Notes under the pieces: generated by a model
Databases searched by the model: none
Seen by the model: only the letters and a program-made list of their open reading frames with translations
Told to the model about the DNA's origin: nothing
Translations under genes and position numbers: made by a program
In this document: in pieces, positions 1 to 64,000 of the stretch
Numbering within the stretch: position 1 is the first letter of the stretch
Layout: every line of letters begins with the position of its first letter
Source: a virus
Direction: 5' to 3' (one strand)
Virus record (IMG/VR): IMGVR_UViG_3300034093_001036
Coordinates: 24,580-88,579 of that record
Length of the DNA stretch: 64,000 bases

Positions 1-3000
1 AAATGATGTGTTTTGAGAATAGTTATTGCATAGTGCATAAACATTTTCAAACATTGCTCTTGAAGATCCTCTTGTAAATAATGCTATGTTAGAATATATA
101 GGAAGTGGATCATTATCATCTACTGTTTTTATTAGTTTGCCGTTAATGTATAAGTAGAATCTTCTTGTCTTTCCTATGTCTTCATATTCTACTGCTAAAT
201 CATATACCGTTGGATTTTCCTCAGCAAAAACTCTTGACTGCCCAGTAAATCTTCCATCATCAACAGTAATTGTAGCAAGACCATCCCAAAGGCCAACAGG
301 AATTGCCTTACTATTATCAGATTTTATTTTGTAGAAAAAAACATTACTAACGCTTTGTCTATCTGTTTCTGACAAATTACCTAGTCCAAGTGCTGCTATC
401 TCAAAATAATATCCTACATTTGTTGTTGGATTTAACATTACTGCAATTCCAGCAGAACCACCCGCAACGTTAATATTTTTATCTGGTGTAGAACCATTTA
501 CAACATAGTAAGTTGAGGATCCATTGGTTGTCTGACCACGGTCTTCATTGCTTTCAATCTTACCAATAATTCTTAGTCTTGTTCCAAAGTGTTTATACTT
601 TTTTCCTTCTAATGATTTATGAACATATGAAATAAAATTTCTTGGCTTTTCTTTAGTAGCAAAGTTTGGGCCAGTCAAAGAAAGTGCTGATGATTGAACT
701 GAGCCTGGGACTTGTTGAGTATTTGTGGTTATCTCTCCCACAACAGAAGTTGACAGAAAGTTTTTAATAATTCCGCTTCTAGATGAAGTTCTTGCTAAAG
801 CATCAGAAGATATTCCAGAGTCAGTTAATTTTCCAGATAATGCAACGGTGGTTGCAGGTAAAGTTAAATCTTTTTGAAACAAATACTCTGATGACATGTA
901 ACAACCTTTAACATTGTCATCTGATTTCCAGTAATCAGCAATTCCAGCATTGTGTGCAACAACAGTAGTTCCAAATTGTCCACGACCATGCTTTTGAACT
1001 TCTCCATTTTGTAATCTAATAACACCAGATTGCTCAAAATATTTTGGTTCAGAATAAATTCTTACAAGGCCAGTTGGATATATCTTTCCATTGAATGGAA
1101 GTTTAGAAAAATAATTTTGATAGTCTTCTGTAGAAGTTATCCAAACATTTCCAAAACCAGTAACGTTGTATTGAACTGCATCATATTTTATAATTTCTCC
1201 TTGTGAATAAAAATATCCATTATATCTTGTAATCCAATACGCTGCTTCACCAAGACTAAATGTATTATTAATTACAATGTTATTTTTTACAATTGGCACA
1301 TCTGCTAAAAGATTAGAGTTTAGTGGTATAGCGCTAAGAACATATGCAGACTGCTTGTTTACTTCGTTATTTATTGACTTTGTATTTTCTGTTCCAGACA
1401 CTTCCCACAATAGAGCAGGCTTATAAGTGTAAAATCTTTCATCATCTAAGAGGCTTGCTTGTCTTAAAGAGCCAATAGATCTTTGTATATGTCTTGTTGT
1501 GTAATTAATTACTCCATCATTGTATACATTGTTTGTCTGGCTAGATACAGAAATCACATTTGCAAGTTTAGCATTTGCAAGTGTTTTATTTTTAATTTCA
1601 TTATCTTGAAACAGATCGTTAGTTCCCCTAAGTTCAAAGGTTGTTGGTCTTTGTTCTTTTGTTGGCATAATATAGTCTTTGCTCATCATAACAAAGTTAT
1701 TGTATTCATCAAAAAACATTGCAGTTTGAGTTGATACCGCTAAATCTTGAAGAATTTGTGCAACGCTGTTGTCTGGCCCAACAAAGAAATATGGAATTAT
1801 TGTTTCTTTTTCATTTGCCACTCTTCTAAATGTGTAATTAGAAAAACCAATATGGTCTAATAAAAGAGAAACAGCAGAACTTACAGATACTTCTGTCATT
1901 AATATTTGTGGTGCAGTTATTGATTCTAGATACCAATACATATCTCTTAAGGAAAGGGACACAGTTTTATTCATAAGATCCTGCTTGGGAAATGAATCGG
2001 CATATAGTGTTTTAATTGGAACCCAGTAATCCCAGCCTGCAACATCAACAATTACTTCATAAAACTTAAACTGAACATGTCTATTTATATATTTTGCTAT
2101 AATACTTGACTGATTGTTTTCATTAAATGCTTGATCATAATCAAATATATTAATATTTCCATTAGATGCAATTAACTGCCCAACTGGTAAACCACTTAGC
2201 CCAAGATCTGATGCACTCTTATTAATTGAATAGTCTAAAGTTTTATCAGATACATTTAAAACAAGTCTTGGAGATATTTCTATAAGGTCAAAGGTTGAGT
2301 CTTTTACATTCATTGAGTCAACGACAATTCTAATTCCAGAGATGTATTCAAATTCTCGGTACTGTTCTTTTCCATCTAAGGATTTAGTAAATACATTTGG
2401 AGATGTAGCATCTACAACAAAGTTTGTAAGTCTGTCTACTGTCTCATCTTGGATATACCAACCATACTTTGGGGTTATGATTGTATAATCTGTACCGTTC
2501 CAAATATAAAACTTGCCTATATCGTTTTCATTTTCTTTAATAAGATAAGCATATCCAACTACAGACTGCTCGGGAAGCAAAGAAATACTTGAGTATACTT
2601 CTGCAAAAACAAAATTTGCTTTCCATTCATCTGGAACAATTAGTCCATAGGCTATTTCAACATATCCATCACTCTTGATGACGGATGATCCGTCTGCTCT
2701 TCGTATTGCTGGATTAAAAGATATAACATCCTGCCAGTTTGAATCTTTTAGGAATTGAATTTTCCATCTAGTTGGAACCTTTTGATTTAACTCTCCAAAG
2801 AATGGATCTGAAAATGCTCCAGTTGGGGACGAAAAGGGGCCTAGATTTTCTGTTCCAGTATGAGTTTGCATCTTAACAACAACTCTATTGGCTGGAATCT
2901 TTTCTTTATAGACAACAAAAGGACAGGCATCTTCTATAGAGTTTTGAGAACCTCTTACCTTTGAGGCAATCCCGTATTCTTGACCAGACTCTGTTCTGTA

Positions 3001-3465
3001 TGAAGTCCAGTACTTAAACTTATCATTTTTATCTGGCATATAGTATCTTGGTCTGTCGGCCATGACTAGATTGGGGTGGTGCAGTTTCCCGTTCTCAAAG
3101 AACACTGCCTTGTTAATTCCAGACCTTGGTCTAAACTGATTAAAACATTCTTCTAAAGAATAAAGAGTTTTTAACTTTTCCTTCTTTGTCAAAAATGTTG
3201 TTGGAATGTCGTCATTGTCAAATGTTCCATCTACTAAAACATCTGCATCTGTCGCTCCTGTATAAAAATTTCCAGCATCATTAATATCAAAACTTGTTGG
3301 AAGTGAAGCATAAAGAGAAGAAGACTCTGTTGGTCTATATCTATAGTTACCAATATGTTTTATATTGGTTGGTATGTTCATGTTCCATTCTGCTGTTATT
3401 ATTGACTTGTTTCGTACCGTCGGAGAAGTCTCTAAAAATGTTTGCAGTTCTTTATCTTCAAACAT
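1..3465 (-). CDS. Large minor tail / tail-hub protein, C-terminal end outside window
   Basis: The frame is open from an ATG at 3465 to the left edge (1155 codons, no stop), so the protein is at least 1155 residues and is truncated only by the window. It follows the tape measure and the small 3465-4100 gene, the position of the tail hub or tip proteins in siphoviruses. The middle part (about residues 600-700) resembles tail-hub proteins with a short helix pair before a beta-rich part. The visible C-terminal part contains a concanavalin/LamG-like stretch with the motif LYINGKLIKTVDD, which suggests carbohydrate binding. Its ATG overlaps the stop of the upstream gene (TAATG), indicating coupled translation. 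The exact role (hub, tip or receptor binding) cannot be told from this sequence alone. Confidence 0.75.
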   Translation of the reverse strand, partial: MFEDKELQTFLETSPTVRNKSIITAEWNMNIPTNIKHIGNYRYRPTESSSLYASLPTSFDINDAGNFYTGATDADVLVDGTFDNDDIPTTFLTKKEKLKTLYSLEECFNQFRPRSGINKAVFFENGKLHHPNLVMADRPRYYMPDKNDKFKYWTSYRTESGQEYGIASKVRGSQNSIEDACPFVVYKEKIPANRVVVKMQTHTGTENLGPFSSPTGAFSDPFFGELNQKVPTRWKIQFLKDSNWQDVISFNPAIRRADGSSVIKSDGYVEIAYGLIVPDEWKANFVFAEVYSSISLLPEQSVVGYAYLIKENENDIGKFYIWNGTDYTIITPKYGWYIQDETVDRLTNFVVDATSPNVFTKSLDGKEQYREFEYISGIRIVVDSMNVKDSTFDLIEISPRLVLNVSDKTLDYSINKSASDLGLSGLPVGQLIASNGNINIFDYDQAFNENNQSSIIAKYINRHVQFKFYEVIVDVAGWDYWVPIKTLYADSFPKQDLMNKTVSLSLRDMYWYLESITAPQILMTEVSVSSAVSLLLDHIGFSNYTFRRVANEKETIIPYFFVGPDNSVAQILQDLAVSTQTAMFFDEYNNFVMMSKDYIMPTKEQRPTTFELRGTNDLFQDNEIKNKTLANAKLANVISVSSQTNNVYNDGVINYTTRHIQRSIGSLRQASLLDDERFYTYKPALLWEVSGTENTKSINNEVNKQSAYVLSAIPLNSNLLADVPIVKNNIVINNTFSLGEAAYWITRYNGYFYSQGEIIKYDAVQYNVTGFGNVWITSTEDYQNYFSKLPFNGKIYPTGLVRIYSEPKYFEQSGVIRLQNGEVQKHGRGQFGTTVVAHNAGIADYWKSDDNVKGCYMSSEYLFQKDLTLPATTVALSGKLTDSGISSDALARTSSRSGIIKNFLSTSVVGEITTNTQQVPGSVQSSALSLTGPNFATKEKPRNFISYVHKSLEGKKYKHFGTRLRIIGKIESNEDRGQTTNGSSTYYVVNGSTPDKNINVAGGSAGIAVMLNPTTNVGYYFEIAALGLGNLSETDRQSVSNVFFYKIKSDNSKAIPVGLWDGLATITVDDGRFTGQSRVFAEENPTVYDLAVEYEDIGKTRRFYLYINGKLIKTVDDNDPLPIYSNIALFTRGSSRAMFENVYALCNNYSQNTSF

Positions 3466-4100
3466 TATACTTCTTCCAAAGTTATTGAGACGTTCCAGTA
3501 ATCAAACTTAGTTCCTCTTTTTTCAACAGAATATGAAAAATCACTAATAAACATTTCTATAAGTTGATTGTATTGTCCAAGGTGGTCGTATGGTTCTGGT
3601 GTTCCACTAAATATACCCTTTCTATCGTAGGCAAGAAATACCCAAAAAGATCCTTTATGTGAGTCATACCACTCAAGCATATCTGCTCCACCTGCGCCTC
3701 CATCAGTTGTATAGGATACATATGGAGAAACTCCAGTAGCAGTATCAAAACTTGGAATGTTTGCATGGGATCTAGACGGAATTAAATTCCAACTTGTACT
3801 TAGTGTTATTTTATCTGCAATGTGATATGATCTCATGCGACCATTAATCATTCTTTCACGCTTTTCAATTCTTTCTTCTGAAAAATCAAGGGGCTGTCTA
3901 TTATCATCAGTAATAAACAAGAATTGATCTAGAAGGGTTTGATCTTCAACATCTTCTGGGTCTACTCCAACTTCATACCCATAGGGAATGTACAAACCAT
4001 CTTTAAGAGTGCCAGAGTTTTCAGACCACAGCATACCGCTTGGTCTGTTATATTTTTTACGACCCTGAACATAGGTGACTCTTGGATCAATTTCTGGCAT
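3465..4100 (-). CDS. Tail protein after tape measure, possibly distal tail (Dit-like)
   Basis: A 211-residue soluble protein lies between the tape measure and the large tail-hub gene. That slot normally holds the distal tail protein linking tube to tip. The sequence is beta-rich and ends in a strand pattern (FDYWNVSITLEEV) typical of tail-tube-like folds, but I see no diagnostic motif. The start overlaps the tape measure stop by 14 bases, and its stop overlaps the next ATG, so the three genes are translationally coupled. Function is inferred from position only. Confidence 0.6.
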   Translation of the reverse strand: MPEIDPRVTYVQGRKKYNRPSGMLWSENSGTLKDGLYIPYGYEVGVDPEDVEDQTLLDQFLFITDDNRQPLDFSEERIEKRERMINGRMRSYHIADKITLSTSWNLIPSRSHANIPSFDTATGVSPYVSYTTDGGAGGADMLEWYDSHKGSFWVFLAYDRKGIFSGTPEPYDHLGQYNQLIEMFISDFSYSVEKRGTKFDYWNVSITLEEV

Positions 4101-7100
4101 TTAATGACACCCCTCTAATTCTTCTATCATCAACTTGTTTAATTGTTGACATTACTGCTTGTGCAATTTCATTTGGATTAGCATTTGTTTTTGCATTAAC
4201 AGTTAATGTATATGTATTATTATACACTGCTCCACCAACTGATTCGCCATTATTTATTTTTCTCATAGTATCTACGCCATAAGTATCTACAGCATACTTA
4301 CTCATTATAAATTCTCCTGGAGTTAACATTGCTGGAACTGTATCTGTGCCTTTAGCAAATCCACCAAGAGAGAACATTTTAGGAATTATTCCACCATTCA
4401 TTCTTCCTACTCTGCCCTTAGCATTTATTGCTGCTTGCTCTGCTGCTAGATCTGCTGCTTCTTTTGCCTTAAATCTAGAAAGATTAGATGCTTGATTTTG
4501 TACACTAATTGCTTCTGCTGCAGCAATTGCTGCTGCTTTTATTTGTGATGCAATAGACAGGGCCCCGATTATTCCATTTTCCATTGCTGCATTAGCGCTT
4601 GGGTGAAATGCTGCTGCTGCAATAGCAGGTGCATAATCTGCAGCCTTTTCTAATGCTGCTTTATTAATATCTTCTGCTTTTTTATTTCCTTCAGTTGATG
4701 CTTTTGGATCTGGAACAAATGGACCTGGACCTTGTGTTGCAGTTGTACCAGAGTTGCTTGAAGTATTCCCTGGTTGAGCCTGATATGCTGCAATAAGTTT
4801 TGCTTGAGTCTCTAGTGCAAGTTTCATAGAATCAACAAATGCAGCACTCTTAATTAATGCAAGGTCTACTTGATTTTTAATTGCTTCCCAAGCATCTTTT
4901 GTTTTGCCAAGAACCGTAAGTCCTTCTATATCTTTGTCTAATATTATTTGTCTTAAACGAATAAACTCTTGTGCTGGTTCTAGTTTCTCTTCTTCAATTT
5001 TAAATATTTTATCTTGAAGATCTTTGATTTCTTTTTCAAGTTCTAGTCTAGTTTTTCCACCCTGAGTTTTTACTCTAGACAATTCATATTCTCTAGATTT
5101 CTCTACAGCATCTTTTTGTTTTGTTACTGCATCTGCTGCTGCTTGGGCTCTCATATCCTGTACGGCCTTTGCTGCTGCTGAAATATCTCCAGAGGTTAGG
5201 GCCTCAGCAAGAGTTAGTTGACCCTTTTGCTGATTAGAAATAGAAGAGTTTAACTTTTCTACTTCATCTAAAGCCTTAATTCTTTCATCATACTTATCAT
5301 TAATTTTTTGTTCTTGCTCTTCAATACCCTTTAGTGCTGCTTCTTTGTCATCTATTTCATATTGAATTGCTGCAATTGCATTTTGTGCCTCTTTAATTAC
5401 TGCATTTTGTGATTTTGTATCTATTTTAAATTGTATATTTAGGGCTGTCTCCTGAACATCAAAGGCCTGCATAGCATTGCTAAAACCTTTATCAAATAAG
5501 CCTTGCATGAATTCAACGGTAGACTTTAATTGATTTAGCCTTTCAGTAAAATCGTCAATTAAATCATTTAACTCTCCCTGGGCTTTAACAATAATTGCTG
5601 TTGGTGCTCCGTTTGCTATTAACTTATTTAATCTCGATTGTTGTGAAGCAATTTGGCTTTCCATTGATTGTAGGTTTTCATCGGATGAAATTGCAAAAGC
5701 ATCTTCTGCCCCATACTTTGATCTTAGTCTTGCTTCTTGAATTGTGTTTTTCTTAAATTGTGCGATATCTGTTTTTACTCCTTGAATTGCCGCTGACTTT
5801 TCTTGTGCTGCAGTTAAAAGTTTATAGTTAGAAATCAAAGTTCTAAGGCTTTTATCATTTACTCCATTGGCAATGGCTGCTGCCAAAGTTTTATCAGAAA
5901 TTAATTGGTATGCCTCTGCTACTGGAACTCCAAGGTTTGCCAACTTATTAAATGCAGTTGATTGATTTTCAATAGCCTTGAAGTCTGCTTCCATGCTAGA
6001 CTTCCAGTCACCCATAGTTATTGAGTTTAATGCTTCCTGAATGTTTTTAGCATCTTCTTTTAGTCCAACAATATTTTTCTTGTTGTCAAACTTAAACAAT
6101 GAGTTCTTTTTCTGTTCATATACCTTTGGATCCATGCCAACGATTAGTTCGATAAAGTCTTGGCTTGTACCTAAGCCTCTTAGATCATTTTCTATACCGC
6201 TAAATACATCAATAGTTTTGTTACCACCAAACAGTTTATCTAGTGCCTTACGAGAAGCACCCCAGCCTTCTGTGACCTTGATCTGGTTCATTCGTACATC
6301 TCTTAGTTTCTTTACTAAGTCATCTAGTGGTGAGGACTGGACTTTGTTTCCATCGGCAGGAGTGTTTCCTCCTACTGGAGCCTTTACTCCTACTGATAAG
6401 TTATCTGTAACGGCTTTGTATCCTTGGGCTTCTGTGTATTTTTGTATTTTATAAGAAAGACTTCCTGTTACTCCTTGTCCACCTCTTGGTGCAGGCTCCT
6501 TAAGCCACGCCTTATAGTCTTCGCTTGCTTCAATTTTTGGCTCTGGAATATTAACTAATGTTGAAATTGTAGTTGTATAAACCTTTTGCTGATCTTCAGT
6601 TAATGTGTTAAAGTATGCTTCATCAAATGCTGCTGTTCCCTTAACCTCTGGCATAATCTCATAAACAATTTTTGCAGTTAAATCTTTGCTACCTTCAATT
6701 GCGTCTAGCATTTTATTTAATGATGCGTATGCCTCTTGGCTTTCCTTGCTTTTGTCAGTATAGTAACTGACCATAACATCTGATGGGATAACTGTATTGA
6801 GACTGTTTAACTTAATTATATTTTTTGTAAAATCAAGAGCATCTGAGTCTTTTTCAAATGCTTCTACCCTGGTTATAAATTTTGTTTGAACTGTCTTGTT
6901 AATGGTACCCTTTGCATCAAGAATATTCTGTGCTGCTACACCTATTGACTCAGATGTTGCACCACTAAACTTTGTAATAATTTTCATCATCACTGGGGCC
7001 ATGTCTTTATTGTCTGTTGCCATTTGCAAAAGACTTCTGAATACTGCTGGAGGAATATCTCCACTTGCCATCTTTGCTTGAATTAAAAACTCTTGTCCAC

Positions 7101-10100
7101 TATCGATAAGACCATCTTTTCTTAGATTTTTTGATTGCTGATTTACAGTATCTATATATGCTAACTGGTTAGGATCATTTTTGTATTTTGCAGTTGTGGC
7201 TTTTTTCATTCCAGACATCATTGCTTCTTGAAGTCCACCAGCACTATTGTATTGAGATACTATGTCTCCTTGCATTTTTGCTTGGGCTGCAGTTAGTTGA
7301 TCTCTTTTTCCAACTTTGCCTTTTTCTTTATCTCCTAAATACTCTTTCTCTAGTTCTAACGCCTCATTAATTTTACCCTGCAGCCTTAACTCTTCAATTT
7401 TTTTCTGATAATACATATCAAGAGAGTCAAGCATTTGTTTATTTTGTTCCATTGCAATTTTAGCATCTACCGCATAGGTTGCTCCAAGAACTGCTGCCTC
7501 TTTTGCATATTTCTTTGAGGCAAAGTATCCACCAATTGCTCCTACTGCTGTTCCAATTCCAGCACCTATAATTGCTCCTGCTAGAGTTCCTGCAGGTCCT
7601 AGTGCTGTTCCAATTCCAGCACCTGCTGCTGCTCCACCAAGAGCCGAAGCGCCTATGCCTAGTCCTTGTGTTACTTTTTGTCCAGCAAGTTGTTGTAAAA
7701 CACCAGCATTTTTTACATTATCAGCACTAGTTTTCATATTCTTTGCATTTGCATTTACCATATTTATTCTAACATTTAATGGATCGTTAACAAGGTTTTC
7801 TCCGTTTGGTCCAAGCAAACTTTCTAATTGAGCAATAACCTTTATACCAATAGACATATCTCCTGCTTGTCTAGCAGCATTCATAGCCAAACTTTTTGCC
7901 TGTGACATATCCATAGCACCAGACATAATTGCTGCAGAAAGTTGGCCACCTAAATCTTTCACTGCAACATTTCCTTTACCGTCAGCGTTCTGTTTTGAAA
8001 TTCTTGCAGTCAAAGCCTTTCCTTCTGCTGTTTGAGCATATGCTTCTCCATAAGTAGTCTTACCAGTTGCTGCGCCAAGCATTGCAAAAGAATTTTTTCT
8101 TCTTAGGTCCATCTGTTCTGAGGCTGTTGTCTTACCACCAAATTTTGCTATAGTCTGTAATGCAGATGTAGATCCTTTAAACTTTTCACCCTCTTCTAAA
8201 ACCTGATCTGCTGCTTTATCAAATGACATTCTCAAGGCAGCAAATGATCCAACTGTTGCAAGAAGTCCTACTGCTAAGGCTGAAGCAGGACTTTTTAACA
8301 TTGGAATTATCATAGACAATCCCATAAGTGGCATCATTAATTTTTGTGAGATTTCTCCAACTTTACCTGGTACCATAGAACCAATCATTGCTGCACCTGC
8401 TGCCATTCCGACACCGCCAGCAATTCCCATACCACCCTTACCTGCTACTTTTGCATTTTGTCTATTATTTTTAAGTCTTTGCAATTTAGTGGTTTCAAAT
8501 TTACCATTTGCCATTGAAGGTCCCATTGGCGTTCCAGAAACTGAAGGTGCTGGTGTAAACTGTGCTGCTGCTCTTTCACTAATAATTCTTTTTTGATATG
8601 CTACAGAGTTTGCTAACTTAGTTCTTCTTTCCATTTGTCTACGCATAGACTTGGCATCTGCATCCATTGGCCCCATGCCGTATAGTTTAGTTCTTGATGC
8701 TGCCGTCTTTGCTTGTGTTTTTGCTTCTGCCCTTTGGCGCTTTTCCATTTGTCTACGTAAAGATTTAGCATCTGCATCTATTGATCCCGTTCCATACAAA
8801 GCAGTCCTTGATGATGCTGCTGCGGATTGAGATATTGTTTTTCCAATAGTGGCACCAGCAGCCTTGGCTTTTGCAACAGATCCTTTTACTCCCGCAAGAA
8901 TTGCGTTTACAGTTGCATTCTTTGATCCTGGGGCATTTGCTTTTCCAACAATTCTTCCCTTGGGGCCTTGACGAACCGATGAAGCAACACTCGCTGGAGC
9001 AAGTCTTGTATCCTTTATGCTGCCAGAGTCTGATTTTAACTTTCCGTTATTTGGCTTTGTTGGTATTGGCTTTAGGTTACCCTTTTTGTCTTCAAGTACT
9101 TCATCTGGCTTTACCAAAATTGAACGATGGAAGTTATAAACCTTTTTCCAGTCTGCGTTTAAACCAGCCTGAAGTCTCTTATACATATCTTCATAAACTT
9201 TTTTGGCTGGATCTCCAGCATCAAGTTTAAAACCATCTATAGTTTTTCTTAATTTTGGAAGAGTTCTATTAATCTCATCTTTTATTTTTCTTTCATATTC
9301 ATCTGCAGACTGAATATTTTGTGGAATATCAGCAGTGGCATTTCCAAACCAGAAAGGAGAGTTGTTGGCATTTGGACCTGAAACACCTTTAAGATTGTGC
9401 ATAGCAATTGCTTCCATAGATGGAAGTCCTGCTGAATAAGATCTTGTTCCAGAGGCTTTATCAAATACTCCTGCTGCTCCAACATCAGTTACAACATTGC
9501 CTCCAAGGTTGCCTTTCTTAAGATCTTTGTCTCCACGAAGGCTTGATGCTACTAATTGCTTAATATATTCTTTTTCAGTAAAAGTTTTTGGCATTGTGTT
9601 TGGATCAAATCTTGAATCATATGGAGATTCCAAAACAATAATCTTTCTTTTTTTCTTAACATCTGGTTCATCAATATCTGTAGGATCAATCATTGTTTTG
9701 ATTGTTTGTCTTGGTGCTAGTAAGCCCTGTGCTCTAGCAATCTCAGTTCCTCTTTTTTCTGCTATAGCGTCTAACTCACTTAGCATTGGTTTTACAAATA
9801 CTTTTGACCCATCTGGTTTTGTAAATACTCCGCCAATGGTTGACATAAAATTACTTCTACCAGAACTCTGTGTTTCTTGAACACCAAAGTTTGTAGGCTT
9901 CTTTGCTCCAAAGGCAGTTTGAGATGCCTCTATTGCAACTGCTCTTAGTTTTTCTTTGTGCTCCATTGCTTTTTCAAGATCAAGCAATTGTGGGGCTGAT
10001 GGCGGTGCTGCAACCTTTGCTTTCTTTGCTGCCTTTGTGCCTTGAGAAATTACAGGGGTTGTTCCTGCTCCAAGTCTGTTCATATTAACTACGGTTCCTT

Positions 10101-12954
10101 CTGGAACTTGAACTCCATGGTATGTGCCTGCTGGAAGAGTTATAGTTGATGATCCAGTTACTACTCTTTTTTTACTATTAACTCTTTCATCAATGCTGTA
10201 GTCTAAGATTAAACCTTGTCTTTTTGCCTCATCAAGAATTTTTCTACTTTCATCAGGTGTAGTTCCTAATCCCTTACCCATATTAAATCTATAGTCTGTT
10301 GCATACAGTCCTTGAGATTTTACATAGCCTGGGTCGTTTGGACTTATTATTTTTGGAATTTCTTTCTTATATAAATTGTCAACTATTGAATCATTTATAA
10401 ATGGGCTTTTAGATTCTTGAATTGACTTTAAGAATGCATTATCTAGCGCTTGTGCCTGTACTGCAGACATTCCAGATGGAGACCATTTGCCTGCTCCACC
10501 CTTAATCCATTCATCTATAAACTGTTGCTTAGGTACTCCACCAGTTAGGCTAGGCATTGCTTTATTCATCCACTCAGGGAAGTTGAACATAAGACTGTGC
10601 TTTGTTGTTGTTACTGGTGGCAAACCTTGTGATATTAGAACCTGTTCCATAGTTATAAGTTTTAACTTTTGATCGGGAGACATATTAGGATTGCTCTTAA
10701 TAATGTCTGATATTAGTCTTGGCTCGCTGCGTCCGCCTACGTGTGTTTCATTAATTGCAACTGATTTAGCATCTGTTGTTGCTGCTACTTCAGGAGCAAA
10801 TGCTAATCCTTGAACTCTTCCGCCTGCAACCATGTGTGCAATGGCTGGTCTATTTGCTGGATCCTGTGCTGATTGTTGAGGGATTACTGCTTCACCAGGA
10901 GTTAGGTCTGCGTTTACGCTATCTTTATTTCCAGTTCCTGGAACGCTTGTTGTTCCTTTACCATATTTTTTAGGTGTAGGCAAGCGCTTTCCAGCACTGG
11001 GACCCGTAAATCCTATTTGTGCTGCAATGGCTCTTCTGTATGCATTTGCCAACATGTTAACTGCTGCTGTTTCAGAAGTAAAGGTTTGTCTTAATCTTTG
11101 ATGAACTTGATCAAGTGATGCTGCAACTGCTGATGCCTCTAACTGTTCTTTAGTTAAATAGTTTGTCTGCTCTCCTAATATTTGACTTGATTGACCCGTT
11201 CTGTTGTACATAGATTTTAATCCTGCAAACATTTTAATTATATTAGCAACAGCGTTTGCAATCAAACCAAATCCCATTAAAAGAACTGGTCCAACACCAG
11301 CAAGAGCAACTGTAAGAATAGTTAAGAATTTTTTAGTACCATCTCCTAAGTTATTAAACTTGTCAAGAATTTTCCCAACAAACTCAACAATAGGGGTTAA
11401 TGCTTTTAAGAATTGTTCTCCTACTGGAGCAATAGCCAATTTTAAATCTTCCATTGATTTTTTAAATTTGTATGTTGTTGTATTCTGAATTTTATCCAAT
11501 TCTCGTTGTGACAAGATTGCAAGTTCTTCTGTAGTTGCTTTTGTTAATGATAAGACTCTCTGTGCTTGTGTACCCTGGGTTGTTACGTTTTGAAACAGTG
11601 TGGAAAGTCTTGAAAACTGGAACTTACCAAATAGTTGTTCAATAGCACGAGCACGGTTAAGTGGGTCAAGAGTATCAAGTGCTTGTGCGAACCCAACAAC
11701 AGTTGCTTTAATGTCTCCTTGGTTGGCTTCAACAATTCCTTTAATATTTACGCCAAGTTCTCCAAGAAACTTGCTTGCCTTTGTTGATGGATTAATTAAT
11801 GATGCAAGACCAGACTTAAGTGCGTTAGCGCCTTCGGATGCATTGATTCCACCTTCTTTCATTGCTGTAAGGAAAAATGCTAAGTCTTCAACGTTTCCAC
11901 CAAGTTGCTTAACAACTGGTCCAGCCTTTGGAATTGCTATTGTTAAATCTTCAATAGATACTACAGTTTGGTTTTCAACTGCGTTAAGGAAATCAATTTT
12001 GTTTGCAAGATCTTCTGCTGCAACGCCAAAAGCGTTAGTTACAGAAATTGTTGTCTCTAATGCCTGCGTTTGTTCTACTCCGCCAAGAACTGCAAGCCTT
12101 GTTGCCTGTACAACTTGTGCAACTAATTCTGCACCCATCTTGCCCATTGCTGCAGCATCTGCAGCCATTTTCATTGTGTCTTCTATTGCAACGCCATACT
12201 TAGTATATTCTGTTGCAAGTTTTTGAATTTGCTTAACCATTGCATCAGTTTCTGCTTGTGTTGTAAACATTTCTCCATACACACGCTTAAATCTAATTGC
12301 CTGCTCTTCAAGTTTCATGAATGTTTTTGAAGCAACTGTACCAAGCATTGCAAGTGGAACAGTAAAACCAACCATTAACTGACGTCCTGCCCACTGAGTA
12401 TTCTTACCAAAGTTTAGGAGATTGGTTGATCCTTGTCTTAATAATTGATTAAGTAGTTGTTGTCTCTGTGCAGCAATGGCTGTTTGTGTGCCCAGATTTT
12501 TCATATCAAGCGTTAGAGGTCTTACCGCAATTGCTTGTAGTGCTCCATTGGCACCTCTGCCCATTTTTACATACTGGGTCTGTATATCTTTTACACGCTC
12601 TCGTGCAACTTTATTTAATGTTTCAAATTCAGATCTAAACAGTCTTCCAAAAGTTTTTGTTGCTGCTCCAGTATATCTAAAATATTCTCTAGATGTTAAC
12701 TTGTTTCTTTCTAAAGCATTAGTAAAAGACTCTGTACTTGATGTTACTGTTCGCATAGATGCTTGGAATTTTCCAGTAGCATTTATGCTGTTCATCAAGT
12801 TCTGTGCTTGATTTGCTGCTACCGCTGAGGCTGCGGTACCAGACTTTGCCATTTGTGTATGGAAGGCTGATATTTGACGTTGTAGAAGTTTTAGACTTGC
12901 TAAAGCATCAGACGTATCAATATTTACATGAATATTGGATTCTACATCAGCCAT
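4087..12954 (-). CDS. Tail tape measure protein (2955 residues)
   Basis: This is the largest gene in the window. The first ~560 residues match the TP901-type tape measure core (alpha-helical, with AAAMGKMG and NALKSGLASLI segments). Very hydrophobic Gly/Ala-rich stretches lie near residues 1490-1580 and 1770-1810, and long coiled coils occupy about 2400-2750. Two tape-measure motifs of the form DxVPAxLTPGEF appear near residues 675 and 2880. At about 0.15 nm per residue the tail would be near 440 nm long. Residues ~1025-1280 do not look like tape measure: they carry a Gly-rich loop plus FVKP lysine, then a GDKDLKKGNLGGN segment and a VFDKASG segment, resembling the order of motifs in PI3K/HipA-like kinase folds. 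A Shine-Dalgarno AGAGGTG precedes the ATG. The major late-tail function is certain; the kinase-like insert is an inference. Confidence 0.95.
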   Translation of the reverse strand: MADVESNIHVNIDTSDALASLKLLQRQISAFHTQMAKSGTAASAVAANQAQNLMNSINATGKFQASMRTVTSSTESFTNALERNKLTSREYFRYTGAATKTFGRLFRSEFETLNKVARERVKDIQTQYVKMGRGANGALQAIAVRPLTLDMKNLGTQTAIAAQRQQLLNQLLRQGSTNLLNFGKNTQWAGRQLMVGFTVPLAMLGTVASKTFMKLEEQAIRFKRVYGEMFTTQAETDAMVKQIQKLATEYTKYGVAIEDTMKMAADAAAMGKMGAELVAQVVQATRLAVLGGVEQTQALETTISVTNAFGVAAEDLANKIDFLNAVENQTVVSIEDLTIAIPKAGPVVKQLGGNVEDLAFFLTAMKEGGINASEGANALKSGLASLINPSTKASKFLGELGVNIKGIVEANQGDIKATVVGFAQALDTLDPLNRARAIEQLFGKFQFSRLSTLFQNVTTQGTQAQRVLSLTKATTEELAILSQRELDKIQNTTTYKFKKSMEDLKLAIAPVGEQFLKALTPIVEFVGKILDKFNNLGDGTKKFLTILTVALAGVGPVLLMGFGLIANAVANIIKMFAGLKSMYNRTGQSSQILGEQTNYLTKEQLEASAVAASLDQVHQRLRQTFTSETAAVNMLANAYRRAIAAQIGFTGPSAGKRLPTPKKYGKGTTSVPGTGNKDSVNADLTPGEAVIPQQSAQDPANRPAIAHMVAGGRVQGLAFAPEVAATTDAKSVAINETHVGGRSEPRLISDIIKSNPNMSPDQKLKLITMEQVLISQGLPPVTTTKHSLMFNFPEWMNKAMPSLTGGVPKQQFIDEWIKGGAGKWSPSGMSAVQAQALDNAFLKSIQESKSPFINDSIVDNLYKKEIPKIISPNDPGYVKSQGLYATDYRFNMGKGLGTTPDESRKILDEAKRQGLILDYSIDERVNSKKRVVTGSSTITLPAGTYHGVQVPEGTVVNMNRLGAGTTPVISQGTKAAKKAKVAAPPSAPQLLDLEKAMEHKEKLRAVAIEASQTAFGAKKPTNFGVQETQSSGRSNFMSTIGGVFTKPDGSKVFVKPMLSELDAIAEKRGTEIARAQGLLAPRQTIKTMIDPTDIDEPDVKKKRKIIVLESPYDSRFDPNTMPKTFTEKEYIKQLVASSLRGDKDLKKGNLGGNVVTDVGAAGVFDKASGTRSYSAGLPSMEAIAMHNLKGVSGPNANNSPFWFGNATADIPQNIQSADEYERKIKDEINRTLPKLRKTIDGFKLDAGDPAKKVYEDMYKRLQAGLNADWKKVYNFHRSILVKPDEVLEDKKGNLKPIPTKPNNGKLKSDSGSIKDTRLAPASVASSVRQGPKGRIVGKANAPGSKNATVNAILAGVKGSVAKAKAAGATIGKTISQSAAASSRTALYGTGSIDADAKSLRRQMEKRQRAEAKTQAKTAASRTKLYGMGPMDADAKSMRRQMERRTKLANSVAYQKRIISERAAAQFTPAPSVSGTPMGPSMANGKFETTKLQRLKNNRQNAKVAGKGGMGIAGGVGMAAGAAMIGSMVPGKVGEISQKLMMPLMGLSMIIPMLKSPASALAVGLLATVGSFAALRMSFDKAADQVLEEGEKFKGSTSALQTIAKFGGKTTASEQMDLRRKNSFAMLGAATGKTTYGEAYAQTAEGKALTARISKQNADGKGNVAVKDLGGQLSAAIMSGAMDMSQAKSLAMNAARQAGDMSIGIKVIAQLESLLGPNGENLVNDPLNVRINMVNANAKNMKTSADNVKNAGVLQQLAGQKVTQGLGIGASALGGAAAGAGIGTALGPAGTLAGAIIGAGIGTAVGAIGGYFASKKYAKEAAVLGATYAVDAKIAMEQNKQMLDSLDMYYQKKIEELRLQGKINEALELEKEYLGDKEKGKVGKRDQLTAAQAKMQGDIVSQYNSAGGLQEAMMSGMKKATTAKYKNDPNQLAYIDTVNQQSKNLRKDGLIDSGQEFLIQAKMASGDIPPAVFRSLLQMATDNKDMAPVMMKIITKFSGATSESIGVAAQNILDAKGTINKTVQTKFITRVEAFEKDSDALDFTKNIIKLNSLNTVIPSDVMVSYYTDKSKESQEAYASLNKMLDAIEGSKDLTAKIVYEIMPEVKGTAAFDEAYFNTLTEDQQKVYTTTISTLVNIPEPKIEASEDYKAWLKEPAPRGGQGVTGSLSYKIQKYTEAQGYKAVTDNLSVGVKAPVGGNTPADGNKVQSSPLDDLVKKLRDVRMNQIKVTEGWGASRKALDKLFGGNKTIDVFSGIENDLRGLGTSQDFIELIVGMDPKVYEQKKNSLFKFDNKKNIVGLKEDAKNIQEALNSITMGDWKSSMEADFKAIENQSTAFNKLANLGVPVAEAYQLISDKTLAAAIANGVNDKSLRTLISNYKLLTAAQEKSAAIQGVKTDIAQFKKNTIQEARLRSKYGAEDAFAISSDENLQSMESQIASQQSRLNKLIANGAPTAIIVKAQGELNDLIDDFTERLNQLKSTVEFMQGLFDKGFSNAMQAFDVQETALNIQFKIDTKSQNAVIKEAQNAIAAIQYEIDDKEAALKGIEEQEQKINDKYDERIKALDEVEKLNSSISNQQKGQLTLAEALTSGDISAAAKAVQDMRAQAAADAVTKQKDAVEKSREYELSRVKTQGGKTRLELEKEIKDLQDKIFKIEEEKLEPAQEFIRLRQIILDKDIEGLTVLGKTKDAWEAIKNQVDLALIKSAAFVDSMKLALETQAKLIAAYQAQPGNTSSNSGTTATQGPGPFVPDPKASTEGNKKAEDINKAALEKAADYAPAIAAAAFHPSANAAMENGIIGALSIASQIKAAAIAAAEAISVQNQASNLSRFKAKEAADLAAEQAAINAKGRVGRMNGGIIPKMFSLGGFAKGTDTVPAMLTPGEFIMSKYAVDTYGVDTMRKINNGESVGGAVYNNTYTLTVNAKTNANPNEIAQAVMSTIKQVDDRRIRGVSLNARN

Positions 12955-12972
12955 CCATTAACACCTCTTTAT

Positions 12973-13296
12973 TTAGTTATTTGCAAGGTTGCCAAGTAGT
13001 GATGCGTCAGAAAGTTTAATTCCTGATGCCTCTTCGACAATCTTGTATACTGTTGGAAGATCTAGATTTTCTTCTAGGGCTTCCTTGTCTTCTGCCAATT
13101 CTGGCTTGTATTGTTTCATTGCGATTTGAACACAGTCCATTAACAAATCCATAGACTTTTCGTTATCTTCTGCGACCTTTGCAATGTCTTCAAACTTCTT
13201 CATAAACGGACGAAGTAGAGAAATCTTAAGTGGTCTTACCTTGATCTTTGTTCCATCGATCAGAGTTACTGTCTTTTCTTCAGTGGCGATTGCCAT
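12973..13296 (-). CDS. Tail assembly chaperone, short (gpG-like) paralog
   Basis: A 107-residue acidic protein directly upstream of the tape measure, the position of tail assembly chaperones. Its core (VTLIDGTKIKVRPLKIS, then DLPTVYKIVEEASGIKL) aligns with the N-terminal domain of the neighbouring 226-residue gene (KISLVDDRVIIAAPLKIK, DLPTIYDVIDVAAGIKI), so the two are tandem paralogs. Only 18 bases separate its stop from the tape measure ATG, leaving no room for a frameshifted extension. It has a strong Shine-Dalgarno AAGGAGG and its own TGGTATAAT promoter about 30 bases upstream. Confidence 0.8.
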   Translation of the reverse strand: MAIATEEKTVTLIDGTKIKVRPLKISLLRPFMKKFEDIAKVAEDNEKSMDLLMDCVQIAMKQYKPELAEDKEALEENLDLPTVYKIVEEASGIKLSDASLLGNLANN

Positions 13297-13351
13297 TTAT
13301 TCCTCCTTATAAGGTTTAGTTAATTATACCATAGCGCAGGCTTATTTCTGG

Positions 13352-14032
13352 CTATTCGGAAACCTCATAATCAATACCCATGCCAATGCCAAACCCTGCT
13401 CTTTCAGCATTTACTCCTTGTAGGGCCAGAATATCATTTCCATTTCCTGTTGCACCCTTGCTAAATACTCTAGCCTTCATGTCTTCCCATTCATTACCGC
13501 TACCAGAATTTTTATCTAAATCTACACCTTGCATTGCTGCAGCAAACTTTTTATCACTGTAGTCTAATTCTCTTTTTATCTTTAGTGTGGCTGTTAGTTC
13601 TTGCATAGACATTGATGATTCTAACTGATCATAGTCTTTCCATATACCGATCAAAAAAACCTCTGACTCTAGTTTTGCCAAGTCTAAGGTTTCCCATGTT
13701 GATCCACTGTCAACTGCCTGATTTTTAACAGTGTCTTCTGACTTCTCATTAATTTTGATTCCCGCTGCAACATCAATAACATCATAGATAGTTGGTAAGT
13801 CTAGGCTGTCTTCTAAATCTTCAATAGTTTTAATTGATGGGCAATATTGTTGCATTGCAATAAGAGCGCATTGAGCCAAAATAGATATTGATTCATCATC
13901 ACTTTTTGCTTCTTTAATTTTTTCAAAGGTTTCTAAAAATTCTCTTAAGTATTTTATTTTTAATGGGGCAGCAATAATAACTCTATCATCTACTAGTGAT
14001 ATTTTTTTTGTTTCATATATTTTTGTTGCCAT
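13352..14032 (-). CDS. Tail assembly chaperone, long (gpGT-like) form
   Basis: The first ~100 residues form the gpG-like domain shared with the next gene; the second half (ESEVFLIGIWKDYDQLESSM, then KKFAAAMQGVDLDK) is the C-terminal part seen in actinophage tail chaperones, which elsewhere is often joined by a programmed frameshift. Here both halves are in one continuous frame. I start it at the ATG at 14032 (MATKIYE), because a TGGTATACT box lies exactly six bases before this ATG, predicting a leaderless mRNA. An in-frame TTG at 14062 would start inside the stem of the terminator upstream. Confidence 0.8.
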   Translation of the reverse strand: MATKIYETKKISLVDDRVIIAAPLKIKYLREFLETFEKIKEAKSDDESISILAQCALIAMQQYCPSIKTIEDLEDSLDLPTIYDVIDVAAGIKINEKSEDTVKNQAVDSGSTWETLDLAKLESEVFLIGIWKDYDQLESSMSMQELTATLKIKRELDYSDKKFAAAMQGVDLDKNSGSGNEWEDMKARVFSKGATGNGNDILALQGVNAERAGFGIGMGIDYEVSE

Positions 14033-14038
14033 TATATA

Positions 14039-14047
14039 AGTATACCA
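14039..14047 (-). promoter_or_regulatory. Leaderless extended -10 promoter of tail chaperone gene
   Basis: TGGTATACT ends six bases before the ATG at 14032, so transcription should start at or next to the start codon. It lies directly behind the T-tract of the terminator at 14055-14080, so the chaperone-tape measure unit is transcribed separately from the major tail protein. Confidence 0.6.
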
Positions 14048-14054
14048 AACAGAA

Positions 14055-14080
14055 AGGCCCAACCCCGAAGGATTGAGCCT
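14055..14080 (-). terminator. Intrinsic terminator after major tail protein
   Basis: On the minus strand an 11-pair stem (AGGCTCAATCC / GGGTTGGGCCT, with two G-U pairs) closes a four-base TTCG loop and runs into TTTCTGTTT. The G-U pairs become mismatches on the plus strand, so it is strand-specific. It sits between the major tail protein and the tail chaperones, where high tail-tube expression must be uncoupled. Confidence 0.85.
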
Positions 14081-14098
14081 CTCATATATTAAGTTGTA

Positions 14099-14758
14099 TT
14101 ATACTGCTGTTGCTAGTGTGCGGTCTACGATCTTACCGTATGACGCATTGTCGTTTGGAAGAAGACGGAATGAAACTTCAAACATTGAAGCCTCGTCACG
14201 CTTTGCAGATACTGTCACATTCTCAATTGATAGTGCACGGTATGCTACATAGATTCTTTCCTTGTTGATCGCTGCTGAACCAGATCCTGGTCCTACTGCT
14301 ACAATACCACGCTCTAGTGGAACGTCACCAATATCTCCTGCTGACATTCTTAGTGTCGATAGGTTGGATGCTGTTGCGATTTCCTCATTTGATGCAATTG
14401 CTACTAGAAGATTTTCTAGTGTTGCTTCTGCAAAAGATGTATTTAGATTAACTGTCATACCCTGCTTGAATAAACGAGCAACGTCGAGAAGTTGATCTAC
14501 TGCTACATCACCAAAGTCTGGCTGGAATGCGAGTTCCAAACCATTTGATGTGTATCCTATATTTGTGTAATCTTCGTCAAGTGACAAAGTTTCCTTATAG
14601 GATGTTGTGGATGCTGTAAGTGCTGGAAGATCAGTGCTTGCTTGTGTATCAGTGATCGCTCCTGTTGCGTCTACATATCCGATTGGGCCTGAATCATGCG
14701 TAAATAGTGCTGCTGCACCTACGATGATGTTACTACTTGAACCACGGCTGTATGCCAT
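14099..14758 (-). CDS. Major tail (tube) protein
   Basis: A 219-residue protein placed between the neck proteins and the tail chaperones and followed by a strong terminator, as expected for the abundant tail-tube subunit. The sequence is beta-rich with an acidic N-terminal half (SLDEDYTNIGYTSNGLEL) and a conserved tube-like C-terminal part (FEVSFRLLPNDNASYG). The start has a GAGGTGAAAAT Shine-Dalgarno, and a promoter box TAGTATAAT lies about 50 bases upstream. No sheath gene is seen nearby, favouring a siphovirus. Confidence 0.85.
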   Translation of the reverse strand: MAYSRGSSSNIIVGAAALFTHDSGPIGYVDATGAITDTQASTDLPALTASTTSYKETLSLDEDYTNIGYTSNGLELAFQPDFGDVAVDQLLDVARLFKQGMTVNLNTSFAEATLENLLVAIASNEEIATASNLSTLRMSAGDIGDVPLERGIVAVGPGSGSAAINKERIYVAYRALSIENVTVSAKRDEASMFEVSFRLLPNDNASYGKIVDRTLATAV

Positions 14759-14806
14759 ATTTTCACCTCTTTCATTTTATTGGAAGGGGGTTGTTTCCTC
14801 ATGCTA

Positions 14807-14815
14807 ATTATACTA
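14807..14815 (-). promoter_or_regulatory. Promoter of major tail protein gene
   Basis: TAGTATAAT on the minus strand would give a leader of roughly 40 bases containing the GAGGTG ribosome site of the major tail protein gene. Confidence 0.45.
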
Positions 14816-14830
14816 CCTCTTTATTATAAA

Positions 14831-15340
14831 TTAATTAGCATGCCAATCATAGTCTATGATGATTTTATTCCCCGCATAGGTACGGGCTGTTCCAAAGTCA
14901 ACTATATCTCTGGTTTCTTCTAGTTGGTAGATCTTAAAGTTATGGAAGAACATTGGCTTGGATTCTAGGTTCCAGGATGTAGGATTTTCTGCTGCCCATT
15001 CATTTAAATCTTTTGCTGAGTCATCTCCATTATCCAGAAGGTCACTTACCTGCTGCTGGGTTATGACCATATTCTTTTGTGCGTCATCACCTACTGAATA
15101 AAAATAGTATAGAAGTTGCTCACATTTAATGTATGGGAATGGGGTTCTTCTCATCTTAAACATTCTGTCGTATACCCCAAATACCCCATTGCTTTGTGGA
15201 AATGTTTCAGTTAGTGCATCAATTTCTGTTGGAAGAGTTGGGAAAAAATATGTTGTTCCTTGACCACTAAACCCAGGATTTATTTTTTCTGCTAGATAGG
15301 CGTTAATAATTGTAGGTGGATGATGAATTAATGCAGACAT
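14831..15340 (-). CDS. Neck protein, probable tail terminator
   Basis: A 169-residue protein directly before the major tail protein in transcription order. It contains FPTLPTEIDALTETFPQSNG followed by a charged helical part, and ends in a strand-rich segment (NKIIIDYDWHAN), consistent with the tail-terminator slot of the head-to-tail gene order. Its ATG shares a base with the stop of the upstream gene. The role is deduced from position and size rather than from a motif. Confidence 0.65.
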   Translation of the reverse strand: MSALIHHPPTIINAYLAEKINPGFSGQGTTYFFPTLPTEIDALTETFPQSNGVFGVYDRMFKMRRTPFPYIKCEQLLYYFYSVGDDAQKNMVITQQQVSDLLDNGDDSAKDLNEWAAENPTSWNLESKPMFFHNFKIYQLEETRDIVDFGTARTYAGNKIIIDYDWHAN

Positions 15341-16014
15341 TATACACCCACTCCTGCGTTAGCAATCCAGCGATATCCAGTTGATAGGCCTTTAGACTTG
15401 CCAATTCTTTTTCCTGCTGGCATATCTTTTTTATATACTTTTGGATTTTCAAGATACCTTGCAACTCCACTTGTTCTTAAAAACGCTTGTGAGAAATACT
15501 TATTAAAAAACATGTCAAAGACTTTTTCGAAACCGCCTTCTACTTCTGTTCCTCCAGGGTTTAAAATTTCAACAGGACCTCTTGTAAACACTGTTTCTCC
15601 GTTATCATCAAACGCTAATACCTGTGCGACTCTTGGTCTAATTGTAACTGGAATTCCTTCTTCCATGATTCTTGCTTTATCGTAGAACGGTGTACGTGAT
15701 CCATCTTTAATAGATTTAGACTGACTAAAAGATGATCTAAAAGATAGTCCTAGATTGCTTGTTGTGTATGAAATATCGTATAGTCTTGCTTCTGGGCTTC
15801 CAGTCATAGTCCATTCGTAAACATGATGAAGCATTTGTGGATTAACTTTTGCGTTTGAGTCTATAAACTCTTTCATTATTTCTACTGTTTCCATTCCTAG
15901 AGTTTTTAGGAATACAGTCTTTCCTCTTTGGATACCCTCTAAAAATCCTACAGAATAATTAACAATATTGTTCATATCTTTTTTAAATTGTTTTGAATTA
16001 AATGTTGTTATCAT
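15340..16014 (-). CDS. HK97 gp10-like head-tail completion protein
   Basis: A 224-residue protein starting with a helix that includes FNSKQFKKDMNNIVNY and a long basic C-terminus (KKDMPAGKRIGKSKG). Its size, N-terminal helix and position before the tail terminator fit the HK97 gp10-like family, which caps the tail or completes the neck. It overlaps both neighbours by one to four bases (ATGA-type junctions), so it is part of a coupled neck operon. Confidence 0.6.
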   Translation of the reverse strand: MITTFNSKQFKKDMNNIVNYSVGFLEGIQRGKTVFLKTLGMETVEIMKEFIDSNAKVNPQMLHHVYEWTMTGSPEARLYDISYTTSNLGLSFRSSFSQSKSIKDGSRTPFYDKARIMEEGIPVTIRPRVAQVLAFDDNGETVFTRGPVEILNPGGTEVEGGFEKVFDMFFNKYFSQAFLRTSGVARYLENPKVYKKDMPAGKRIGKSKGLSTGYRWIANAGVGV

Positions 16015-16460
16015 ACATCACCTGATTGATTTTCTGATCTTCTTATTACTACTTTATAAGATTCAATATTTCCAAATGGCCCTGTAAATGGTTCATAGGT
16101 TGCTAGTTCAAAAAGTGTTCCTTTGCCAGACCTAGGTCCTGATGTTTCCATATATATTAAGTTTCCTTCTTGGTCTTTAATATCTGTAATCAATATGTTT
16201 GTTAATGCGTTTTTGCTATCTAGCAAAGAAATTCTTATGTCAGATTTTACTCTTCCAACCAATATCGAGTTTTGTGTTATGTTTACATTTGGCTTTACTT
16301 CTTCTTTAAATGCTGAACCTCCAGAAGAAAAACTGCAAGCAAAGACTCTATCAAGAACCCATTGCTTTTTTATTGCTCCAAAATCACCCTGCTTAATTAT
16401 TGGATGATAAACAGATGCTTGCATTGGAAACATAAAGTCTGGGGTTTCGCAAACTGTCAT
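16011..16460 (-). CDS. Head-tail connector, stopper-like
   Basis: A 149-residue mostly beta protein between the adaptor-like 16460-17356 gene and the gp10-like gene, the slot of the head-closure or stopper protein. It has a Gly-rich SGPRSGKGTLF segment and a C-terminal strand pair (ESYKVVIRRSENQ). It overlaps its neighbours by one and four bases. No definitive family motif was recognised. Confidence 0.55.
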   Translation of the reverse strand: MTVCETPDFMFPMQASVYHPIIKQGDFGAIKKQWVLDRVFACSFSSGGSAFKEEVKPNVNITQNSILVGRVKSDIRISLLDSKNALTNILITDIKDQEGNLIYMETSGPRSGKGTLFELATYEPFTGPFGNIESYKVVIRRSENQSGDV

Positions 16461-17356
16461 TATAACACCCCAAGTTTTGTAATAGACTTAGCATACTTTG
16501 AAAGTATCTTGTCTACAATTATATTTCCCGTTCCTTCGAAAAGACCCTTGTCAAATTGAATTCTAAATTGATCTGTATTGTAAGAAGAAATAAATCTCTT
16601 GTAATAATCTAATTTGCCACACTCTATATCGTGAACAAGCATTTCTGTTGCTCTAACAATGTCTGATGGAACTGCAGTATATCCATGCTCAACAGTTACT
16701 AGATAATCCCAACCTCTTCCAAACCCTCTATAGATAAACTGAGGATCTAGGGAGTCAGATGCTGCTGCAGGCAAAACTAGTGGTGCTGATTCTGCTCTAT
16801 TAATGTTGTCTGTTGACTTTTCAATAATTGCTGTCTTGTCTGACGAGACTTCGTATTCTCTATCTTCTACTAATTTATTGTTTTCATATACCGTCAAAAC
16901 TTTTTTAACATCATCCCAAACTGGAAGATAATCTGCTCCAGTTCCTTCAAAGTGTAAAACTTTTTTCTTATAATAAAATCCTTCTGGAATTACAGAATCT
17001 ATTACCGCTCTTGCAATTTCTTCATTTACAGAGTATTTTGATATGTCTGATGCAGTGCTTGCTTTTGTTAATGGGTCAACGTATGGTCTTACAACTTCAT
17101 AAGTCTCATCTTGAAGAATTGCTTCTCCAACTGCCCCAAGATTTTTAACAATCTCAACCCTATAAGATGAATCATATTTACCTGGTAAAGATATGCTGAG
17201 ATTGTTTCCTGATACCTTATTTAAAAATGTTAATGTTGATACTGAGAGATCCGCCATATCAGTTATATTAACAGTTATAGTTGATGATGTTATTCCCGCA
17301 GGAACTACAAAATTAACAGGTATATCTGAATACGGCGAAACTCTCAATATCTCCAT
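16460..17356 (-). CDS. Head-tail connector (adaptor-like) with N-terminal beta domain
   Basis: A 298-residue protein. The N-terminal ~90 residues form an Ig-like beta domain (VNFVVPAGITSSTITVNITD). The C-terminal half is helical and contains AIARAVID-like and SDIVRATEMLVHDIECGKLD helices, as in portal-adjacent adaptors. An added Ig-like domain is unusual for a connector. It sits first after the capsid-side genes. Function is inferred from order and secondary structure. Confidence 0.55.
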   Translation of the reverse strand: MEILRVSPYSDIPVNFVVPAGITSSTITVNITDMADLSVSTLTFLNKVSGNNLSISLPGKYDSSYRVEIVKNLGAVGEAILQDETYEVVRPYVDPLTKASTASDISKYSVNEEIARAVIDSVIPEGFYYKKKVLHFEGTGADYLPVWDDVKKVLTVYENNKLVEDREYEVSSDKTAIIEKSTDNINRAESAPLVLPAAASDSLDPQFIYRGFGRGWDYLVTVEHGYTAVPSDIVRATEMLVHDIECGKLDYYKRFISSYNTDQFRIQFDKGLFEGTGNIIVDKILSKYAKSITKLGVL

Positions 17357-17362
17357 CTTTAA

Positions 17363-17779
17363 TTATCCGAAAGCCTTCTGGATTTCTTCTGGTGTAGCAA
17401 CTCTAACATGTGATCTAGTTAGCCACTTGTCTGCTTGCTTTTGTGTTACGATATTATATCCTCTGCTAAGAGTTCCAACTTCTTGCCAGTGAACGCTCTT
17501 TGTTGAGTGAAGCGCCACCTTTCCTGAAAGGTTTACATCTGTGTTAATTGTTTTACTTGCGCCGTCTGCTGCCATTGATCCAATAGCACCTGTCTCTGTA
17601 AAGCCTAGTGCTTGAACTGGCTCAACTACTGCTGGTGCTTCTACCACTGCTTCAACTACTGCTTCAACTACAGGTTCTACTGTAGGCTCTACTGCAACTT
17701 CTACTACTGGTGCTTCGACATAGTCATGCTCTTCTGCATTTTCTGCTGAAAACGGATTGTTATAATTATTATTTTCCAT
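17363..17779 (-). CDS. Conserved actinophage post-capsid protein with VEP/VEA repeat
   Basis: A 138-residue protein right after the capsid gene. The first ~60 residues are an acidic Pro/Val/Glu/Ala repeat, probably disordered. The C-terminal ~50 residues (VALHSTKSVHWQEVGTLSRG, then LTRSHVRVATPEEIQKAFG) resemble a small conserved domain that commonly follows the capsid gene in actinophages; its function is not known to me. It has a strong AAGGAGG ribosome site and its own TGATATAAT promoter. Confidence 0.6.
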   Translation of the reverse strand: MENNNYNNPFSAENAEEHDYVEAPVVEVAVEPTVEPVVEAVVEAVVEAPAVVEPVQALGFTETGAIGSMAADGASKTINTDVNLSGKVALHSTKSVHWQEVGTLSRGYNIVTQKQADKWLTRSHVRVATPEEIQKAFG

Positions 17780-17797
17780 TGTATCCTCCTTGTTTGT

Positions 17798-17806
17798 ATT
17801 ATATCA
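17798..17806 (-). promoter_or_regulatory. Promoter behind the capsid terminator
   Basis: TGATATAAT on the minus strand lies about 18 bases before the ATG at 17779, with an AAGGAGG ribosome site between them. It restarts transcription just after the hairpin at 17819-17849. Confidence 0.5.
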
Positions 17807-17818
17807 TTAAAGTATTAA

Positions 17819-17849
17819 GGGGGACAGGAGAGTGAACTCCCGCCCCCCA
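17819..17849 (-). terminator. Hairpin after major capsid gene
   Basis: On the minus strand a G-rich arm (GGGGGGCGGGAG) and a C-rich arm (CTCTCCTGTCCCCC) pair around a TTCA loop. The T-tract that follows is poor (TTAATACTTT), so it may be a weak terminator or an RNA-stabilising 3' hairpin for the capsid message. Confidence 0.6.
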
Positions 17850-17869
17850 TTAAAGGTACTGATTACAGA

Positions 17870-19012
17870 TTATGAATCTGATGCAGAATCAGCGAATGCA
17901 ATTGCATCCTCTTCTTCCCACTGAATACCAAAGCGGACGAATACTGTGTACTCAATTGTGTCCTTCTTTGCTACGTACTCACGGTTTACAACGATGTCGC
18001 GCTGGAATCCCCATACACGGTTTGCAGGGAATGTCAAGTCGACAAAGCCTGCTGGGTAGTAAGGAACTTCCTGAACTTCAATTCCGAGAACACGTGTTGT
18101 ACGTGCTCCACCGAATGTCTGTCCGAGTCCATCTAGATAGTTCTGACGGTTTGACTGTGTGCTTCCTGGCATACGGCCAGTGAATGCTTCTGCAACTGCA
18201 TCTGCAAGGGTACCGTTATTCTTAACGATTCCTCCGAATACATCTGTACCTGCGTAGAACTTAAGATTGTTCTTAAGTGCACGGTACTTACGTGGCATTG
18301 CATTGATGATTCCCTGCATAACTTCAGGTGTCCAGGCGTTATCTGTTACAGTTACAACTGACTCGTGTGCTTGTCCAGCACCTGTTCCAGTCTTTTCCTT
18401 ATTGATAAATCCGTCCATGATTGACAAGAATGAGCCTGTCGCTCCGTCACCATTGATAGCGAGATCTTCGATATCATTTGCGAATGCGTTGGTCATTAAG
18501 CGTACCAAGTGATCTTCTAGAGCGTCACCTTCTACACCATCTTCCAATGATTCTGCTGTTACTTCCCAATCAAGACGAATCTTCTTGGTAGTAAGTTCGA
18601 CCTTAGAGAATGTTGCACCTGTGTTTGTGTATGTACCAATTGCTTGCGCTGCTGCACGAATTACACGCTCACCGACGTTTACCTTCTCAAGTTCCATAGA
18701 ATTAGCCTTCATTGTTACACGACGGCCATCCTTTGCTAATACTGTTGCGTCCCAAACATAGTCGATAAAACGACGTGCCTGCTCAGGGCGCAAAATTCCA
18801 GAAGCCGCTGAACCACTAGGGTTAACAGCGTTTGCTCCGCTTGTAGATCCAAGGGTTGCTGTTGGAATATTTCCAAGTGTACTTGCACCTGGTGTTGCTA
18901 CTCCACCAATACCACCTGATGCGAAAGCACCTTGACCCTGATACAGACCTGGAGTTTCTCCTCCTAGATTTGCTTCAGCGCCTGGCTGGTTTTTGATTAT
19001 TTCTTCTGACAT
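17870..19012 (-). CDS. Major capsid protein, HK97 fold
   Basis: A 380-residue protein following protease and scaffold genes. The N-terminal ~75 residues are Gly/Ala-rich, then comes a HK97-type core with an E-loop/spine helix part (LEKVNVGERVIRAAAQAIG) and the conserved P-domain and A-domain segments (EDLAINGDGATGS, then VWGFQRDIVVNREY). I use the ATG at 19012 (MSEEII) because GGAGGTGACAAT precedes it; an ATG at 19039 overlaps the upstream stop but lacks a ribosome site. The protein forms the shell and would be matured by the protease encoded upstream. Confidence 0.9.
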   Translation of the reverse strand: MSEEIIKNQPGAEANLGGETPGLYQGQGAFASGGIGGVATPGASTLGNIPTATLGSTSGANAVNPSGSAASGILRPEQARRFIDYVWDATVLAKDGRRVTMKANSMELEKVNVGERVIRAAAQAIGTYTNTGATFSKVELTTKKIRLDWEVTAESLEDGVEGDALEDHLVRLMTNAFANDIEDLAINGDGATGSFLSIMDGFINKEKTGTGAGQAHESVVTVTDNAWTPEVMQGIINAMPRKYRALKNNLKFYAGTDVFGGIVKNNGTLADAVAEAFTGRMPGSTQSNRQNYLDGLGQTFGGARTTRVLGIEVQEVPYYPAGFVDLTFPANRVWGFQRDIVVNREYVAKKDTIEYTVFVRFGIQWEEEDAIAFADSASDS

Positions 19013-19035
19013 ATTGTCACCTCCTAGTGATTTTT

Positions 19036-19614
19036 TCATTTGAATAGATCGGCTGTTTTGAGGAAACTACCGCCCCATAGGGATTTTTCAACCATTTCAG
19101 GTTGAGACTGAAAGATATCGCCGATATCTCCAGACTTTCGGAATGCGGTGTCTGCTTCCACAGCGTCTACTCGTTTTCCAAATTCATTAAATTCACTTGA
19201 AACTGTTGCAATATCTTTTGCAACTGCTGTAAATGAATCCTTTACTGTATCAACGTCTACCTTTGAAGACTTAAGAAGTTCTACTTCTGCTTGCAAAGAT
19301 TTTACTGTTGACACTAGATCGCTAAAGGCTGATTCTAGAGTATTTTTCATTTCAGTAACTGCATCTGCAATTACCTCTTCTGACTTAGATACTTCTACAA
19401 CTGCTTCTGTTACTGTTTCGACTGCTTCAGCATCTTCTGCTTTAGCAATCTCTTCTGCTACAACTTCGTCTGCCTTGACAACATCTGTTGTCTCAACCTC
19501 TTCTGCCTTAGCAACTTCTTCAATAACTTCTGCAATTGATGCATCTGCCTCTGGAGCGACCATAACATCTTCAAGCACATCTGTTTTTTCAACTTGTGTT
19601 TTTGATTTTGTCAT
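19036..19614 (-). CDS. Nested scaffold protein from internal start
   Basis: Within the protease gene and in the same frame, an ATG at 19614 (MTKSKTQVEK, residue 255 of the fusion) is preceded by AAGGAGGTACAACCT, a much better ribosome site than that of the full-length protein. It would yield a 192-residue acidic, coiled-coil protein rich in VEEVAKAEE segments and ending in LWGGSFLKTADLFK. This is the lambda C/Nu3 arrangement: excess free scaffold plus few protease-scaffold fusions in the prohead. Confidence 0.75.
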   Translation of the reverse strand: MTKSKTQVEKTDVLEDVMVAPEADASIAEVIEEVAKAEEVETTDVVKADEVVAEEIAKAEDAEAVETVTEAVVEVSKSEEVIADAVTEMKNTLESAFSDLVSTVKSLQAEVELLKSSKVDVDTVKDSFTAVAKDIATVSSEFNEFGKRVDAVEADTAFRKSGDIGDIFQSQPEMVEKSLWGGSFLKTADLFK

Positions 19615-20376
19615 AGGTTGTACCTCCTTGTTAATCTTAGAAGTATTAATGCCTTTAGCACTATCAACTAAGAATTTTATCATTGTTGTTTTTTCATTAT
19701 CCGTTTTTTCAACGAAACCTATATTTTCCATAGCATTGCCTGTTGTAGGACTTACTTCTGACTCATTCTCTGAAATCTGTACTATACCAGACTCTCTATC
19801 ATAAAAAACATTTTCAAGTACGGTGGCATCTGCTTTAAACACATCGACTCCATCAACCTTTTCAACTGATACAATATTTGCAAACTGATTTGCTGGTGAA
19901 TCTACAAGACTCAACTCTATCAAATCATATTGCTTAATAATTCTAATTGCCTTGTCTGATTTTTCATCAAACCCGTCATCCCATTTATTCATTCTTCCAC
20001 CAATTGAAAAACCAGAAAGAGTTCCATCAAGGACCTTTTCCCAAGTATCTTGTGCACCCTTTGAAACATAAGCAGATACAAAAACACCGCTATAAAACTT
20101 TTTTGATTCTGGATCAAAATATTTTTCTGCTTTAAAGTCAACCATTTTACCAACTGCTAATGGCTGGTGCATCTCACGAATATTTCCTCGGAATTTTGCA
20201 AAGGCATCCATTGACGCTTCTGCTGTAACAATGTCATCTTGCTTGTCAATGTTGTCTAGAGATGCAAATCCAGATACGGTTCTTCGCTCTTTGTCTACCT
20301 TTGAAAAAGGCATTGAAAGACGCAAATTTTCCCCATTAGAGTTCCAATGGGCTTTGGATATATTACTCACTATCAT
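19036..20376 (-). CDS. Prohead protease fused to scaffold
   Basis: A 446-residue protein. Residues ~20-180 are a caudoviral prohead protease: His70 in IREMHQ and Ser124 in LSGFSIGGRM are the likely catalytic pair, and IELSLVDSPAN is a conserved family segment. Residues ~255-446 are highly acidic and helical, as in scaffolds. An internal ATG with its own strong ribosome site begins a separate scaffold (19036-19614). The start could be this ATG or the GTG at 20370; a TATAAT box overlaps the ATG and is six bases before the GTG. It cleaves scaffold and capsid during head maturation. Confidence 0.85.
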   Translation of the reverse strand: MIVSNISKAHWNSNGENLRLSMPFSKVDKERRTVSGFASLDNIDKQDDIVTAEASMDAFAKFRGNIREMHQPLAVGKMVDFKAEKYFDPESKKFYSGVFVSAYVSKGAQDTWEKVLDGTLSGFSIGGRMNKWDDGFDEKSDKAIRIIKQYDLIELSLVDSPANQFANIVSVEKVDGVDVFKADATVLENVFYDRESGIVQISENESEVSPTTGNAMENIGFVEKTDNEKTTMIKFLVDSAKGINTSKINKEVQPMTKSKTQVEKTDVLEDVMVAPEADASIAEVIEEVAKAEEVETTDVVKADEVVAEEIAKAEDAEAVETVTEAVVEVSKSEEVIADAVTEMKNTLESAFSDLVSTVKSLQAEVELLKSSKVDVDTVKDSFTAVAKDIATVSSEFNEFGKRVDAVEADTAFRKSGDIGDIFQSQPEMVEKSLWGGSFLKTADLFK

Positions 20377-20425
20377 ATTATAAGCCCCCTTTTACACATA
20401 TATCACAATATGGACATATAGGACA

Positions 20426-22018
20426 TTAAGGAGTTTTTCTTCCCTCTCCCTTTGGTGCTCTTCCAGCAACTGTTGAAGTGCTGTCTGAATTATTATTTGT
20501 TCTTGCAGAGTCTCTGGCTCTTGTAGTTGTTGCTTCTGCTGCTGCGGTTGCTTTAAGATCTAAGACCTCGTCGCCACCTTCTCTTTGTGGCATATCCAAA
20601 AGAACTCTTGCCTCGTTTGGAGTCATAATTTGATTCTTAACATATCTTTCAAGAATTTGAGACTGTGCAATTTCATCTGTTAAGGTTAATTCATTAAAAA
20701 CAAACTCAAGAATATCGGTTTTTTCACGGACAATCTTGTTGATCATTTTTTCAATTTGTCTTTGTGCTGGTCTTGCAACCTGCTCCTTAAATGTGCGATC
20801 CTGTGCAAGTGCTGCTGCGATTGATGCAGAATCTCCGCCTCCAAGTTTAGACAATGGAACTTGATGTGCTACCAGAATGTCATCACGGTTTTGTTTACGA
20901 TACTCTTTAAAGGAGCCATCTTGTATCCCGTCTTCAATGGGATCCATTTTAAACTCTACCTTATTGTTTTCGCTATCTCCTGGTAATGGAATATATAGGG
21001 TTCTATGTGACTGCCCTCTGAGATTTGTCTGTAAGAATCGGAACATCTTATCTTCTGCGTCTCCAGAGAGTTTTGCACCCTTTAATGTTACAACATATCT
21101 TGGAACTGCTTTGTTTGCAAAGTAGTCAATATTGTATTGTGAAGCAAGTGAGTCTCCATGCAATGAGTTAATTGCCGACATAATGTCTGGCACTCCGTAA
21201 AATGTGTTTAATGGTGAGTATTGTTTAAAGTGAATAATTTCGTTTGGTCTAGCATCTGTAGTTAATGGGTTCTGATTCTTTGCTCCAAAGTTGCGGAAGT
21301 AAACAATCTTGTTTCCAATGATCTGAACATAGCCATCTTTAATTCTTCGAACACGCATTGTTGTTGCTGGTATATGTCCGACATACCCAATCTCTCCACG
21401 AGTAGTTCTTCCAATTTCTAGATAACCGTTACCAGTAGACTGAAGGTCTGTATAAACCTTTTCCATTGTTGCTGTAAATGAGTCGTCGTCATTAAGAGAT
21501 TCTAGCCAATCACGCATCTCAATCTTTGCTCGTTCAATTCTTTTTCTTGCCTTCTGTGTTGCACTATTATCTTCAGATGCTTCAAGTCTCATCATTGTTC
21601 TTTGAGAAACCTTAAACTCATAACCTAAGCCAACAATGTTTTCTACCTTAGCATCAATGGCTGCGTGGTTTGCAAAAGATGTGTCGTAATAGTTTGCTAA
21701 TTCATAAAGGTTCCAAGGTGGTGTGATAACGTCGAACATTCCATAGCCGTTTACATATACTAGGCCTGGGTTTATTTCTTTTGATTGTGCTCCATCAATA
21801 CCGCTTTTTCCAGCAAGTGCTGCAGTTGTGTATTGAGTTGTTGGTTCAACCATCTTTGTTGAAGATCTGCTTATGCGTCTTTTAAAGTTTGCTTCTAGTC
21901 CGTCAAGAGATTTTAATGAATCCCAATTTCCGTTAAATGGATCTGACTTTGAAAAAGTATCATCTTTCTTTATTGATTCATCAATCCTTGCACTAATCTC
22001 ATAATCGTTGTCTTCCAT
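20426..22018 (-). CDS. Portal protein
   Basis: A 530-residue HK97-type portal. Recognisable parts are the early segment ELANYYDTSFANHAAIDAKV, the wing TGNGYLEIGRTTRGEIGYV, the stretch EIIHFKQYSPLNTFYGVPDI, and the stem/crown part QVPLSKLGGGDSASIAAALA. The C-terminus is a disordered Thr/Ser/Arg tail. It forms the twelve-fold DNA entry ring and lies upstream of protease and capsid. The 22021-22407 gene ends two bases before its ATG. Confidence 0.9.
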   Translation of the reverse strand: MEDNDYEISARIDESIKKDDTFSKSDPFNGNWDSLKSLDGLEANFKRRISRSSTKMVEPTTQYTTAALAGKSGIDGAQSKEINPGLVYVNGYGMFDVITPPWNLYELANYYDTSFANHAAIDAKVENIVGLGYEFKVSQRTMMRLEASEDNSATQKARKRIERAKIEMRDWLESLNDDDSFTATMEKVYTDLQSTGNGYLEIGRTTRGEIGYVGHIPATTMRVRRIKDGYVQIIGNKIVYFRNFGAKNQNPLTTDARPNEIIHFKQYSPLNTFYGVPDIMSAINSLHGDSLASQYNIDYFANKAVPRYVVTLKGAKLSGDAEDKMFRFLQTNLRGQSHRTLYIPLPGDSENNKVEFKMDPIEDGIQDGSFKEYRKQNRDDILVAHQVPLSKLGGGDSASIAAALAQDRTFKEQVARPAQRQIEKMINKIVREKTDILEFVFNELTLTDEIAQSQILERYVKNQIMTPNEARVLLDMPQREGGDEVLDLKATAAAEATTTRARDSARTNNNSDSTSTVAGRAPKGEGRKTP

Positions 22019-22020
22019 GA

Positions 22021-22407
22021 TTATTCCTCATCCCCATACTTAGCAATTGTATCTTTTGCTGCTTGTACTGCTCCAAGGTCGTTTAGGTTTGGTATAAGTC
22101 CAGACTTCATGCGATCAACTTGCTCAGAATATTCTTCTTCTGAAACTCTTGTTAGCCCTGGAACAAATACGCATGTACCATCTCCTGGATCTCCGTAATG
22201 CATTGCAGTCTTTTTTAGTTCTGCCATTCTAGTAAAGTCGTTTTTATCTGAAGGTATATTGAGTACAGAACCGTTTCCATCTGTAAACCATTTACCATTT
22301 GCTTTCTTATACACATAAAGGCCCCAGTCATAGTTCTTTTCAATGACCTGACGTCTAACGTTTTTTACAATTGGTTGACCAGTTTTTGGGTCTATAAGGG
22401 AATCCAT
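22021..22407 (-). CDS. Conserved protein preceding portal, unknown function
   Basis: A 128-residue soluble protein. The motifs KTAMHYGDPGDGTCVFVPGL and GLIPNLNDLGAVQAAKDTIA resemble small proteins found just before the portal in other actinophages. No enzymatic motif is visible. A TGGTATACT box lies seven bases before the ATG, so it can be expressed from a leaderless transcript that also reads into the portal gene. Confidence 0.55.
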   Translation of the reverse strand: MDSLIDPKTGQPIVKNVRRQVIEKNYDWGLYVYKKANGKWFTDGNGSVLNIPSDKNDFTRMAELKKTAMHYGDPGDGTCVFVPGLTRVSEEEYSEQVDRMKSGLIPNLNDLGAVQAAKDTIAKYGDEE

Positions 22408-22414
22408 AACTACA

Positions 22415-22423
22415 AGTATACCA
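22415..22423 (-). promoter_or_regulatory. Leaderless extended -10 promoter before portal operon
   Basis: TGGTATACT ends seven bases before the ATG at 22407, predicting a transcript that begins at or near the start codon and drives the portal, protease and capsid genes. Confidence 0.55.
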
Positions 22424-22425
22424 TA

Positions 22426-25400
22426 TTAGGCTGGGGTCTCTACGAACTGACTCCATTTTACGTCAGTAAATATAGTGTATGTATACTCTTCAAAACGAAC
22501 TGGTCTATCATCATCTACAATAATTTTGTTTGTGCCCGTATAACTCTTATAAACATCTGAAGGGTTTACACCATAATAACTTGTTTCTGATAAGACAAGA
22601 ACCTTATTCCAGTTAAAAGATGGACTATCCCAGAACTCCCAGTCAAGGGGCGAAGACCCCAAAACCTTAACTCTAAACCAAGGTCTTTCTGCTATGTTCT
22701 GAACTTCTTGTAGATTAGTAGACTGATAGTATGAAAGGCTGTTAAATAGTAGTGGTCCAGTTAATCTTACTGCCCCTTCAAAAAATGAAAAATTAAGACT
22801 GTTTGCAAAATTAATCCCAAGGAATCCCCACTCTTGAAGAGTTATTACTGGCTCTTTTACTATTTTTCCATTCCAATAAAATCCAATACCGTTTTGGACT
22901 AGGCCAGTATTTGCATCTATTGCGTAAATTTTTGCTCTGCGTCCAGAAGGATCATTAGCAACCATGTAAAATTTTATGTAAGAATCTTTGCTTTGGATTT
23001 CAAATATCTGTGTTGGTGCATATGGGAAATAGTCTCCGTCAAACCTTACGGCCATTTGCATTGCTATAGCCTTAAATCCTTCGGCTCTGCTTTCATTTAC
23101 AGGAATCATAAGACCTCTATTAACTAATGGATCATACCTTCCTTTTAATTGAATTCCGCTTGTTTTGGTTAAATAAAGATACGGAGATGATCCTGTATAG
23201 ATTGCAAAAGGATTATTCTTTTTAAAGTTATAATAAATTCCAGTCTTTGTATATGGATAAACAGATGTTCCAAACCTTGTTCCAATTGGACTAGCATCAG
23301 ATTCATTAAATGCTTGTGATGCATAAGAAAGTTTTTTAATTAATACATTGTTTGTTTCTGAATTTTTTACATTCATTTCTATGTGTGTAACAATAGACAA
23401 GTCATTGAAGTCTACTCCAGTTGGTGGGTATATAATCATATTATCTACAACTTCATATTTTGTTGTCATCCAGTCTGAACCAGGAACTAATACTCCATCT
23501 CTTGAAGGTCTTTCTGTTTTTGTAAAATAATAGTATGTTTGGTTTGCACCCAATTCTGTATATTGAAAAGTTACATAACTTTTTACAATTGATCCATCTG
23601 TGTCATATTTATATTCTTTTGCTATTTTATTTTTTAAATCATCGTAATCATTGTATCCAGTAAAAAGGTAATTGTCTAGTGATGTGTATGTTCTTTGAAC
23701 TGGGGTTCCGTATTCATCTGATAACTCTGCATATGTCCAAGCCTCTGGATCTGTTTCTATTGCTACAGTCTTTGATGGTATTGGGTAATCAATATTAAAC
23801 TGAATAAAGTCAAGATCAAAATATTGGTCCCCTCGTTTATCAAGAACGGATTCAGCAAAATATGTTAGTGGAAGTTGATCTTCCCAATATGCGCTTGCAG
23901 ATACAGCAAGTTTGTATGTATCAAAAACTATCTCTGGTAAAAGAGTATAACTTGCAACATGGTCTAAAAGGGAATCCTCTTCAGCAACAACCACACTACC
24001 GCCAGTAAGTGCTCCATTTGCTGTGTCTGTTGTACCTCCATAAGGTGGCATAGAAGTTGTATCTATTCCTCCGTCTATGTTGATTAACTGGTTATTTTGG
24101 TAAATAGCAAACAAGTCTTCATTCCATACTGGAACACCTATCTCATTAAACAAAGATCTAATTTTTTGAAAGTTATATGCTGTACATAGTCCTACATTGT
24201 ATATTTTTCCAGTAAAAGTTGATAGACCGTTCTTGTCTCCACCAACATACATTCTTAGGTCTGATAAAGATCCAAAAAAGTCTGATGCTGGGTTTCCAAA
24301 TCTTGATACAAATGCTGGAATGTTTAAACCTATGTCTACTAGTTCTCCTGGCTCCGCAACTAAAGGAGAATAGATGGTTTCTGATATTCCGTTATAATTA
24401 ATAATATAAGATATTTGATTATTTAAAAGTTGTATCTTGAAATAACTATTTGTATTTTCTTTTTCTATTTTAAAAAGTGTTTGGGCTGAACTTGAGGTTT
24501 GTGGTAATCTAAAACAACCGTAGAAAGCAGATACTGGGGTTTTTATAAAATCAAAATTTTTAAAGAAAAGATGACCAGAAACATTATTCCAAGAAGTGTT
24601 TGGTCTAAAGGAAAAAAAGTTTCTTGTATCTGATGATTGAACTAGACCACAATCTGACAAAAGTTCTTTTTCTGTTTTTGATGACAAGACTGTTTCTGGA
24701 AGTGGGTGAGATAAAACAGAAAGAGACTTATTTACAATTGATGTATTATCATTAAAGGCTTGACTCCACGAACCTACCTTTGGATATGAGTAGTTTGAGG
24801 TGTAGTCTGCAAATGAATAATCAATAAAAACAGATGTTCCACTATAAGATGTATTAATGTTTTCTGGAATATCAACGCCTTGCCCAAACACAAACCTTCT
24901 TTTTGCAACAGCAGTTGCAACAATGTATGGATAAATTCCAACGCAGTCAACCTCTATTGGATATATATCATTATATGCGTAAAAGCCTATCCAGTCTTGA
25001 TCTTTAAGACTTTCATTTAACATAGAAGGTAAAGAAAGTGACTCAGTTAAATAGTTTAAAGAAACAACTTCTTGGCCATTTATTACAAGAGATGCAGTGT
25101 CTTTGCCAACACGCATGTGAACCAGCATTGGCCTTGTCCACTCACCAACATAATATGCACCATAGTTATCTCCTATCTTTAATCCTATTGATGGTCCATC
25201 AACATATATTCCATCTTCTGATGCAATTGGACCAATAATTCTTTTCCTGTCATTACTATATGAATTTATTCTAAGCCAGGTTTCAAAAGTATACTGCTTA
25301 AATTTTCCAGACTCATTTAAAAATCCAGAACCAGGAACTATAAGGGAGGGCAAATCTGTATTTGGATATATAGTTGTAAGACCAGATGTTCCATAGACAA

Positions 25401-26142
25401 TTGGAATACCTGAATTTTTTGCCTTAAGCATATTATCGGAAACTAAATAATATGCGTCTAACTCTTGCAGTCCGTAACATTTTGACACAACGCCCTTTTG
25501 TGGTGCAATAGATATAGTGGATGGTATATCAATTGACTCAACTCCAAGGGATGTAGATGCAAACTCTTCTGACCATTGACCAAGACTTATTCCGTTTACT
25601 AAAAACACATCATCTGTTTCTGATCCACCAATAAAGTTAATCTTAAAAACTAGTCTTATATCTGTATCATCTGGTGGCGTATCAAAAGTTTCTGATATAA
25701 AAATCCAGTTGCTATTTATTACTGTGTCATAGTTTTTTAAATGAACTATGTCATCTCCACTTGTTGTGTCTGTGTATTGATAACCAATTTCAAGACCAGC
25801 AATATATGCGCTTTCAGAATAAAAATATCCACCTACAGAAAATGTTCTTAAATAAGTATTAAAGTCTCTTAGGCTCATTATTTCATTACTTGTTGCAATT
25901 ATAGAAGCCAACTCGTTGTCTGTTGGTGTAGCGGTAATTTTACCCACATAACTATTTATAAATGGTTCGTCTATTGATTGAGAATAGTCTTGATATGTAC
26001 CGCCAACAATTGTCCAATTTGACAAATTTCTTTGCGACTCTGAAAGTAAAGAAATGTAATCTGCTGTATCATCTAAAGCCCATAGACCAGTCGGATGCTC
26101 AGCAAAGACTTTTTCGGCATATAGGTTTGATGGATTAGACAT
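22426..26142 (-). CDS. Large virion protein with LamG/concanavalin-like domains
   Basis: A 1238-residue protein with no signal peptide and a repeated beta-sandwich pattern. The segments FETWLRINSYSNDRKRIIGP, then HMRVGKDTASLVINGQEVVS, and later SDLRMYVGGD are typical of LamG/concanavalin-like lectin folds, of which at least two or three copies seem present. Such domains bind glycans or adhere to surfaces in phage tails and fibres. Its position between nrdJ and the portal operon, far from the other tail genes, is unusual. It could be a head fibre or a displaced tail protein. Confidence 0.6.
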   Translation of the reverse strand: MSNPSNLYAEKVFAEHPTGLWALDDTADYISLLSESQRNLSNWTIVGGTYQDYSQSIDEPFINSYVGKITATPTDNELASIIATSNEIMSLRDFNTYLRTFSVGGYFYSESAYIAGLEIGYQYTDTTSGDDIVHLKNYDTVINSNWIFISETFDTPPDDTDIRLVFKINFIGGSETDDVFLVNGISLGQWSEEFASTSLGVESIDIPSTISIAPQKGVVSKCYGLQELDAYYLVSDNMLKAKNSGIPIVYGTSGLTTIYPNTDLPSLIVPGSGFLNESGKFKQYTFETWLRINSYSNDRKRIIGPIASEDGIYVDGPSIGLKIGDNYGAYYVGEWTRPMLVHMRVGKDTASLVINGQEVVSLNYLTESLSLPSMLNESLKDQDWIGFYAYNDIYPIEVDCVGIYPYIVATAVAKRRFVFGQGVDIPENINTSYSGTSVFIDYSFADYTSNYSYPKVGSWSQAFNDNTSIVNKSLSVLSHPLPETVLSSKTEKELLSDCGLVQSSDTRNFFSFRPNTSWNNVSGHLFFKNFDFIKTPVSAFYGCFRLPQTSSSAQTLFKIEKENTNSYFKIQLLNNQISYIINYNGISETIYSPLVAEPGELVDIGLNIPAFVSRFGNPASDFFGSLSDLRMYVGGDKNGLSTFTGKIYNVGLCTAYNFQKIRSLFNEIGVPVWNEDLFAIYQNNQLINIDGGIDTTSMPPYGGTTDTANGALTGGSVVVAEEDSLLDHVASYTLLPEIVFDTYKLAVSASAYWEDQLPLTYFAESVLDKRGDQYFDLDFIQFNIDYPIPSKTVAIETDPEAWTYAELSDEYGTPVQRTYTSLDNYLFTGYNDYDDLKNKIAKEYKYDTDGSIVKSYVTFQYTELGANQTYYYFTKTERPSRDGVLVPGSDWMTTKYEVVDNMIIYPPTGVDFNDLSIVTHIEMNVKNSETNNVLIKKLSYASQAFNESDASPIGTRFGTSVYPYTKTGIYYNFKKNNPFAIYTGSSPYLYLTKTSGIQLKGRYDPLVNRGLMIPVNESRAEGFKAIAMQMAVRFDGDYFPYAPTQIFEIQSKDSYIKFYMVANDPSGRRAKIYAIDANTGLVQNGIGFYWNGKIVKEPVITLQEWGFLGINFANSLNFSFFEGAVRLTGPLLFNSLSYYQSTNLQEVQNIAERPWFRVKVLGSSPLDWEFWDSPSFNWNKVLVLSETSYYGVNPSDVYKSYTGTNKIIVDDDRPVRFEEYTYTIFTDVKWSQFVETPA

Positions 26143-26167
26143 TATAGGTCTATTTTACCACAGAAGA

Positions 26168-28201
26168 CTACTTGTTTATTTTAATTTCGCAATAATCTGT
26201 TGTGCAATACATCTCTCCCTGAGCCTCAAGATTTTCTGCTCCATCATAAATTGCAGCAAAATCAATGTGCTTTAACTTGCCAATATATGACTCGTATTGC
26301 TCTTCAGTAATACCTGTGTAGGGTTGCTGTGGATAAACTGTATTTCCCATTGGAAGGAATGAGACAGCCTTTAATTGTCCTTCGTACATATTGAGTGCTG
26401 GAACAATATGCTTTGACTCTGTTTCCTTGTCAAATGAAAGTGTTACAGAAACGCCATTGTCAGACCAATACTTTTGAGCAGTTGCAGCAAGTGCAATCTT
26501 TTCAAATAGTGTTACATCTTTTTCAGATCTTGGATGACCTGATTTAATTGGGAAGTAAACTACTGATGTGTTTGCTGATACAACATCGTCTTCAACTGTA
26601 TACCCTGCTGCTTTAAACAAATGCATCATTGGATCTGTGTTTCCAAAACGAACGGCACGAAGGAAGAACTCTCCTCCAGGACCCCAGTGAACTCCAGGAG
26701 TTGCACCAGAAAGAATTGAAACTGATCCTGATGGCTTAACTGTTGTTACACGAATTGATTCACGAACACATAACCATTCAGAGTACTGATGATCATAATG
26801 ACGAATCTTGTTGTATCCTTCATCCATCCACTCACGAACCGTTGGCAAACCCTTTTGATCTGCAAATGATGCAATACCAGTAAGTGATGTGCCAATACGA
26901 CGGTTGCGTTGCATGATACCGTTTGTTTGTGGCCAATGTGTTGGAACAAGTGTTACAGTCTTTCCATAAAGGTATGCAAACTTCAGGGTACGCAGGAAGT
27001 CTTCCTTAGATTCATGACGATTCAAGTGCACTTCTACAAGTGTACATAATTCGTATGACTCTAATGGCTGCTCCGCACAGGGATTAAAGCCCATCACACG
27101 ATAGTCTTTTCCATCTGGCGCATCCTTTAGTCTGCCATAGTTACGAGCAACATCAAGCCAGATAAAACCTGGCTCTCCATTTTCTGTAACTAAATCTACA
27201 TAGTCTTCGTACTTTGTTCCTACTTCTGCTGAAATAGAATTATTAGACATCCAAGCCCAACCTGGATTCTCTGGATCAAATGAGTTACGCTCTGGGAATA
27301 ACTCTGAGTTCTTTAGATTCATAAATGTTTCATCCCCTGCATTACCCAAAGCAAGGGTTGCTGATCTACGAACATTGCCTGATACCACACAGGTACCAAT
27401 AAGATTTACAAGGTCTACGATAGCACGAGAGTCTAGTGTTTCACCTGCTCTGGAGCCTATTACACGGTCTATATGGTCATGCAACTTGATAAGGGGTGCA
27501 GGACCTGATGCAACGCCTCCAAAGCCCTTAATAGGGGCTCCAAGAGGTCTTATCAAATCATAGTTAAATTTTTGAATGCTTTGGTTTGCTCTTAGATATG
27601 AGTTGATAAGAAGTCTAACTGACTCTACCCATCCCTCACGAGTGTCTGGGATTTCGAACACCTGTTCTGGTTCTGTTGGGGCATAGATTGCAAAATGCTT
27701 ATCCTGTCCCACTGTATCAAACCCTACACCAATACCAAGCATAAGGGCATCCATAACCCAAGCAAACAGGGCTCCTGGATCATTCTTGTCAAGGTCCTTT
27801 GTAGAAACCATTGCACAATTCTGTAGTGCTGCCGAGTTCTTTTTTTCCATTACCATTGGAGTTCCAAAAGCCCACATACCTCGTCCTGGTGGTGTCCACT
27901 TTAATTCAAACATTCTTTGGAATGCTTCTTGTGCAGACTTCTGAGCCTTATAATCATTCCATGGTAGACGGTTTTCTTTAGCATGATTCTTTTGAACTGA
28001 ATACATACCCTCGATTACTCGACGACAAACTTCGTGCCAACGCTCTTTAGTTCCATCCTCCTTCATACGAGAATAAGTACGGATAAATGTAATCTCTCCT
28101 AAAGAGTTTTCTGCTGCATCCTTAAAACCAAAAGGGCTTGGAGCAGAAACATATTTACCTATAAAATCTTCTGGAAGTCTAAAACTAAAAAAATCTGACA
28201 T
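26168..28201 (-). CDS. nrdJ: Ribonucleotide reductase class II (adenosylcobalamin-dependent)
   Basis: A 677-residue monomeric B12-dependent reductase that makes deoxyribonucleotides without oxygen or a second subunit. Cys129 (LQNCAMVS) and Cys386 (ELCTLVE) are the reducing pair, NPCAEQ (Cys375, Glu377) is the thiyl-radical site, and the C-terminal CTTDYC (Cys666/Cys671) is the CX4C shuttle pair as in the Lactobacillus leichmannii enzyme. The GNVRRSA and GGGEFFLRA-like regions also fit. The length is slightly below the bacterial ~740. It is expressed from its own TGCTATACT promoter and has an AAAGGACG ribosome site. Its location among late structural genes is odd. Confidence 0.93.
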   Translation of the reverse strand: MSDFFSFRLPEDFIGKYVSAPSPFGFKDAAENSLGEITFIRTYSRMKEDGTKERWHEVCRRVIEGMYSVQKNHAKENRLPWNDYKAQKSAQEAFQRMFELKWTPPGRGMWAFGTPMVMEKKNSAALQNCAMVSTKDLDKNDPGALFAWVMDALMLGIGVGFDTVGQDKHFAIYAPTEPEQVFEIPDTREGWVESVRLLINSYLRANQSIQKFNYDLIRPLGAPIKGFGGVASGPAPLIKLHDHIDRVIGSRAGETLDSRAIVDLVNLIGTCVVSGNVRRSATLALGNAGDETFMNLKNSELFPERNSFDPENPGWAWMSNNSISAEVGTKYEDYVDLVTENGEPGFIWLDVARNYGRLKDAPDGKDYRVMGFNPCAEQPLESYELCTLVEVHLNRHESKEDFLRTLKFAYLYGKTVTLVPTHWPQTNGIMQRNRRIGTSLTGIASFADQKGLPTVREWMDEGYNKIRHYDHQYSEWLCVRESIRVTTVKPSGSVSILSGATPGVHWGPGGEFFLRAVRFGNTDPMMHLFKAAGYTVEDDVVSANTSVVYFPIKSGHPRSEKDVTLFEKIALAATAQKYWSDNGVSVTLSFDKETESKHIVPALNMYEGQLKAVSFLPMGNTVYPQQPYTGITEEQYESYIGKLKHIDFAAIYDGAENLEAQGEMYCTTDYCEIKINK

Positions 28202-28234
28202 GTGTATCGTCCTTTCAAAAACGGAATAGTCCTA

Positions 28235-28243
28235 AGTATAGCA
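28235..28243 (-). promoter_or_regulatory. Promoter of nrdJ
   Basis: TGCTATACT on the minus strand gives a leader of about 27 bases with AAAGGACG before the ATG at 28201. No consensus -35 is visible. Confidence 0.5.
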
Positions 28244-28267
28244 GAGTTTTATGAAAAGCAAAACTCT
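28243..28267. terminator. Inverted repeat between oxygenase cluster and nrdJ
   Basis: AGAGTTTT and AAAACTCT form an eight-pair stem around a nine-base loop. It follows the end of the oxygenase string and abuts the nrdJ promoter, so a transcription end point is likely although the T-tract is internal to the stem. Confidence 0.45.
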
Positions 28268-28304
28268 CTATCTTATGTATAAGTTGATATTTAAAAATCT
28301 ATGG

Positions 28305-29075
28305 TTAAGACGTTAACTTTTTCCACTCTTCTTTTTGAATGGCTTGCTCAATTCTTACTTGTTTTTCTTCTTCTTTCCACTTATCAATAGTTTCTTGACT
28401 ATATTCAATTTCAAAATAATCCCAAAAAGAAACCATAGTATATCTTGTGCCTTCTAATATTTTACTAACACCATGCACATTTTCTATTCCTCCAGGAAAT
28501 ACATAGTAAGAGTATGCATTTGGTTTAAAGGATAAATAGATGTCCCACTTTTCTCCTTCTGAATTTATTTCAAAGTCTTCTTTTTCTTTACAAAAGAAAA
28601 GATCTCCACCTTCATAGTCGTTATTAAGATATAGAATACCCACATACTTATTTATTTCAAAAGCGTTTGGGACCCCGTCATTATCTGAGTTGTCAGAATG
28701 AGGAGAAGCAAAACCGCCAACATCCCACTTCTGTGCATGAGATGTATTGGCTCTAACTTTTCTTTCAAAAACCAGTTCAACTGCTTCTTTAAACTTTTCT
28801 CTAAGGTCATCAAAAAATGTTAGCGTTAGACCATGTTCTTCAAGTCCTGGATCGTTTGCCATTAATCCCATACCTAGAGATCCATAAAACGCTATGTCTC
28901 CCCAGTTTTCTCCTTTTGACTCTACATAATTAATTAGACATTGGCTTGTTTTTTCATCTATAAAATTAGGAATTTCAACAATTCTGTTGTGAGTTATACC
29001 TAAAACACCCTTATTATTTAATTCATCTTTTAAATATTTAAAGTTATCTTTATTAAGTTGATTAATGATAGTCAT
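28305..29075 (-). CDS. 2OG-Fe(II) oxygenase, Arg-type
   Basis: A 256-residue double-stranded beta-helix oxygenase. The iron triad is His126-Asp128 (SPHSDN) and His201 (NVHGVS); Arg211, ten residues after the distal His, should bind the 2-oxoglutarate carboxylate. The typical ILYLNNDYEGGDLFF strand pair follows the HxD. It would hydroxylate a protein or small-molecule substrate using 2-oxoglutarate and oxygen. It is the last gene of the leftward oxygenase string and overlaps the upstream oxygenase by 14 bases. Two of the seven classical members use Arg rather than Lys here, so the substrate may differ. Confidence 0.85.
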   Translation of the reverse strand: MTIINQLNKDNFKYLKDELNNKGVLGITHNRIVEIPNFIDEKTSQCLINYVESKGENWGDIAFYGSLGMGLMANDPGLEEHGLTLTFFDDLREKFKEAVELVFERKVRANTSHAQKWDVGGFASPHSDNSDNDGVPNAFEINKYVGILYLNNDYEGGDLFFCKEKEDFEINSEGEKWDIYLSFKPNAYSYYVFPGGIENVHGVSKILEGTRYTMVSFWDYFEIEYSQETIDKWKEEEKQVRIEQAIQKEEWKKLTS

Positions 29076-29874
29076 TTTTTATGTAAACCCCGCTGCTTCT
29101 TTCAATGTTCATTCTGTCTTTTTCCATTTGCATCCATGTATCTGGTCCATATTTTTTTTGATTCTCAATCCAAGCATCTGATGCTTGTTCATCTACATAC
29201 CAAAAAGATCTAACAAAATACTTTTCTCCTTCAGTAGTTTCTCTTACTCCATGCCAGTACGGTGGCCTTGACGGAAAGATAATTACATCTCCTTCTTCTG
29301 GCTTATAAGTAATTCTTGTAAAAGAATCTTTATTGGAAAATACTTTAAATTCAATTTCTCCGCCATTATAGTTACTATTTAAATACATATTGCAAGTCAG
29401 GGCTTGTTTTTCTCCTGGACCCTCTGCATCTTCTTGTGGATAGTCTGTATGAAAAGACATAGAATATCTTGAATTGTTGTTTTCAATATGTGGAGAGTCA
29501 CTTTCAGCCTTTGTAGAATCTTTTGAATTATAGTATTTGCATATGTCAGCCTTTAAAAATACTAAGTCCTCTAAGGATAGACCCGTTGTATCAACATAAT
29601 GCTTTGTTGTTTTATAAAAAACATCAAGTATATCCTTGTGTTGATCTGATACAAGAAAAGATTCTATGTATAAAGACCATTCTTGATCTGAAGGAAAAGA
29701 TTTAGATCGATAAAAATTGTTATTGAAAATTTTATAAATATCCCCAAAGTCATACCACTTTTCCCAAGTTGCGGAATCTAGAGAATCCAGAAGGCCACGC
29801 AAATCTTTAAATGGGTTCTTATATACAAAAATGTTTTGGTCTATTTTATTAAAATTAATATTTTTAATTGTCAC
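29062..29874 (-). CDS. 2OG-Fe(II) oxygenase, prolyl-4-hydroxylase type
   Basis: A 270-residue oxygenase with His142-Asp144 (SFHTDY), distal His208 (YWHGVR) and Lys218 ten residues later. A Lys in this position binds 2-oxoglutarate in collagen-type prolyl 4-hydroxylases. The strand CNMYLNSNYNGGEIEF and the segment YKPEEGDVIIFPS are standard for the family. It overlaps both neighbouring oxygenase genes (14 and four bases), so the three are translated together. It is most similar in layout to the next gene upstream, suggesting tandem duplication. Confidence 0.85.
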   Translation of the reverse strand: MTIKNINFNKIDQNIFVYKNPFKDLRGLLDSLDSATWEKWYDFGDIYKIFNNNFYRSKSFPSDQEWSLYIESFLVSDQHKDILDVFYKTTKHYVDTTGLSLEDLVFLKADICKYYNSKDSTKAESDSPHIENNNSRYSMSFHTDYPQEDAEGPGEKQALTCNMYLNSNYNGGEIEFKVFSNKDSFTRITYKPEEGDVIIFPSRPPYWHGVRETTEGEKYFVRSFWYVDEQASDAWIENQKKYGPDTWMQMEKDRMNIERSSGVYIKNDYH

Positions 29875-30707
29875 ATTGCTACCTTAGATTCATCTATACC
29901 CTTTTTAATATTTGGCTTTTTGAAATCGTGATACCTGTCACCTCTATCAATTCTTTCTTTTTCCATCTTTGCCCATTCTTCAACACCAAATTTTTCTTGA
30001 TTATCGTGCCACTCTTTTGTTCCAGCAAATGGAATTTGATAAAAGCATCTAATAAGATATTTGTCAATATTTCTAATTCTTTTAACACCGTGAAGGTATC
30101 TTCCCTCTTGAGATAATAAATCTGGATGGCCTGAAGGAAAAACCAAAACATCTCCAGCCTCTGGTTTATAATCTATAACCGTTTTATTCCCAGTTAAAAA
30201 TGTTATACCTCCATCGCCATAGTCATCATTCAAATACATTGTGCATGTTAATGCAAATTGTGCTCCTGGGCAATCTGTTTCAAGGGCTTTATAGTCTGAG
30301 TGATGGATCATTTCTAAAGAATCTTTATCGCTATTTGGATCATTGTCATGAGTATATTTTGAAATTGATGGGCCCATAATAATCCAGTCCTCTCCTATTT
30401 TAAGATTATGGGCAGACATAAAATTTTCGGTTGCATAACCAAATGCATGCTGTATTGTTTCTAATGCCTCAACCTCTTCTAAATATAGTGTGTTATTAAT
30501 ATTAGGATCATCTTCATTTAGAAAATTACCAATGACATATACATAGTGTCCAAACCTACTCCATGGTTGCCAATCGTCAAATAAAAAACTAGTTCCTTTG
30601 TTTAATTCAGACTGCTTAAATAATTCTACAATCCTTTTATTGTTTGGAATTAACCCTTTGTAAACATAAATGTTTTCATCTAATTGTTTAACTGTAATAT
30701 TATTCAT
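29871..30707 (-). CDS. 2OG-Fe(II) oxygenase, prolyl-4-hydroxylase type
   Basis: A 278-residue oxygenase with His136-Asp138 (IHHSDY), distal His206 (YLHGVK) and Lys216 at +10. TCTMYLNDDYGDGGITF and YKPEAGDVLVFPSG match its neighbour closely. It is served by the TGGTATAAT box at 30746-30754, which overlaps the stop of the upstream JmjC-like gene. Substrate unknown; the Lys favours a prolyl-hydroxylase-like mode of cofactor binding. Confidence 0.85.
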   Translation of the reverse strand: MNNITVKQLDENIYVYKGLIPNNKRIVELFKQSELNKGTSFLFDDWQPWSRFGHYVYVIGNFLNEDDPNINNTLYLEEVEALETIQHAFGYATENFMSAHNLKIGEDWIIMGPSISKYTHDNDPNSDKDSLEMIHHSDYKALETDCPGAQFALTCTMYLNDDYGDGGITFLTGNKTVIDYKPEAGDVLVFPSGHPDLLSQEGRYLHGVKRIRNIDKYLIRCFYQIPFAGTKEWHDNQEKFGVEEWAKMEKERIDRGDRYHDFKKPNIKKGIDESKVAM

Positions 30708-30745
30708 TTTTTGTCCCCCATTGGATTATCTTTAAACATATAATT

Positions 30746-30754
30746 ATTATACCA
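30746..30754 (-). promoter_or_regulatory. Extended -10 promoter inside end of JmjC-like gene
   Basis: TGGTATAAT is formed by the last Val codon and stop codon (GTA TAA) of the 30747-31301 gene. It would produce a ~30-base leader for the oxygenase starting at 30707. Confidence 0.45.
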
Positions 30755-31301
30755 CCTTGTCTCCAAATAAAATTGCAAAACCAAATCTAGGGGTTATGGG
30801 TTCAACATAGTGGTAAGTTCCACCAGGTATATACAATAGATCTCCTTCTTCTAATATAACATCCATAAAAGGTTGATCATTTTCAACAGAATCATAAAGT
30901 CTCCAACGTGTTTTACCTTTACATTGCCAATGTATATTGTTTTCCCTGTCTTCATGTTTGCCAATAACTTGTCCGCTATCTTCAAGTTTAAGTGAACCAA
31001 ATAACTGACATGTTACAACCTTTAAATCTTTAAAACAAGGATAAAATCTAGAATGAACTTCTTTTACAAATAAATTTACTGAACTTATAATCTGTGCCTC
31101 ATCATAAAATAATGCGTATGGATTAGGCAAAATCTTTTTACCAGTTTTTTTGTGCTCATAATCATTTACAAACTGAAGCACTTCATCCCAGGTAACTTCA
31201 GGCATTGATATTTTTGGAAAAAGAGTTGCTACTTTATTATTATAAGCATTTAAAAAATTATCTTGATCTAAAAAATTAAAATCAAAACTTTTATTTTTCA
31301 T
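30747..31301 (-). CDS. JmjC/cupin-type Fe(II) oxygenase
   Basis: A 184-residue protein distinct from the surrounding oxygenases. Residues ~112-135 (HEDRENNIHWQCKGKTRWRL) match the JmjC/ROX pattern in which HxD (His116-Asp118) is followed by a Trp and a K-x-W-R-L strand; EEGDLLYIPGGTYHYVEPI supplies the distal His164. Family members such as ribosomal oxygenases hydroxylate protein side chains. It is short for a JmjC enzyme, so it probably consists of the catalytic core only. It overlaps the upstream oxygenase by four bases. Confidence 0.7.
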   Translation of the reverse strand: MKNKSFDFNFLDQDNFLNAYNNKVATLFPKISMPEVTWDEVLQFVNDYEHKKTGKKILPNPYALFYDEAQIISSVNLFVKEVHSRFYPCFKDLKVVTCQLFGSLKLEDSGQVIGKHEDRENNIHWQCKGKTRWRLYDSVENDQPFMDVILEEGDLLYIPGGTYHYVEPITPRFGFAILFGDKVV

Positions 31302-31972
31302 TTTGATTTTCCATGTGAACGAATTGTAAAGAAAAAAGGAATAACATATCTAATTCCTTTTTTAATTTCTCTTACTCCGTGAATATAATTTAAATCTCCA
31401 GGGAAGAAATATGCAGAACCCGCTTTTGGCTTAAACTCAATTCCTTGATTTGGGAAATATAACTCTCCACCTTCATAGTCATCATTAAGATAAAAAAGAC
31501 CTGCAATATCATACCAAGGAAAATCATTTGGCTTTCCTACATTGTCTCCTTCGTGCAACTCTTTATCTGCATGTGGGTTTTGTAGTTGTCCTGGAAGCCA
31601 TCTAACAATTGCTGTTGCTGTGGGCCAGGCGTCAATATTAAAAAAATCATTTACTTCTTCTGTAAGCCTGTCTTGAAGGCTTTTAATTACTGGGTTTATA
31701 TTTTTATTATTTTGATCTAATCTATCTCCAGTGCAGACTCTGTCATCCCAATATTTAGAATCATAAATAACAGTTCCTTCTTCGTTATAGTGAGTTTCAG
31801 TAATATCCCAAATTGTAATATTTTTTGCTGATTCTGATAAAAAAGATAGTTCTTCGTCGGTCATAAAATTGTTTCGTGCTTGGATCATATCTGCACTTTT
31901 ACCAAAAAATCCAGAGGGAGTTATTGAAAATCTATCTTTATCTTGGTGATTAGAGTACTCTATTTTTTTCAT
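31298..31972 (-). CDS. 2OG-Fe(II) oxygenase, Arg-type
   Basis: A 224-residue oxygenase with His134-Asp136 (NPHADK), distal His198 (YIHGVR) and Arg208. The AGLFYLNDDYEGGELYFP strand and FKPKAGSAYFFPGD segment are characteristic. A TGATATACT box six bases before the ATG predicts a leaderless mRNA, so this gene starts a transcription unit that continues through the JmjC-like gene and three more oxygenases. Confidence 0.87.
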   Translation of the reverse strand: MKKIEYSNHQDKDRFSITPSGFFGKSADMIQARNNFMTDEELSFLSESAKNITIWDITETHYNEEGTVIYDSKYWDDRVCTGDRLDQNNKNINPVIKSLQDRLTEEVNDFFNIDAWPTATAIVRWLPGQLQNPHADKELHEGDNVGKPNDFPWYDIAGLFYLNDDYEGGELYFPNQGIEFKPKAGSAYFFPGDLNYIHGVREIKKGIRYVIPFFFTIRSHGKSK

Positions 31973-31978
31973 ACAGTT

Positions 31979-31987
31979 AGTATATCA
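31979..31987 (-). promoter_or_regulatory. Leaderless extended -10 promoter of oxygenase gene
   Basis: TGATATACT ends exactly six bases before the ATG at 31972. Confidence 0.6.
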
Positions 31988-31992
31988 TCTTT

Positions 31993-32727
31993 CTATTCAT
32001 ATTTGCGCTGCTCCCAGATTTCATTTTTATATATTCCGCCATTTGGTTTTCTATAAATTTGATAATTTTCTATTGATTGCTTCATTAGTTCAACTGCATT
32101 ATCTTGTTCTATTATTTCAGAAGTCCAGGATTCTCTTTTAAATGGCAGAAGTTGAGCATACGCTGTTCCTTCTGGAATAATTCCCTCAAAACCCTCACAA
32201 ATAAAAAATGGAAAAGATCCAGGCATATGAACTTTGTCGTTATCCACAATTCCACTAGTTAGCAAAAATGGTAACTCAAATCTGTTAAATGGCTGAGTAT
32301 ACAATACGCTATATCCTGGAGGAGTTTTTATTTGCCAATCTGGAGTTATTGCAAAATGATTTTTGTAATACCCGCGGGGGTGTTCAAACTGTGGCATTTC
32401 TGATCTTTCTTCAATTAAGTTTTTATATTTTACATTTAAAACTTTATGTTTTAGTCCAGAATCAGTCATGTAGAATTCAATATCGCAAGGAAGATTAAGA
32501 GAATATCCAGAACCCATAATATCAAAAATTGCAGGACAGGCCTTCCATGTAGGAACTTTTCCACCATCCTCTCCTATATAAAAAGAATTGTCTGTTGGTA
32601 ATTTTGCAAACCTATCTGCTTTTCTAAACCATTCAGGAATTGTTCTTATAATTGGAGTTGGTGCTGACTTGCTTTCTTTTGAAAGCCAAATTTTATTTGC
32701 AATAAAAGATATTTTTTCTGTATTCAT
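31993..32727 (-). CDS. Beta-rich protein of unknown function, paralog of next gene
   Basis: A 244-residue protein that starts with an IPEWFRKADRF-type segment. It aligns over its length with the 236-residue gene at 32727-33437: PAIFDIMGSGYSLNLPCDIE versus PVSLANTTGWTFSFPEDISF, and IIPEGTAYAQLLPFKRE versus TIPAGTPIVCIMPISLK. The layout recalls the DUF6065-type proteins that I remember from phages, but this is from memory. It has no HxD motif and is not an oxygenase. Its presence within the modification cassette suggests an accessory or substrate-binding role. Confidence 0.5.
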   Translation of the reverse strand: MNTEKISFIANKIWLSKESKSAPTPIIRTIPEWFRKADRFAKLPTDNSFYIGEDGGKVPTWKACPAIFDIMGSGYSLNLPCDIEFYMTDSGLKHKVLNVKYKNLIEERSEMPQFEHPRGYYKNHFAITPDWQIKTPPGYSVLYTQPFNRFELPFLLTSGIVDNDKVHMPGSFPFFICEGFEGIIPEGTAYAQLLPFKRESWTSEIIEQDNAVELMKQSIENYQIYRKPNGGIYKNEIWEQRKYE

Positions 32728-33437
32728 TACTTGTCACTTTGATATTTATTAATTGAAAGTTTTAAGGATTTTACTTCGTGCTCTCCAAGGCTATTTCCTA
32801 AATGGTCAACAGCATCTCTATAAAAGTTTGTCCATTGTCCAGACTGAGTTATTTCTCCAGAGGCTTTTCCATATTCAGAAAGATTCTTTTCAAAATCTTG
32901 ATCTTTTACATAGTCGTACAGATTTACTTCTGTTGCTTGGAGTTTTTTTAAACTAATTGGCATAATACAAACAATTGGTGTTCCTGCTGGTATTGTTATT
33001 ACTTCATTTGCCCTTGTTATTTTCCATGCATATGGAAGTGGAGCAAGATGGACAACTGGACTAATTACACTTGAGAATCCTTGAACACCATCAATAAATT
33101 GATTTGGAACTGGAAGGAGCAGTAGACTAATCTCATCAGTACTTTTAAAATATAAACCACTATTAAAACTTATAGTTCCGTTAGCCCTGTTTGCATGAAC
33201 ATACTTTTCTCCAGAAAGAATTTCAAGGTCTTCAGATCTAGAGTTTGGATCTGTTCCTTTCCAAATAAAAGAAATGTCTTCTGGAAAAGAAAATGTCCAT
33301 CCTGTTGTGTTTGCCAACGATACTGGGAAGCAATGATAGGCGTGTTTGTCAAAAGTTTCATCCATCCAGTTTCTTCTAACTTTTAAAGTATCAAAAGTTA
33401 CATCAGAATGTGGTGTTTGATAAACATCTATAGACAT
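32727..33437 (-). CDS. Beta-rich protein of unknown function, paralog of previous gene
   Basis: A 236-residue protein sharing the same strand order as its downstream neighbour, including the GW-F and PAGTP-type turns. A possible DUF6065 relationship is unverified. It begins one base after the stop of the 33439-34125 oxygenase and its stop touches the next ATG, so both paralogs are co-translated between two oxygenases. No catalytic residues can be named. Confidence 0.5.
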   Translation of the reverse strand: MSIDVYQTPHSDVTFDTLKVRRNWMDETFDKHAYHCFPVSLANTTGWTFSFPEDISFIWKGTDPNSRSEDLEILSGEKYVHANRANGTISFNSGLYFKSTDEISLLLLPVPNQFIDGVQGFSSVISPVVHLAPLPYAWKITRANEVITIPAGTPIVCIMPISLKKLQATEVNLYDYVKDQDFEKNLSEYGKASGEITQSGQWTNFYRDAVDHLGNSLGEHEVKSLKLSINKYQSDK

Positions 33438-33438
33438 G

Positions 33439-34125
33439 TTAGTTTCCTGTTTCTAAAAACATCTCTGGTCCATGGAATTTTGCGCTGTAGTCTAGCATTG
33501 TTACAATTGAATATTTAGTTCCGCTAGTAACTGGCATTGCTCTATGAGAATACATATATGTTGATGGGAAAATATACAAATCTCCAGCACGTGGTTTTAC
33601 TAATAAATCTTGGTGTTGAAAATGTAAACCACCGTCGACGTAGTCGTCATTTGGGTATGCAACCAAAGACACTGTACAGTTATAAGAAAATCCATGATCA
33701 TGATGATATTGGAAATGCTGACCCTCATGGTATCTAATAAAATTCATTGCTTCCCAAAACCTTAGTTCTGCAATATTAAACATTTTACGATAGTGCTCAA
33801 CTGCTGGACTTTTTCTATCGTAGCAGTCTTGCCAAAGTTGTTGAAGCGCTAAAGATGCTTCTCCTGGTCTTTGTGCCATATCTTTCTTTGTAAACTTAAA
33901 GTCAACACAATCTCTATATTCTGGCATGCTTTCTTGATAGCCAACAAACGCTTCCATCCAGTGAAATGGGTTGCTTTGGTCTTCAAGAACAGACTCTAAT
34001 CTGTTAATAATATCCAGTTCTTTAGGTAAAACATCTCTATAGACAAAAATTCCACTCCCTAGATCTTCAAAAGACGACCAGGTTTGCTCTATAGGGGTTG
34101 TCTCAGTTTGAACATGTTTTTGCAT
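33439..34125 (-). CDS. 2OG-Fe(II) oxygenase, prolyl-4-hydroxylase type
   Basis: A 228-residue oxygenase with His141-Asp143 (YHHDHGF), distal His194 (YSHRAM) and Lys204 at +10. The VAYPNDDYVDGGLHF and KPRAGDLYIFPSTYMY segments closely follow those of the 34161-34865 protein, with which it shares an N-terminal layout (FVGYQ..YRDCVDFKF versus VRNCIDIKYK). The two are paralogs. It has a promoter TGCTATAAT ~27 bases upstream and an AGGAAAAA ribosome site. Confidence 0.87.
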   Translation of the reverse strand: MQKHVQTETTPIEQTWSSFEDLGSGIFVYRDVLPKELDIINRLESVLEDQSNPFHWMEAFVGYQESMPEYRDCVDFKFTKKDMAQRPGEASLALQQLWQDCYDRKSPAVEHYRKMFNIAELRFWEAMNFIRYHEGQHFQYHHDHGFSYNCTVSLVAYPNDDYVDGGLHFQHQDLLVKPRAGDLYIFPSTYMYSHRAMPVTSGTKYSIVTMLDYSAKFHGPEMFLETGN

Positions 34126-34151
34126 TTTTTCCTGCTTTCTACTATGTATAT

Positions 34152-34160
34152 ATTATAGCA
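34152..34160 (-). promoter_or_regulatory. Extended -10 promoter of oxygenase gene
   Basis: TGCTATAAT lies at the 3' end of the upstream oxygenase gene and yields a short leader with a ribosome site before the ATG at 34125. Confidence 0.45.
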
Positions 34161-34865
34161 CTAGTTATTCTTATGATGTAAATCGTTATAGTCTGTCATA
34201 ATTACAACAGAATACTTTATACCCTGCAATAATTCACAAGAGGCATGCTCATAAACAAAATTTGATGGGAAAAGAACAATGTCTCCAGCCTGGGGCTTAA
34301 TCTTTAATTCTTGTCTTGGAAACTCTAATTCTCCACCAACATAGTCATCATTAAGATATAGTATTGCAGATATTGTACATGCATAGAATGGGCCATGGTC
34401 ACCATGAAGTTTAAAATATTTCCCAGGTAGATACTTAACAAAATTAAAGGCTTCTTTGTATTTCATCTGAAGATGCCATAAAGACTCATAATCATTTAGG
34501 CAGACATCTAATGCGTCTTCTACCTCTTTGTGTATGTCAAACATGTCTTGATTAAAAGATATCCCAGACTTTCCAAGCATATCTCTTTTATATTTTATAT
34601 CAATGCAGTTCCTAACATAATCTAAATTTTCTACATCATTAACCATTGCTGTAGACCAAGAAAGGTTACAGTCTGGATCGTTTGCTGAGTTTTCTAGTCT
34701 TTTAATTATACTATCACACTGGCTTCTATTTATGGCATTTTTATATACATTAATACCGTAGCCAATATTTAAAACCTCTATGTTATTTGACATTGATCTA
34801 GACTTTAGCCTACTGTCTGCTTTTTCTAATCTTGGTAAATCAAGCCACCCAAAGTTATTTGTCAT
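34161..34865 (-). CDS. 2OG-Fe(II) oxygenase, prolyl-4-hydroxylase type
   Basis: A 234-residue oxygenase with His154-Asp156 (KLHGDHG), distal His207 (YEHASC) and Lys217 at +10. AILYLNDDYVGGELEFP and KPQAGDIVLFPSN are typical. It is a paralog of the downstream oxygenase and also resembles the one at 47410-47931. TGCTATAAT six bases before the ATG indicates leaderless expression. Confidence 0.87.
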   Translation of the reverse strand: MTNNFGWLDLPRLEKADSRLKSRSMSNNIEVLNIGYGINVYKNAINRSQCDSIIKRLENSANDPDCNLSWSTAMVNDVENLDYVRNCIDIKYKRDMLGKSGISFNQDMFDIHKEVEDALDVCLNDYESLWHLQMKYKEAFNFVKYLPGKYFKLHGDHGPFYACTISAILYLNDDYVGGELEFPRQELKIKPQAGDIVLFPSNFVYEHASCELLQGIKYSVVIMTDYNDLHHKNN

Positions 34866-34871
34866 TCTAAT

Positions 34872-34880
34872 ATTATAGCA
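34872..34880 (-). promoter_or_regulatory. Leaderless extended -10 promoter of oxygenase gene
   Basis: TGCTATAAT ends exactly six bases before the ATG at 34865. Confidence 0.6.
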
Positions 34881-34909
34881 TATCTACATATTTATACAAA
34901 ATATTAATT

Positions 34910-35587
34910 TTAAATTTGATATATGTAAATTTCTGCAAAATCATAAATTGGATCTTTTTTAAGCAATTCTTTAAAAATATAATCATTTTCAAAATGAAAA
35001 ACAAAAAAGGATTTAGATTTTGATAAAATTTCCCATTTATCTAATATTAATTTATTAAAAATTTCAGGCAGCAATGGGTAATAAAAATAATAAACACACT
35101 TTTCTTCTGAAAAATGATAATCATTTATATCACTATTTATAAAATCAACTTCTTTATCTATTTCTATATTAATTGTTTTTAAATTATTTAAAGCAATATT
35201 GTTGAATTGATCGTCTATCTCTACACCTACATACTTCTTATACGGTGCATTTGAGATTAACTGATGTAAAATTGTTTTTCCCTTACCGCTACCTATATCT
35301 AAAAAGGTATACTCCTCAATTCCTTCAATATCTTTCATAAAATTATTCACCATGTCTAAAATTTTTAAAGGTGAGTTCTGTAAACCCATTGATCCTGGAA
35401 ACCTATCATTATTATCAATACTGCCTGGCACATATTCACCAGAACCATCTGAGGCTAAAGGAGTTGGATGCCAAGTGTCTACATTATATTTTTCATCAAA
35501 AAATTTGAATAATGAAGCGTCTTCTCTTCTAATTTTTTTTAATACATCTAAATTCTTTATTGTACTTTTGTCTACACCTTTATGCAT
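34910..35587 (-). CDS. SAM-dependent methyltransferase
   Basis: A 225-residue class I methyltransferase. Motif I is FLDIGSGKGKT (residues 95-105), the acidic loop after strand 2 is GVEID (121-125), and FINSDINDYHF follows as motif II-like. The GSGKGKT form with the preceding GLQNSPLKILDMV is similar to phage and DOT1-like protein methyltransferases; the target cannot be read from the sequence. It overlaps the AspH-type gene by eight bases and lies in the modification cassette, so a virion protein is a plausible substrate. Confidence 0.75.
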   Translation of the reverse strand: MHKGVDKSTIKNLDVLKKIRREDASLFKFFDEKYNVDTWHPTPLASDGSGEYVPGSIDNNDRFPGSMGLQNSPLKILDMVNNFMKDIEGIEEYTFLDIGSGKGKTILHQLISNAPYKKYVGVEIDDQFNNIALNNLKTINIEIDKEVDFINSDINDYHFSEEKCVYYFYYPLLPEIFNKLILDKWEILSKSKSFFVFHFENDYIFKELLKKDPIYDFAEIYIYQI

Positions 35588-36167
35588 TTTTTGCTCCTAA
35601 ATATTTGTTTGGCATGATATCAATTATAGCATGGATTCTGTCATGGTCACTATCGTTTATTACTGAGTGTGGAATAATATTATTAATCTCATACCAATTT
35701 CCAACCTCAAGATACTTTTTTTCTTCAAATACTTCAAATATGACTTTTGGATTTGTTATTAGTGGAATATGTATTCTTCTACCGAGTTGTAGCATTACCC
35801 CGCCATCAACGTGAGATTTTATTCCAGAGCGCTTATTCATTTGAATTATCTCACTCCTAATAACTTTGCCATCGTACAAGTTTTCTAAATATTCATAAAT
35901 AGCATTAAGGCTTTCATTAGATTGTTTATTTTTAAAATAATTTATATCATAAGATGTATTGCCTTGTCCAATTTCCCAATGATAAGACATAAACCTTAGT
36001 TGAAACATTTTTGTATCTTTGTGCGTTGCCAACTTGTCTTGACGAGAAGTATCCAGTAGCCACTCATTTTCAAAAGAGTTAACTTCTTGAATTATTGAAG
36101 ATAGATCAACTGGTAAAGATCCATATTGATAGTTCCAAGAAGTATTCTTATCTGGTAGTTTTAACAT
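35580..36167 (-). CDS. Aspartyl/asparaginyl beta-hydroxylase-type oxygenase
   Basis: A 195-residue oxygenase of a different subtype. The residues SHVDGG (His119-Asp121), then RRIHIPLITNP, and IIPHSVIND (His167) followed by RIHAIID (Arg177) match the AspH family, in which the R-x-H-x-P-L strand is diagnostic. It would hydroxylate Asp, Asn or another side chain. It overlaps the sulfotransferase-like gene by 20 bases and the methyltransferase by eight. Confidence 0.8.
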   Translation of the reverse strand: MLKLPDKNTSWNYQYGSLPVDLSSIIQEVNSFENEWLLDTSRQDKLATHKDTKMFQLRFMSYHWEIGQGNTSYDINYFKNKQSNESLNAIYEYLENLYDGKVIRSEIIQMNKRSGIKSHVDGGVMLQLGRRIHIPLITNPKVIFEVFEEKKYLEVGNWYEINNIIPHSVINDSDHDRIHAIIDIMPNKYLGAKNA

Positions 36168-36834
36168 AATCGTAAATTTCCATATCTAAATTGTTTAATT
36201 CTTCAATTTTATTTTTCATTGAATCTGATATTTTAATAGTTTGAAAATTTTCATTAATAGCATTTTTATTTGAAAAACTATAAAACCCATATGCCTGATA
36301 ACATAGATCATTTAACCTTGATATAAAAGATGAATGATTGTCTAATGTATCTATTAGAGCCATTGAGTCTATAAGGTCTTTTACTTCTTTTATATCTACG
36401 CTACCTTCTTCAAGGCACCAACTTTCATTGGCTCTTTGAATTCCGTGGTCTAAAGAATTATAAAAATCTTCGTTTAAACTTTTATTTAAACTTCTAGCCT
36501 GAAGGTTATGGTGTTTTGAATTTTCCACCCATTTTTCAAGTTGAGCCTCTAAGTGAGCACCTTTAAAAGATGGATGTAAATAAATAAAGTTGCTTATAAA
36601 TCTATCTAATGGATTTCTAACCAAGCCTATATTTATTAAGTCGTCTCTATACTTTAATGCAGTCAGACCAAAGTGCCCTGAAATAAACCGTTTATCAACA
36701 AAGGTTTTTGGAAAAACCTCTCCGTGGTTTGTAGCAAAGTATGGAATCTTCCTAATCTTTAGATCATTAACAATATGAGTCTTTATATATATACCCGAAC
36801 ATCTTGGGATATGTATATGATTTATTGAACTCAT
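36148..36834 (-). CDS. Sulfotransferase-like protein
   Basis: A 228-residue protein with the two marks of PAPS-dependent sulfotransferases: an N-terminal HIPRCSGIYIK (residues 8-18), equivalent to the 5'-phosphosulfate loop HxPKxGGT, and GLVRNPLDRFISNFIYLHP (Arg73 onward), equivalent to the 3'-phosphate motif RdPvdRxxS. The P-loop is divergent (CSG in place of TGG), so activity is uncertain. It begins one base before the stop of the Hint fibre gene ends upstream, and could sulfate a glycan or tyrosine on a virion protein. Confidence 0.65.
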   Translation of the reverse strand: MSSINHIHIPRCSGIYIKTHIVNDLKIRKIPYFATNHGEVFPKTFVDKRFISGHFGLTALKYRDDLINIGLVRNPLDRFISNFIYLHPSFKGAHLEAQLEKWVENSKHHNLQARSLNKSLNEDFYNSLDHGIQRANESWCLEEGSVDIKEVKDLIDSMALIDTLDNHSSFISRLNDLCYQAYGFYSFSNKNAINENFQTIKISDSMKNKIEELNNLDMEIYDYVKTTR

Positions 36835-36835
36835 A

Positions 36836-38200
36836 CTACTGAGAATCTCTGATAGTTAAGCCTTGGAAGGCACCCTTCTTATTATGAGAGATTAGATCTC
36901 CTGCAATAAAGAGTGAATAAGGATTTACAGTGATGTCATAAACATCTGTTGTTTCATCAATATATTCAACAACTTCAACAAGGGTATCAACTGCTTGATT
37001 ATTGATATCGGATACTAGGTAGTCTCCAACTTTAACGACGCCAGCCTGTACGAATGCATAGACTCCATCTCTCTTAACAAGCATCAAGTGCTCCATAGAG
37101 AATCGTTTTTCGTTGGTGCTATTGAATGCTACTGTAGTTGCAACATCTCTAGCCTTGATTGCTCCGATAACTGTTTCAACAACTGATGATCCAGTTAGAG
37201 TATCAGATACCCATGTCTCAGCAAAATCAACAGATGAGTTATCTGGTAATTCATTGAAACTGTAGGATACTAGACTTTGTCCAATAGCCAGGTCTCTTGC
37301 TTTAACATATCCACTAGTTGTTCTTACAAGAACATCACCTTGTACGCAGAATACTGGTGGGAAGAACGGACAGAATACTGGTGGGAAGAACGGACAGAAT
37401 ACTGGTGGGAAGAACGGACAAAAACGTGGTGGGAAGAACGGACAGAATACTGGTGGGAAGAACGGTGGGAAGAATGGGAAGAACGGACAAAAACGTGGTG
37501 GGAAGAACGGTGGGAAGAACGGTGGGAAGAATGGGAAGAACGGTGGGAAGAATGGTGGGAAGAATGGGAAGAACGGTGGGAAAAATGGAGGGAAGAAAGG
37601 AGGTGTTGTTGTAACGTTGTTAGAACTATTACCGTATAGTCCATCTCCATTAGCATTTATAGCAAGAACCTGATAACTCTGTGATGTATCTCCAGTTTCT
37701 GCTACAGTTGTTGACAAAACATTTCCTACAACATAAACTGGACCATCAGAAGACTTTACACGATATCCAGTAATTGCAGATCCGCCAGTTGCAGGTGCTG
37801 TCCAAGATACTGTATCTAAGTTAACGGCTGTAGTTGCTGTTGGAGCATTTGGAGCAGCAGGAACTGTTGTTGCCAATACTCCTGCTGATGCAGAAGATGC
37901 TGCTGATGTTCCCGCAGCATTAGTTCCTGTTACTGTAAATGTGTAAGAAGTATTTGATGCAAGACCATCAACGGTAATTGGAGAGGCAGAAGAACTTCCT
38001 GTAAACCCTCCTGGAGAAGATGTTACTGTAAATGATGTTGCTGCTGGAGAATCTCCTGGTAATGAAAAACTAACACTTATGGCACCATTGTTAAACGCAC
38101 GTGAAGTTCCTACGTTTGTGCCTACAACAGATATGGGTGGTTTTGGCTCTAATGAGTCATTCTGTTGTAAAGATTTAGATCCTAGTTCTTTTTTTGCCAT
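36836..38200 (-). CDS. Fibre protein with FN3 domains, Pro/Phe/Cys repeat and Hint domain
   Basis: A 454-residue protein in three parts. Residues ~18-200 are two fibronectin type III-like domains (SFTVTSSPGG..., ITGYRVKSSDGP). Residues ~205-290 are a striking repeat built from PFFPP and PFFPPVFC units. From the Cys in CVQGDVLVRTT onward (about 150 residues) lies a Hint domain: block A with Cys1, a block B His in SMEHLMLV, and block F ending VYDITVNPYSLFIAGDLISHN. The His-Asn end is followed by Lys, not Cys/Ser/Thr, so cleavage rather than splicing is expected. The Hint part is almost the same as in 48124-49845. Modification enzymes follow directly downstream. Confidence 0.8.
   Translation of the reverse strand: MAKKELGSKSLQQNDSLEPKPPISVVGTNVGTSRAFNNGAISVSFSLPGDSPAATSFTVTSSPGGFTGSSSASPITVDGLASNTSYTFTVTGTNAAGTSAASSASAGVLATTVPAAPNAPTATTAVNLDTVSWTAPATGGSAITGYRVKSSDGPVYVVGNVLSTTVAETGDTSQSYQVLAINANGDGLYGNSSNNVTTTPPFFPPFFPPFFPFFPPFFPPFFPFFPPFFPPFFPPRFCPFFPFFPPFFPPVFCPFFPPRFCPFFPPVFCPFFPPVFCPFFPPVFCVQGDVLVRTTSGYVKARDLAIGQSLVSYSFNELPDNSSVDFAETWVSDTLTGSSVVETVIGAIKARDVATTVAFNSTNEKRFSMEHLMLVKRDGVYAFVQAGVVKVGDYLVSDINNQAVDTLVEVVEYIDETTDVYDITVNPYSLFIAGDLISHNKKGAFQGLTIRDSQ
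37346..37606. repeat. GGTGGGAAGAACGG-type tandem repeat coding PFFPP units
   Basis: Short units GGTGGGAAGAACGG with variants ACAGAATACT and ACAAAAACGT recur here without interruption. On the minus strand they encode PFFPPVFC and PFFPP repeats. The repeat makes every frame open, giving several long spurious ORFs. Confidence 0.9.
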
Positions 38201-38230
38201 TTTTTATTTCTCCAATTTTCTTTGTATTTT

Positions 38231-40948
38231 TTATGCTGTGAGATCTCCAACAACAACCCAAGAGTCTGTTGCTCTCTTCATTAATGTTGCTGATGACCAC
38301 TGTGTACGAAGTTTTAATCCTGGAGTTGCATTAACTGTTACTCCTACTGCTCCAGCAATTGTTACTTGTCCCGCACCAGTTTGAAGGATATCAATTGATG
38401 ATCCTATTGGAAAGGCTGTTGTTGCATTTGTTGGAATTGTAACTGTTACTCCAGTAGCAGAAGAAACTTCAATTAATGAATCTCTTTCATTAAGTGCTGC
38501 AAGTGTGTAGCCTGCTGTTTTTTGTATAATTGTTGTACGTGATGGAACGCCTTCTTTTGTTTGTGTTCCATCTGTGAATTGTACTCCGCCTGCTGGAACA
38601 GTTATTCCTACGCCAGTAAATATTGGGGAAGCAAGTGGTGCATATGTATTTGCTGCTGTTGATGAAGCAAGTTTTAGGTCTAAAGCAGTTTGTGTAGCAG
38701 TTGAAACTGGCTTGTTAGCGTCGGAAGTATTTTCTACGTTTCCAAGACCAACCATTGTTGCTGAAATACCTGAAACTGTTCCACTAAATGCTGGGGAACT
38801 AAGTGGTGCATACCCTGAAATGCTTGCGCCTGTAGGAATTGTTACTTCTCCAGTAAATGTTGGTGAGGCTAGTGGTGCATACCCTGAAATGCTTGCGCCT
38901 GCAGGAATTGTTACTGATCCAGTAAATGTTGGTGCATGCAATGGTGCCTTATAACCAAGTACTGTGTGTGTAGCAGTTGAAACTGGCTTATCTGCATCTG
39001 CTGTATTATCAACAGATCCTAGGCCTACCATTGACTTTGTTACACCAGACACAGTTCCTGTGAATGTTGGTGAAGCAATTGGTGCCTTAGCAGCAAGGTC
39101 AGATGTTAAACCTGAAATCTTAGACTGTGCAATTGCGGCTGATGCGTTAACGTCTGCGTCTACAATTGTTCCATCAAGTATCAGCGATGAAGTTATTGCC
39201 CCAGTTGAAATAGAAACTTCGTTACCTGATACAGTTACTCCAGTTCCTGCTGTAATTGTTCCTGAACCTGAGAACTGGAATACATCAATGTTATCCGTTC
39301 CAACAACAAATGTTGCAGGGTCTGCAACTACCTGAATCCATCCTGTTCCAGCGTTTGTTCCATCTTGTACGAATATGTATGCGCCTGGAATCTCTGATGC
39401 TTCATCACAATATGTACAACGAGTAAGAACATATGGTGTTGATGCAGATCCCATGTCTGAAACATAGTATCTACCATTTTGAGCCTTATTGGTTTGATTC
39501 TTTACAAGAATACCCTTGTAAAGTGCCCAACCTGATGCGCCACCTGATTCTGCAGGAAATGCTCCATTGGTGTTATGTGTAAGAGTTGCTCCTACACCTG
39601 CTGTACCATTATTGTATGTAGCATCAATATTTGCTGTTGTTGCTCCAAGAACCTGTGGCTTTGCAATAACTCCTGATGCTGTATTATCAACATACTGCTT
39701 AGTTGCTGCATGTAGTGATGATGATGGATCTGCAGAAAGTGTAAGTGCTCCTGTCATTGTACCGCCAGCAAGCGCTAACTTAGAAGATAGGTCGTCAGTA
39801 AGTCCTGAAATCTTTGATTGTGCAATTGCTGCAGACTCATTAATGTCTGCGTTTACGATTGCTCCATCAAGGATCATTCCTGAAGTAACTGTTCCAGTTG
39901 GTAGAGTTACTGTTCCTGTAAATGTTGGAGAAGCAAGATTTGCCTTTAGATCAAGTGCTGCTTGTGCAGCAGTTGAAACTGGCTTGTTAACATCAGATGT
40001 GTTGTCTACGTTTCCAAGATCAACCATTGCCTTTGTAATACCAGAAACTGTACCTGTAAATGTAGGTGAAGCAAGTGGTGACTTTAGATCAAGTGCTGTT
40101 TGAGTATCACTAGATATTGGCTTATTTGCATCAGAAGTATTATCTGCATCTGCAAGTCCAACCATATCTTTTGTAACTGCACCAGTTGCAATTTTAGCAT
40201 TTGTAACTGCTTGATCTGCAATTTTTGCAGTAGTTACTGCTTCTGCTCCAATTTTTCCTGCTGTAACTGCTGTATCGGCAATGTCTGCTGTCACAATAGT
40301 TCCTTCAGCAATCATTCCACTTGTAACTGTTCCTGATGGAAGATTTACTGTACCAATAAATGTTGGTGAATCAAGGTTTGCCTTAAAATCAAGGGCTGTT
40401 TGAGTTGCTGTTGAAACTGGCTTATTAGCATCTGTTGTATTGTTAACTGATCCTAAGCCAACATCTGACGCTGTTATTCCTAAAGGAGTTACAAAAGTTT
40501 TGTTAGTTAATGTTTGTGTTCCTGATAGTGTTGCAAGAACTAGCGTGTCTGTAATACCATGAACATTTGATGTATCTGTATTATGGTTTGAAAGAATTGT
40601 TGTTGTTACTAAATCTGCTGTATTTGTAATACCATGGATATCAGTTGTGTCTGTAGCATGGTTTGTCAAGTTTGTTGCTATTGTTGTTAAGAATGCTGGG
40701 TTGTCTCCCATGGCTGCTGCTAATTCATTAAGTGTATCAAGAGTTGCTGGTAAATCAATTCCAGAAAGACCACCCAAGATTGACTCTGCATCTGTAAAGT
40801 ACTTGAGGGATGCCCATGCAGAAGAACCGTTACCTACTTTAAATTTAACTGTGTCGGTTTCAAAACCAATTTCTCCTGCTGCCAAAGTTGGGTTTGCAGC
40901 CGTCCATTGCGCTGCTGTTCCTCTGCGCTGTTGCATTCTTGTTGCCAT
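38231..40948 (-). CDS. Tail fibre protein with repeated beta units
   Basis: A 905-residue fibre. It starts with ATRMQQRRGTAAQWTAANP, the N-terminal module shared by many phage fibres (followed by LAAGEIGFETDTVKFKVGNG). The body consists of repeated segments such as SPTFTGTV, VGLGNVDNTSDANKPVST and ADQAVTNAKIA. A central module (IAKPQVLGATTANIDATYNN...) occurs once, and the C-terminal part is a compact beta domain. It probably forms a trimeric shaft for host recognition. AAAGGAG precedes the ATG, and a promoter TGTTATAAT lies ~45 bases upstream. Confidence 0.88.
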   Translation of the reverse strand: MATRMQQRRGTAAQWTAANPTLAAGEIGFETDTVKFKVGNGSSAWASLKYFTDAESILGGLSGIDLPATLDTLNELAAAMGDNPAFLTTIATNLTNHATDTTDIHGITNTADLVTTTILSNHNTDTSNVHGITDTLVLATLSGTQTLTNKTFVTPLGITASDVGLGSVNNTTDANKPVSTATQTALDFKANLDSPTFIGTVNLPSGTVTSGMIAEGTIVTADIADTAVTAGKIGAEAVTTAKIADQAVTNAKIATGAVTKDMVGLADADNTSDANKPISSDTQTALDLKSPLASPTFTGTVSGITKAMVDLGNVDNTSDVNKPVSTAAQAALDLKANLASPTFTGTVTLPTGTVTSGMILDGAIVNADINESAAIAQSKISGLTDDLSSKLALAGGTMTGALTLSADPSSSLHAATKQYVDNTASGVIAKPQVLGATTANIDATYNNGTAGVGATLTHNTNGAFPAESGGASGWALYKGILVKNQTNKAQNGRYYVSDMGSASTPYVLTRCTYCDEASEIPGAYIFVQDGTNAGTGWIQVVADPATFVVGTDNIDVFQFSGSGTITAGTGVTVSGNEVSISTGAITSSLILDGTIVDADVNASAAIAQSKISGLTSDLAAKAPIASPTFTGTVSGVTKSMVGLGSVDNTADADKPVSTATHTVLGYKAPLHAPTFTGSVTIPAGASISGYAPLASPTFTGEVTIPTGASISGYAPLSSPAFSGTVSGISATMVGLGNVENTSDANKPVSTATQTALDLKLASSTAANTYAPLASPIFTGVGITVPAGGVQFTDGTQTKEGVPSRTTIIQKTAGYTLAALNERDSLIEVSSATGVTVTIPTNATTAFPIGSSIDILQTGAGQVTIAGAVGVTVNATPGLKLRTQWSSATLMKRATDSWVVVGDLTA

Positions 40949-40990
40949 ATTTTATTTCTCCTTTATGGGGGCTGCCCATTAACTTATCTT

Positions 40991-40999
40991 ATTATAACA
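40991..40999 (-). promoter_or_regulatory. Promoter of tail fibre gene
   Basis: TGTTATAAT on the minus strand gives a leader of ~35 bases containing AAAGGAG before the ATG at 40948. Confidence 0.45.
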
Positions 41000-41007
41000 C
41001 CCAATTT

Positions 41008-41457
41008 TTAATTGAAGTTATCTACTACACTACCGCCATCGAATACAACTGTCCACTCTGTTGAAGAGGGGCTGCCTGCATCCAAACCTACACCCAATGG
41101 GCTATTGAATGATCCACCTTCATAGAACTGGGATACTATGAAACCAGTTCCATCAATTGCGGTATCGTGAATATGTTGTGGTAAATTATTTGTATCATCA
41201 ATAGTGGCCTGGGTATACCATGCTCCATCATAATAGAAATTAACTCTGTTTGTTGCAGTGTCTAACCACATTGTTCCATTAGTTGGTGAAGAGGGAGCAG
41301 TAGAGCCTACGGCCATTGAACGACTATCGACATACTCCTTGGTTGCTGCGTGGGCATTGATAGTAGGAGTTCCTACTGTTACTGCGCCTCCGAATGTACC
41401 GCCGTTTGCTACGACTAATCCATTCTTGACCTTGAAGTCTTTATCGACTATTGCCAT
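41008..41457 (-). CDS. Short fibre-type structural protein
   Basis: A 149-residue protein whose N-terminus (VDKDFKVKNGLVVANGGTF) is shared with the 688-residue fibre upstream (VNKDFKIKSGLIVEGTTAT), indicating a common attachment module. ATKEYVDSRS and the segment GTMWLDTATNRVNFYYDGAW are frequent in phage fibres. GAAGGAG precedes its ATG. It may be a collar or fibre-adaptor piece. Confidence 0.7.
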   Translation of the reverse strand: MAIVDKDFKVKNGLVVANGGTFGGAVTVGTPTINAHAATKEYVDSRSMAVGSTAPSSPTNGTMWLDTATNRVNFYYDGAWYTQATIDDTNNLPQHIHDTAIDGTGFIVSQFYEGGSFNSPLGVGLDAGSPSSTEWTVVFDGGSVVDNFN

Positions 41458-41492
41458 TTACTACTCCTTCTTCCAACTATTTTTATTTTTTA

Positions 41493-43559
41493 TTAAACTA
41501 GAAGTGTTCCCATAACAGTAACTGTTGAGTCATTGTTAGCGGTTGTTACCTGTAGTTGTACGTTTGCTCCTGAAATACCTGCTGAAATTGATGACGCTGA
41601 GCCATTTGTTCCAACAATTCCGTATTCAGTGATTGCAATGTTATCTGAAGAGTCAAGTGTCAAAAGGACCTTTGATATTTCAGTATGTGTTCCGTAGGCA
41701 ACCTTTACAAGGTATTCTGCTGAACGGTAGTCAGCCTTTGCGAAGGCGTGTGCTACTTGAATTCCTGCTGTAGGTGCTGAAAGTGTTGCTGCAACCTGCT
41801 TAGCAACTGAGTTTAACTCAACTGCTGTGAAGTTTGGAACAACTGCTTCAAGAGCGTCTACTGCTCTTTGTGCTGTGAAGTAAAGGTTATTTGCTCCACC
41901 AGCACCAGTATTGTCTGTTCCTTCTGCAAGATCATTAGTATCAGAATCTGCTACACCGTTTTCTGCGGTAATAGTAAGTCCTGAACCTGTGCCTGAGATT
42001 GTAATATTTGTTAGTGTTGCACCAGTCAAAAGGGCTGCTGCTGAAGTCTTGGCACGAGCATCTGTAAAGTAAAGGTTTGTTGAGCCCTCTTCAATATCAT
42101 CTGTGTCAATAAGATCAATCTGATCTTCAATTGTTCCACCAACAGCGTCAATTGCTCGCTGGTTTGTGAAGTAGAGGTTTGCTGAACCTTCTGCTACATC
42201 GTCTGTTATAAGGCTGTTTGCTACATCAGTTGCTGCTTGCTGTGCAATACTAATTTCTGTTGCTGTCTTATATGCTGACCAAACCTCTGTTGAAAGGTTT
42301 GATGCATCATTGATCAAGTCATCTGCATAGTCCTTAGCATCTTGCTCTGCATCATCAGCATATGACTCATAAGCAGTTGTTATTGCTGTCTCACGGCCAT
42401 CTGTGTAAGAATTTGCATCAGATTCTGCTGTATTAGCATAACCCTGTGCTGTTGTAAGAGCAGTTGTAATTTCTCCATCTACATAACCCTTATTTGCTGC
42501 ATCAGTTGAAGATGTTGGTGCTCCAAGGCTTGTAACCTTATTTGTTCCACCAAAGTCAAGGTTTCCGCTCATGCTGTCGCCAGCCTTTGCTACCTTTTCT
42601 CCAATTGATGTTGTAACTGTTGTAATAAAGTCTTCGTCATCACCAATTGCTTGGGCCAACTCATTAAGAGTGTCTAGCAGTTCTGGTGCTCCGTTAATTA
42701 AGTCTGCAACTGCTGTATCAACGTATGACTTTGTTGCTGCATCTTGGTTTGCTGAAGGATTTAGAAGACCAGATACCTTGTAACCACCAGCAGCAAGATC
42801 GCTACCAAGTGTCTTATTAGAAAGTGTCTGTGTATCTGTTGTACCAACAACATTACCAGTTACTCCGTGTGCTGAAGTGTCTAATTCGTGTGTTGAAAGA
42901 TCTCCTGCTACTGTACCAACAATTCCATCAGCATAAGACTTTGCATCAGCCTCTGCTGTGTCTGCGTATGATTCATAAGCAGTTGTAATTAATCCTTCAC
43001 GAGTATCTGTGTAAGCCTTAGCATCTACTTCTGCTTGGTCAGCGTATGCTTCATAAGCAGTTGTAATTAATCCTTCACGAGTATCTGTGTAAGCCTTAGC
43101 ATCTACTTCTGCTTGGTCAGCGTATGCTTCATAAGCAGTTGTAATTAATCCTTCACGAGCATCTGTGTAATCTTCAGCGTTTGATTGTGCTGTTGCTGCT
43201 GCTCCAACTGTATCCCAAAGACCAGTGTTAGCATCAATCGCTCTCTGGTTTGTAAAATACTTATTTGTTGCATTTTCTGCAAGGTCTGCAGTGTCATGGT
43301 TTGAAAGTGAAGAAACTGTTCCAGTTACGTTACCAATCAAGTCTGCTGTAATATCACCAGCAGCAAAATCTCCATTAGCATCACGCTTTACAACTGTGTT
43401 TGCTGTGTTAGCAGATGTTGCTGTACCACCAATAAGATCAATAATATAATTTTGATCTGCTGTTTTCTTTGTAAGAACGTCAAAACCGTTAACTGTCGCT
43501 GTTGTACCTTCAACGATTAAACCACTCTTAATTTTAAAATCTTTATTTACTGTTGCCAT
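41493..43559 (-). CDS. Tail fibre protein with coiled tandem repeats
   Basis: A 688-residue fibre. After the shared VNKDFKIKSGL module come repeats NKYFTNQRAIDAN and the 26-residue tandem unit REGLITTAYEAYADQAEVDA... (three nearly identical copies), then ATKSYVD/NKGYVD units and TNLYFTDARAKT repeats. The last ~90 residues (DYRSAEYLVKVAYGTHTEIS onward) form a domain also found at the end of the neighbouring 148-residue protein. AAAGGAGATAT precedes the ATG. Confidence 0.85.
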   Translation of the reverse strand: MATVNKDFKIKSGLIVEGTTATVNGFDVLTKKTADQNYIIDLIGGTATSANTANTVVKRDANGDFAAGDITADLIGNVTGTVSSLSNHDTADLAENATNKYFTNQRAIDANTGLWDTVGAAATAQSNAEDYTDAREGLITTAYEAYADQAEVDAKAYTDTREGLITTAYEAYADQAEVDAKAYTDTREGLITTAYESYADTAEADAKSYADGIVGTVAGDLSTHELDTSAHGVTGNVVGTTDTQTLSNKTLGSDLAAGGYKVSGLLNPSANQDAATKSYVDTAVADLINGAPELLDTLNELAQAIGDDEDFITTVTTSIGEKVAKAGDSMSGNLDFGGTNKVTSLGAPTSSTDAANKGYVDGEITTALTTAQGYANTAESDANSYTDGRETAITTAYESYADDAEQDAKDYADDLINDASNLSTEVWSAYKTATEISIAQQAATDVANSLITDDVAEGSANLYFTNQRAIDAVGGTIEDQIDLIDTDDIEEGSTNLYFTDARAKTSAAALLTGATLTNITISGTGSGLTITAENGVADSDTNDLAEGTDNTGAGGANNLYFTAQRAVDALEAVVPNFTAVELNSVAKQVAATLSAPTAGIQVAHAFAKADYRSAEYLVKVAYGTHTEISKVLLTLDSSDNIAITEYGIVGTNGSASSISAGISGANVQLQVTTANNDSTVTVMGTLLV
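42950..43190. repeat. 78-bp tandem repeat in fibre gene
   Basis: Units starting TTCATAAGCAGTTG at 42972, 43050 and 43128 are exactly 78 bases apart and nearly identical, with diverged copies on either side. They encode the 26-residue repeats of the fibre and are a likely site of length change by recombination. Confidence 0.9.
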
Positions 43560-43577
43560 TTTTTATATCTCCTTTTA

Positions 43578-44024
43578 TTACGCCTTAAGTCCAATTCGTG
43601 CGTAACGAACTGTGACTGGCTTGATCGCAGGATCTGGAGTGACTGTAATAGCCACGGTATTTCCAGTGCGAGAGACATCAATGGTGCCAATATTCCCATC
43701 ATTGTCGATAGTGCCGTACTCGCTGACTGATACATTTGTACCGTCAACAAGAATTGTTAATTCAGTTGCATAGAACTTGTTGTCCCCTGCAGAGGTCTTT
43801 GATATTGAAATAATATACTTGACCATGCGCCAAACTGTAGCATCAAAGTTATCAATGACAGTTACATTTTCAATGCCGTTGACTTCATTTTCGTTGTTAC
43901 CCTTTGATCCCAAATCTGTTGCTTGGGCTGAAGCGGTATCAATTAAGTCTACGTAATTTTCTTGAGTTGGTCTATCACCTGTTTGGAATAAACCTTTTAC
44001 ATCTGAAATTGATATTTTAGCCAT
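43578..44024 (-). CDS. Small virion protein with fibre C-terminal domain
   Basis: A 148-residue protein. Residues ~1-35 (KISISDVKGLFQTGDRPTQE) form a module common in phage fibres. The rest (WRMVKYIISISKTSAGDN, then NVSVSEYGTIDNDGNIGTI) aligns with the last ~90 residues of the 688-residue fibre, so one domain is encoded both free and fused. TGATATAAT six bases before the ATG predicts leaderless expression. Confidence 0.65.
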   Translation of the reverse strand: MAKISISDVKGLFQTGDRPTQENYVDLIDTASAQATDLGSKGNNENEVNGIENVTVIDNFDATVWRMVKYIISISKTSAGDNKFYATELTILVDGTNVSVSEYGTIDNDGNIGTIDVSRTGNTVAITVTPDPAIKPVTVRYARIGLKA

Positions 44025-44030
44025 GTGGTA

Positions 44031-44039
44031 ATTATATCA
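44031..44039 (-). promoter_or_regulatory. Leaderless extended -10 promoter
   Basis: TGATATAAT ends exactly six bases before the ATG at 44024. Confidence 0.6.
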
Positions 44040-44056
44040 CCCTTTTAATTATCTAA

Positions 44057-44281
44057 TTAGAGAATATAGTTGCTGTAGCCAATAACCTGTAGTGGGATTG
44101 CTGGAGTATTACCTAAACCAATAGCCACAATCTGAATGGCTGAAAACTTAACTCTAAAAGGAAGTATATCTGTAATCAAAGTGTTTCTTGTAAAGTCTTC
44201 TACCTGAATTAATGGATAGTCAATAGGAAAAATTTGTTTTGTTTTGCCGTTAAGTTTATCAAGTATTAATGCTGTGGCCAT
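44057..44281 (-). CDS. Small virion-region protein, unknown function
   Basis: A 74-residue protein without transmembrane segment or recognised motif. It is beta-rich (KFSAIQIVAIGLGNTPAIPL), starts on the last base of the upstream gene stop, and belongs to the small structural gene run 43.6-45.2 kb. A head or fibre accessory role is possible. Confidence 0.55.
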   Translation of the reverse strand: MATALILDKLNGKTKQIFPIDYPLIQVEDFTRNTLITDILPFRVKFSAIQIVAIGLGNTPAIPLQVIGYSNYIL

Positions 44282-44691
44282 TAATCTGTTACATCTTCAA
44301 GAATTTTTAGGCTACCCTGAGCAACCGTCCAAACTCTTGTAGGGTCTGACACTTGAATGTCAAAGATGTCTCCTGTTTGAAGTTGTACTGACTCTGCTGC
44401 TGTTAGCCAAACTGTAAACTCTCCAACTAGGTCATCTTCATCTGCAACTGGATATAAATTTAAAACTAGTGTCGCAGCATCTGTAATAATTCCAGGGGTT
44501 GAAGTAGGTCTTTTAATCTTCATAGCAATATCCCATTCAGATCCCGCGCCTTTTAGGATCAAAGGAACTTTAGCATCATCTGTTACATAAACCTTAAACC
44601 CAGAAGTATCTCCACGAACTACAGTCCAAATAACTGTTGGCGGTGCATTGCCAATATCGTATGATGTTTGAGATCCTCTTAAAGTTGCCAT
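44281..44691 (-). CDS. BppU-N-like structural protein
   Basis: A 136-residue protein with the pattern VIWTVVRGDTSGFKVYVTDD, a central WDIAMKIKR strand and a final GSLKILEDVTD. The same plan recurs in 53654-54034 (IKWQIVRGDTSPLRVEFLED ... GTISVIGDVTG) and, less closely, in 51241-51696 (YYKGDTFEFRIYPKKNDG ... GTITVTDQVTR). It resembles the N-terminal baseplate-anchoring domain of lactococcal BppU. The gene has a leaderless promoter. Confidence 0.6.
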   Translation of the reverse strand: MATLRGSQTSYDIGNAPPTVIWTVVRGDTSGFKVYVTDDAKVPLILKGAGSEWDIAMKIKRPTSTPGIITDAATLVLNLYPVADEDDLVGEFTVWLTAAESVQLQTGDIFDIQVSDPTRVWTVAQGSLKILEDVTD

Positions 44692-44696
44692 AGTTT

Positions 44697-44705
44697 ATTA
44701 TATCA
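44697..44705 (-). promoter_or_regulatory. Leaderless extended -10 promoter
   Basis: TGATATAAT ends five bases before the ATG at 44691 and includes the TGA stop of the upstream gene. Confidence 0.55.
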
Positions 44706-45239
44706 CGACAGGCCGTCTTTGAGAGCGCCCCAAGTGCCGTTTCCTTTTGTTTGAACTATTAACATACCGCTAACTGACTGAATGGCAACAACGGCTACAT
44801 ATCTTGCTGGTCCTGTACTTGGACGGGTTGAAACAAGTGTTCCACTTTCATCAACATAAACCCTTGTGCCAGGAAGACCAAGACCTGTTGTATTCATTTC
44901 TAAAACACCAGAAACAATTACAAGCCCATTTGTATTATTTGCAATACTGCTTTTTACTAACCCTAATATTGGAATATCTGGATTGTGAGATACACTTGAT
45001 GGATTATATTTTTCTATTAATGATTTTCCACTAAGACTTCCGCTAATAAAAACTGGTGTACCAGTATCAATTGCTGCTCCTGTAGTATTTCTAGCATCAA
45101 GATATGCTGCGCCATAGCCTAGTGGAGGCAAAATATCATTTAAAGCATCAACTAATACTTTAAAGTCTCCGTGTACGTTCACGGGATCAGAAGCAATAGG
45201 ATATTTCATAGTAGGATAATTAGATGATGATTGCGCCAT
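44703..45239 (-). CDS. Virion structural protein, unknown fold
   Basis: A 178-residue protein starting SSSNYPTMKYPIASDPVNVH, followed by DFKVLVDALNDILPPLG and a beta-rich C-terminal half with TGTPVFISGSLSGK. The second half resembles the small beta-barrel modules (capsid decoration or fibre-like) that often carry a GTPVFIS turn. It is the first gene of the leftward run that begins opposite the lysozyme gene. Confidence 0.6.
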   Translation of the reverse strand: MAQSSSNYPTMKYPIASDPVNVHGDFKVLVDALNDILPPLGYGAAYLDARNTTGAAIDTGTPVFISGSLSGKSLIEKYNPSSVSHNPDIPILGLVKSSIANNTNGLVIVSGVLEMNTTGLGLPGTRVYVDESGTLVSTRPSTGPARYVAVVAIQSVSGMLIVQTKGNGTWGALKDGLS

Positions 45240-45246
45240 AATTTCT

Positions 45247-45255
45247 ATTATACCA
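45247..45255 (-). promoter_or_regulatory. Leaderless extended -10 promoter of leftward fibre run
   Basis: TGGTATAAT ends seven bases before the ATG at 45239. It is back to back with the rightward lysozyme promoter. Confidence 0.55.
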
Positions 45256-45265
45256 CCCTCTAAAG

Positions 45266-45295
45266 TTGACTTTTGACAAATTTTTATGTTATACT
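45266..45295 (+). promoter_or_regulatory. Rightward promoter of lysozyme-like gene
   Basis: TTGACT, an 18-base spacer and TATACT. The predicted start (~45302) lies directly at a perfect hairpin. Confidence 0.65.
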
Positions 45296-45302
45296 AGTAA
45301 GT

Positions 45303-45330
45303 AACACCTACCAAGGTGTTGTTGTTTTCT
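45303..45330 (+). other. 5' hairpin in lysozyme mRNA leader
   Basis: AACACCT-ACCA-AGGTGTT forms a seven-pair stem with a four-base loop, followed by GTTGTTTTC and then the AAGGAGG ribosome site. Being at the predicted 5' end, it may stabilise the message or act as a weak attenuator. Confidence 0.55.
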
Positions 45331-45342
45331 AAGGAGGAAACT

Positions 45343-45906
45343 ATGATTAAATTTATCGAAAGAAACAAAGAGATCATTAGCACACTCAGTATCGTAGCAC
45401 TAGTAACAGTTATGTCTAATTCTGCTAATGCTATTTCAGATTTTGATACTAAGAATAACCTTAGCCTGAAACAGGCTCAGACATCGGAAACCACCTCGAA
45501 AGAGGTTTTTTTGGTTTCTAAAGCAAAAAAGTTAGAGAGTTTTGAAAATAAGGTTTCTCTAACAGATTTAGAACTAAAGGAACTGCTTTCCCTAGTTGGC
45601 TTCAAGGGTAAAGACCTTGTTGTGGCTTGGGCAGTAGCAAAGAAAGAATCTAATGGACGACCATTGGCCTTTAATGGCAATCACAAGACTGGGGATTCGT
45701 CTTATGGTATGTTCCAAATTAATATGATTGATACACTTGGTCCTGATCGTAGGGACAAGTTTGATCTTGACTCTAACGCTGAATTATTTAATCCCGTCAA
45801 GAATGCTGAAATTGCATACTACATGACAAAGGGTGGGGACGACTGGTCTTCTTGGAAAGGCATCACTCCAAAGACTAAGGAATGGATGGCTAAGTTTCCT
45901 CGCTAA
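45343..45906 (+). CDS. Secreted lysozyme/transglycosylase-like protein
   Basis: A 187-residue protein, the only rightward gene within the late region. A Sec signal peptide is clear: basic MIKFIERNKE, hydrophobic IISTLSIVALVTVM, and an SANA cleavage site near residue 28. The C-terminal ~100 residues have a lysozyme-like fold: VAKKESNGRPLAF supplies the catalytic Glu, and DSSYGMFQINMID is the standard substrate-cleft segment of SLT-type muramidases. The spacer between signal and domain is Ser/Thr/Lys-rich. The ATG at 45343 has AAGGAGGAAACT before it. It should degrade peptidoglycan, as endolysin or exported muralytic enzyme. Confidence 0.8.
   Translation: MIKFIERNKEIISTLSIVALVTVMSNSANAISDFDTKNNLSLKQAQTSETTSKEVFLVSKAKKLESFENKVSLTDLELKELLSLVGFKGKDLVVAWAVAKKESNGRPLAFNGNHKTGDSSYGMFQINMIDTLGPDRRDKFDLDSNAELFNPVKNAEIAYYMTKGGDDWSSWKGITPKTKEWMAKFPR
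45493..45512 (+). terminator. Terminator-like hairpin inside lysozyme gene
   Basis: ACCTC-GAAA-GAGGT followed by seven T residues lies in the linker-coding part of the lysozyme gene. A flanking AAACC/GGTTT pair can extend the stem. It looks like a true intrinsic terminator, yet it is within the coding frame. Confidence 0.55.
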
Positions 45907-46856
45907 TTCCTTCTTGGTGGCATGCCAAGTGCCCTAGGCTCAACTACAACATGTGAACTGTAGTTTGGAATAAAGTCTGTGTATTTTGTGTCTATACCAG
46001 ACTCTTTAAGAAAATTGTAAACTTTTTCTTTTGGAATTTCTAATTGACCAGACATTAGCATAGACAGTCTATTAGTTGATTCTTCAACATGGCTCCAGTA
46101 GTGTTCTTTTCTGCCGTCTGCCCAAGGCCTAAGCGTTTCTCTTGTTACAGATCCATTTGCCTGTCCATGCGACTGATTGTGAAAAACATCCCTTGTGCCA
46201 ATAGAGTAAATTTTCCAATCTTTTGCATAAGTTCTTAAAGATAAAGCAAACTCTTCAGTATTGAATGATTCTTTACCGCTAATACCAACTTCATCAATCC
46301 ATTGCTTGGGTGCAAAAAGGTAACAACATGTAGCCCAATACGAACGAACTATTTCCTCTATTTCTAAAACCCTGTATCCTGGAAACTGAAATCCTGGAAC
46401 TAAATTATTAAATAAAAATCCATACAGTGATACTTTACAGTCTGTAACAAAATTAATTGACCCGTCTGACATTATTTTATACTCTGCTGGGGCATATGCA
46501 ATAATAAATTTTTCATTATTAATATTTAATTTTTCATATCTTTCAACAGCAAACCTATCCCATTCTGGTGCTGCATAGGTGTGTGAATCAAACTGTATAA
46601 AATAGTTATAATCTACATTAACTTGAGTTGCCAAGTTTCTAGCCCAACAGACACCACCCCTATACTCTGAAAGATCAAAGTGCCTATATAATAACTGTTC
46701 TTTTGGTATAAAAGATAAATCATATTTAGTATTATCTTCTGAAACTATAGAAAAATACAGATCCTCTTTATTTTTTGCCTGATGCCACAAAGAAAACATT
46801 GTAGAATAAAACTCTGGGTCACAATAATTGACAACACTAACTAATATTTTTTTCAT
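45903..46856 (-). CDS. GlcNAc-transferase-like glycosyltransferase
   Basis: A 317-residue GT-A fold enzyme. It starts KKILVSVVNYCDPEF, has a GGVCWARNLATQ helix that binds the nucleotide sugar, and an FIQFDSHTYAAPEWD segment (Asp90, His92, Asp100) in which DSH takes the place of the usual DxD. This combination is characteristic of the GlcNAc family (PF11397; GT60), known for adding GlcNAc to hydroxyproline of Skp1 in Dictyostelium. It overlaps the oxygenase at 46853 by four bases. Target and sugar are inferred. Confidence 0.75.
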   Translation of the reverse strand: MKKILVSVVNYCDPEFYSTMFSLWHQAKNKEDLYFSIVSEDNTKYDLSFIPKEQLLYRHFDLSEYRGGVCWARNLATQVNVDYNYFIQFDSHTYAAPEWDRFAVERYEKLNINNEKFIIAYAPAEYKIMSDGSINFVTDCKVSLYGFLFNNLVPGFQFPGYRVLEIEEIVRSYWATCCYLFAPKQWIDEVGISGKESFNTEEFALSLRTYAKDWKIYSIGTRDVFHNQSHGQANGSVTRETLRPWADGRKEHYWSHVEESTNRLSMLMSGQLEIPKEKVYNFLKESGIDTKYTDFIPNYSSHVVVEPRALGMPPRRN

Positions 46857-47413
46857 CCCTTATTTCTTATTCCAGTATATAAATGTTGTGGGCCTTTTGT
46901 AAAAAACCAATGATCTGGCTCTACATAAAAGAAAAAAGCATTTGCAACTAGGTTATTCTTTGGGTCAGGGAATTCCTCTCTCCAGTGTTGTTGATCATTC
47001 CCGTATGAAATAACCATATCATTTTCTTCTGGTTGAAACTTTATTCCTTCAACATAAAAATCCCAAGGTGTTTTATGAAAAATTGTATAATTCATATGGT
47101 ATGTACAAGCATTATCATCAACATGTTTCCAAAGTCTAGCCTTTTCTCCTTCATAGATACTTAATAAACACCAGGAAGGAAGTAATGTTTCTGATTCAAA
47201 TTCTTCTTTTGCCAGTGGTAGAAGCATCTGATGAAATTTTCTAAGTGGTATTATATTTTCTCTATGTGTTCCGTCCCAAATTGCCCATTGATGTCTACCA
47301 AAACCTTCGTCAAATGTACTTTTATCTGTTGACCAAAGATGCATTGCTAGATCTTGTAATTCCTTATGTTCTTTTTCTGGAAGAACGGTTTTTAATAAAT
47401 ATGGCGCTTTCAT
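46853..47413 (-). CDS. 2OG-Fe(II) oxygenase, divergent
   Basis: A 186-residue protein with HVDD (His97-Asp99) and a distal His143 in NDQQHWREEF. The typical strands are present (NYTIFHKTPWDFYVEGIKFQ and EENDMVISYGND), but the usual GG-x-L-x-F segment is replaced, so it is a more distant member. It is sandwiched in overlap between the GlcNAc transferase and another oxygenase, which suggests a shared substrate. Confidence 0.7.
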   Translation of the reverse strand: MKAPYLLKTVLPEKEHKELQDLAMHLWSTDKSTFDEGFGRHQWAIWDGTHRENIIPLRKFHQMLLPLAKEEFESETLLPSWCLLSIYEGEKARLWKHVDDNACTYHMNYTIFHKTPWDFYVEGIKFQPEENDMVISYGNDQQHWREEFPDPKNNLVANAFFFYVEPDHWFFTKGPQHLYTGIRNKG

Positions 47414-47931
47414 CGTAGAAAACTAACTACTGCATATTTATCGCCTTCAATAATTGGGGATACTGAGTGATTATAAACATATATAGATGGAAATATAATT
47501 ATTTGATTAGTTTTTGGTTTAAGTTTAATATTAAATCTTGGAAAGTTTATTTCTCCACCAATATAATCATCATTTAAATAATATACAACTGAAACTCTTC
47601 TATGATATTCGGTTCCGTCATCTACATGATTAATAAAACCTTGTCCTGGACTATATTTCATTATTCCGTATACGTCATGCCATTCAGGAAATATCTTATA
47701 ATACTCTTTATAGTCTTTCTCTATTGGATCAAAATGATCAAAGAACAACCTGTTTAATTTTAAAGAAGTTATTTTTTCTAAATCTTCAACTTCTGCATAA
47801 GACCATTTAGGTGTAATCCATTTAGAATCCATCATCAATTTTTGAATTTCTTTATATAAAAAAACATTATCTGGAATTACATTATCATATACAACAATTC
47901 CTGGAGCAATTTCTTCTTTTATCATTACCAT
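47410..47931 (-). CDS. 2OG-Fe(II) oxygenase, prolyl-4-hydroxylase type
   Basis: A 173-residue oxygenase, close to a minimal catalytic core. The triad is His102-Asp104 (NHVDDG) and His155 (YNHSVS), with Lys165 at +10. VVYYLNDDYIGGEINFP matches the cluster at 28-35 kb. I start it at the ATG at 47931, preceded by TTAGGAAA and overlapping the upstream stop; a longer frame reaching 47991 lies inside the upstream gene and lacks a ribosome site. Confidence 0.85.
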   Translation of the reverse strand: MVMIKEEIAPGIVVYDNVIPDNVFLYKEIQKLMMDSKWITPKWSYAEVEDLEKITSLKLNRLFFDHFDPIEKDYKEYYKIFPEWHDVYGIMKYSPGQGFINHVDDGTEYHRRVSVVYYLNDDYIGGEINFPRFNIKLKPKTNQIIIFPSIYVYNHSVSPIIEGDKYAVVSFLR

Positions 47932-48122
47932 TTTCCTAACGGACACGATGCTGCTTCTAACATTACTTTTGCTTTCATAAAACATCCACATTTTTTACAT
48001 TGTTTTGTTAATTTTATTAGTTCTGGACATTGTTTGCATATATTAAATCTTTGATTAGAGAGATCTGATTCCTTTACATAATTTTTTAAATTAAGCATGT
48101 GTAAAGGATTTACTTCGTTCAT
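47925..48122 (-). CDS. Small Cys-rich zinc-binding protein
   Basis: A 65-residue protein with FNICKQCPEL, KQCKKCGCFMKAKVML and ASCPLGKW. This Cys spacing is that of a small family widespread in T4-like and cyanophages, often next to fibre or modification genes; its function is unknown. It probably binds one zinc ion. It lies between the Hint fibre and the prolyl-hydroxylase-like gene. Confidence 0.7.
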   Translation of the reverse strand: MNEVNPLHMLNLKNYVKESDLSNQRFNICKQCPELIKLTKQCKKCGCFMKAKVMLEAASCPLGKW

Positions 48123-48123
48123 T

Positions 48124-49845
48124 TTATTCTGAATCTCTTTGTGTTAGGCCTTGGAAGACACCCTTCTTATTATGAGAGATTAGATCTCCTGCAATAAAGA
48201 GTGAATAAGGATTTACAGTGATGTCATAAACATCTGTTGTTTCATCAACATAACCCAATACTTCAACAAGTACATCTGTTGCTTGATTATTTATGTCATA
48301 AACTAAATAGTCGCCAAGTTTAATTACACCAGCCTGAATAAATGCGTATACTCCATCTCTCTTAACTAGCATTAAGTGCTCTAGAGAGAATCTTCTTTGC
48401 TTACTACCATTAAACATTACAGTAGTTGCAACATCTCTTGCCTTAATTGCACTAATAGTTGTTTCAACAACTGATGATCCAGTTAGAGTATCAGATACCC
48501 ATGTCTCAGCAAAATCAACAGATGAGTTATCTGGTAATTCATTGAAACTGTAGGATACTAGACTTTGTCCTATAAACAAATCTCTTGCTTTAACATATCC
48601 ACTAGTTGTTCTTACAAGAACATCACCCTGTACACATCCATCAATTGGTGCAACTGGTGTTGGTTCAGTTGGAGTTGGGGTAAATACTGGTGGGAAGAAT
48701 GGACAGAATACTGGTGGGAAGAATGGACAGAATACTGGTGGGAAGAACGGACAGAATGATGGTGGGAAGAACGGTGGGAAGAACGGTGGGAAGAACGGTG
48801 GGAAGAATGGTCCTGTTGCTGGAGGCGTACAGTCTTGTGTGTCCGAATCTGTTCCTGTTGTAACAATTGGGGCTGGGTTTGGAGAACATCCACTTGCAGT
48901 TTCTGTTATAGTATACGATCTAGTTCTTGTTTGTGCATATTCATCTGGGCCACCAACTCTTACACAAGCACCCCAAGGACCCCACTCACCGTAAGTTGTT
49001 GTTGTTGTCCAGGTTGGTACACATGTTGGTGCAACTGGTGCAACTGGTGCAACTGGTGCAACTGGTGCAGTTGGTGTAGGTGTTGTACAAGTTACTGATG
49101 GATATCCTGAAGAACTTGCTGCAGTAATATTGGTTGCAGTTGGATATGTTGCTAATAAATTATCTAATGCCTGTCCTGATGTTGCTCCTGTGTCAGTAAC
49201 CGTAGTTCCACCAACACAACCAGAGATATACCAAGTTGTTGCAACAGGTGTTGGAGTAGGTGTTGTACAAGTTACTGATGGATATCCTGAAGAACTTGCT
49301 GCAGTAATATTGGTTGCAGTTGGGTGAACTTCTAGAAGATTATCAAGGGCTCTTCCTGATGTTGGACCTTCTCCATAAACAGGACTTCCATTAACGCAAC
49401 CAGAGATGTACCAAGTAACAGGTGTTGGTGTTGGTGTTGGTACACATGCTGCAGGAATTCCCAATAAAGTAACAATTTCAGCACTTGACAAGTTTGATAT
49501 TGTAGTTGTTCCTGTAATGTTTGTAATTCCTGATCCTGTAGGAGGTGTTCCATAAGCGCCTGAATAAGCAGTCGTTGATCCGTTACATGTTACATAAATA
49601 TCATAAATTGTAACCTCTGGTGTTGGTGTTACAGGAGTAGGTGCTACAGGAGTAGGTTCTACAGGAGTAGGTGCTACAGGAGTAGGTGCTACAGGAGTAG
49701 GTGCTACAGGAGTAGGTGCTACAGGAGTAGGTGCTACAGGAGTAGGTTCTACAGGAGTAGGTGCTACAGGAGTAGGTGCTACAGGAGTAGGAGTTGCTGC
49801 TAAAAATATTCCTATACCACTTGGGCCACGAAATAATGGACTCAT
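48124..49845 (-). CDS. Second Hint-domain fibre with TPVAP repeats
   Basis: A 573-residue protein. After a short N-terminus comes a TPVAP/TPVEP repeat (about residues 17-75), then repeated ~55-residue modules (WYISGCVGGTTVTDTGATSG twice, one diverged copy), an APV repeat, a thrombospondin-type-1-like segment (YGEWGPWGACV ... QTRTRSY), a PFFPP/PPVFC repeat, a second TPTEPTPVAP linker, and a C-terminal Hint domain nearly identical to that of 36836-38200 (Cys1 in CVQGDVLVRTT; end LISHN followed by KKG). The downstream genes encode two oxygenases and a GlcNAc transferase, which could modify the Pro/Thr repeats. Confidence 0.8.
   Translation of the reverse strand: MSPLFRGPSGIGIFLAATPTPVAPTPVAPTPVEPTPVAPTPVAPTPVAPTPVAPTPVAPTPVEPTPVAPTPVTPTPEVTIYDIYVTCNGSTTAYSGAYGTPPTGSGITNITGTTTISNLSSAEIVTLLGIPAACVPTPTPTPVTWYISGCVNGSPVYGEGPTSGRALDNLLEVHPTATNITAASSSGYPSVTCTTPTPTPVATTWYISGCVGGTTVTDTGATSGQALDNLLATYPTATNITAASSSGYPSVTCTTPTPTAPVAPVAPVAPVAPTCVPTWTTTTTYGEWGPWGACVRVGGPDEYAQTRTRSYTITETASGCSPNPAPIVTTGTDSDTQDCTPPATGPFFPPFFPPFFPPFFPPSFCPFFPPVFCPFFPPVFCPFFPPVFTPTPTEPTPVAPIDGCVQGDVLVRTTSGYVKARDLFIGQSLVSYSFNELPDNSSVDFAETWVSDTLTGSSVVETTISAIKARDVATTVMFNGSKQRRFSLEHLMLVKRDGVYAFIQAGVIKLGDYLVYDINNQATDVLVEVLGYVDETTDVYDITVNPYSLFIAGDLISHNKKGVFQGLTQRDSE
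48685..48808. repeat. Second PFFPP-coding tandem repeat
   Basis: The same GGTGGGAAGAA(C/T)GG units as at 37346-37606, coding PFFPP and PFFPPVFC on the minus strand. Confidence 0.85.
49079..49322. repeat. 180-bp-spaced direct repeat in Hint fibre gene
   Basis: A segment of about 64 bases beginning GTGTTGTACAAGTTACTG at 49079 recurs unchanged at 49259. It marks duplication of a ~60-residue WYISGC module. Confidence 0.85.
49630..49793. repeat. 15-bp TPVAP-coding tandem repeat
   Basis: About eleven copies of a 15-base unit (ACAGGAGTAGGTGCT and variants with TTCT) encode PTPVA or PTPVE on the minus strand. Confidence 0.9.
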
Positions 49846-49863
49846 GATTCTACCTGTTTACTA

Positions 49864-50622
49864 CTAAGCAAACTTGTTCTGTGATGCAAGAGCAGTAAAT
49901 GTTTCTGCACCTGTTTTCCTAATTGTATAAACATAAACATCTGTTGAGTTAATGTTTCCTGAAGAAGGGGCTATTCCACCTAACCATTTAGGAGTTACTG
50001 ATGCACCATCAACAGTAAGTGCTGTTGGGTAATATGCAGTTCCACTTTGAGGAGATTCAAATACAACAGAGATTTGCTGACCTGTTGCCATTAATGAATT
50101 AAGAGTAGTTGTTGCATTGCCACGAATATTTATTGTCCAATTTGCGACGGCATTGGAAGTACGAATATCAATAGAAGAAGTAGCAACATCAATATCAATT
50201 GCTCCAGTTGCTGCTGTTGCAGAAATAGTTGTTAATTCTTTTGGTGATACAAGTGAAGATTTATCAACTCCGTCTACATAAGACTTTGTTGCTAAAAGAG
50301 AAGTATCTGCTATGCCATGGACATTTGTTGTAGATGAATTATGTGTTGTAATTGCAGCATTTCTGGCTAATACTTCTGCTGCATCTGCTGCAGTTCTATT
50401 TACTACTTCAAGAGCATCTGCATCTACAAGATTCTGTAAATGTTTTGCAATAGATGGGGTTAAAAGGTTTGCGGTATTTGTATTTGAACCGTCATAGGCA
50501 TAAGATCCATAGTGGTAAAGTCTTAGCGCTGCTTGAATATCGGCTGCATCTGAAAGTCCAGGTATTTTGGCATTGAATAGCCCAGTACCACCAACGGTAT
50601 TGTCAATATTCTCTGCTGCCAC
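49864..50622 (-). CDS. Fibre-type virion protein
   Basis: A 252-residue protein with GTG start. The N-terminus (LSDAADIQAALRLYHYGSYA) resembles T4-like cyanophage fibre attachment segments; HNSSTTNVHGIADTSLLATK and ATKSYVDGVD are fibre motifs also seen in the 905-residue fibre; the C-terminal ~100 residues are a compact beta domain. AAAGGGTG serves as ribosome site and a TGGTATAAT box lies 18 bases upstream. Confidence 0.7.
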   Translation of the reverse strand: MAAENIDNTVGGTGLFNAKIPGLSDAADIQAALRLYHYGSYAYDGSNTNTANLLTPSIAKHLQNLVDADALEVVNRTAADAAEVLARNAAITTHNSSTTNVHGIADTSLLATKSYVDGVDKSSLVSPKELTTISATAATGAIDIDVATSSIDIRTSNAVANWTINIRGNATTTLNSLMATGQQISVVFESPQSGTAYYPTALTVDGASVTPKWLGGIAPSSGNINSTDVYVYTIRKTGAETFTALASQNKFA

Positions 50623-50640
50623 TATAAATCACCCTTTTTC

Positions 50641-50649
50641 ATTATACCA
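50641..50649 (-). promoter_or_regulatory. Extended -10 promoter in end of upstream gene
   Basis: TGGTATAAT is formed by the final Val and stop codons of the 50642-51238 gene and lies 18 bases before the GTG at 50622. Confidence 0.45.
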
Positions 50650-51238
50650 CCGTAATAAATAGGTGGACACGCTTAGTACCAGTTATCGGTCCCCAAGTTG
50701 TTCCATCATATTCTACACCCTCTATTTCAAGTGGTAGTGCTCTAATGCTTCCGCTATCTACTACATCTTTTACTACAAGATTTGTTGCTAATGGTCCAGC
50801 AGTATCTGGAGATGAAATAGAATACTGAATACTAAAACTTGCAGATGTAAGGTTTACGTCGCTTGCAATTTCTGTTACGTTAATTGGTGGAATAGTTAGT
50901 TTTCCATTTGCAGCAGTTACATCTTTTACAGCAGAATAAAAATTTGTTTTTAAACTAAGCATTTCAGTCCACTGTGTTCCAGTTGTTGTCGCTATTCTTT
51001 GAAATACTGTTTTATATGTATCTGAGTATGGATTATAGTCAATTGCAATATCTAGCGCTTCAATTCCTGTTGGAAGGTTAAGGATATCTGCATGAACATT
51101 TGCATCTTGTGGATTTCCGTTTGATCCCACAATAATACTTCCACGATCACCCTGTGGCCCTATGTCTAGGTCAAGACTTATTTCTACTGGACCACCAAAA
51201 ACTGTTAAATCGTCATTTGATACTAATATATCTGCCAT
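50642..51238 (-). CDS. Virion structural protein with short collagen-like motif
   Basis: A 198-residue protein. A GPQGDRGS collagen-like motif near residue 28 links an N-terminal segment to a beta-rich body, as in small fibre adaptors. Its start is three bases after the stop of the BppU-like gene. No closer family was recognised. Confidence 0.6.
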   Translation of the reverse strand: MADILVSNDDLTVFGGPVEISLDLDIGPQGDRGSIIVGSNGNPQDANVHADILNLPTGIEALDIAIDYNPYSDTYKTVFQRIATTTGTQWTEMLSLKTNFYSAVKDVTAANGKLTIPPINVTEIASDVNLTSASFSIQYSISSPDTAGPLATNLVVKDVVDSGSIRALPLEIEGVEYDGTTWGPITGTKRVHLFITVV

Positions 51239-51240
51239 TG

Positions 51241-51696
51241 TTAATCTCCAGGGACTGGATCTCGTGTGACTTGATCAGTAACTGTGATTGTTCCAGTCAT
51301 AAGTGTAATTACTTTTTCATAAAATGGGCTATCTGGTCCTCCAGCAGGATATCTTACTTCAACATCATAAACATATTCTGTGCCAGCAACAAGTTGATTT
51401 CCTTCTGTTGGTCTAATTGCACATTGGACAAAAGTATTAGTCTCAACATCAACTCTAGCAAAACATTTAATTGTTGCTGATTCTGCACTTCCTCTTGCTG
51501 TGGCAATTGAAAACCTTGCTTGCTCATATGGAGCGACTCCAGTAACACCATCAATAGTGTTTGTGTTATATAGAATATTGCTGTCATAAAATGGACTTAG
51601 GTCAAAAACCGTTCCATCGTTCTTTTTCGGGTAGATACGAAACTCAAAGGTGTCACCCTTATAGTAATTAAAGTCGTAGGTTGCTGGAAATGCCAT
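51241..51696 (-). CDS. BppU-N-like structural protein
   Basis: A 151-residue protein built on the plan YYKGDTFEFRIY ... GTITVTDQVTR shared with the 44281 and 53654 genes, probably a beta-sandwich that anchors fibres to the baseplate or collar. A TGGTATAAT box six bases before the ATG gives leaderless expression. Confidence 0.6.
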   Translation of the reverse strand: MAFPATYDFNYYKGDTFEFRIYPKKNDGTVFDLSPFYDSNILYNTNTIDGVTGVAPYEQARFSIATARGSAESATIKCFARVDVETNTFVQCAIRPTEGNQLVAGTEYVYDVEVRYPAGGPDSPFYEKVITLMTGTITVTDQVTRDPVPGD

Positions 51697-51702
51697 GGTT
51701 TT

Positions 51703-51711
51703 ATTATACCA
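51703..51711 (-). promoter_or_regulatory. Leaderless extended -10 promoter
   Basis: TGGTATAAT ends six bases before the ATG at 51696 and includes the Val-stop end of the upstream gene. Confidence 0.6.
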
Positions 51712-52435
51712 CGCTGACGTAGACAGAATTGAATATTACAGATGAATCAAAGTCTGTTCTAATTTGTGGAACAGCGCCATTGCCCCACATTGCTTGGTTT
51801 TCAATAAATATTTGTTGAGTGACTGAAAGATTATAAGTATTCTGATATTTAAATGATCCTACTAATTGTACAAACTCCTGATCATTGCTTGCAAAATAGG
51901 TTCTTAGCCAAACCTCTGTATTTGAGGTATATGTGGTTAGTTCAAAGTTATATGTTACGGATACTTGGGAGCCTTCTTTTATACCGTGAAAGTTTAAGGC
52001 TCTCTGGTGGCTATTCCAAAGACTGGTACAGCCTGCTGGAAGGTATTTTTCATTTTGACTCTTATCTTTTGTGTCTAATAAAAGAGTTACCCAACCATCG
52101 TCTCCTTGAGAGATACCAAGTTTGATTGGTTTTTCAATAGTGTTTGTATATGAGGCCCAACCTGCTTGTTGTCCAGATGATGACAATGAACTTTGGCCAT
52201 TGACTCCTGCTGGACCACGATCTCCTTTAGGGCCAGGATTTCCCTGTGCTCCTTGCAATCCTTGTTCGCCATTTCTGCCATCTCTACCTGCAGGTCCTTG
52301 TGGTCCGACTGGGCCAGGGACTGGAAGAAATGAAATAGCATTATCTACAGTAGGATATGTTTGACTTTGTTCTACTTGTGCAGCATAAGAAGATTTTTTT
52401 GCACCTGGGAAATCCATAGATTTAGAAACAGCCAT
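51704..52435 (-). CDS. Collagen-like fibre protein
   Basis: A 243-residue protein with a Gly-X-Y stretch (GPVGPQGPAGRDGRNGEQGL and onward to about residue 80) followed by a ~150-residue globular beta domain (GWVTLLLDTKDKSQN..., QVSVTYNFELTTYTSN). Collagen triple helices need 4-hydroxyproline for stability in animals; the prolyl-hydroxylase-like enzymes nearby make this a possible substrate. A TGAGATAAT box precedes the ATG by six bases. Confidence 0.8.
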   Translation of the reverse strand: MAVSKSMDFPGAKKSSYAAQVEQSQTYPTVDNAISFLPVPGPVGPQGPAGRDGRNGEQGLQGAQGNPGPKGDRGPAGVNGQSSLSSSGQQAGWASYTNTIEKPIKLGISQGDDGWVTLLLDTKDKSQNEKYLPAGCTSLWNSHQRALNFHGIKEGSQVSVTYNFELTTYTSNTEVWLRTYFASNDQEFVQLVGSFKYQNTYNLSVTQQIFIENQAMWGNGAVPQIRTDFDSSVIFNSVYVSVV

Positions 52436-52441
52436 GGAGTT

Positions 52442-52450
52442 ATTATCTCA
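52442..52450 (-). promoter_or_regulatory. Leaderless promoter with GATAAT box
   Basis: TGAGATAAT ends six bases before the ATG at 52435. It is the only GATAAT variant in the set. Confidence 0.5.
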
Positions 52451-52455
52451 CTATA

Positions 52456-53280
52456 TTAAGTCAGTGACTCTATAGATGTAATGATTCCGTTGGTAACTGT
52501 AACCATCTTGCTATCTGAGGTTTGGAATGTTCCTGTTGCTCCCGTTGGTAAATCACCAATAGTTGCAATTTGATTATCAGCAACAGTTGGATCATCTAAG
52601 AATTCTCCACCATCTCCAGATATAACAACAGTGTCAGGAGCAAGTAAAAATAAAGGATCTGCATCTTTACCATAAAGTCCATTAACTTTTATTAAACTGT
52701 CTGGTGCTGGGCCAGTTAATAATCCATCAGATCCAAATACCCATTGGTTTTCAGATACTTCTTCTCCAGGCGGTCTTGTGCTTACCAATACTAATCTTTC
52801 TTCATCAGAAACAAGAACTTTATTTCTTTCTCCACCAATAACAAAAGTGCTGTTTTTAGAGAAAATGTCCCACTCGGCAGTGTTACCAACTGGATCTGCT
52901 AAACCACCATTTGCTTTTGCAATGTATAGATTGTTATCGCTTCCTCTTACAACTGCAAGATCTGTAATGTATCCATTACCTGAAATATAGTTTCCTAAGT
53001 ATACAAGTCCGCTAGAACCATTTGTTCCATCTGCACCTTTTGCTGCAAGCAAGTTCCAGATAAATCCTTGTGCAGGTGTGTCTCCAACGTTTCCACCATT
53101 TGCATTAGCACGGTACCAAAGTTGTCCATCGTATGTTGCTAAATCTCCAACAGCATATGCTGCGCCACCACTGTATTCTCCAGTGTAATTCCAAATAGCA
53201 TCTGCCCCATCTTCTCCTGGTGTACCAGGTGCTCCTGGAGTCCCGTCTCCGCTACCACCTGTTGTAGTAAAACGTGCCAT
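52456..53280 (-). CDS. Fibre protein with collagen-like and carbohydrate-binding modules
   Basis: A 274-residue protein. A short collagen-like stretch (GTPGAPGTPGEDGAD) is followed by a CBM5/12-like module (WNYTGEYSGGAAYAVGDLAT, then YDGQLWYRANANGG), a second similar module (GLVYLGNYISGNGYITDLAV) and a small C-terminal domain ending GTFQTSDSKMVTVTNGI. The repeated W/Y-rich modules suggest binding to host surface glycans. Confidence 0.75.
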   Translation of the reverse strand: MARFTTTGGSGDGTPGAPGTPGEDGADAIWNYTGEYSGGAAYAVGDLATYDGQLWYRANANGGNVGDTPAQGFIWNLLAAKGADGTNGSSGLVYLGNYISGNGYITDLAVVRGSDNNLYIAKANGGLADPVGNTAEWDIFSKNSTFVIGGERNKVLVSDEERLVLVSTRPPGEEVSENQWVFGSDGLLTGPAPDSLIKVNGLYGKDADPLFLLAPDTVVISGDGGEFLDDPTVADNQIATIGDLPTGATGTFQTSDSKMVTVTNGIITSIESLT

Positions 53281-53282
53281 GA

Positions 53283-53555
53283 TTAATCAAGTCCCATTTT
53301 AAATAATGCAACTTTAGAGTTGTTGGTATCTGTGATTGCATATAGCGCATCTAGTCCAGGTAGTTCTACAGACCATGCTGAGCCAGGGGCAAGACGGTAT
53401 CCGTAATCAGATGCTGTCACTCCTTCTCCTCCAAGGTATACATATGCAGAAGCATCTACATTTTGAATTGTAATATCCATTCCAGAATGCATTCCGTTTG
53501 GAGTTAGTCTGGTAGCAGAAGCGCTACTAAGAGTTGTAAGGGCATGAGTTGTCAT
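53283..53555 (-). CDS. Small virion-type beta protein
   Basis: A 90-residue protein with the pattern GMDITIQNVDASAYVYLGGE ... YRLAPGSAWSVELPGLDALY. This is a compact beta-sandwich of the kind found as spike or tail-tip decoration in many phages. A TGATATAAT box six bases before the ATG is its promoter. Confidence 0.65.
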   Translation of the reverse strand: MTTHALTTLSSASATRLTPNGMHSGMDITIQNVDASAYVYLGGEGVTASDYGYRLAPGSAWSVELPGLDALYAITDTNNSKVALFKMGLD

Positions 53556-53561
53556 GCCTAG

Positions 53562-53570
53562 ATTATATCA
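53562..53570 (-). promoter_or_regulatory. Leaderless extended -10 promoter
   Basis: TGATATAAT ends six bases before the ATG at 53555 and uses the TGA stop of the 28-residue gene. Confidence 0.6.
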
Positions 53571-53654
53571 CCTATTTACTTTGAAAGTTTTATCTTTAAT
53601 TCTAACCAGCGTGGGCAACTCAGGTCTTGGAGTTGATATTTTAACTACTGCCAT
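53568..53654 (-). CDS. 28-residue basic microprotein
   Basis: The frame MAVVKISTPRPELPTLVRIK...KVNR starts at an ATG that overlaps the stop of the BppU-like gene (TAATG) and ends in a TGA that forms part of the next promoter. Translational coupling and the exact fit of both ends support a real gene. No function can be given. Confidence 0.5.
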   Translation of the reverse strand: MAVVKISTPRPELPTLVRIKDKTFKVNR

Positions 53655-54034
53655 TAGAGACTACCTGTTACATCTCCAATTACTGAGATGGTTCCAATCA
53701 AAGGTGTCCAAATTGTTTCTACGTCAATAGTTACTTGAAGGTCAAAAGTTAATTCTGTTACAACTGATTTATAACCAGTACCCCATAATTCAGTAATAGA
53801 TGCTGGAGCCATAATGTCTACATATCCACTTCCTGCCGTAACTTCCAGGGTATCAAGAGCATCAGACTGAGGATCATAAGTAGTAGCCTCAAAGGTCCAA
53901 TCAGAAGTATCAAAATATGTTACTTCGTCATCTTCTAAAAATTCAACACGAAGCGGGGAGGTATCTCCTCTAACGATTTGCCATTTAATTCTGGCTGGAT
54001 CTGCTCCAAAAACTTCTGGTCCATGCATAGTCAT
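53654..54034 (-). CDS. BppU-N-like structural protein
   Basis: A 126-residue protein of the plan IKWQIVRGDTSPLRVEFLED ... GTISVIGDVTG, closest to the 44281-44691 protein. It probably forms a beta-sandwich used to dock fibres. It is the first gene of the leftward fibre run and has a leaderless TGGTATAAT promoter directly after a strong terminator. Confidence 0.65.
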   Translation of the reverse strand: MTMHGPEVFGADPARIKWQIVRGDTSPLRVEFLEDDEVTYFDTSDWTFEATTYDPQSDALDTLEVTAGSGYVDIMAPASITELWGTGYKSVVTELTFDLQVTIDVETIWTPLIGTISVIGDVTGSL

Positions 54035-54040
54035 AATGTG

Positions 54041-54049
54041 ATTATACCA
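54041..54049 (-). promoter_or_regulatory. Leaderless extended -10 promoter of leftward fibre run
   Basis: TGGTATAAT ends six bases before the ATG at 54034. The T-tract of the terminator at 54051-54101 lies immediately upstream. Confidence 0.6.
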
Positions 54050-54050
54050 T

Positions 54051-54101
54051 AAAAAAGACTAATACCTTGATTGGTGGGTATAGGACAAACCAAGGTATTA
54101 G
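54051..54101 (-). terminator. Intrinsic terminator after holin-like gene
   Basis: On the minus strand CTAATACCTTG pairs perfectly with CAAGGTATTAG around a ~21-base loop, followed by TCTTTTTT. It ends the holin-like message. Confidence 0.8.
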
Positions 54102-54300
54102 CCAGTAATAAAAGTATACCATAATAGACAAAACGGACATAACATTTAAAGTTATCAAATTGTTATAATAGACAATGTCCGATTTGTTACCATATGTCTT
54201 TTATGCCAGGTATTGAATAGTGTATACTAAATATATATAAGAAAAAAAAGAACTATCTTTATAGTTTTACAAACTATCTTTATATATAGTATATAGCAAA
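54102..54300. other. AT-rich intergenic stretch with short repeats
   Basis: No gene is seen. It holds two copies of ATAATAGACAA, an inverted pair ACGGACAT/ATGTCCG, and two direct copies of AACTATCTTTATA at 54251 and 54272. Their role is unknown. Confidence 0.5.
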
Positions 54301-54567
54301 TTATTTATCATTAGCAGCAATGTGCTTAATTAGAATTTCGTACATTTCGTCAAGTTTCTTTTCTTGGCGATCTCTAGATTTGATAGAGTCAATTCTCTGT
54401 TCGTCAACAGCACTTTCTAATCTATTAATTTGATCTTTTACCGATGATCCGCCATTAGTTTTAAGTTCGTAAAGATAATGCTTTACAAGCCACTTGATTC
54501 CAAAGGCAATTGATGATACAATTGTAAGTATTGCTACTATTAAGGAAGCCCAGTCTTGAATTGTCAT
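54301..54567 (-). CDS. Small membrane protein, holin-like
   Basis: An 88-residue protein with one N-terminal transmembrane helix (WASLIVAILTIVSSIAFGIKWL) and a charged coiled-coil tail (QINRLESAVDEQRIDSIKSRD). This is the form of many single-span actinophage holins or holin partners. I start at the ATG at 54567 (MTIQDW); a frame continuing to 54585 is possible. A role in lysis is inferred; the lysozyme gene is 8 kb away. Confidence 0.6.
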   Translation of the reverse strand: MTIQDWASLIVAILTIVSSIAFGIKWLVKHYLYELKTNGGSSVKDQINRLESAVDEQRIDSIKSRDRQEKKLDEMYEILIKHIAANDK

Positions 54568-54599
54568 AACTATATTATTATACATGGAGTTTATTAAAA

Positions 54600-55370
54600 A
54601 TGAAGACAGACATACTCAATACATTAGAGCATTCGACGAATCTTATTATATCCCCTGACATGGATGGCTTTATGACCGCAAAATTATTAGAGCGTTTTAA
54701 CGGTTCGCAAATAGTAGGCTCATACGACAAAAATATTTTATGTCTCGCCGACGGGATCAATCCAGAAGAATGTCTGTTTGTCGACTGCGATATGAATCGG
54801 CAAGAGTATGTATCTCTCGGCAATCATATGCGACTCTTGGAAGATAATATGTCCGTCGAGTCGTTTAATCCAAATGTTCACTTTGGCGTCACGACATATA
54901 GCGACAAGTTTCCTTTCGCAACCGCCTTTTTGATAAGTTTCGCAACAGAGGTTCAAACCTCCAATCTTGACCTCATACGCATGGCTTTCGCTGACTCAAC
55001 TCTCAAGAACATGGAGAAATATAGCGAGAACATGCGAAATTGGTCAACACGGATGGATCATCCTGCAGTACAGTACATAATGGACAATTCGGACATTGCA
55101 AGAAAAAATGATGCACAGGCAAGGTTTGATTATGTTGATCAATCATTTACTTCTAAACGATACGGCAAGCAACGATACCTGGATACCCTTAATAACGCCC
55201 TAGAAGGTCAGGGTATGAAGTTTAAACCACTAACTATGGGTAGTAAGTACATATGCGACAAAGTTGGCAAAGAAACCGTTATAAGGTATAATAGAGATAT
55301 CATCTCTTATGCAGAGATATTTACAGGAGAGTATTCTGTAACTTACAACCAAGAAAAGGAATGGGTATGA
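54600..55370 (+). CDS. DHH-phosphoesterase-like protein
   Basis: A 256-residue soluble protein. LIISPDMDGFMTAKLLERF looks like DHH motif I (DxDG plus a helix), LFVDCDM like motif II, and GNHMR sits where DHH is expected. RecJ-like and oligoribonuclease-like enzymes use this order to bind Mn ions. The DHH itself is not conserved (NHM), so it may be inactive or a different fold. A GGAG ribosome site precedes the ATG; it begins the rightward early genes. Confidence 0.4.
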   Translation: MKTDILNTLEHSTNLIISPDMDGFMTAKLLERFNGSQIVGSYDKNILCLADGINPEECLFVDCDMNRQEYVSLGNHMRLLEDNMSVESFNPNVHFGVTTYSDKFPFATAFLISFATEVQTSNLDLIRMAFADSTLKNMEKYSENMRNWSTRMDHPAVQYIMDNSDIARKNDAQARFDYVDQSFTSKRYGKQRYLDTLNNALEGQGMKFKPLTMGSKYICDKVGKETVIRYNRDIISYAEIFTGEYSVTYNQEKEWV

Positions 55371-55552
55371 ATAAAGAAGAAATTATTGACATGATGGTAG
55401 AGAGTATTACTGCTGATAACAGAGAACTTTGCAAGCAAAACAATATGAGCGATGAAGAAGCAGAAGCGCAAATTTCACAAGTACATCCAACGTTAGTATA
55501 CATGGCTTCAAATATTTACACAAAATTGAAAGAAGGTGGCGCACTTGCCTAA
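55367..55552 (+). CDS. Small acidic protein, unknown
   Basis: A 61-residue helical acidic protein (EEIIDMMVESITADNRELCK, then MSDEEAEAQISQ). I use the ATG at 55367, preceded by AAAGGA; it overlaps the upstream stop. No function recognised. Confidence 0.6.
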   Translation: MNKEEIIDMMVESITADNRELCKQNNMSDEEAEAQISQVHPTLVYMASNIYTKLKEGGALA

Positions 55553-55748
55553 ATATTATTACAAACCAATTTTTGAAAAAGTCCAAGAAGCATATCTGGC
55601 AAATGCCAAAAAAGACTACGAGCCAGGAATTTATATTGAGTCTAATGTGGATATTGTTGTAAATGCAGATTCAGAAGAGCATGCAAATATGATTTGCTAT
55701 GGGTTTATTGATGTAGGTATGTGGAAATTATATCAAATTAAGGATTAA
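55545..55748 (+). CDS. Small conserved-looking protein, unknown
   Basis: A 67-residue protein (PKYYYKPIFEKVQEAYLANA ...). I use the TTG at 55545, eight bases after AGAAGG; a GTG at 55536 lies inside that ribosome site. It overlaps the upstream gene by eight bases. The middle part (IESNVDIVVNADSEEHANM) suggests a small alpha/beta fold. Confidence 0.55.
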   Translation: MPKYYYKPIFEKVQEAYLANAKKDYEPGIYIESNVDIVVNADSEEHANMICYGFIDVGMWKLYQIKD

Positions 55749-55751
55749 GGT

Positions 55752-55922
55752 TTAGGCCATATTTTTTACAAATTGGGCTATCTCATGTGCTGCTTCATGA
55801 TGTGTACCGTGAAATTTTAACTCGATCTGGTTTGCAATATGTTGTCTAAGTCTTTGCTCAATATTAAATAGCAAAACCGCTTGTTTTTGTTCTGGAGTTA
55901 ACTCTTGATGATCGCTATTCAT
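55752..55922 (-). CDS. 56-residue protein, unknown
   Basis: MNSDHQELTPEQKQAVLLFN ... is a helical, His-rich protein (KFHGTHHEAAHEIAQF). Its ATG overlaps the stop of the upstream Cys-rich gene by eight bases. It converges with the rightward genes and is the last gene of a three-gene leftward unit. Confidence 0.55.
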   Translation of the reverse strand: MNSDHQELTPEQKQAVLLFNIEQRLRQHIANQIELKFHGTHHEAAHEIAQFVKNMA

Positions 55923-56082
55923 TTTTGCAAGAACATCCTGAGCAACAAGTTTCTGAAAATATTTTTACAGCCAACGAAGAGTAGTCTGTAGGTCTGCCCA
56001 TATTGTCTGTTGATTGCATAGGTTTGGATTCGAATAAGAAATTTTCATCCCAGGCATTTTCTAGATTGTCCAGAATTCCCAT
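55915..56082 (-). CDS. Cys-rich 55-residue protein
   Basis: MGILDNLENAWDENFLF ... ending SETCCSGCSCKNE. The CCxGCxC tail parallels CCKACTC in the 27-residue protein upstream, suggesting metal binding. Translational coupling with both neighbours supports it. Confidence 0.55.
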   Translation of the reverse strand: MGILDNLENAWDENFLFESKPMQSTDNMGRPTDYSSLAVKIFSETCCSGCSCKNE

Positions 56083-56086
56083 TTAA

Positions 56087-56170
56087 TTATTCCTGTGGTG
56101 CACTCATATGAGGATTAGTGCATGTGCATGCTTTGCAGCAGTTATCGCCATCATAATTTGTTTCGGTCAT
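56087..56170 (-). CDS. Cys-rich 27-residue microprotein
   Basis: MTETNYDGDNCCKACTCTNP... is preceded by a TGCTATAAT box exactly six bases upstream, predicting leaderless translation. Four Cys in seven residues could bind a metal ion. Its end is four bases before the next ATG region. Confidence 0.5.
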   Translation of the reverse strand: MTETNYDGDNCCKACTCTNPHMSAPQE

Positions 56171-56176
56171 AGATCT

Positions 56177-56185
56177 ATTATAGCA
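56177..56185 (-). promoter_or_regulatory. Leaderless extended -10 promoter of Cys-rich operon
   Basis: TGCTATAAT ends six bases before the ATG at 56170. Confidence 0.6.
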
Positions 56186-56198
56186 CCATTCTGAAAAA

Positions 56199-56795
56199 TT
56201 ATTTTTTTAAGTAATCTATCATTCTTTGAAGGATCTCTACGCTGTCTTTGGCATTACCTAGCGCAGCATTACAGTGATGACACAACAAACCTCTAATACA
56301 ATTACCACAGGCCCTAGTTCCAGGACAGCAGGAATGATTATGGTCTACAGATAGGCGCTTTCTAAATGTACTTTCTTTTAAACCACAAATCCTACAACTA
56401 TAGTCTTGATCTTCTAGCATTTTATGATATTGCTCCATTGTCAAACCATATCTTTCAATATTTCTTGTATGTCTAAGTATGGGAGCACAAGTAATACAAT
56501 ATGATAATTCTTTATATTTAACGTTTTTAGATTGCTTCATTTCCTCTTGAGGAAAATACTCTCCACAGTTGCGACAATGAATATTGCCAGAAGAGTCTAA
56601 TTTTCTAGGAAATATACGTGTGGCATCATTTTCTTTAATGTCATATGCCTTTACACAAACCTTGCACCAAGGCTTTAGTTTATCTTGTGCTTTAGAGTAC
56701 TTGTGAAAATGTAATAGGTTTTTATATTCCCTGCAATTTGTACATTGTTTTTGATTTTTGTCATTGTATTGAACTTTTGTGTATTCTTTTCTCAT
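56199..56795 (-). CDS. Recombination endonuclease VII-like HNH nuclease
   Basis: A 198-residue protein with three CxxC-type zinc knuckles (CTNC/CKVC, CRNC/CITC, CRIC/CGNC) and the endonuclease VII core LSVDHNHSC ... RGLLCHHCNAALG. Endonuclease VII resolves branched DNA such as Holliday junctions before packaging; free-standing homing nucleases have the same core. The extra N-terminal zinc knuckles favour a free-standing mobile type. A TGATATACT box six bases before the ATG drives it. Confidence 0.85.
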   Translation of the reverse strand: MRKEYTKVQYNDKNQKQCTNCREYKNLLHFHKYSKAQDKLKPWCKVCVKAYDIKENDATRIFPRKLDSSGNIHCRNCGEYFPQEEMKQSKNVKYKELSYCITCAPILRHTRNIERYGLTMEQYHKMLEDQDYSCRICGLKESTFRKRLSVDHNHSCCPGTRACGNCIRGLLCHHCNAALGNAKDSVEILQRMIDYLKK

Positions 56796-56801
56796 ATTAT
56801 A

Positions 56802-56810
56802 AGTATATCA
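56802..56810 (-). promoter_or_regulatory. Leaderless extended -10 promoter of nuclease gene
   Basis: TGATATACT ends six bases before the ATG at 56795. Confidence 0.6.
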
Positions 56811-56900
56811 TAAAATTCAGATTTATTCAGATTTCTATATTTACACTTTTTGGAATATTTTATTCAGATGTACGATACACACTATACAGAAAATACACAC

Positions 56901-56931
56901 AAAAAAATAGTGCGCCCATAACAGACGCACT
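56901..56931 (-). terminator. Intrinsic terminator of leftward early operon
   Basis: On the minus strand AGTGCG pairs with CGCACT around an 11-base loop, followed by ATTTTTTT. It ends the 57.45-56.95 kb operon. Confidence 0.85.
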
Positions 56932-56949
56932 AGATCTTGGGAAAACCTT

Positions 56950-57132
56950 CTACTTCATTCTACCCTGTATCCATCCATTGTGTATACCTATGATGGGTGC
57001 ATCAATACATACCGCCACACCTTGGTGTAGGGTGCTTCCCATCAATTCAATGAACTCGTGTACATGCTCCTTGGTATCGAATTCCATACCCCGCGTTGTA
57101 CCGCTTGTTGTTGTTAGTGTTAATTTAATCAT
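56950..57132 (-). CDS. Small early protein, paralog of 58865-59050
   Basis: A 60-residue protein (MIKLTLTTTSGTTRGMEFDT ... GVAVCIDAPIIGIHNG). It aligns end to end with the 61-residue protein at 58865-59050 on the other strand (YTIKLETYSGSVKNIPLST ... GVSVKVSCDMLGIRG). It is likely a small alpha/beta protein of unknown role. AAAGGTAAC is its ribosome site. Confidence 0.65.
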   Translation of the reverse strand: MIKLTLTTTSGTTRGMEFDTKEHVHEFIELMGSTLHQGVAVCIDAPIIGIHNGWIQGRMK

Positions 57133-57278
57133 TGTGTTACCTTTCGCATGTGTGCTACTACATTGACAGAAACCTTTTGTAGGTCTGCTACTACCTTGTT
57201 CATTTCATCTGCTGAGTTAGCAGTAAGCCCTGCGCCTAGTAATTGTGCGCCGTCCCATAGTGAGTAAGTGATAGTCAT
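57129..57278 (-). CDS. 49-residue early protein, unknown
   Basis: MTITYSLWDGAQLLGAGLTA ... HMRKVTQ. It overlaps both neighbours by four bases, in a three-gene leftward operon. No motif recognised. Confidence 0.6.
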   Translation of the reverse strand: MTITYSLWDGAQLLGAGLTANSADEMNKVVADLQKVSVNVVAHMRKVTQ

Positions 57279-57451
57279 TTGATAAGCCCTCTTTTCTTTA
57301 GTAATTCTTGAGCCTTAGCGATTTGCTCAGGTGTAGCGTTGCGATAAGCGTTAATTGTTTCTCTTATCCATGGTGACTTAGCCATAGCCTTCTCATGGGC
57401 TTCATGGCGAGCAATCGCTTGCTCGGCTTGTATTCTATTTAGTGTATTCAT
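57275..57451 (-). CDS. 58-residue early helical protein, unknown
   Basis: MNTLNRIQAEQAIARHEAHE ... LLKKRGLIK is basic and helical. I use the ATG at 57451, preceded by GAAAGG; a GTG at 57460 falls in the ribosome site. It is the first gene after the promoter at 57484-57512. Confidence 0.6.
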   Translation of the reverse strand: MNTLNRIQAEQAIARHEAHEKAMAKSPWIRETINAYRNATPEQIAKAQELLKKRGLIK

Positions 57452-57483
57452 CTTGAACACCTTTCTTTATTTTGTATACTGCA

Positions 57484-57512
57484 AGTATAACAGAGAAATG
57501 TCAAAAAGTCAA
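57484..57512 (-). promoter_or_regulatory. Leftward early promoter
   Basis: TTGACT, a 17-base spacer and TATACT with TGT before it. A Crp-like palindrome is centred about 64 bases upstream of the expected start. Confidence 0.7.
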
Positions 57513-57533
57513 GTCCTAGCACGGCGTGTCGCA

Positions 57534-57549
57534 TGTGATGTCCGTCACA
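57534..57549. promoter_or_regulatory. Crp/GlxR-like palindrome A
   Basis: TGTGATGTCCGTCACA fits the TGTGA-N6-TCACA consensus exactly. Its centre is about -64 from the leftward start near 57477. Confidence 0.6.
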
Positions 57550-57681
57550 CGGCACGTGTCAAATCGACACACCGATAACCTCACTATTGTTACGCAATCG
57601 TTATAATTCCCCCTACTAATGTGACCTACCTCTCATGTGATACACCTCATAATGTCCCTAATGTCCGTTTTGCACCCCTCA

Positions 57682-57708
57682 ATTTGTCAGACCCCCCTGC
57701 TATACTTA
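57682..57708 (+). promoter_or_regulatory. Rightward early promoter with TTTGTCAGACCCC element
   Basis: ATTTGTCAGACCCCCC lies directly before TGCTATACT. The same upstream element occurs at 58807 and 60131, each before an early operon. Confidence 0.65.
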
Positions 57709-57762
57709 CAGTATAAAGAAACACAAGCGGTAAAGAAATCCGCTAAAGAAAGGTGGTCATAA

Positions 57763-57945
57763 ATGACTACATTAGATAAAACAACAGTATGCGTAGAGCA
57801 TAACCCTTATTTCACCGCTATCTCAGAGGTAGCCGATGTGCAATACACATTCTGCCAAGATTGCGAACAGAATATAGACCGCTTTTGGCTAGACTATGGA
57901 ATGGAACGACTACCAGAGTGGTCAGATTGGTCGGTTACTAAATGA
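57763..57945 (+). CDS. Small early protein with CxxC motif
   Basis: A 60-residue protein (MTTLDKTTVCVEHNPYFTAI ... FCQDCEQNIDRFW). CVEH and FCQDC may bind zinc. AAAGAAAGGTGG is its ribosome site. It heads a rightward chain of overlapping genes that ends at 58560. Confidence 0.6.
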   Translation: MTTLDKTTVCVEHNPYFTAISEVADVQYTFCQDCEQNIDRFWLDYGMERLPEWSDWSVTK

Positions 57946-58109
57946 GTATTTGGACTAGAATTGCTACCACTAGCAATTACCCAAAGGGCATGATGAACCT
58001 ATGCCCATGTGGTCAGGTGGTATTAGCCCCTGCGCTATACCATGAGGGGCAGTCATACATGACTAACCCTAACAAATGTAAAGACTTATTCGAAGGAGTA
58101 AATAAATGA
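57942..58109 (+). CDS. 55-residue early Cys protein
   Basis: MSIWTRIATTSNYPKGMMNL, then CPCGQVVLAP and NKCKDLF. Its ATGA overlaps the previous stop and its own stop overlaps the next ATG. A small zinc-ribbon-like fold is possible. Confidence 0.55.
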   Translation: MSIWTRIATTSNYPKGMMNLCPCGQVVLAPALYHEGQSYMTNPNKCKDLFEGVNK

Positions 58110-58270
58110 GTACCTATGTACCTATCAAATCCGTATGTGGTGCGGTAACTACCACAATCGACCAGTATGACTATGACCTAAACCCTCATGGTGTTATCTG
58201 TTGCGATAACTGTAACTCTATCGTGTTATGCCGTAAGGCTTGGGATTTTCTATACAAGGAGGTTAAGTAA
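58106..58270 (+). CDS. 54-residue early Cys protein
   Basis: MSTYVPIKSVCGAVTTTIDQ ... VICCDNCNSIVLCRKAW. CCDNC and a following Cys resemble a small zinc-binding fold. Coupled to both neighbours by four-base or one-base overlaps. Confidence 0.55.
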   Translation: MSTYVPIKSVCGAVTTTIDQYDYDLNPHGVICCDNCNSIVLCRKAWDFLYKEVK

Positions 58271-58419
58271 TGAATAACTATGAGTTTAATGTCTATGTAA
58301 CAGTAGAGGCAGAGTCCTATGATGAGGCCATTGATGTATTTGAGTTTCAATTAAAATACGGAATGAATAAAGATAATGTTTATTGTGCAGATATAAAAGA
58401 TTTGGGGATAAGCGAATGA
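58270..58419 (+). CDS. 49-residue early acidic protein
   Basis: MNNYEFNVYVTVEAESYDEA ... KDLGISE has a beta-alpha pattern of small phage proteins that begin with a strand and a YDEAID helix. The start overlaps the previous stop (TAATG). Confidence 0.55.
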   Translation: MNNYEFNVYVTVEAESYDEAIDVFEFQLKYGMNKDNVYCADIKDLGISE

Positions 58420-58505
58420 AAACACTTCAAGAAAAACTTGACGCAGTAGCGTTAGAGTTAGAGCCAGTACTTTGGGAATTACTAAATGAAATCGAGGATA
58501 AATAA
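58416..58505 (+). CDS. 29-residue acidic microprotein
   Basis: MKTLQEKLDAVALELEPVLW... starts in a four-base ATGA overlap and forms a single amphipathic helix. Gene-like coupling supports it; function unknown. Confidence 0.45.
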   Translation: MKTLQEKLDAVALELEPVLWELLNEIEDK

Positions 58506-58560
58506 ATTGTTATTAGTTTTAATTGCAATGATTGTGTTTGGCTTTTTGTATTCACTCTAG
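58486..58560 (+). CDS. 24-residue membrane microprotein
   Basis: MKSRINKLLLVLIAMIVFGF... lies in another frame overlapping the previous gene by 20 bases. A basic N-terminus and an 17-residue hydrophobic helix fit a one-span membrane peptide. It ends nine bases before a terminator. Confidence 0.45.
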   Translation: MKSRINKLLLVLIAMIVFGFLYSL

Positions 58561-58568
58561 TAGTAAAG

Positions 58569-58597
58569 ATCGCATGGATAAATACCCTGCGATTTTT
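58569..58597 (+). terminator. Intrinsic terminator of rightward operon
   Basis: ATCGCA pairs with TGCGAT around a 13-base loop and runs into TTTTT. Confidence 0.7.
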
Positions 58598-58608
58598 GCA
58601 CGTGGCGG

Positions 58609-58631
58609 TTATCCACAGGGGGTGTGTATAA
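58609..58631. promoter_or_regulatory. Inverted pair of DnaA boxes
   Basis: TTATCCACA (58609-58617) and, five bases later, TGTGTATAA (58623-58631, complement TTATACACA) are both consensus-type DnaA boxes facing each other. The same arrangement recurs at 59983-60003. Confidence 0.6.
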
Positions 58632-58682
58632 CTAATGTGTTTAAGGTCACACAATTATTTCCCCCATTTACGGCGTGTCGAT

Positions 58683-58711
58683 TTGCTTTTTTGACATTTC
58701 TTTGCTATACT
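58683..58711 (+). promoter_or_regulatory. Upstream early promoter
   Basis: TTGCTT-17-TATACT with TGC before the -10, overlapping TTGACA. ACGGCGTGTCG lies just upstream (58670-58680), as in the divergent control region. A transcript could encode a short leader MTNKAMSLSK at 58733. Confidence 0.5.
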
Positions 58712-58765
58712 TCTAGTATAACAATTAAATAATGACTAATAAAGCAATGAGCCTTAGCAAATAAA

Positions 58766-58781
58766 TGTGACGAGTATCACA
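58766..58781. promoter_or_regulatory. Crp/GlxR-like palindrome C
   Basis: TGTGACGAGTATCACA, an exact TGTGA-N6-TCACA, is centred about -64 from the start predicted by TATACT at 58826-58831. Confidence 0.6.
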
Positions 58782-58806
58782 GTGAGCCTAAGCAAATAAG
58801 TGCCCA

Positions 58807-58831
58807 ATTTGTCAGACCCCCCTGTTATACT
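58807..58831 (+). promoter_or_regulatory. Early promoter with TTTGTCAGACCCC element
   Basis: ATTTGTCAGACCCCCC directly before TGTTATACT; leader of ~27 bases with GAAAGG before the ATG at 58865. Confidence 0.65.
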
Positions 58832-58864
58832 TATATTAACAAACAAACGAAAGGTAGTCACTAA

Positions 58865-59050
58865 ATGACTTACACTATAAAACTCGAAACCTATTCAGGT
58901 TCCGTAAAAAATATCCCCCTATCAACTAAAGGACAGGTTGCAGATTTTATCTCTAACTATCCTAATGCGTTACCTGTTGGCGTATCTGTTAAAGTATCTT
59001 GCGACATGCTAGGTATTCGTGGAACACTTAGAGGAAAGGCACTTATCTAA
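58865..59050 (+). CDS. Small early protein, paralog of 56950-57132
   Basis: A 61-residue protein (MTYTIKLETYSGSVKNIPLS ... CDMLGIRGTLRG). It shares its whole length with the leftward 60-residue protein, so a duplicated early gene now sits on either side of the divergent control region. It heads a chain of overlapping genes to 59911. Confidence 0.65.
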   Translation: MTYTIKLETYSGSVKNIPLSTKGQVADFISNYPNALPVGVSVKVSCDMLGIRGTLRGKALI

Positions 59051-59205
59051 TGATAAACTCAGTACTCTCTATCCCTTGCGAAGAATGCCACGCAACAGGT
59101 TTAATCTTTTTTGGCGATGAAGATAATTTCGATGTAGAATCTTGCGTATGCGATTTTGGCATGGAGCAAGACCTTAATTTATTCAATACACCCGAATCAA
59201 ACTAA
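59050..59205 (+). CDS. 51-residue zinc-knuckle protein
   Basis: MINSVLSIPCEECHATGLIF ... SCVCDFGMEQ. CEECHATG and CVC are DnaJ-like zinc-knuckle spacings. The start overlaps the previous stop. Confidence 0.55.
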   Translation: MINSVLSIPCEECHATGLIFFGDEDNFDVESCVCDFGMEQDLNLFNTPESN

Positions 59206-59223
59206 AGAATAGGAAATAAAAAA

Positions 59224-59433
59224 ATGACAGTATCAATCGAACACAACCTAAAGTTTATCACAGAGGTAGACGAGACTCACCCCGTAGGAATGCAACTGCT
59301 TAGACTTTCAGAGTCAATGCAAATTGTAATGCTTGAAGGAATGCTAAAAGAGTTACTTGCTCCCCGCATTCAACCCGCCATTGATGAATTAAATGCTAAT
59401 GGTTCATATGCAATTCTTAAGGTGGTCAAATAA
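59224..59433 (+). CDS. 69-residue early helical protein
   Basis: MTVSIEHNLKFITEVDETHP ... LLAPRIQPAIDELNANGSY, a helical protein. No motif recognised. Its stop (TAA) overlaps the next ATG. Confidence 0.6.
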   Translation: MTVSIEHNLKFITEVDETHPVGMQLLRLSESMQIVMLEGMLKELLAPRIQPAIDELNANGSYAILKVVK

Positions 59434-59618
59434 TGATGACACGCAAAGACTATGTAGCAACCGCAGAAATCCTGCACGGATTTAAAGATTTAATCGGTGA
59501 CCAATTAGTTTTTGAAGATTTGGTCGATGAGTTTTCGCTAATGTTTGAAAGCGATAACGAAAGATTTGACCATGTAAAGTTTTTCAATGCTTGCCATAAG
59601 GAAATGGAGTTAGTGTAA
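59433..59618 (+). CDS. 61-residue conserved small phage protein
   Basis: MMTRKDYVATAEILHGFKDL ... RFDHVKFFNACHKEME. The RKDYVAxAE start and the FDxxKFxxAC end recur in small phage proteins of unknown function. AAGGTGG precedes the ATG pair. Confidence 0.65.
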   Translation: MMTRKDYVATAEILHGFKDLIGDQLVFEDLVDEFSLMFESDNERFDHVKFFNACHKEMELV

Positions 59619-59911
59619 TGACAACAACAACAACGACAACTACATCAACAAACCCAGCAACAGTTACAACTACTGCAACTGCAACTCTCTTGCCATGGAA
59701 TGGATTTGCAATTTCGGGCTTTGTTCTTTCACTTACTATTTGGCCAATGGCTTTTATCTTTAGTCCAATAGCACTTAGCCAATTTAAAAGAAATGGTGAA
59801 AACTGGAACAGAGGTAAAGGTCTTGCAACTGCAGGTTTAATTATTGCAATAGTGCAAGCAGTTTTTACTGTTTTGTTTTGGGATTATCTTCTTAGCGATA
59901 TGGAATACTAA
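59618..59911 (+). CDS. Two-span membrane protein with Thr-rich N-terminus
   Basis: A 97-residue protein. The first ~28 residues are almost only Thr/Ala, followed by two membrane helices (GFAISGFVLSLTIWPMAFIF and GLATAGLIIAIVQAVFTVLFW) joined by a basic loop FKRNGENWNRGKG. The pattern is that of DUF4190-like proteins. It may be a superinfection-exclusion or membrane-anchoring protein. Confidence 0.65.
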   Translation: MTTTTTTTTSTNPATVTTTATATLLPWNGFAISGFVLSLTIWPMAFIFSPIALSQFKRNGENWNRGKGLATAGLIIAIVQAVFTVLFWDYLLSDMEY

Positions 59912-59925
59912 TCCTATAATAAATT

Positions 59926-59961
59926 ATCCTGAGCATGATTTAAAACTGCTCGATCTTTTAA
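59926..59961 (+). terminator. Weak hairpin after membrane protein gene
   Basis: GAGCA and TGCTC pair around an 11-base loop, followed by GATCTTTT. ATCCTGAGCATGAT also occurs as ATCCTGAGCACGAT at 63575, so it may be a recurring 3' element. Confidence 0.4.
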
Positions 59962-59982
59962 CAAAAAAAATGCACGTGTGAC

Positions 59983-60003
59983 TTATCCACAGGCTGTGTA
60001 TAA
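59983..60003. promoter_or_regulatory. Second inverted pair of DnaA boxes
   Basis: TTATCCACA (59983-59991) and TGTGTATAA (59995-60003) with a three-base gap, preceded by TGCACGTG. Same layout as 58609-58631. Confidence 0.6.
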
Positions 60004-60015
60004 CTTTAAGTAGCA

Positions 60016-60031
60016 TGTGATTTTTCTCACA
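60016..60031. promoter_or_regulatory. Crp/GlxR-like palindrome D
   Basis: TGTGATTTTTCTCACA, an exact TGTGA-N6-TCACA. It is ~125 bases from the next promoter. Confidence 0.55.
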
Positions 60032-60130
60032 CTCTCTGAGCGTCTCATTATTTAAGACTACTCGCTAGTAGGTTGATAATTTATGACTAATAGGCTAGAC
60101 TTACATAGTAAGAAAAAATAAATAAGCAAG

Positions 60131-60156
60131 ATTTGTCAGACCCCTATGGTAGGATA
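60131..60156 (+). promoter_or_regulatory. Early promoter with TTTGTCAGACCCC element
   Basis: ATTTGTCAGACCCC followed by TGGTAGGAT, in the same spacing as at 57682 and 58807. Confidence 0.55.
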
Positions 60157-60189
60157 AAGTTAATAACAAAAAAAGAAAGAGGTTGCCCA

Positions 60190-60396
60190 ATGGCTACTAA
60201 ACTATACACAATACAGGATTTACTAATTGGTAAAAACTATCGTTCCCGTAATCGTCACTTTGAGGGAGAAATTATTTCTGCCTCTCCACGCCCTGCAATT
60301 TGGTATGGAGAAAATACTGAGGCGTATGTCGTTGAAGTCTATGACCGCACTTTGCGAAGTAAGTTTGCAACAGTAGCAGTAAAGGTTGGTGAGTAA
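60190..60396 (+). CDS. 68-residue early protein, unknown
   Basis: MATKLYTIQDLLIGKNYRSR ... EAYVVEVYDRT is probably a small beta-barrel. The ATG at 60190 has AAAGAGG upstream. Its stop overlaps the next ATG. Confidence 0.6.
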   Translation: MATKLYTIQDLLIGKNYRSRNRHFEGEIISASPRPAIWYGENTEAYVVEVYDRTLRSKFATVAVKVGE

Positions 60397-60617
60397 TGAA
60401 TAACGAATACCTATACGCAGTAACAGTATCGTATGATAGTAACCCCGTTCATTGGACGGGTCGTTACTCTGATGCACTAAGTGCAGTTAATGCTTTCAAC
60501 GAAATTGTTGATTGGGGATTTGCTGATGAATATTCAACAGTTAATTTATCTGAACCAAGTGGAAAGATGCACACCCGCACTTTCTATCGTGAAGGACGAA
60601 AGGTCGTAACAAAATAA
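60396..60617 (+). CDS. 73-residue early protein, unknown
   Basis: MNNEYLYAVTVSYDSNPVHW ... KMHTRTFYREGRKVVTK has an alternating beta-alpha pattern with a YSDALSAVNAFNEI helix. Both ends are coupled by TAATG-type overlaps. Confidence 0.6.
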   Translation: MNNEYLYAVTVSYDSNPVHWTGRYSDALSAVNAFNEIVDWGFADEYSTVNLSEPSGKMHTRTFYREGRKVVTK

Positions 60618-60886
60618 TGGGAAGCGTAACTGCACTCGGTATTCAAGATACCGTACTTGATTTAGAAACACAATTAGCATATCACTTGCAGGGTAATCAC
60701 TATCCTCCAGTACCGCTATCTATGGTGCAACCTTGCATAGATGCTATTGACGCATACTATGATGAGGACTACCGCAGAGAGATAGATTTGCCTCAAGGAG
60801 TGTTGTGGCGTGGGCAGGTTACTGCACCAGCAGATGCAATAATTGAGCAACACCATTTATCTTTTTGGCTACCAGAGGAGGACTAA
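60617..60886 (+). CDS. 89-residue early acidic protein, unknown
   Basis: MGSVTALGIQDTVLDLETQL, then YPPVPLSMVQPCIDAIDAYY. It is helical at the N-terminus and acidic. No function is recognised; coupled on both sides. Confidence 0.6.
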   Translation: MGSVTALGIQDTVLDLETQLAYHLQGNHYPPVPLSMVQPCIDAIDAYYDEDYRREIDLPQGVLWRGQVTAPADAIIEQHHLSFWLPEED

Positions 60887-61120
60887 ATGTCTGATACAAT
60901 AAACAATATGGAACTTAGATTTGCTGATAACTTAAAACCATCTCAACTTATAGAAGGCGATCTAATTAAGGTTGATGATGAATATGTAACTATTGAAACC
61001 ATTACAGAAAATGAAGATGGATTTAATATTTATACTAGAAATGATTTTAACGAAGAGGGTCACATTTATTTATTTGATGATGAAACTATTGAGTGGTATG
61101 TATTCTTTGAAGAAGACTAA
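60887..61120 (+). CDS. 77-residue early very acidic protein
   Basis: MSDTINNMELRFADNLKPSQ ... EGHIYLFDDETIEWYVFFEE. The strong acidity and small beta pattern recall DNA-mimic-type early proteins, but there is no direct evidence for that. Its ATG is directly after the previous stop. Confidence 0.6.
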   Translation: MSDTINNMELRFADNLKPSQLIEGDLIKVDDEYVTIETITENEDGFNIYTRNDFNEEGHIYLFDDETIEWYVFFEED

Positions 61121-61131
61121 TCACTAAAGTA

Positions 61132-61157
61132 TTTTTATGTGCTTCCCCGCATAAAAA
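61132..61157 (+). terminator. Hairpin after rightward operon
   Basis: TTTTTATG and CATAAAAA pair around a ten-base loop. TGCACGTGGCG follows (61158-61168), as after other early operons. Confidence 0.45.
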
Positions 61158-61172
61158 TGCACGTGGCGCCTG

Positions 61173-61188
61173 TGTGAGATTTATCACA
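61173..61188. promoter_or_regulatory. Crp/GlxR-like palindrome E
   Basis: TGTGAGATTTATCACA, an exact TGTGA-N6-TCACA. It is centred about 52 bases upstream of the ATG/start at 61233. Confidence 0.6.
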
Positions 61189-61197
61189 TTTAAGATA

Positions 61198-61226
61198 TTG
61201 ACATTTTTTCCCATGTATGCTAAGAT
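61198..61226 (+). promoter_or_regulatory. Rightward leaderless promoter
   Basis: TTGACA, a 17-base spacer and TAAGAT (with TGC before it) end six bases before the ATG at 61233. It is the rightward counterpart of the leftward leaderless promoters. Confidence 0.65.
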
Positions 61227-61232
61227 TAATTT

Positions 61233-61376
61233 ATGAAGAAAACACCAGAGGAATTACGCAGGCTTATGGAATTACGCCGTAGCAATGCGGCCTCTGCCGT
61301 GCCCTCTAAGAAATCCTATAACCGTAGGAAATGTCAGTCCGAAATGCTACAATTAAAACAACAAGAAGGAGAATAG
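61233..61376 (+). CDS. 47-residue basic microprotein
   Basis: MKKTPEELRRLMELRRSNAA ... QLKQQEGE is basic and helical, possibly nucleic-acid binding. Leaderless promoter as above; four bases separate its stop from the next ATG. Confidence 0.55.
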   Translation: MKKTPEELRRLMELRRSNAASAVPSKKSYNRRKCQSEMLQLKQQEGE

Positions 61377-61380
61377 CCCC

Positions 61381-61557
61381 ATGGGAAATATCGCAGATGA
61401 ATTCTATGATGAATACTATGCAACAACCTGCCCTGAATGTAAAGAAAATGCGGTAGACGCATATGAAGAAAAATGCACTCATTGTTTACTAGAAGAAATG
61501 TCCGCAACCTATAACGAAGACATTGCTCTAGAAATGAGTCTTGGCCTTGACTACTAA
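61381..61557 (+). CDS. 58-residue zinc-ribbon-like protein
   Basis: MGNIADEFYDEYYATTCPEC ... KCTHCLLEEM. CPEC and CTHC spaced by 11 residues form a classic zinc ribbon. AGAAGGAG is the ribosome site. The next gene starts inside its 3' end. Confidence 0.65.
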   Translation: MGNIADEFYDEYYATTCPECKENAVDAYEEKCTHCLLEEMSATYNEDIALEMSLGLDY

Positions 61558-62281
61558 TACACTTAAACTAAAACGCTCTAAAGATAGAAAGGTTGCTAAT
61601 GCCGTCACACCTAATGGAAAACAAGCAAGTATCGCAAATACCTTTGGCCTCCCTGCTGGAAAGGCTTTCTCGTGTCCTGGTGCCACGAGTGTATGTGAAT
61701 CCGTATGCTATGCAGGAAAACTCGAAAAGATCTTCCCAACCGTAAAAGTTAACCTGCTACACAATTGGGCCCTGCTAAAAGACGCAGACTATTTAACTAT
61801 GCTTAATCTCATTGCTGAGATGATTGCAGACTTCAAGGCTGATTGTATAAAGAAAGACGCCCCCATGCTATTCCGCATTCACTGGGACGGTGACTTCTTT
61901 AATGATACTTATACCACTGCATGGTCCGATGTAATCAAACTTAATCCTGATATTCAATTTTGGGTATACACTCGTGTAAAATCTGCAGCCCTCCTACTTA
62001 AGGACATTGATAATCTTAGTCTTTATTTTTCTGCTGATAGTGAGAATGTAAAAACTGCCGTTGATTTAAAAATTAACAGTGGTGTACGCATGGCATACCT
62101 TGCTAAGAATTTTGCAATTGGTAAGGCAGACATAAAAGAAATGATTGGTAAGCCTGCTGCTAAGTGTCCTGAGAATAATAAACAGATTCCACTTATCTCA
62201 ACAAATGGAAGCGCTTGCGTTTCTTGCTCACTTTGTGTATACTCTAAGAGTGACATAATTTTTTCATCGAGTAAGAAATGA
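61541..62281 (+). CDS. GP88-like early protein
   Basis: A 246-residue protein (or 244 from the TTG at 61547) with SIANTFGLPAGKAFSCPGAT, SVCESVCYAGKLEKIFP, RIHWDGDFFNDTYTTAW and a C-terminal ACVSCSLCVYSKSDI. It matches the mycobacteriophage gene-product 88 type, common in actinophages. Seven or more conserved Cys suggest a metal or iron-sulfur site; the function is unknown. Both start codons are TTG and lie in the 3' end of the previous gene. Confidence 0.75.
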   Translation: MALTTNTLKLKRSKDRKVANAVTPNGKQASIANTFGLPAGKAFSCPGATSVCESVCYAGKLEKIFPTVKVNLLHNWALLKDADYLTMLNLIAEMIADFKADCIKKDAPMLFRIHWDGDFFNDTYTTAWSDVIKLNPDIQFWVYTRVKSAALLLKDIDNLSLYFSADSENVKTAVDLKINSGVRMAYLAKNFAIGKADIKEMIGKPAAKCPENNKQIPLISTNGSACVSCSLCVYSKSDIIFSSSKK

Positions 62282-62329
62282 GATAACATGCGTAGTACTC
62301 AAGTTATACTTTTATTTTGGTTGTTGCTT

Positions 62330-62358
62330 CTTTTATTTTTCCATCAATAAAATAAAAG
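62330..62358 (+). terminator. AT-only inverted repeat after GP88-like gene
   Basis: CTTTTATTTT and AAAATAAAAG pair around a nine-base loop. A further CTTTTATTTT copy at 62309 could compete for the same partner. TGCACGTCGC follows at 62361. Confidence 0.45.
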
Positions 62359-62445
62359 GGTGCACGTCGCAAAGATCCAGGTTTGTCAAGTTTATGATAG
62401 GCTTTTAAGATGTGATTAAGGACACACCGCAAATCCCCCGCTGGA

Positions 62446-62475
62446 TTGGTATTTATGACATTTTTATGCTAAAAT
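62446..62475 (+). promoter_or_regulatory. Promoter of 56-residue early gene
   Basis: TTGGTA, an 18-base spacer and TGC-TAAAAT, followed closely by an alternative TATACT. A near-palindrome TGTGA-TTAAGG-ACACA lies at 62411-62426. Confidence 0.45.
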
Positions 62476-62520
62476 TATACTATAAGCAATTAACCCCCAC
62501 AACAGAAAGGCAAGACCCAA

Positions 62521-62691
62521 ATGACACTACACGGATACACTTACCAAATTGGTGATTTATTCACAACAAGCAAGACAGGCGTTACAGGTCGTATCGCAGG
62601 ATTTACACCAATGTCTAATAAGGTTACTAGAGTTAGCCTCATCTTGGCAAATGGCGCACAACGCCTTGCTATGGTTAAGACCTCTAAGTAA
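62521..62691 (+). CDS. 56-residue early protein, tandem paralog
   Basis: MTLHGYTYQIGDLFTTSKTG ... RLAMVKTSK aligns with the next gene (ATYKVGDTFTTQKSKVTGVI ... YTTWTAK). Both are probably small beta-barrels (SH3- or KOW-like). Function unknown. GAAAGG is the ribosome site. Confidence 0.65.
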   Translation: MTLHGYTYQIGDLFTTSKTGVTGRIAGFTPMSNKVTRVSLILANGAQRLAMVKTSK

Positions 62692-62692
62692 T

Positions 62693-62707
62693 CTCACAAT
62701 GTGAGAA
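62693..62707. other. TCTCACAATGTGAGA palindrome
   Basis: A 15-base perfect inverted repeat just after the stop of the 56-residue gene. It has the reverse order of the Crp-like half sites and no T-tract. An operator or short hairpin is possible. Confidence 0.4.
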
Positions 62708-62722
62708 ATGTTAAGTTTCGAT

Positions 62723-62752
62723 TTGACATTTCTACAACCAAAATGTTATACT
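62723..62752 (+). promoter_or_regulatory. Promoter of 54-residue early gene
   Basis: TTGACA, an 18-base spacer and TATACT with TGT before it. Confidence 0.65.
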
Positions 62753-62797
62753 TAGGTATAACTAAATAACAACCCCTAAACAGAAAAGAGAAAAACA

Positions 62798-62962
62798 ATG
62801 TCAGTAGCAACAGCAACATACAAGGTCGGCGATACTTTCACGACACAGAAGTCAAAGGTAACAGGAGTTATCCAAGAAATTAACCCACTACCAAATGGTA
62901 ATGTGCGAGTTAAGTTAGATGTAAATGGTTCAGCCCGTTACACAACTTGGACGGCTAAGTAA
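62798..62962 (+). CDS. 54-residue early protein, tandem paralog
   Basis: MSVATATYKVGDTFTTQKSK ... RYTTWTAK. It is a paralog of the 56-residue protein before it, each with its own promoter. AAAAGAG is a modest ribosome site. Confidence 0.65.
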   Translation: MSVATATYKVGDTFTTQKSKVTGVIQEINPLPNGNVRVKLDVNGSARYTTWTAK

Positions 62963-63044
62963 TCTAATTACTAATTCCTGAGTAGGAATACAAACTGCTC
63001 AACCTCCCCCAACTAATACCCCATAAAAGAAAAGAGATAAACAG

Positions 63045-63467
63045 ATGGCTAGAGCAAAAGCAATAAATGTAAAAATCCCAACAGTTCGAGTAATCGCAGG
63101 ACTAGAGCAAGCACTTGCTACACTAGAAACAGACTACGCAACACAAGAAGCAAAAGAAGCAAAGTATGAAATTGCTCGCAAGGCATGGCAGGAAGCACTT
63201 TGTGCCTATGCCGTAGCAAACATCTCAAAGGCAGAAAACTTCCGTACTAACTATCGTCATTGGTCAAACAATCTTAACATTGACTTTGACTTAACAGTTA
63301 CAGAAAAAGAAATGCCAACAGAGCCTGAGAAGGACTTTGAGACAATTCACATTAGCACTTATCGTGAGTCAAAGAAAGAAATAACAAACGCAATTCGTCT
63401 GTTAAAGATGACAGATGAGGAAACAGTTAATACCTCAACCTACAACGCAATCGCACAGTACCTATAA
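63045..63467 (+). CDS. 140-residue early helical protein, unknown
   Basis: MARAKAINVKIPTVRVIAGL followed by a long coiled-coil-like helix (LEQALATLETDYATQEAKEA) and a second helical half. It resembles small helical phage proteins of unknown role. AAAAGAGAT precedes the ATG. Confidence 0.6.
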   Translation: MARAKAINVKIPTVRVIAGLEQALATLETDYATQEAKEAKYEIARKAWQEALCAYAVANISKAENFRTNYRHWSNNLNIDFDLTVTEKEMPTEPEKDFETIHISTYRESKKEITNAIRLLKMTDEETVNTSTYNAIAQYL

Positions 63468-63475
63468 ATGAAATT

Positions 63476-63506
63476 GGGGGAGGCGTAAAAACCTCCCTCA
63501 ACTTTC
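63476..63506 (+). terminator. Terminator-like hairpin
   Basis: GGGGGAGG pairs with CCTCCCTC around an eight-base A-rich loop, followed by AACTTT. The T-tract is weak. Confidence 0.5.
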
Positions 63507-63614
63507 GCCAGGCTGATTAGGGCGATAATAGAAATACTATAGAGCAAGGCTCCTGCAGGCCTAAAGAAGCAGACATCCTGAGCACGATCCAAAAAGGCTC
63601 ACCCTTAAGGGGAC
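63507..63614 (+). other. Intergenic stretch without gene
   Basis: About 110 bases with no open frame of note. They contain several short inverted segments (CTCCTGCAGG, CCCTTAAGGGG) and ATCCTGAGCACGAT. A structured RNA is possible; I do not recognise a known family and it is not a tRNA. Confidence 0.35.
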
Positions 63615-63644
63615 TTGACAAATGTCAGTGGTGCCCTGTACAAT
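63615..63644 (+). promoter_or_regulatory. Promoter of last gene
   Basis: TTGACA, an 18-base spacer and TACAAT, about 32 bases before the ATG at 63676. Confidence 0.6.
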
Positions 63645-63675
63645 TAAATTAAACCAACTACAGAAAGAGGCCCCC

Positions 63676-64000
63676 ATGGACCAAACAGAAGAATCAGTAA
63701 CAGTAATACCAAACACAACGCAAGAATTCCTTTTATCTCAGATTAAAATAAAAGATGAGCGTATTGCTCAACTTGAAGAGCACACTCAAAAAGTAACCCA
63801 GCGCTCTTATTCCGATTCAGCAGACCGTAACCGTATGGTTGAGGGAATGAAGGACTGGACCCTTAGTGAATTAAGTAATGAAGACATCACTGAATCTCAA
63901 GCAGAACAAATTGCTGAAATCATGGGCTTTGAATTAACAACAGAGTTTGAATTGGAAGTTACAGTTCTTTATTCAGTTACTGTTAATGCTCGTGATGAAG
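63676..64000 (+). CDS. Early protein, C-terminal part outside window
   Basis: The frame starts MDQTEESVTVIPNTTQEFLL at an ATG after AAAGAGG and is open to the right edge (108 codons). A helical segment (KIKDERIAQLEEHTQKV) leads to a beta segment (FELEVTVLYSVTVNARDE). The family is not identified from the visible part. Confidence 0.65.
   Translation, partial: MDQTEESVTVIPNTTQEFLLSQIKIKDERIAQLEEHTQKVTQRSYSDSADRNRMVEGMKDWTLSELSNEDITESQAEQIAEIMGFELTTEFELEVTVLYSVTVNARDE

What the first reader, a model, noticed from the sequence alone, without database searches (positions are those of the whole stretch)
45903..49845. Possible phage version of the Skp1 prolyl-hydroxylation/GlcNAc pathway beside a TPVAP-repeat fibre
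Downstream of a fibre with TPVAP repeats come, in overlapping order, a Cys-rich protein, a prolyl-4-hydroxylase-type oxygenase (Lys at distal His +10), a divergent oxygenase, and a glycosyltransferase with the FDSH...WD segment of the GT60/PF11397 family. In Dictyostelium, Skp1 is hydroxylated on Pro and a GT60 enzyme then adds GlcNAc to the hydroxyproline. The gene order suggests an analogous two-step modification of Pro-rich fibre repeats. Family knowledge is established; the pathway in this phage is inference.
Basis: partly seen in the sequence, partly recalled or inferred. Interest (0 to 1): 0.9.

Follow-up and report, generated by a model that had tools for sequence, protein, structure and literature searches.

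The report
Phage cassette decorating proline-rich fibre repeats
Next to a proline-rich fibre-like protein, this phage carries enzymes that look built to add oxygen to proline and then a sugar to the protein; the same gene set, with different sugar enzymes swapped in, sits beside proline-rich proteins in many related and some unrelated phages, which would give a role to phage oxygenases of unknown function.

Summary
Reading along the minus strand, genes 49845-45903 form a tightly coupled run: TPVAP-repeat protein, DUF6171 Zn-ribbon-like protein, prolyl-4-hydroxylase-type oxygenase (P4H), second oxygenase (OXY2), and a PF11397/GT60 glycosyltransferase (E 2.6e-20). Comparison with about 300 public viral loci shows that this is a modular cassette. 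Starting from the repeat alone or from OXY2 alone gives the same neighbourhood: 53 of 56 distinct OXY2 proteins have a Pro-rich gene among the four upstream genes (collagen-type Gly-X-Y in 3). All 59 distinct OXY2 whose downstream slot is complete carry a GT-like gene, but the GT is swappable: GT60, O-FucT-like plus a GDP-sugar epimerase, or a mannosyltransferase-like protein. The constant oxygenase is OXY2, not P4H; the nearest solved fold to its model is the Dictyostelium prolyl hydroxylase 6t8m. I therefore favour prolyl hydroxylation plus O-glycosylation of the repeats, with hydroxyproline the likelier acceptor here. The acceptor is unproven: GT60 also contains Thr/Ser transferases, and seven GT60 cassettes beside Thr-rich (PT)n-type repeats have no neighbouring oxygenase. 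The 'Skp1 pathway' label is only an analogy. Verdict: first reading partly supported; a new variant of virion protein glycosylation.

The parts
48124..49845 (-). Pro-rich repeat protein, probably a tail-associated fibre (573 aa, 82 Pro): 9 TPVAP + 2 TPVEP, PFFPP repeats, C-terminal Hint-like domain
   Evidence: in relatives the repeats are fused to the tail-type N-terminal domain of the neighbouring gene
49615..49794 (-). TP(V)(A/E)P tandem repeat block, proposed substrate (coordinates approximate)
   Evidence: 177 codon forms encode TPVAP over 80 fibre N-termini, and copy number varies between near-identical contigs
48127..48639 (-). Hint/intein-like domain, Cys at its start, ends ...ISHN-K plus 13 further residues
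   Evidence: PF14890 E 1.2e-4, below its cut-off; read from sequence
47925..48122 (-). DUF6171 Cys-rich (Zn-ribbon-like) small protein, part of nearly every cassette
   Evidence: PF19668 5.4e-8; fused to a GT60 in L256
47410..47925 (-). Prolyl-4-hydroxylase-type 2OG-Fe(II) oxygenase (P4H); ORF open to 47991 but the likely start is ATG at 47925
   Evidence: PF13640 3e-13; profile vs Bacillus P4H 3itq 1.2e-10; HxD, distal His, Lys at +10
46853..47413 (-). OXY2: second 2OG-type oxygenase, the constant oxygenase of the cassette
   Evidence: HxD...H invariant in 26; AF2 pLDDT 91; Foldseek top hit 6t8m
45903..46856 (-). PF11397/GT60 glycosyltransferase (predicted protein O-HexNAc transferase)
   Evidence: E 2.6e-20; A5 profile vs PDB best = polypeptide GalNAc-transferase 6s22, 0.0015
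49864..50622 (-). Tail-type protein (phrog_5906) whose N-terminal ~117 aa are fused to the TPVAP repeats in relatives
45316..45906 (+). SLT lysozyme-like gene, convergent; marks the downstream boundary of the cassette in most relatives
   Evidence: PF18896 1.7e-15

Best explanation
The five genes are a post-translational decoration cassette for a Pro-rich virion fibre. After translation the P4H and the PHD-like OXY2 use Fe(II), 2-oxoglutarate and O2 to hydroxylate prolines in the x-P-x-P / TPVAP / PFFPP repeats. The GT60 enzyme then transfers a HexNAc (GlcNAc by family analogy) to the repeats, in this lineage most probably onto the new hydroxyprolines. DUF6171 is an accessory of the glycosylation step. 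Other phages keep repeats and hydroxylase but swap the sugar enzyme, so the glycan coat can change like a serotype. Shown: gene order, families, intact motifs, conserved linkage. Inferred: catalysis, substrate, sugar, acceptor residue and biological role (rod stiffness, protease or host evasion, receptor binding).
For: Families. OXY2 model nearest to Dictyostelium PHD and other prolyl hydroxylases. Repeat-first scan returns the cassette. OXY2-first scan: 53/56 distinct OXY2 have a Pro-rich gene within four upstream genes, Gly-X-Y 3/56. 59/59 complete slots carry a GT-like gene, and its family varies. The alternative GTs resemble protein O-glycosyltransferases (PF10250, POFUT2). The cassette occurs in records lacking the window's portal and capsid. 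A separately assembled suite with a Pro-rich protein, P4H, O-FucT, GT60 and an epimerase is in L303, and a similar set in L306. 118 of 126 distinct Pro-rich proteins next to DUF6171/GT60 have an oxygenase in the cassette, including Thr-poor repeats. GT60 lineages lie near a 2OG oxygenase in 17/41 against a random mean of 5.4, maximum 12 in 1000.
Against: No modification is shown. GT60 also includes Thr/Ser transferases (PMC3188802, PMC8724618). Seven GT60 cassettes have no neighbouring oxygenase, and none was found by family search in the five records checked. L242 pairs GT60 and two P4H-like genes with a Thr-Ile repeat, though its fibre is truncated. OXY2 lacks the usual Lys/Arg at +9/+10 after the distal His. 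TPVAP proteins without these enzymes exist in other phages. Much of the co-occurrence is among related phages; the tree-corrected pair test is in the expected direction but not significant. The Thr-poor GT60 cases L222 and L223 have CGH in place of DSH.
Confidence: 0.5

Rival explanations
1. Mucin-type reading: the GT60 adds HexNAc to Thr/Ser of the repeats, as the Dictyostelium Golgi and T. cruzi GT60 enzymes do; the oxygenases act separately, hydroxylating Pro to stiffen the rod or modifying other residues.
For: GT60 contains Thr/Ser transferases (PMC3188802, PMC8724618, PMC6939170). Oxygenase-free GT60 cassettes sit beside Thr-rich repeats: Thr+Ser 0.28-0.46 in 7, against 0.03-0.45 (mid-range near 0.28) in 50 with oxygenase, p 0.007, not corrected for kinship. 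Every TPVAP unit holds a Thr. The A5 profile finds pp-GalNAcTs.
Against: Does not explain why an oxygenase accompanies 118 of 126 Pro-rich proteins and why Thr-poor repeats (VPVPVP, PFFPPFFP) occur with an oxygenase.
Confidence: 0.3
2. The enzymes act on another target: the collagen-like tail proteins at 51704-53280, or host surface molecules; the Pro-rich repeats are an unmodified spacer.
For: Collagen-like proteins lie 4-5 genes upstream, and P4Hs act on collagen in other systems.
Against: Gly-X-Y genes are within four upstream genes of only 3/56 distinct OXY2, against 53/56 for Pro-rich genes. The collagen-like gene is 84-86% conserved with or without P4H.
Confidence: 0.12
3. Plain synteny: a conserved tail/moron region in one phage family, with no shared pathway.
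For: Many loci share the same backbone; the tree-corrected test is not significant.
Against: The region is otherwise very variable (fibre architecture, P4H and GT exchanged) while Pro-repeat, OXY2 and a GT persist, also in records without the window's portal and capsid genes and as a separately assembled set in L303/L306.
Confidence: 0.08

Closest known systems
Skp1 prolyl-hydroxylation/GlcNAc pathway of Dictyostelium and Toxoplasma (PhyA + Gnt1)
   Same: PHD-like prolyl hydroxylase plus PF11397/GT60 transferase; OXY2's model is closest to the Dictyostelium PHD 6t8m
   Different: Substrate is a repeated phage fibre, not Skp1 at one Pro; a second P4H and DUF6171 are present; the GT is swappable; no later sugar enzymes identified; hydroxyproline acceptor not shown
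Mucin-type GT60 O-GlcNAc of protists (Dictyostelium Golgi, T. cruzi)
   Same: Same GT family, Pro/Thr-rich repeat targets
   Different: No hydroxylase needed there; here an oxygenase is nearly always in the cassette
Plant/green-algal hydroxyproline-rich glycoproteins (P4H + Hyp glycosyltransferases)
   Same: Hydroxylated Pro-rich rods carrying Hyp-linked sugars (PMC8724618)
   Different: Eukaryotic secretory pathway, other GT families
Mimivirus collagen lysyl hydroxylase/glucosyltransferase L230, R699
   Same: A virus encodes both the hydroxylase and the GT for a repetitive protein (PMC9546862)
   Different: Collagen Lys, giant virus of amoebae, unrelated GT
Mycobacteriophage virion glycosylation (Che8, Corndog, Myrna)
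   Same: Phage-encoded GTs decorate capsid/tail proteins of actinobacteriophages (PMC12363180 citing Freeman 2023)
   Different: No prolyl hydroxylase partner described there; different GTs
Phage PHD-like 2OG-Fe(II) oxygenases (PHROG 61; Phold paper)
   Same: Same oxygenase class, widespread in aquatic phages, structurally like EGLN3 (PMC12774648)
   Different: There the role is unknown; here a substrate and pathway are proposed

Membership tests
PF11397 / GT60 glycosyltransferase | Profile match above the curated cut-off | tested here: met
   73.6 bits against 21; 18/18 relatives match
PF11397 / GT60 glycosyltransferase | DXD-like metal site and conserved core (DSH, WD, EE) | tested here: met
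   Met in the window; DSH is CGH in L221-L223
PF11397 / GT60 glycosyltransferase | UDP-GlcNAc donor, polypeptide acceptor | not testable with these tools
   Needs an enzyme assay; the GT model was poor (pLDDT 50)
Prolyl 4-hydroxylase (47410-47925) | HxD...H triad and Lys/Arg about +9/+10 after the distal His | tested here: met
   K at +10 in the window, R in 12 of 13
Prolyl 4-hydroxylase (47410-47925) | Closest to known P4Hs rather than other 2OG enzymes | tested here: met
   3itq 1.2e-10; EGLN1 and other P4H weaker
Prolyl 4-hydroxylase (47410-47925) | Hydroxylates peptidyl proline | not testable with these tools
   -
PHD-like prolyl hydroxylase (OXY2, 46853-47413) | DSBH fold nearest to prolyl hydroxylases | tested here: met
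   6t8m top, then PHD2, with AlkB close behind (TMq 0.62); many PHD2 entries inflate the list
PHD-like prolyl hydroxylase (OXY2, 46853-47413) | Basic 2OG-binding residue at +9/+10 | tested here: not met
   K/E/D at +9 (K only in 2 of 26), N/T/H at +10, invariant N at +11; invariant R is at +2. So not filed as a PHD family member, only as working like one
Skp1-type hydroxyproline GlcNAc pathway | Prolyl hydroxylase and GT60 acting in sequence on the same Pro | not testable with these tools
   Gene linkage only
Skp1-type hydroxyproline GlcNAc pathway | GT60 dependent on the hydroxylase | tested here: inconclusive
   P4H lost in several relatives but OXY2 kept; seven GT60 cassettes with no neighbouring oxygenase
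Mucin-type GT60 system | Thr/Ser acceptor without hydroxylation | tested here: inconclusive
   Oxygenase-free cassettes are Thr-rich
Collagen-modifying system | Gly-X-Y substrate next to the enzymes | tested here: not met
   3/56

The most novel reading that the evidence does not exclude
Phages carry a transferable, serotype-like cassette that hydroxylates prolines of a virion fibre and then attaches lineage-specific sugars (HexNAc, GDP-sugar-derived deoxyhexose or hexose, sometimes sulfate) to the hydroxyprolines: Hyp-linked O-glycosylation outside eukaryotes, and a function for phage PHD-like oxygenases.
Probability: 0.4. Interest if true: 0.9.

Novelty: new variant of a known kind. Interest (0 to 1): 0.72.

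Why it matters
2OG-Fe(II) oxygenases that resemble prolyl hydroxylases are among the commonest unexplained phage genes (PMC12774648). Here one class has a candidate substrate (adjacent Pro-rich repeats), a partner (a protein GT) and a simple mass-spectrometry test. If true, hydroxyproline-linked glycosylation is not only eukaryotic, phages swap sugar coats on their fibres, and a compact set of genes could make hydroxylated glycopeptide rods in bacteria.

Tried and rejected
Collagen-like proteins as the main substrate: rejected as the default. P4H as the essential hydroxylase: rejected, lost in several relatives. GT60 as the defining GT: rejected, swapped. Structure of the GT: AF2 failed (pLDDT 50), so no fold search was made. 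PDB sequence hits for OXY2: none. GT60 profile in cellular genomes: A5 too divergent for the scan; A6 gave one MAG contig, with phage-like neighbours. OXY2 in 84,980 cellular species: none by pattern scan. Isolated phages: only the distant XacN1 GT (no neighbouring oxygenase) and weak cyanophage OXY2 hits. Tree-corrected association of oxygenase linkage with Pro-rich neighbours: right direction, too few independent pairs. Original GT60 papers (PMC2704902, PMC2873859) are not held, and eukaryotic GT60 sequences were not at hand, so the phage GT could not be placed against Skp1-type and mucin-type branches.
Full report
WHERE IT IS. The window is 64 kb of an 88,579-base IMG/VR virus record. Its capsid genes are distantly like those of large Streptomyces phages, so an actinobacterial host is likely, but this is an inference. 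The region lies among tail and fibre genes.

THE OBSERVATION. The GT at 45903-46856 passes the PF11397 cut-off by a wide margin (73.6 bits against 21). The P4H has HxD, a distal His and Lys at +10, and its family profile retrieves the Bacillus prolyl 4-hydroxylases at 1e-10. The ORFs are translationally coupled: 1-nt gap, TAATG, and two 4-nt overlaps. The P4H ORF as called starts too early; relatives begin at the equivalent of 47925.

THE SECOND OXYGENASE. OXY2 has no Pfam match, but an invariant HxD...H triad in 26 relatives. AlphaFold2 gave a confident model (pLDDT 91). The best PDB match is 6t8m, the Dictyostelium prolyl hydroxylase, followed by human PHD2; AlkB is nearly as close, and PHD2 is over-represented in the PDB. 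The usual basic residue at +9/+10 is absent, so how it binds 2OG is open. I therefore call it PHD-like, not a PHD family member.

TEST 1, GT FIRST. In 20 viral contigs with a GT60 81-100% identical, the repeat protein, DUF6171, OXY2 and GT60 stay together wherever the contig covers them, while P4H is missing in L006, L011 and L013-L017. The fibre changes architecture completely: it is a separate protein, or fused to the neighbouring tail domain, with or without the Hint domain. The repeats remain.

TEST 2, REPEAT FIRST. Scanning IMG/VR for DNA encoding TPVAPTPVAPT with free third positions gave 111 stretches. Most with downstream coverage show the same order, repeat protein - [small gene or sulfotransferase] - DUF6171 - [P4H] - OXY2 - variable slot - SLT. 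TPVAP is written with 177 codon forms over 80 fibre N-termini, so the peptide, not the DNA, is conserved. A minority of hits are unrelated proteins with TPVAP spacers and no such enzymes (L024, L068, L072 and others).

TEST 3, OXYGENASE FIRST. OXY2 has at least 441 relatives in IMG/VR, of which the best 80 were kept. Of 56 distinct OXY2 with upstream coverage, 53 have a Pro-rich gene among four upstream genes. Of the three exceptions, L097 does have a TPVAP gene a little further away and two are a different OXY2-like pair. Collagen-type repeats are there in 3. Repeat chemistry varies (TPVAP, PTPTAP, VPVPVAP, PFFPPFFP): Pro content of the repeat windows averages 0.34, while Thr+Ser ranges widely from 0.03 to 0.43.

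THE SWAPPABLE SLOT. All 59 distinct OXY2 with a complete slot carry at least one GT-like gene: GT60; a 345-aa protein related to protein O-fucosyltransferases (PF10250 weak in 7/12, PDB best POFUT2 E 0.025) that is mostly paired with an NAD-epimerase of GDP-sugar type; or a mannosyltransferase-like protein (PF11051 2.4e-7). Some cassettes add a sulfotransferase, SGNH-like hydrolase, nucleotidyltransferase or carbamoyltransferase. The O-FucT-like naming is weak in the main lineage, but L303 has a clear PF10250 match (1.5e-9).

OTHER BACKBONES. The cassette is found in records of 30-81 kb with no match to the window's portal or capsid, and in others with only a remote portal. In L303 a Pro-rich protein, a P4H, an O-FucT, a GT60 and an epimerase lie together in a different order; L306 has the oxygenase, GT60 and epimerase. 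In L074 a TPVAP protein abuts a P4H.

ACCEPTOR: HYP OR THR? GT60 holds both kinds: Skp1 hydroxyproline (PMC6939170) and mucin-type Thr/Ser (PMC3188802, PMC8724618). Seven GT60 cassettes lack a neighbouring oxygenase; none was found in the five of those records that I searched by family, several of which are short fragments. Their repeats are Thr-rich, mostly (PT)n, and richer in Thr+Ser than the rest (p 0.007 among GT60 cassettes, p 0.0003 against all; neither corrected for kinship). This fits an enzyme that can use Thr when no hydroxylase is present, and hydroxylases that supply further acceptors when Thr is scarce. It does not settle the window's own acceptor. The Thr-poor GT60 cases L222/L223 would need hydroxyproline, but their GT has CGH instead of DSH. 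Over a wider set of phage GT60s, 17 of 41 lineages have a 2OG oxygenase within two genes, against a random mean of 5.4. On the tree the linkage changes at least four times on well-supported branches, but independent pairs are too few for significance.

VERDICT. The genes and their linkage are real and general. The best reading is a decoration cassette for Pro-rich virion repeats, with Hyp-linked glycosylation the likelier but unproven chemistry (0.5). It works like the Skp1 and plant Hyp pathways; it is not shown to be a member of either.

Noticed in passing
48127-48639 (-): The repeat protein ends in a Hint/intein-like domain (Cys at start, ...ISHN then Lys, PF14890 1.2e-4 below cut-off); a +1 Lys would not allow splicing, so autocleavage is possible. 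Absent in the 85%-identity relatives. A Hint domain also follows a Thr-Ile repeat in L242:1-573.
   Followed up: partly
28305-36834 (-): A second cluster with six PF13640 oxygenases, a JmjC/cupin protein, DUF6065, a methyltransferase-like gene and a sulfotransferase (36148-36834), beside a virion structural protein; perhaps another decoration cassette.
   Followed up: no
L256:350-1447: DUF6171 fused to a GT60 in one protein, linking the unknown DUF6171 to the glycosylation step.
   Followed up: yes
L029:9071-10162 and L029:10090-11127: Slot variant: NAD-epimerase of GDP-sugar type next to an O-FucT-like GT, predicting a GDP-sugar-derived decoration in place of HexNAc.
   Followed up: partly
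L221-L223 GT60 genes: GT60 relatives whose DSH motif reads CGH; metal-independent, altered or inactive.
   Followed up: no
51704-52435 and 52456-53280 (-): Collagen-like (Gly-X-Y) tail proteins a few genes upstream.
   Followed up: partly
L003, L005, L007 fibre genes: Repeat copy number differs between otherwise near-identical contigs (570, 573 and 633 aa), so the fibre length varies rapidly.
   Followed up: partly
22426-26142 (-): 1238-aa protein between portal and ribonucleotide reductase genes with no PHROG match.
   Followed up: no
L303:5798-7612 and L303:1-1572: An apparently unrelated phage with two Pro-rich proteins flanking a P4H, O-FucT, GT60 and epimerase set.
   Followed up: partly

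What the first reader, a model, noticed from the sequence alone, without database searches (positions are those of the whole stretch)
48124..48640. Second, nearly identical Hint domain on a different fibre
The C-terminal ~150 residues and much of the DNA (for example the stretches at 36884-36960 and 48172-48240) are shared with 36836-38200, while the N-terminal parts of the two proteins are unrelated. Differences are mostly synonymous. This points to recent duplication or ongoing gene conversion of the Hint module, and to a module that can be attached to any fibre. Both copies keep Cys1, the block B His, the His-Asn end and the FQGLT-RDS tail.
Basis: seen in the sequence. Interest (0 to 1): 0.7.

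Follow-up and report, generated by a model that had tools for sequence, protein, structure and literature searches.

The report
Paired self-cutting caps on phage fibres
A probable freshwater actinobacteria-type phage carries two different fibre-like proteins that end in the same intein-like (Hint) cap; parts of the two caps have been copied into each other by gene conversion, and related phages carry similar matched pairs, so this is a swappable end-cap whose chemistry is kept in some phages and lost in others.

Summary
Copies A (36836-38200) and B (48124-49845) end in collinear 170-residue Hint domains without indels: 86.4% DNA and 87% protein identity. Homology also covers the preceding PFFPP array; the rest is unrelated. 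"Mostly synonymous" is only just true (28 synonymous, 22 nonsynonymous codons).

The duplication is not recent. The middle is diverged (pS 0.4-0.9), but tracts of 111 and 90 nt are identical. In the first tract the paralogues differ at 0/27 silent sites, while orthologous B copies of two strains differ at 4/27. That is gene conversion.

AlphaFold gives a confident Hint fold (pLDDT 91) closest to Hedgehog, intein and BIL domains. Both copies keep Cys1, block-B His, block-F Asp and His-Asn, with Lys at +1, the A-type BIL pattern. I infer self-excision or cleavage at the end of the array; no activity was shown.

Relatives: five lineages carry two Hint-tailed proteins whose Hints group by lineage, not by fibre type. 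The closest FN3 relatives carry other ends. Many relatives have lost catalytic residues, yet keep the fold and purifying selection (dN/dS 0.13-0.39). No paper found describes this. New variant of a known kind.

The parts
48124..49845 (-). Copy B protein (573 aa): (APTPV)n stalk, Cys-containing repeats, PFFPP(V)FC array, Hint cap
   Evidence: ORF; own gene, separated from the in-frame upstream gene 49864-50622 by TAGTAGTAA
48127..48636 (-). Hint domain of copy B, residues 404-573, ending HN + KKGVFQGLTQRDSE
   Evidence: AlphaFold pLDDT 91.1; Z 16-18 to Hog, intein and BIL structures
48634..48636 (-). Cys1 of Hint B (predicted N-S acyl shift nucleophile)
48376..48378 (-). block-B His of Hint B (SLEH)
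48223..48225 (-). block-F Asp of Hint B (VYDITV; the F:4 assignment is inferred)
48169..48174 (-). His-Asn C-terminal pair of Hint B, followed by Lys (+1)
48127..48168 (-). 14-residue C-terminal tail of copy B (KKGVFQGLTQRDSE), candidate C-extein
48637..48810 (-). PFFPP(V)FC array and TPTPTEPTPVAPIDG linker before Hint B
49624..49794 (-). (APTPV)n repeat stalk of copy B
36836..38200 (-). Copy A protein (454 aa): two FN3 domains, PFFPP(V/R)FC array, Hint cap
   Evidence: ORF; Pfam fn3 E 9.5e-10, two stretches
36839..37348 (-). Hint domain of copy A, residues 285-454, ending HN + KKGAFQGLTIRDSQ; Cys1 at 37346-37348, block-B His 37088-37090, HN 36881-36886
   Evidence: Pfam Intein_splicing E 2e-5, below curated cut-off
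37349..37600 (-). PFFPP(V/R)FC array of copy A; Hint Cys1 occupies the Cys position of the next repeat
48460..48570 (-). Gene-conversion tract 1, 111 nt identical to 37172-37282
48159..48248 (-). Gene-conversion tract 2, 90 nt identical to 36871-36960
37172..37282 (-). Tract 1 in copy A
36871..36960 (-). Tract 2 in copy A
49864..50622 (-). Gene upstream of copy B; its homologue is fused in one ORF with a PFFPP + Hint end in L133 and L160

Best explanation
The feature is a C-terminal cassette (PFFPP stalk array plus Hint domain) carried by two otherwise unrelated fibre-like proteins of one phage. The cassette was shared between the two genes long ago, and parts of it are still homogenised by gene conversion (well supported here). 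The Hint has the residue pattern of an A-type bacterial intein-like (BIL) domain. Most likely it folds at the end of the stalk, forms a thioester at Cys1 and cyclises Asn156. It thereby either removes itself and joins the 14-residue tail (KKG-FQGLT-RDS) to the stalk, or, more often, leaves a cleaved stalk end. I infer that it acts as a self-removing end-cap for assembly or maturation of the fibre tip, the place that Peptidase_S74 holds on a sister protein. Shown: architecture, residues, predicted fold, conversion, recurrence in other viruses. Inferred: autoprocessing, its products, and the location on the virion.
For: Conversion: two identical tracts with 0 silent differences, silent divergence 0.4-0.9 between them, P = 0.00035. 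In tract 1 paralogues in one genome differ at 0/27 silent sites against 4/27 for B orthologues; the middle shows the reverse, 20/47.7 against 6/46.5. Strain 2 has T141/A144 in both copies. Chemistry: Cys1, block-B His, block-F Asp and His-Asn in both copies, +1 Lys. Fold: pLDDT 91.1; Hog 1at0 Z 17.6 rmsd 2.1 over 135, CthBIL 2lwy Z 16.7 rmsd 1.6 over 129; Foldseek best hit is 2lwy. Cap role: the Hint sits at or near the C-terminus in the 3'-complete relatives. Sister proteins with the same FN3 + array end in S74-like, Cys-rich or no caps; L094 has PFFPP followed by Peptidase_S74, E 3.7e-11. Literature: A-type BILs have His-Asn, lack the +1 nucleophile and give mainly cleavage, some splicing (PMC4031507, PMC7765530).
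Against: No biochemical data. Block-B first position is Ser rather than Thr. In many relatives the tail after Asn is a single Lys (HNK), so C-terminal cleavage would free almost nothing. Several relatives lack block-B His, His-Asn, or Cys1, so self-cleavage cannot be the only function of the domain. Pfam scores are below the curated cut-offs. No structural proteomics exists, so virion location is inferred.
Confidence: 0.66

Rival explanations
1. The Hint is a structural cap (trimerisation or receptor-facing tip) whose fold, not its chemistry, is what selection keeps; catalysis in the window copies is residual or incidental.
For: Relatives that lost block-B His and His-Asn (L126, L135, L140, L134, L223) or Cys1 and His-Asn (L165, L238, L239, L228) keep the domain at the same place. 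They keep a confidently predicted Hint fold (L126: pLDDT 90.9, best Z 17.4) and purifying selection, dN/dS 0.18-0.39 against 0.16-0.33 for intact ones.
Against: The window copies and about ten other sequence types keep the full residue set, including His-Asn, which a purely structural role does not need. The C-terminal pair lies in a conversion tract, so its identity between A and B is not independent evidence of selection.
Confidence: 0.25
2. Hedgehog-like transfer: the Cys1 thioester is attacked by an outside nucleophile (an amine or hydroxyl of another fibre, the cell wall or a sugar), so the stalk end is covalently attached to something.
For: Structure is as close to Hog as to inteins (Z 17.9). 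Relatives ending in HNK have no real C-extein, and Ser1...FD relatives lack His-Asn, so N-terminal chemistry would be the useful part.
Against: No sterol-recognition or other acceptor-binding region follows the Hint. The window copies have a 14-residue tail and His-Asn, which Hog lacks. No partner is known.
Confidence: 0.2
3. The low divergence in the two tracts reflects DNA- or codon-level constraint, not gene conversion.
For: Tract 2 contains the conserved block F/G of the domain.
Against: The same tract 1 shows 4 silent changes in 27 sites between B orthologues of two strains and 2 between A orthologues, so silent change is tolerated there. T141/A144 shared by both strain-2 copies needs transfer or double parallel change.
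Confidence: 0.05
4. Assembly artefact: short-read collapse or chimeras made the two copies look alike.
For: Strain-2 contigs L011 and L015 both start at the same base inside the shared stretch, as assemblers do at repeats.
Against: In strain 1 both copies lie on single contigs in other assemblies (IMGVR 3300042324_000823, 3300043435_000575), and copies from several metagenomes agree with the window's A or B apart from one base in L004. The identical tracts are shorter than usual reads.
Confidence: 0.04

Closest known systems
A-type bacterial intein-like (BIL) domains, e.g. CthBIL (PDB 2lwy)
   Same: Hint fold (Foldseek rank 1; Z 16.7, rmsd 1.6 over 129 residues), Cys1, block-B His, His-Asn end, no Cys/Ser/Thr at +1, located in repetitive, variable proteins
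   Different: On phage fibre-like proteins, at the C-terminus after a PFFPP array; two per genome and gene-converted; many relatives have lost catalytic residues
Inteins (class 1)
   Same: Fold and N-terminal Cys, His-Asn end
   Different: No +1 Cys/Ser/Thr, no homing endonuclease, not inserted in a conserved host-protein site, about 14 (or 1) residues after the Asn
Hedgehog autoprocessing (Hog) domain, 1at0/6tyy
   Same: Fold (Z 17.6-17.9), C-terminal position, Cys1
   Different: His-Asn end present, no sterol-recognition region
Hint at the C-terminus of collagen-like virion structural protein of Erwinia/Dickeya/Yersinia jumbo phages (e.g. NC_061447.1 MPK70_gp111)
   Same: 25-30% identity over the whole domain, Cys1, THEH, HN near the C-terminus of a repetitive virion protein, tail of about 10 residues
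   Different: One copy per genome, collagen repeats instead of PFFPP, +1 Thr or Val
Peptidase_S74 intramolecular chaperone (ICA) caps
   Same: C-terminal, (elsewhere) self-cleaving cap of phage fibres; found after a PFFPP array in L094
   Different: Unrelated fold and chemistry
Uncultured Caudovirales proteins A0A6J7WKC1 (Hint), A0A6J5MFV5 and A0A6J5NYB8 (FN3), A0A6J5NY54 (PASTA)
   Same: Predicted structures match at TM 0.83-0.91 of the query, 25-48% identity; probably the same family
   Different: Named by automatic annotation only; no study of them was found

Membership tests
HINT superfamily | Hint fold | tested here: met
   AlphaFold pLDDT 91.1; 84 PDB chains at Z >= 8, best matches Hog, inteins, BIL
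A-type BIL | N-terminal Cys1 and block-B His | tested here: met
   C285/H371 in A, C404/H490 in B
A-type BIL | C-terminal His-Asn | tested here: met
   HN at 439-440 (A) and 558-559 (B)
A-type BIL | No Cys/Ser/Thr at +1 | tested here: met
   +1 is Lys in both copies
A-type BIL | Self-cleavage or splicing activity | not testable with these tools
   needs expression of the precursor
A-type BIL | Groups with known A-type BILs rather than inteins or Hog | tested here: inconclusive
   Foldseek best hit is a BIL; VIA puts Hog and Mtu RecA intein first and BIL 1.2 Z below the best; Pfam best hit of the window Hints is Intein_splicing below cut-off; no tree with reference BILs was made
Class 1 intein | +1 Cys, Ser or Thr | tested here: not met
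   +1 Lys
Class 1 intein | Inserted within a conserved protein, with a real C-extein | tested here: not met
   domain is C-terminal; only 14 residues follow
Hedgehog Hog domain | C-terminal Hint without His-Asn, followed by a sterol-recognition region | tested here: not met
   His-Asn present, no further domain
Peptidase_S74 cap | S74 sequence family | tested here: not met
   no S74 match in A or B; S74 is present on a sister PFFPP protein

The most novel reading that the evidence does not exclude
The pair is kept alike within each virus lineage because the two caps must work together or with the same partner.
Probability: 0.25. Interest if true: 0.8.

Novelty: new variant of a known kind. Interest (0 to 1): 0.58.

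Why it matters
BIL domains have no settled biological role. Here they are found as a swappable end-module of phage fibre-like proteins, in matched pairs within virus lineages, with intact and catalytically decayed forms side by side under similar purifying selection. That gives a natural series for asking what the Hint fold does besides self-cleavage. It also shows gene conversion spreading parts of a module between putative host-contact genes of one phage.

Tried and rejected
Isolates carrying close relatives: tblastn with other Hint subtypes in INPHARED found nothing or only the Erwinia/Dickeya/Yersinia group, and copy A's FN3 part found nothing. Stop-codon readthrough joining 49864-50622 to copy B: same frame, but three consecutive stops (TAGTAGTAA) and a possible ribosome site (AGGTAG) argue for two genes. 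Mosaic signal in a second pair (G005, 84% DNA): none, longest silent-free run P 0.73, so recent conversion is shown only in the window lineage. Literature for Hint-tailed fibres: the phage papers found concern inteins in terminase, helicase and ribonucleotide reductase; a freshwater phage survey (PMC6802176) and a Nanopelagicales phage paper (PMC10202952) do not mention such domains.

Full report
What was checked. The window is bases 24580-88579 of an 88,579-base IMG/VR virus record that holds exactly two matches to this Hint domain. Both are at the C-terminal ends of minus-strand ORFs: copy A 36836-38200 (454 aa) and copy B 48124-49845 (573 aa). The domains are 170 residues long, collinear, without indels, 86.4% identical in DNA and 87% in protein. 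There are 28 synonymous and 22 nonsynonymous codons (NG86 dN 0.083, dS 0.42). BLASTN similarity covers about 700 bp and takes in the PFFPP(V/R)FC array before the Hint. Upstream of that, A has two FN3 domains and B an (APTPV)n stalk with Cys-containing repeats. In A the Hint Cys1 stands exactly where the next array Cys would stand.

Duplication or conversion. Divergence is strongly mosaic. Two stretches, Hint nt 67-177 (37172-37282 = 48460-48570) and nt 389-478 (36871-36960 = 48159-48248), are identical. Codons 59-130 carry silent divergence of 0.39-0.91. The longest run without a silent difference is 38 codons (P = 0.00035). A second strain (metagenome 3300032220) is represented by L011, whose flanks match downstream of B at about 96%, and L015, whose flanks match downstream of A at 86-94%. 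In tract 1, A1-B1 differ at 0/27 silent sites, B1-B2 at 4/27 and A1-A2 at 2/27; in the middle the order is reversed (20/47.7 against 6/46.5 and 0/48.7). Both strain-2 copies carry T141/A144 where both strain-1 copies carry A141/T144, and strain-2 B has A-type bases at 57-66. This is gene conversion laid over an older duplication. Caveat: both strain-2 contigs begin at the same base in the shared stretch, as assemblers do at repeats.

What the domain is. The best Pfam match of the window Hints is Intein_splicing, below the curated cut-off. AlphaFold on 26 aligned relatives gives pLDDT 91.1, pTM 0.85. Foldseek's best PDB hit is the Clostridium thermocellum BIL domain 2lwy. VIA-align gives Hog 6tyy/1at0 Z 17.9/17.6, Mtu RecA intein 17.2, and BIL 2lwy 16.7 with rmsd 1.6. 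Both copies have Cys1, block-B His, block-F Asp and His-Asn, with Lys at +1 and a 14-residue tail. By the definitions in PMC4031507 and PMC7765530 this is the A-type BIL pattern: Cys1 thioester, Asn cyclisation, no +1 nucleophile, products mostly cleaved and sometimes ligated. Activity itself cannot be tested here.

Relatives. In INPHARED the only matches are Erwinia, Dickeya and Yersinia jumbo phages, where the Hint ends a collagen-like virion structural protein. Sorted by a simple rule, the 3'-complete PFFPP ORFs with distinct ends are 13 with a Hint, 4 with an S74-like end (one confirmed by Pfam), 26 with Cys-rich short tails, 50 with no cap and 10 others; this is not a complete census. Homologues of copy A's FN3 part (80 kept loci) likewise carry different ends, and the closest outside the species (68-74%) have no Hint. 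None of 29 contigs whose FN3 protein lacks a Hint has one elsewhere on the contig, though many contigs are fragments.

Matched pairs. Six further contigs (G005, G007, G012, G023, G025, G032) carry two Hint proteins about 6-11 kb apart. One is the FN3 type; the other has a different N-terminus (PASTA-like in G023, G025 and G032, by eye; other in G005, G007, G012). With the window that is seven contigs in five lineages. In each lineage the two Hints share the same catalytic state and kind of end (HNKKG-FQGLT; HNK with block-B Gln; HN(Y/F)K--F; HNK; IA). In the tree they group by lineage, though the support for the G032 pair is shared with L080. Forcing the seven FN3-type Hints into one clade is rejected (AU p 2e-38). 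That group was defined by N-terminal architecture, but a first tree had already been seen, and G007_A is a partial sequence.

Decay. Among 59 sequences (some near-identical), some keep Cys1, block-B His and His-Asn; some have Cys1, Gln for the block-B His, and HNK; some have Cys1, Gln or Glu, and no His-Asn (IA, IS, NQ, RN); some have Ser at the first position with block-B His and FD; L132 has lost all. Reduced forms show dN/dS 0.13-0.39, intact ones 0.16-0.33 (dS is high in many pairs, so these are rough). The L126 Hint is still predicted as a confident Hint fold (pLDDT 90.9, best Z 17.4). So the fold has a use beyond self-cleavage, or the reduced forms use partial chemistry; PMC7664689 notes that some inteins splice without block-B His or the penultimate His.

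Host. The portal protein is 45-48% identical to Streptomyces phages of the Jay2Jay/Coruscant kind, so an actinobacterial host is plausible but not shown. The freshwater setting is my inference and was not checked in the records.

Judgement. Observation confirmed; gene conversion and portability supported; recent duplication not. Membership: A-type BIL by residues and fold, activity untested. The new elements are the matched, converted pair on two fibre-like proteins and the decay series. Novelty rests on ten searches of an open-access library only.

Noticed in passing
window 28305-36167 and 47410-47991: Nine dioxygenase-type genes (seven 2OG-FeII_Oxy_3, one JmjC, one Asp/Arg hydroxylase) crowd around the Pro-rich, PFFPP and collagen-like fibre genes; they might hydroxylate the fibres.
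   Followed up: partly
window 36148-36834, 45903-46856, 34910-35587, 32727-33437: Sulfotransferase, GlcNAc-type glycosyltransferase, methyltransferase-like and DUF6065 genes sit in the same cluster, suggesting several fibre modifications.
   Followed up: partly
window 37349-37600, 48637-48810; L052-L171: PFFPPFFPP arrays are frequent in IMG/VR contigs (scan stopped at 120 stretches) with many kinds of C-terminal end.
   Followed up: partly
window 49864-50622; L133, L160: The gene upstream of copy B is split from it by TAGTAGTAA in the same frame, while in L133 and L160 its homologue is one ORF with the PFFPP + Hint end.
   Followed up: yes
L006, L007 versus L003, L005, L010: Copy B's stalk varies by whole modules between otherwise near-identical contigs (one extra 60-aa TWYISGC repeat; APVAPV and other repeat counts differ).
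   Followed up: no
window 45316-45906: A plus-strand ORF that looks like a lytic transglycosylase lies inside the minus-strand fibre cluster; no family search was run on it.
   Followed up: no
L253, L254, L255: The partner Hint proteins start with what looks like a PASTA domain, a cell-wall-binding module, which would fit contact with a Gram-positive-type wall.
   Followed up: no
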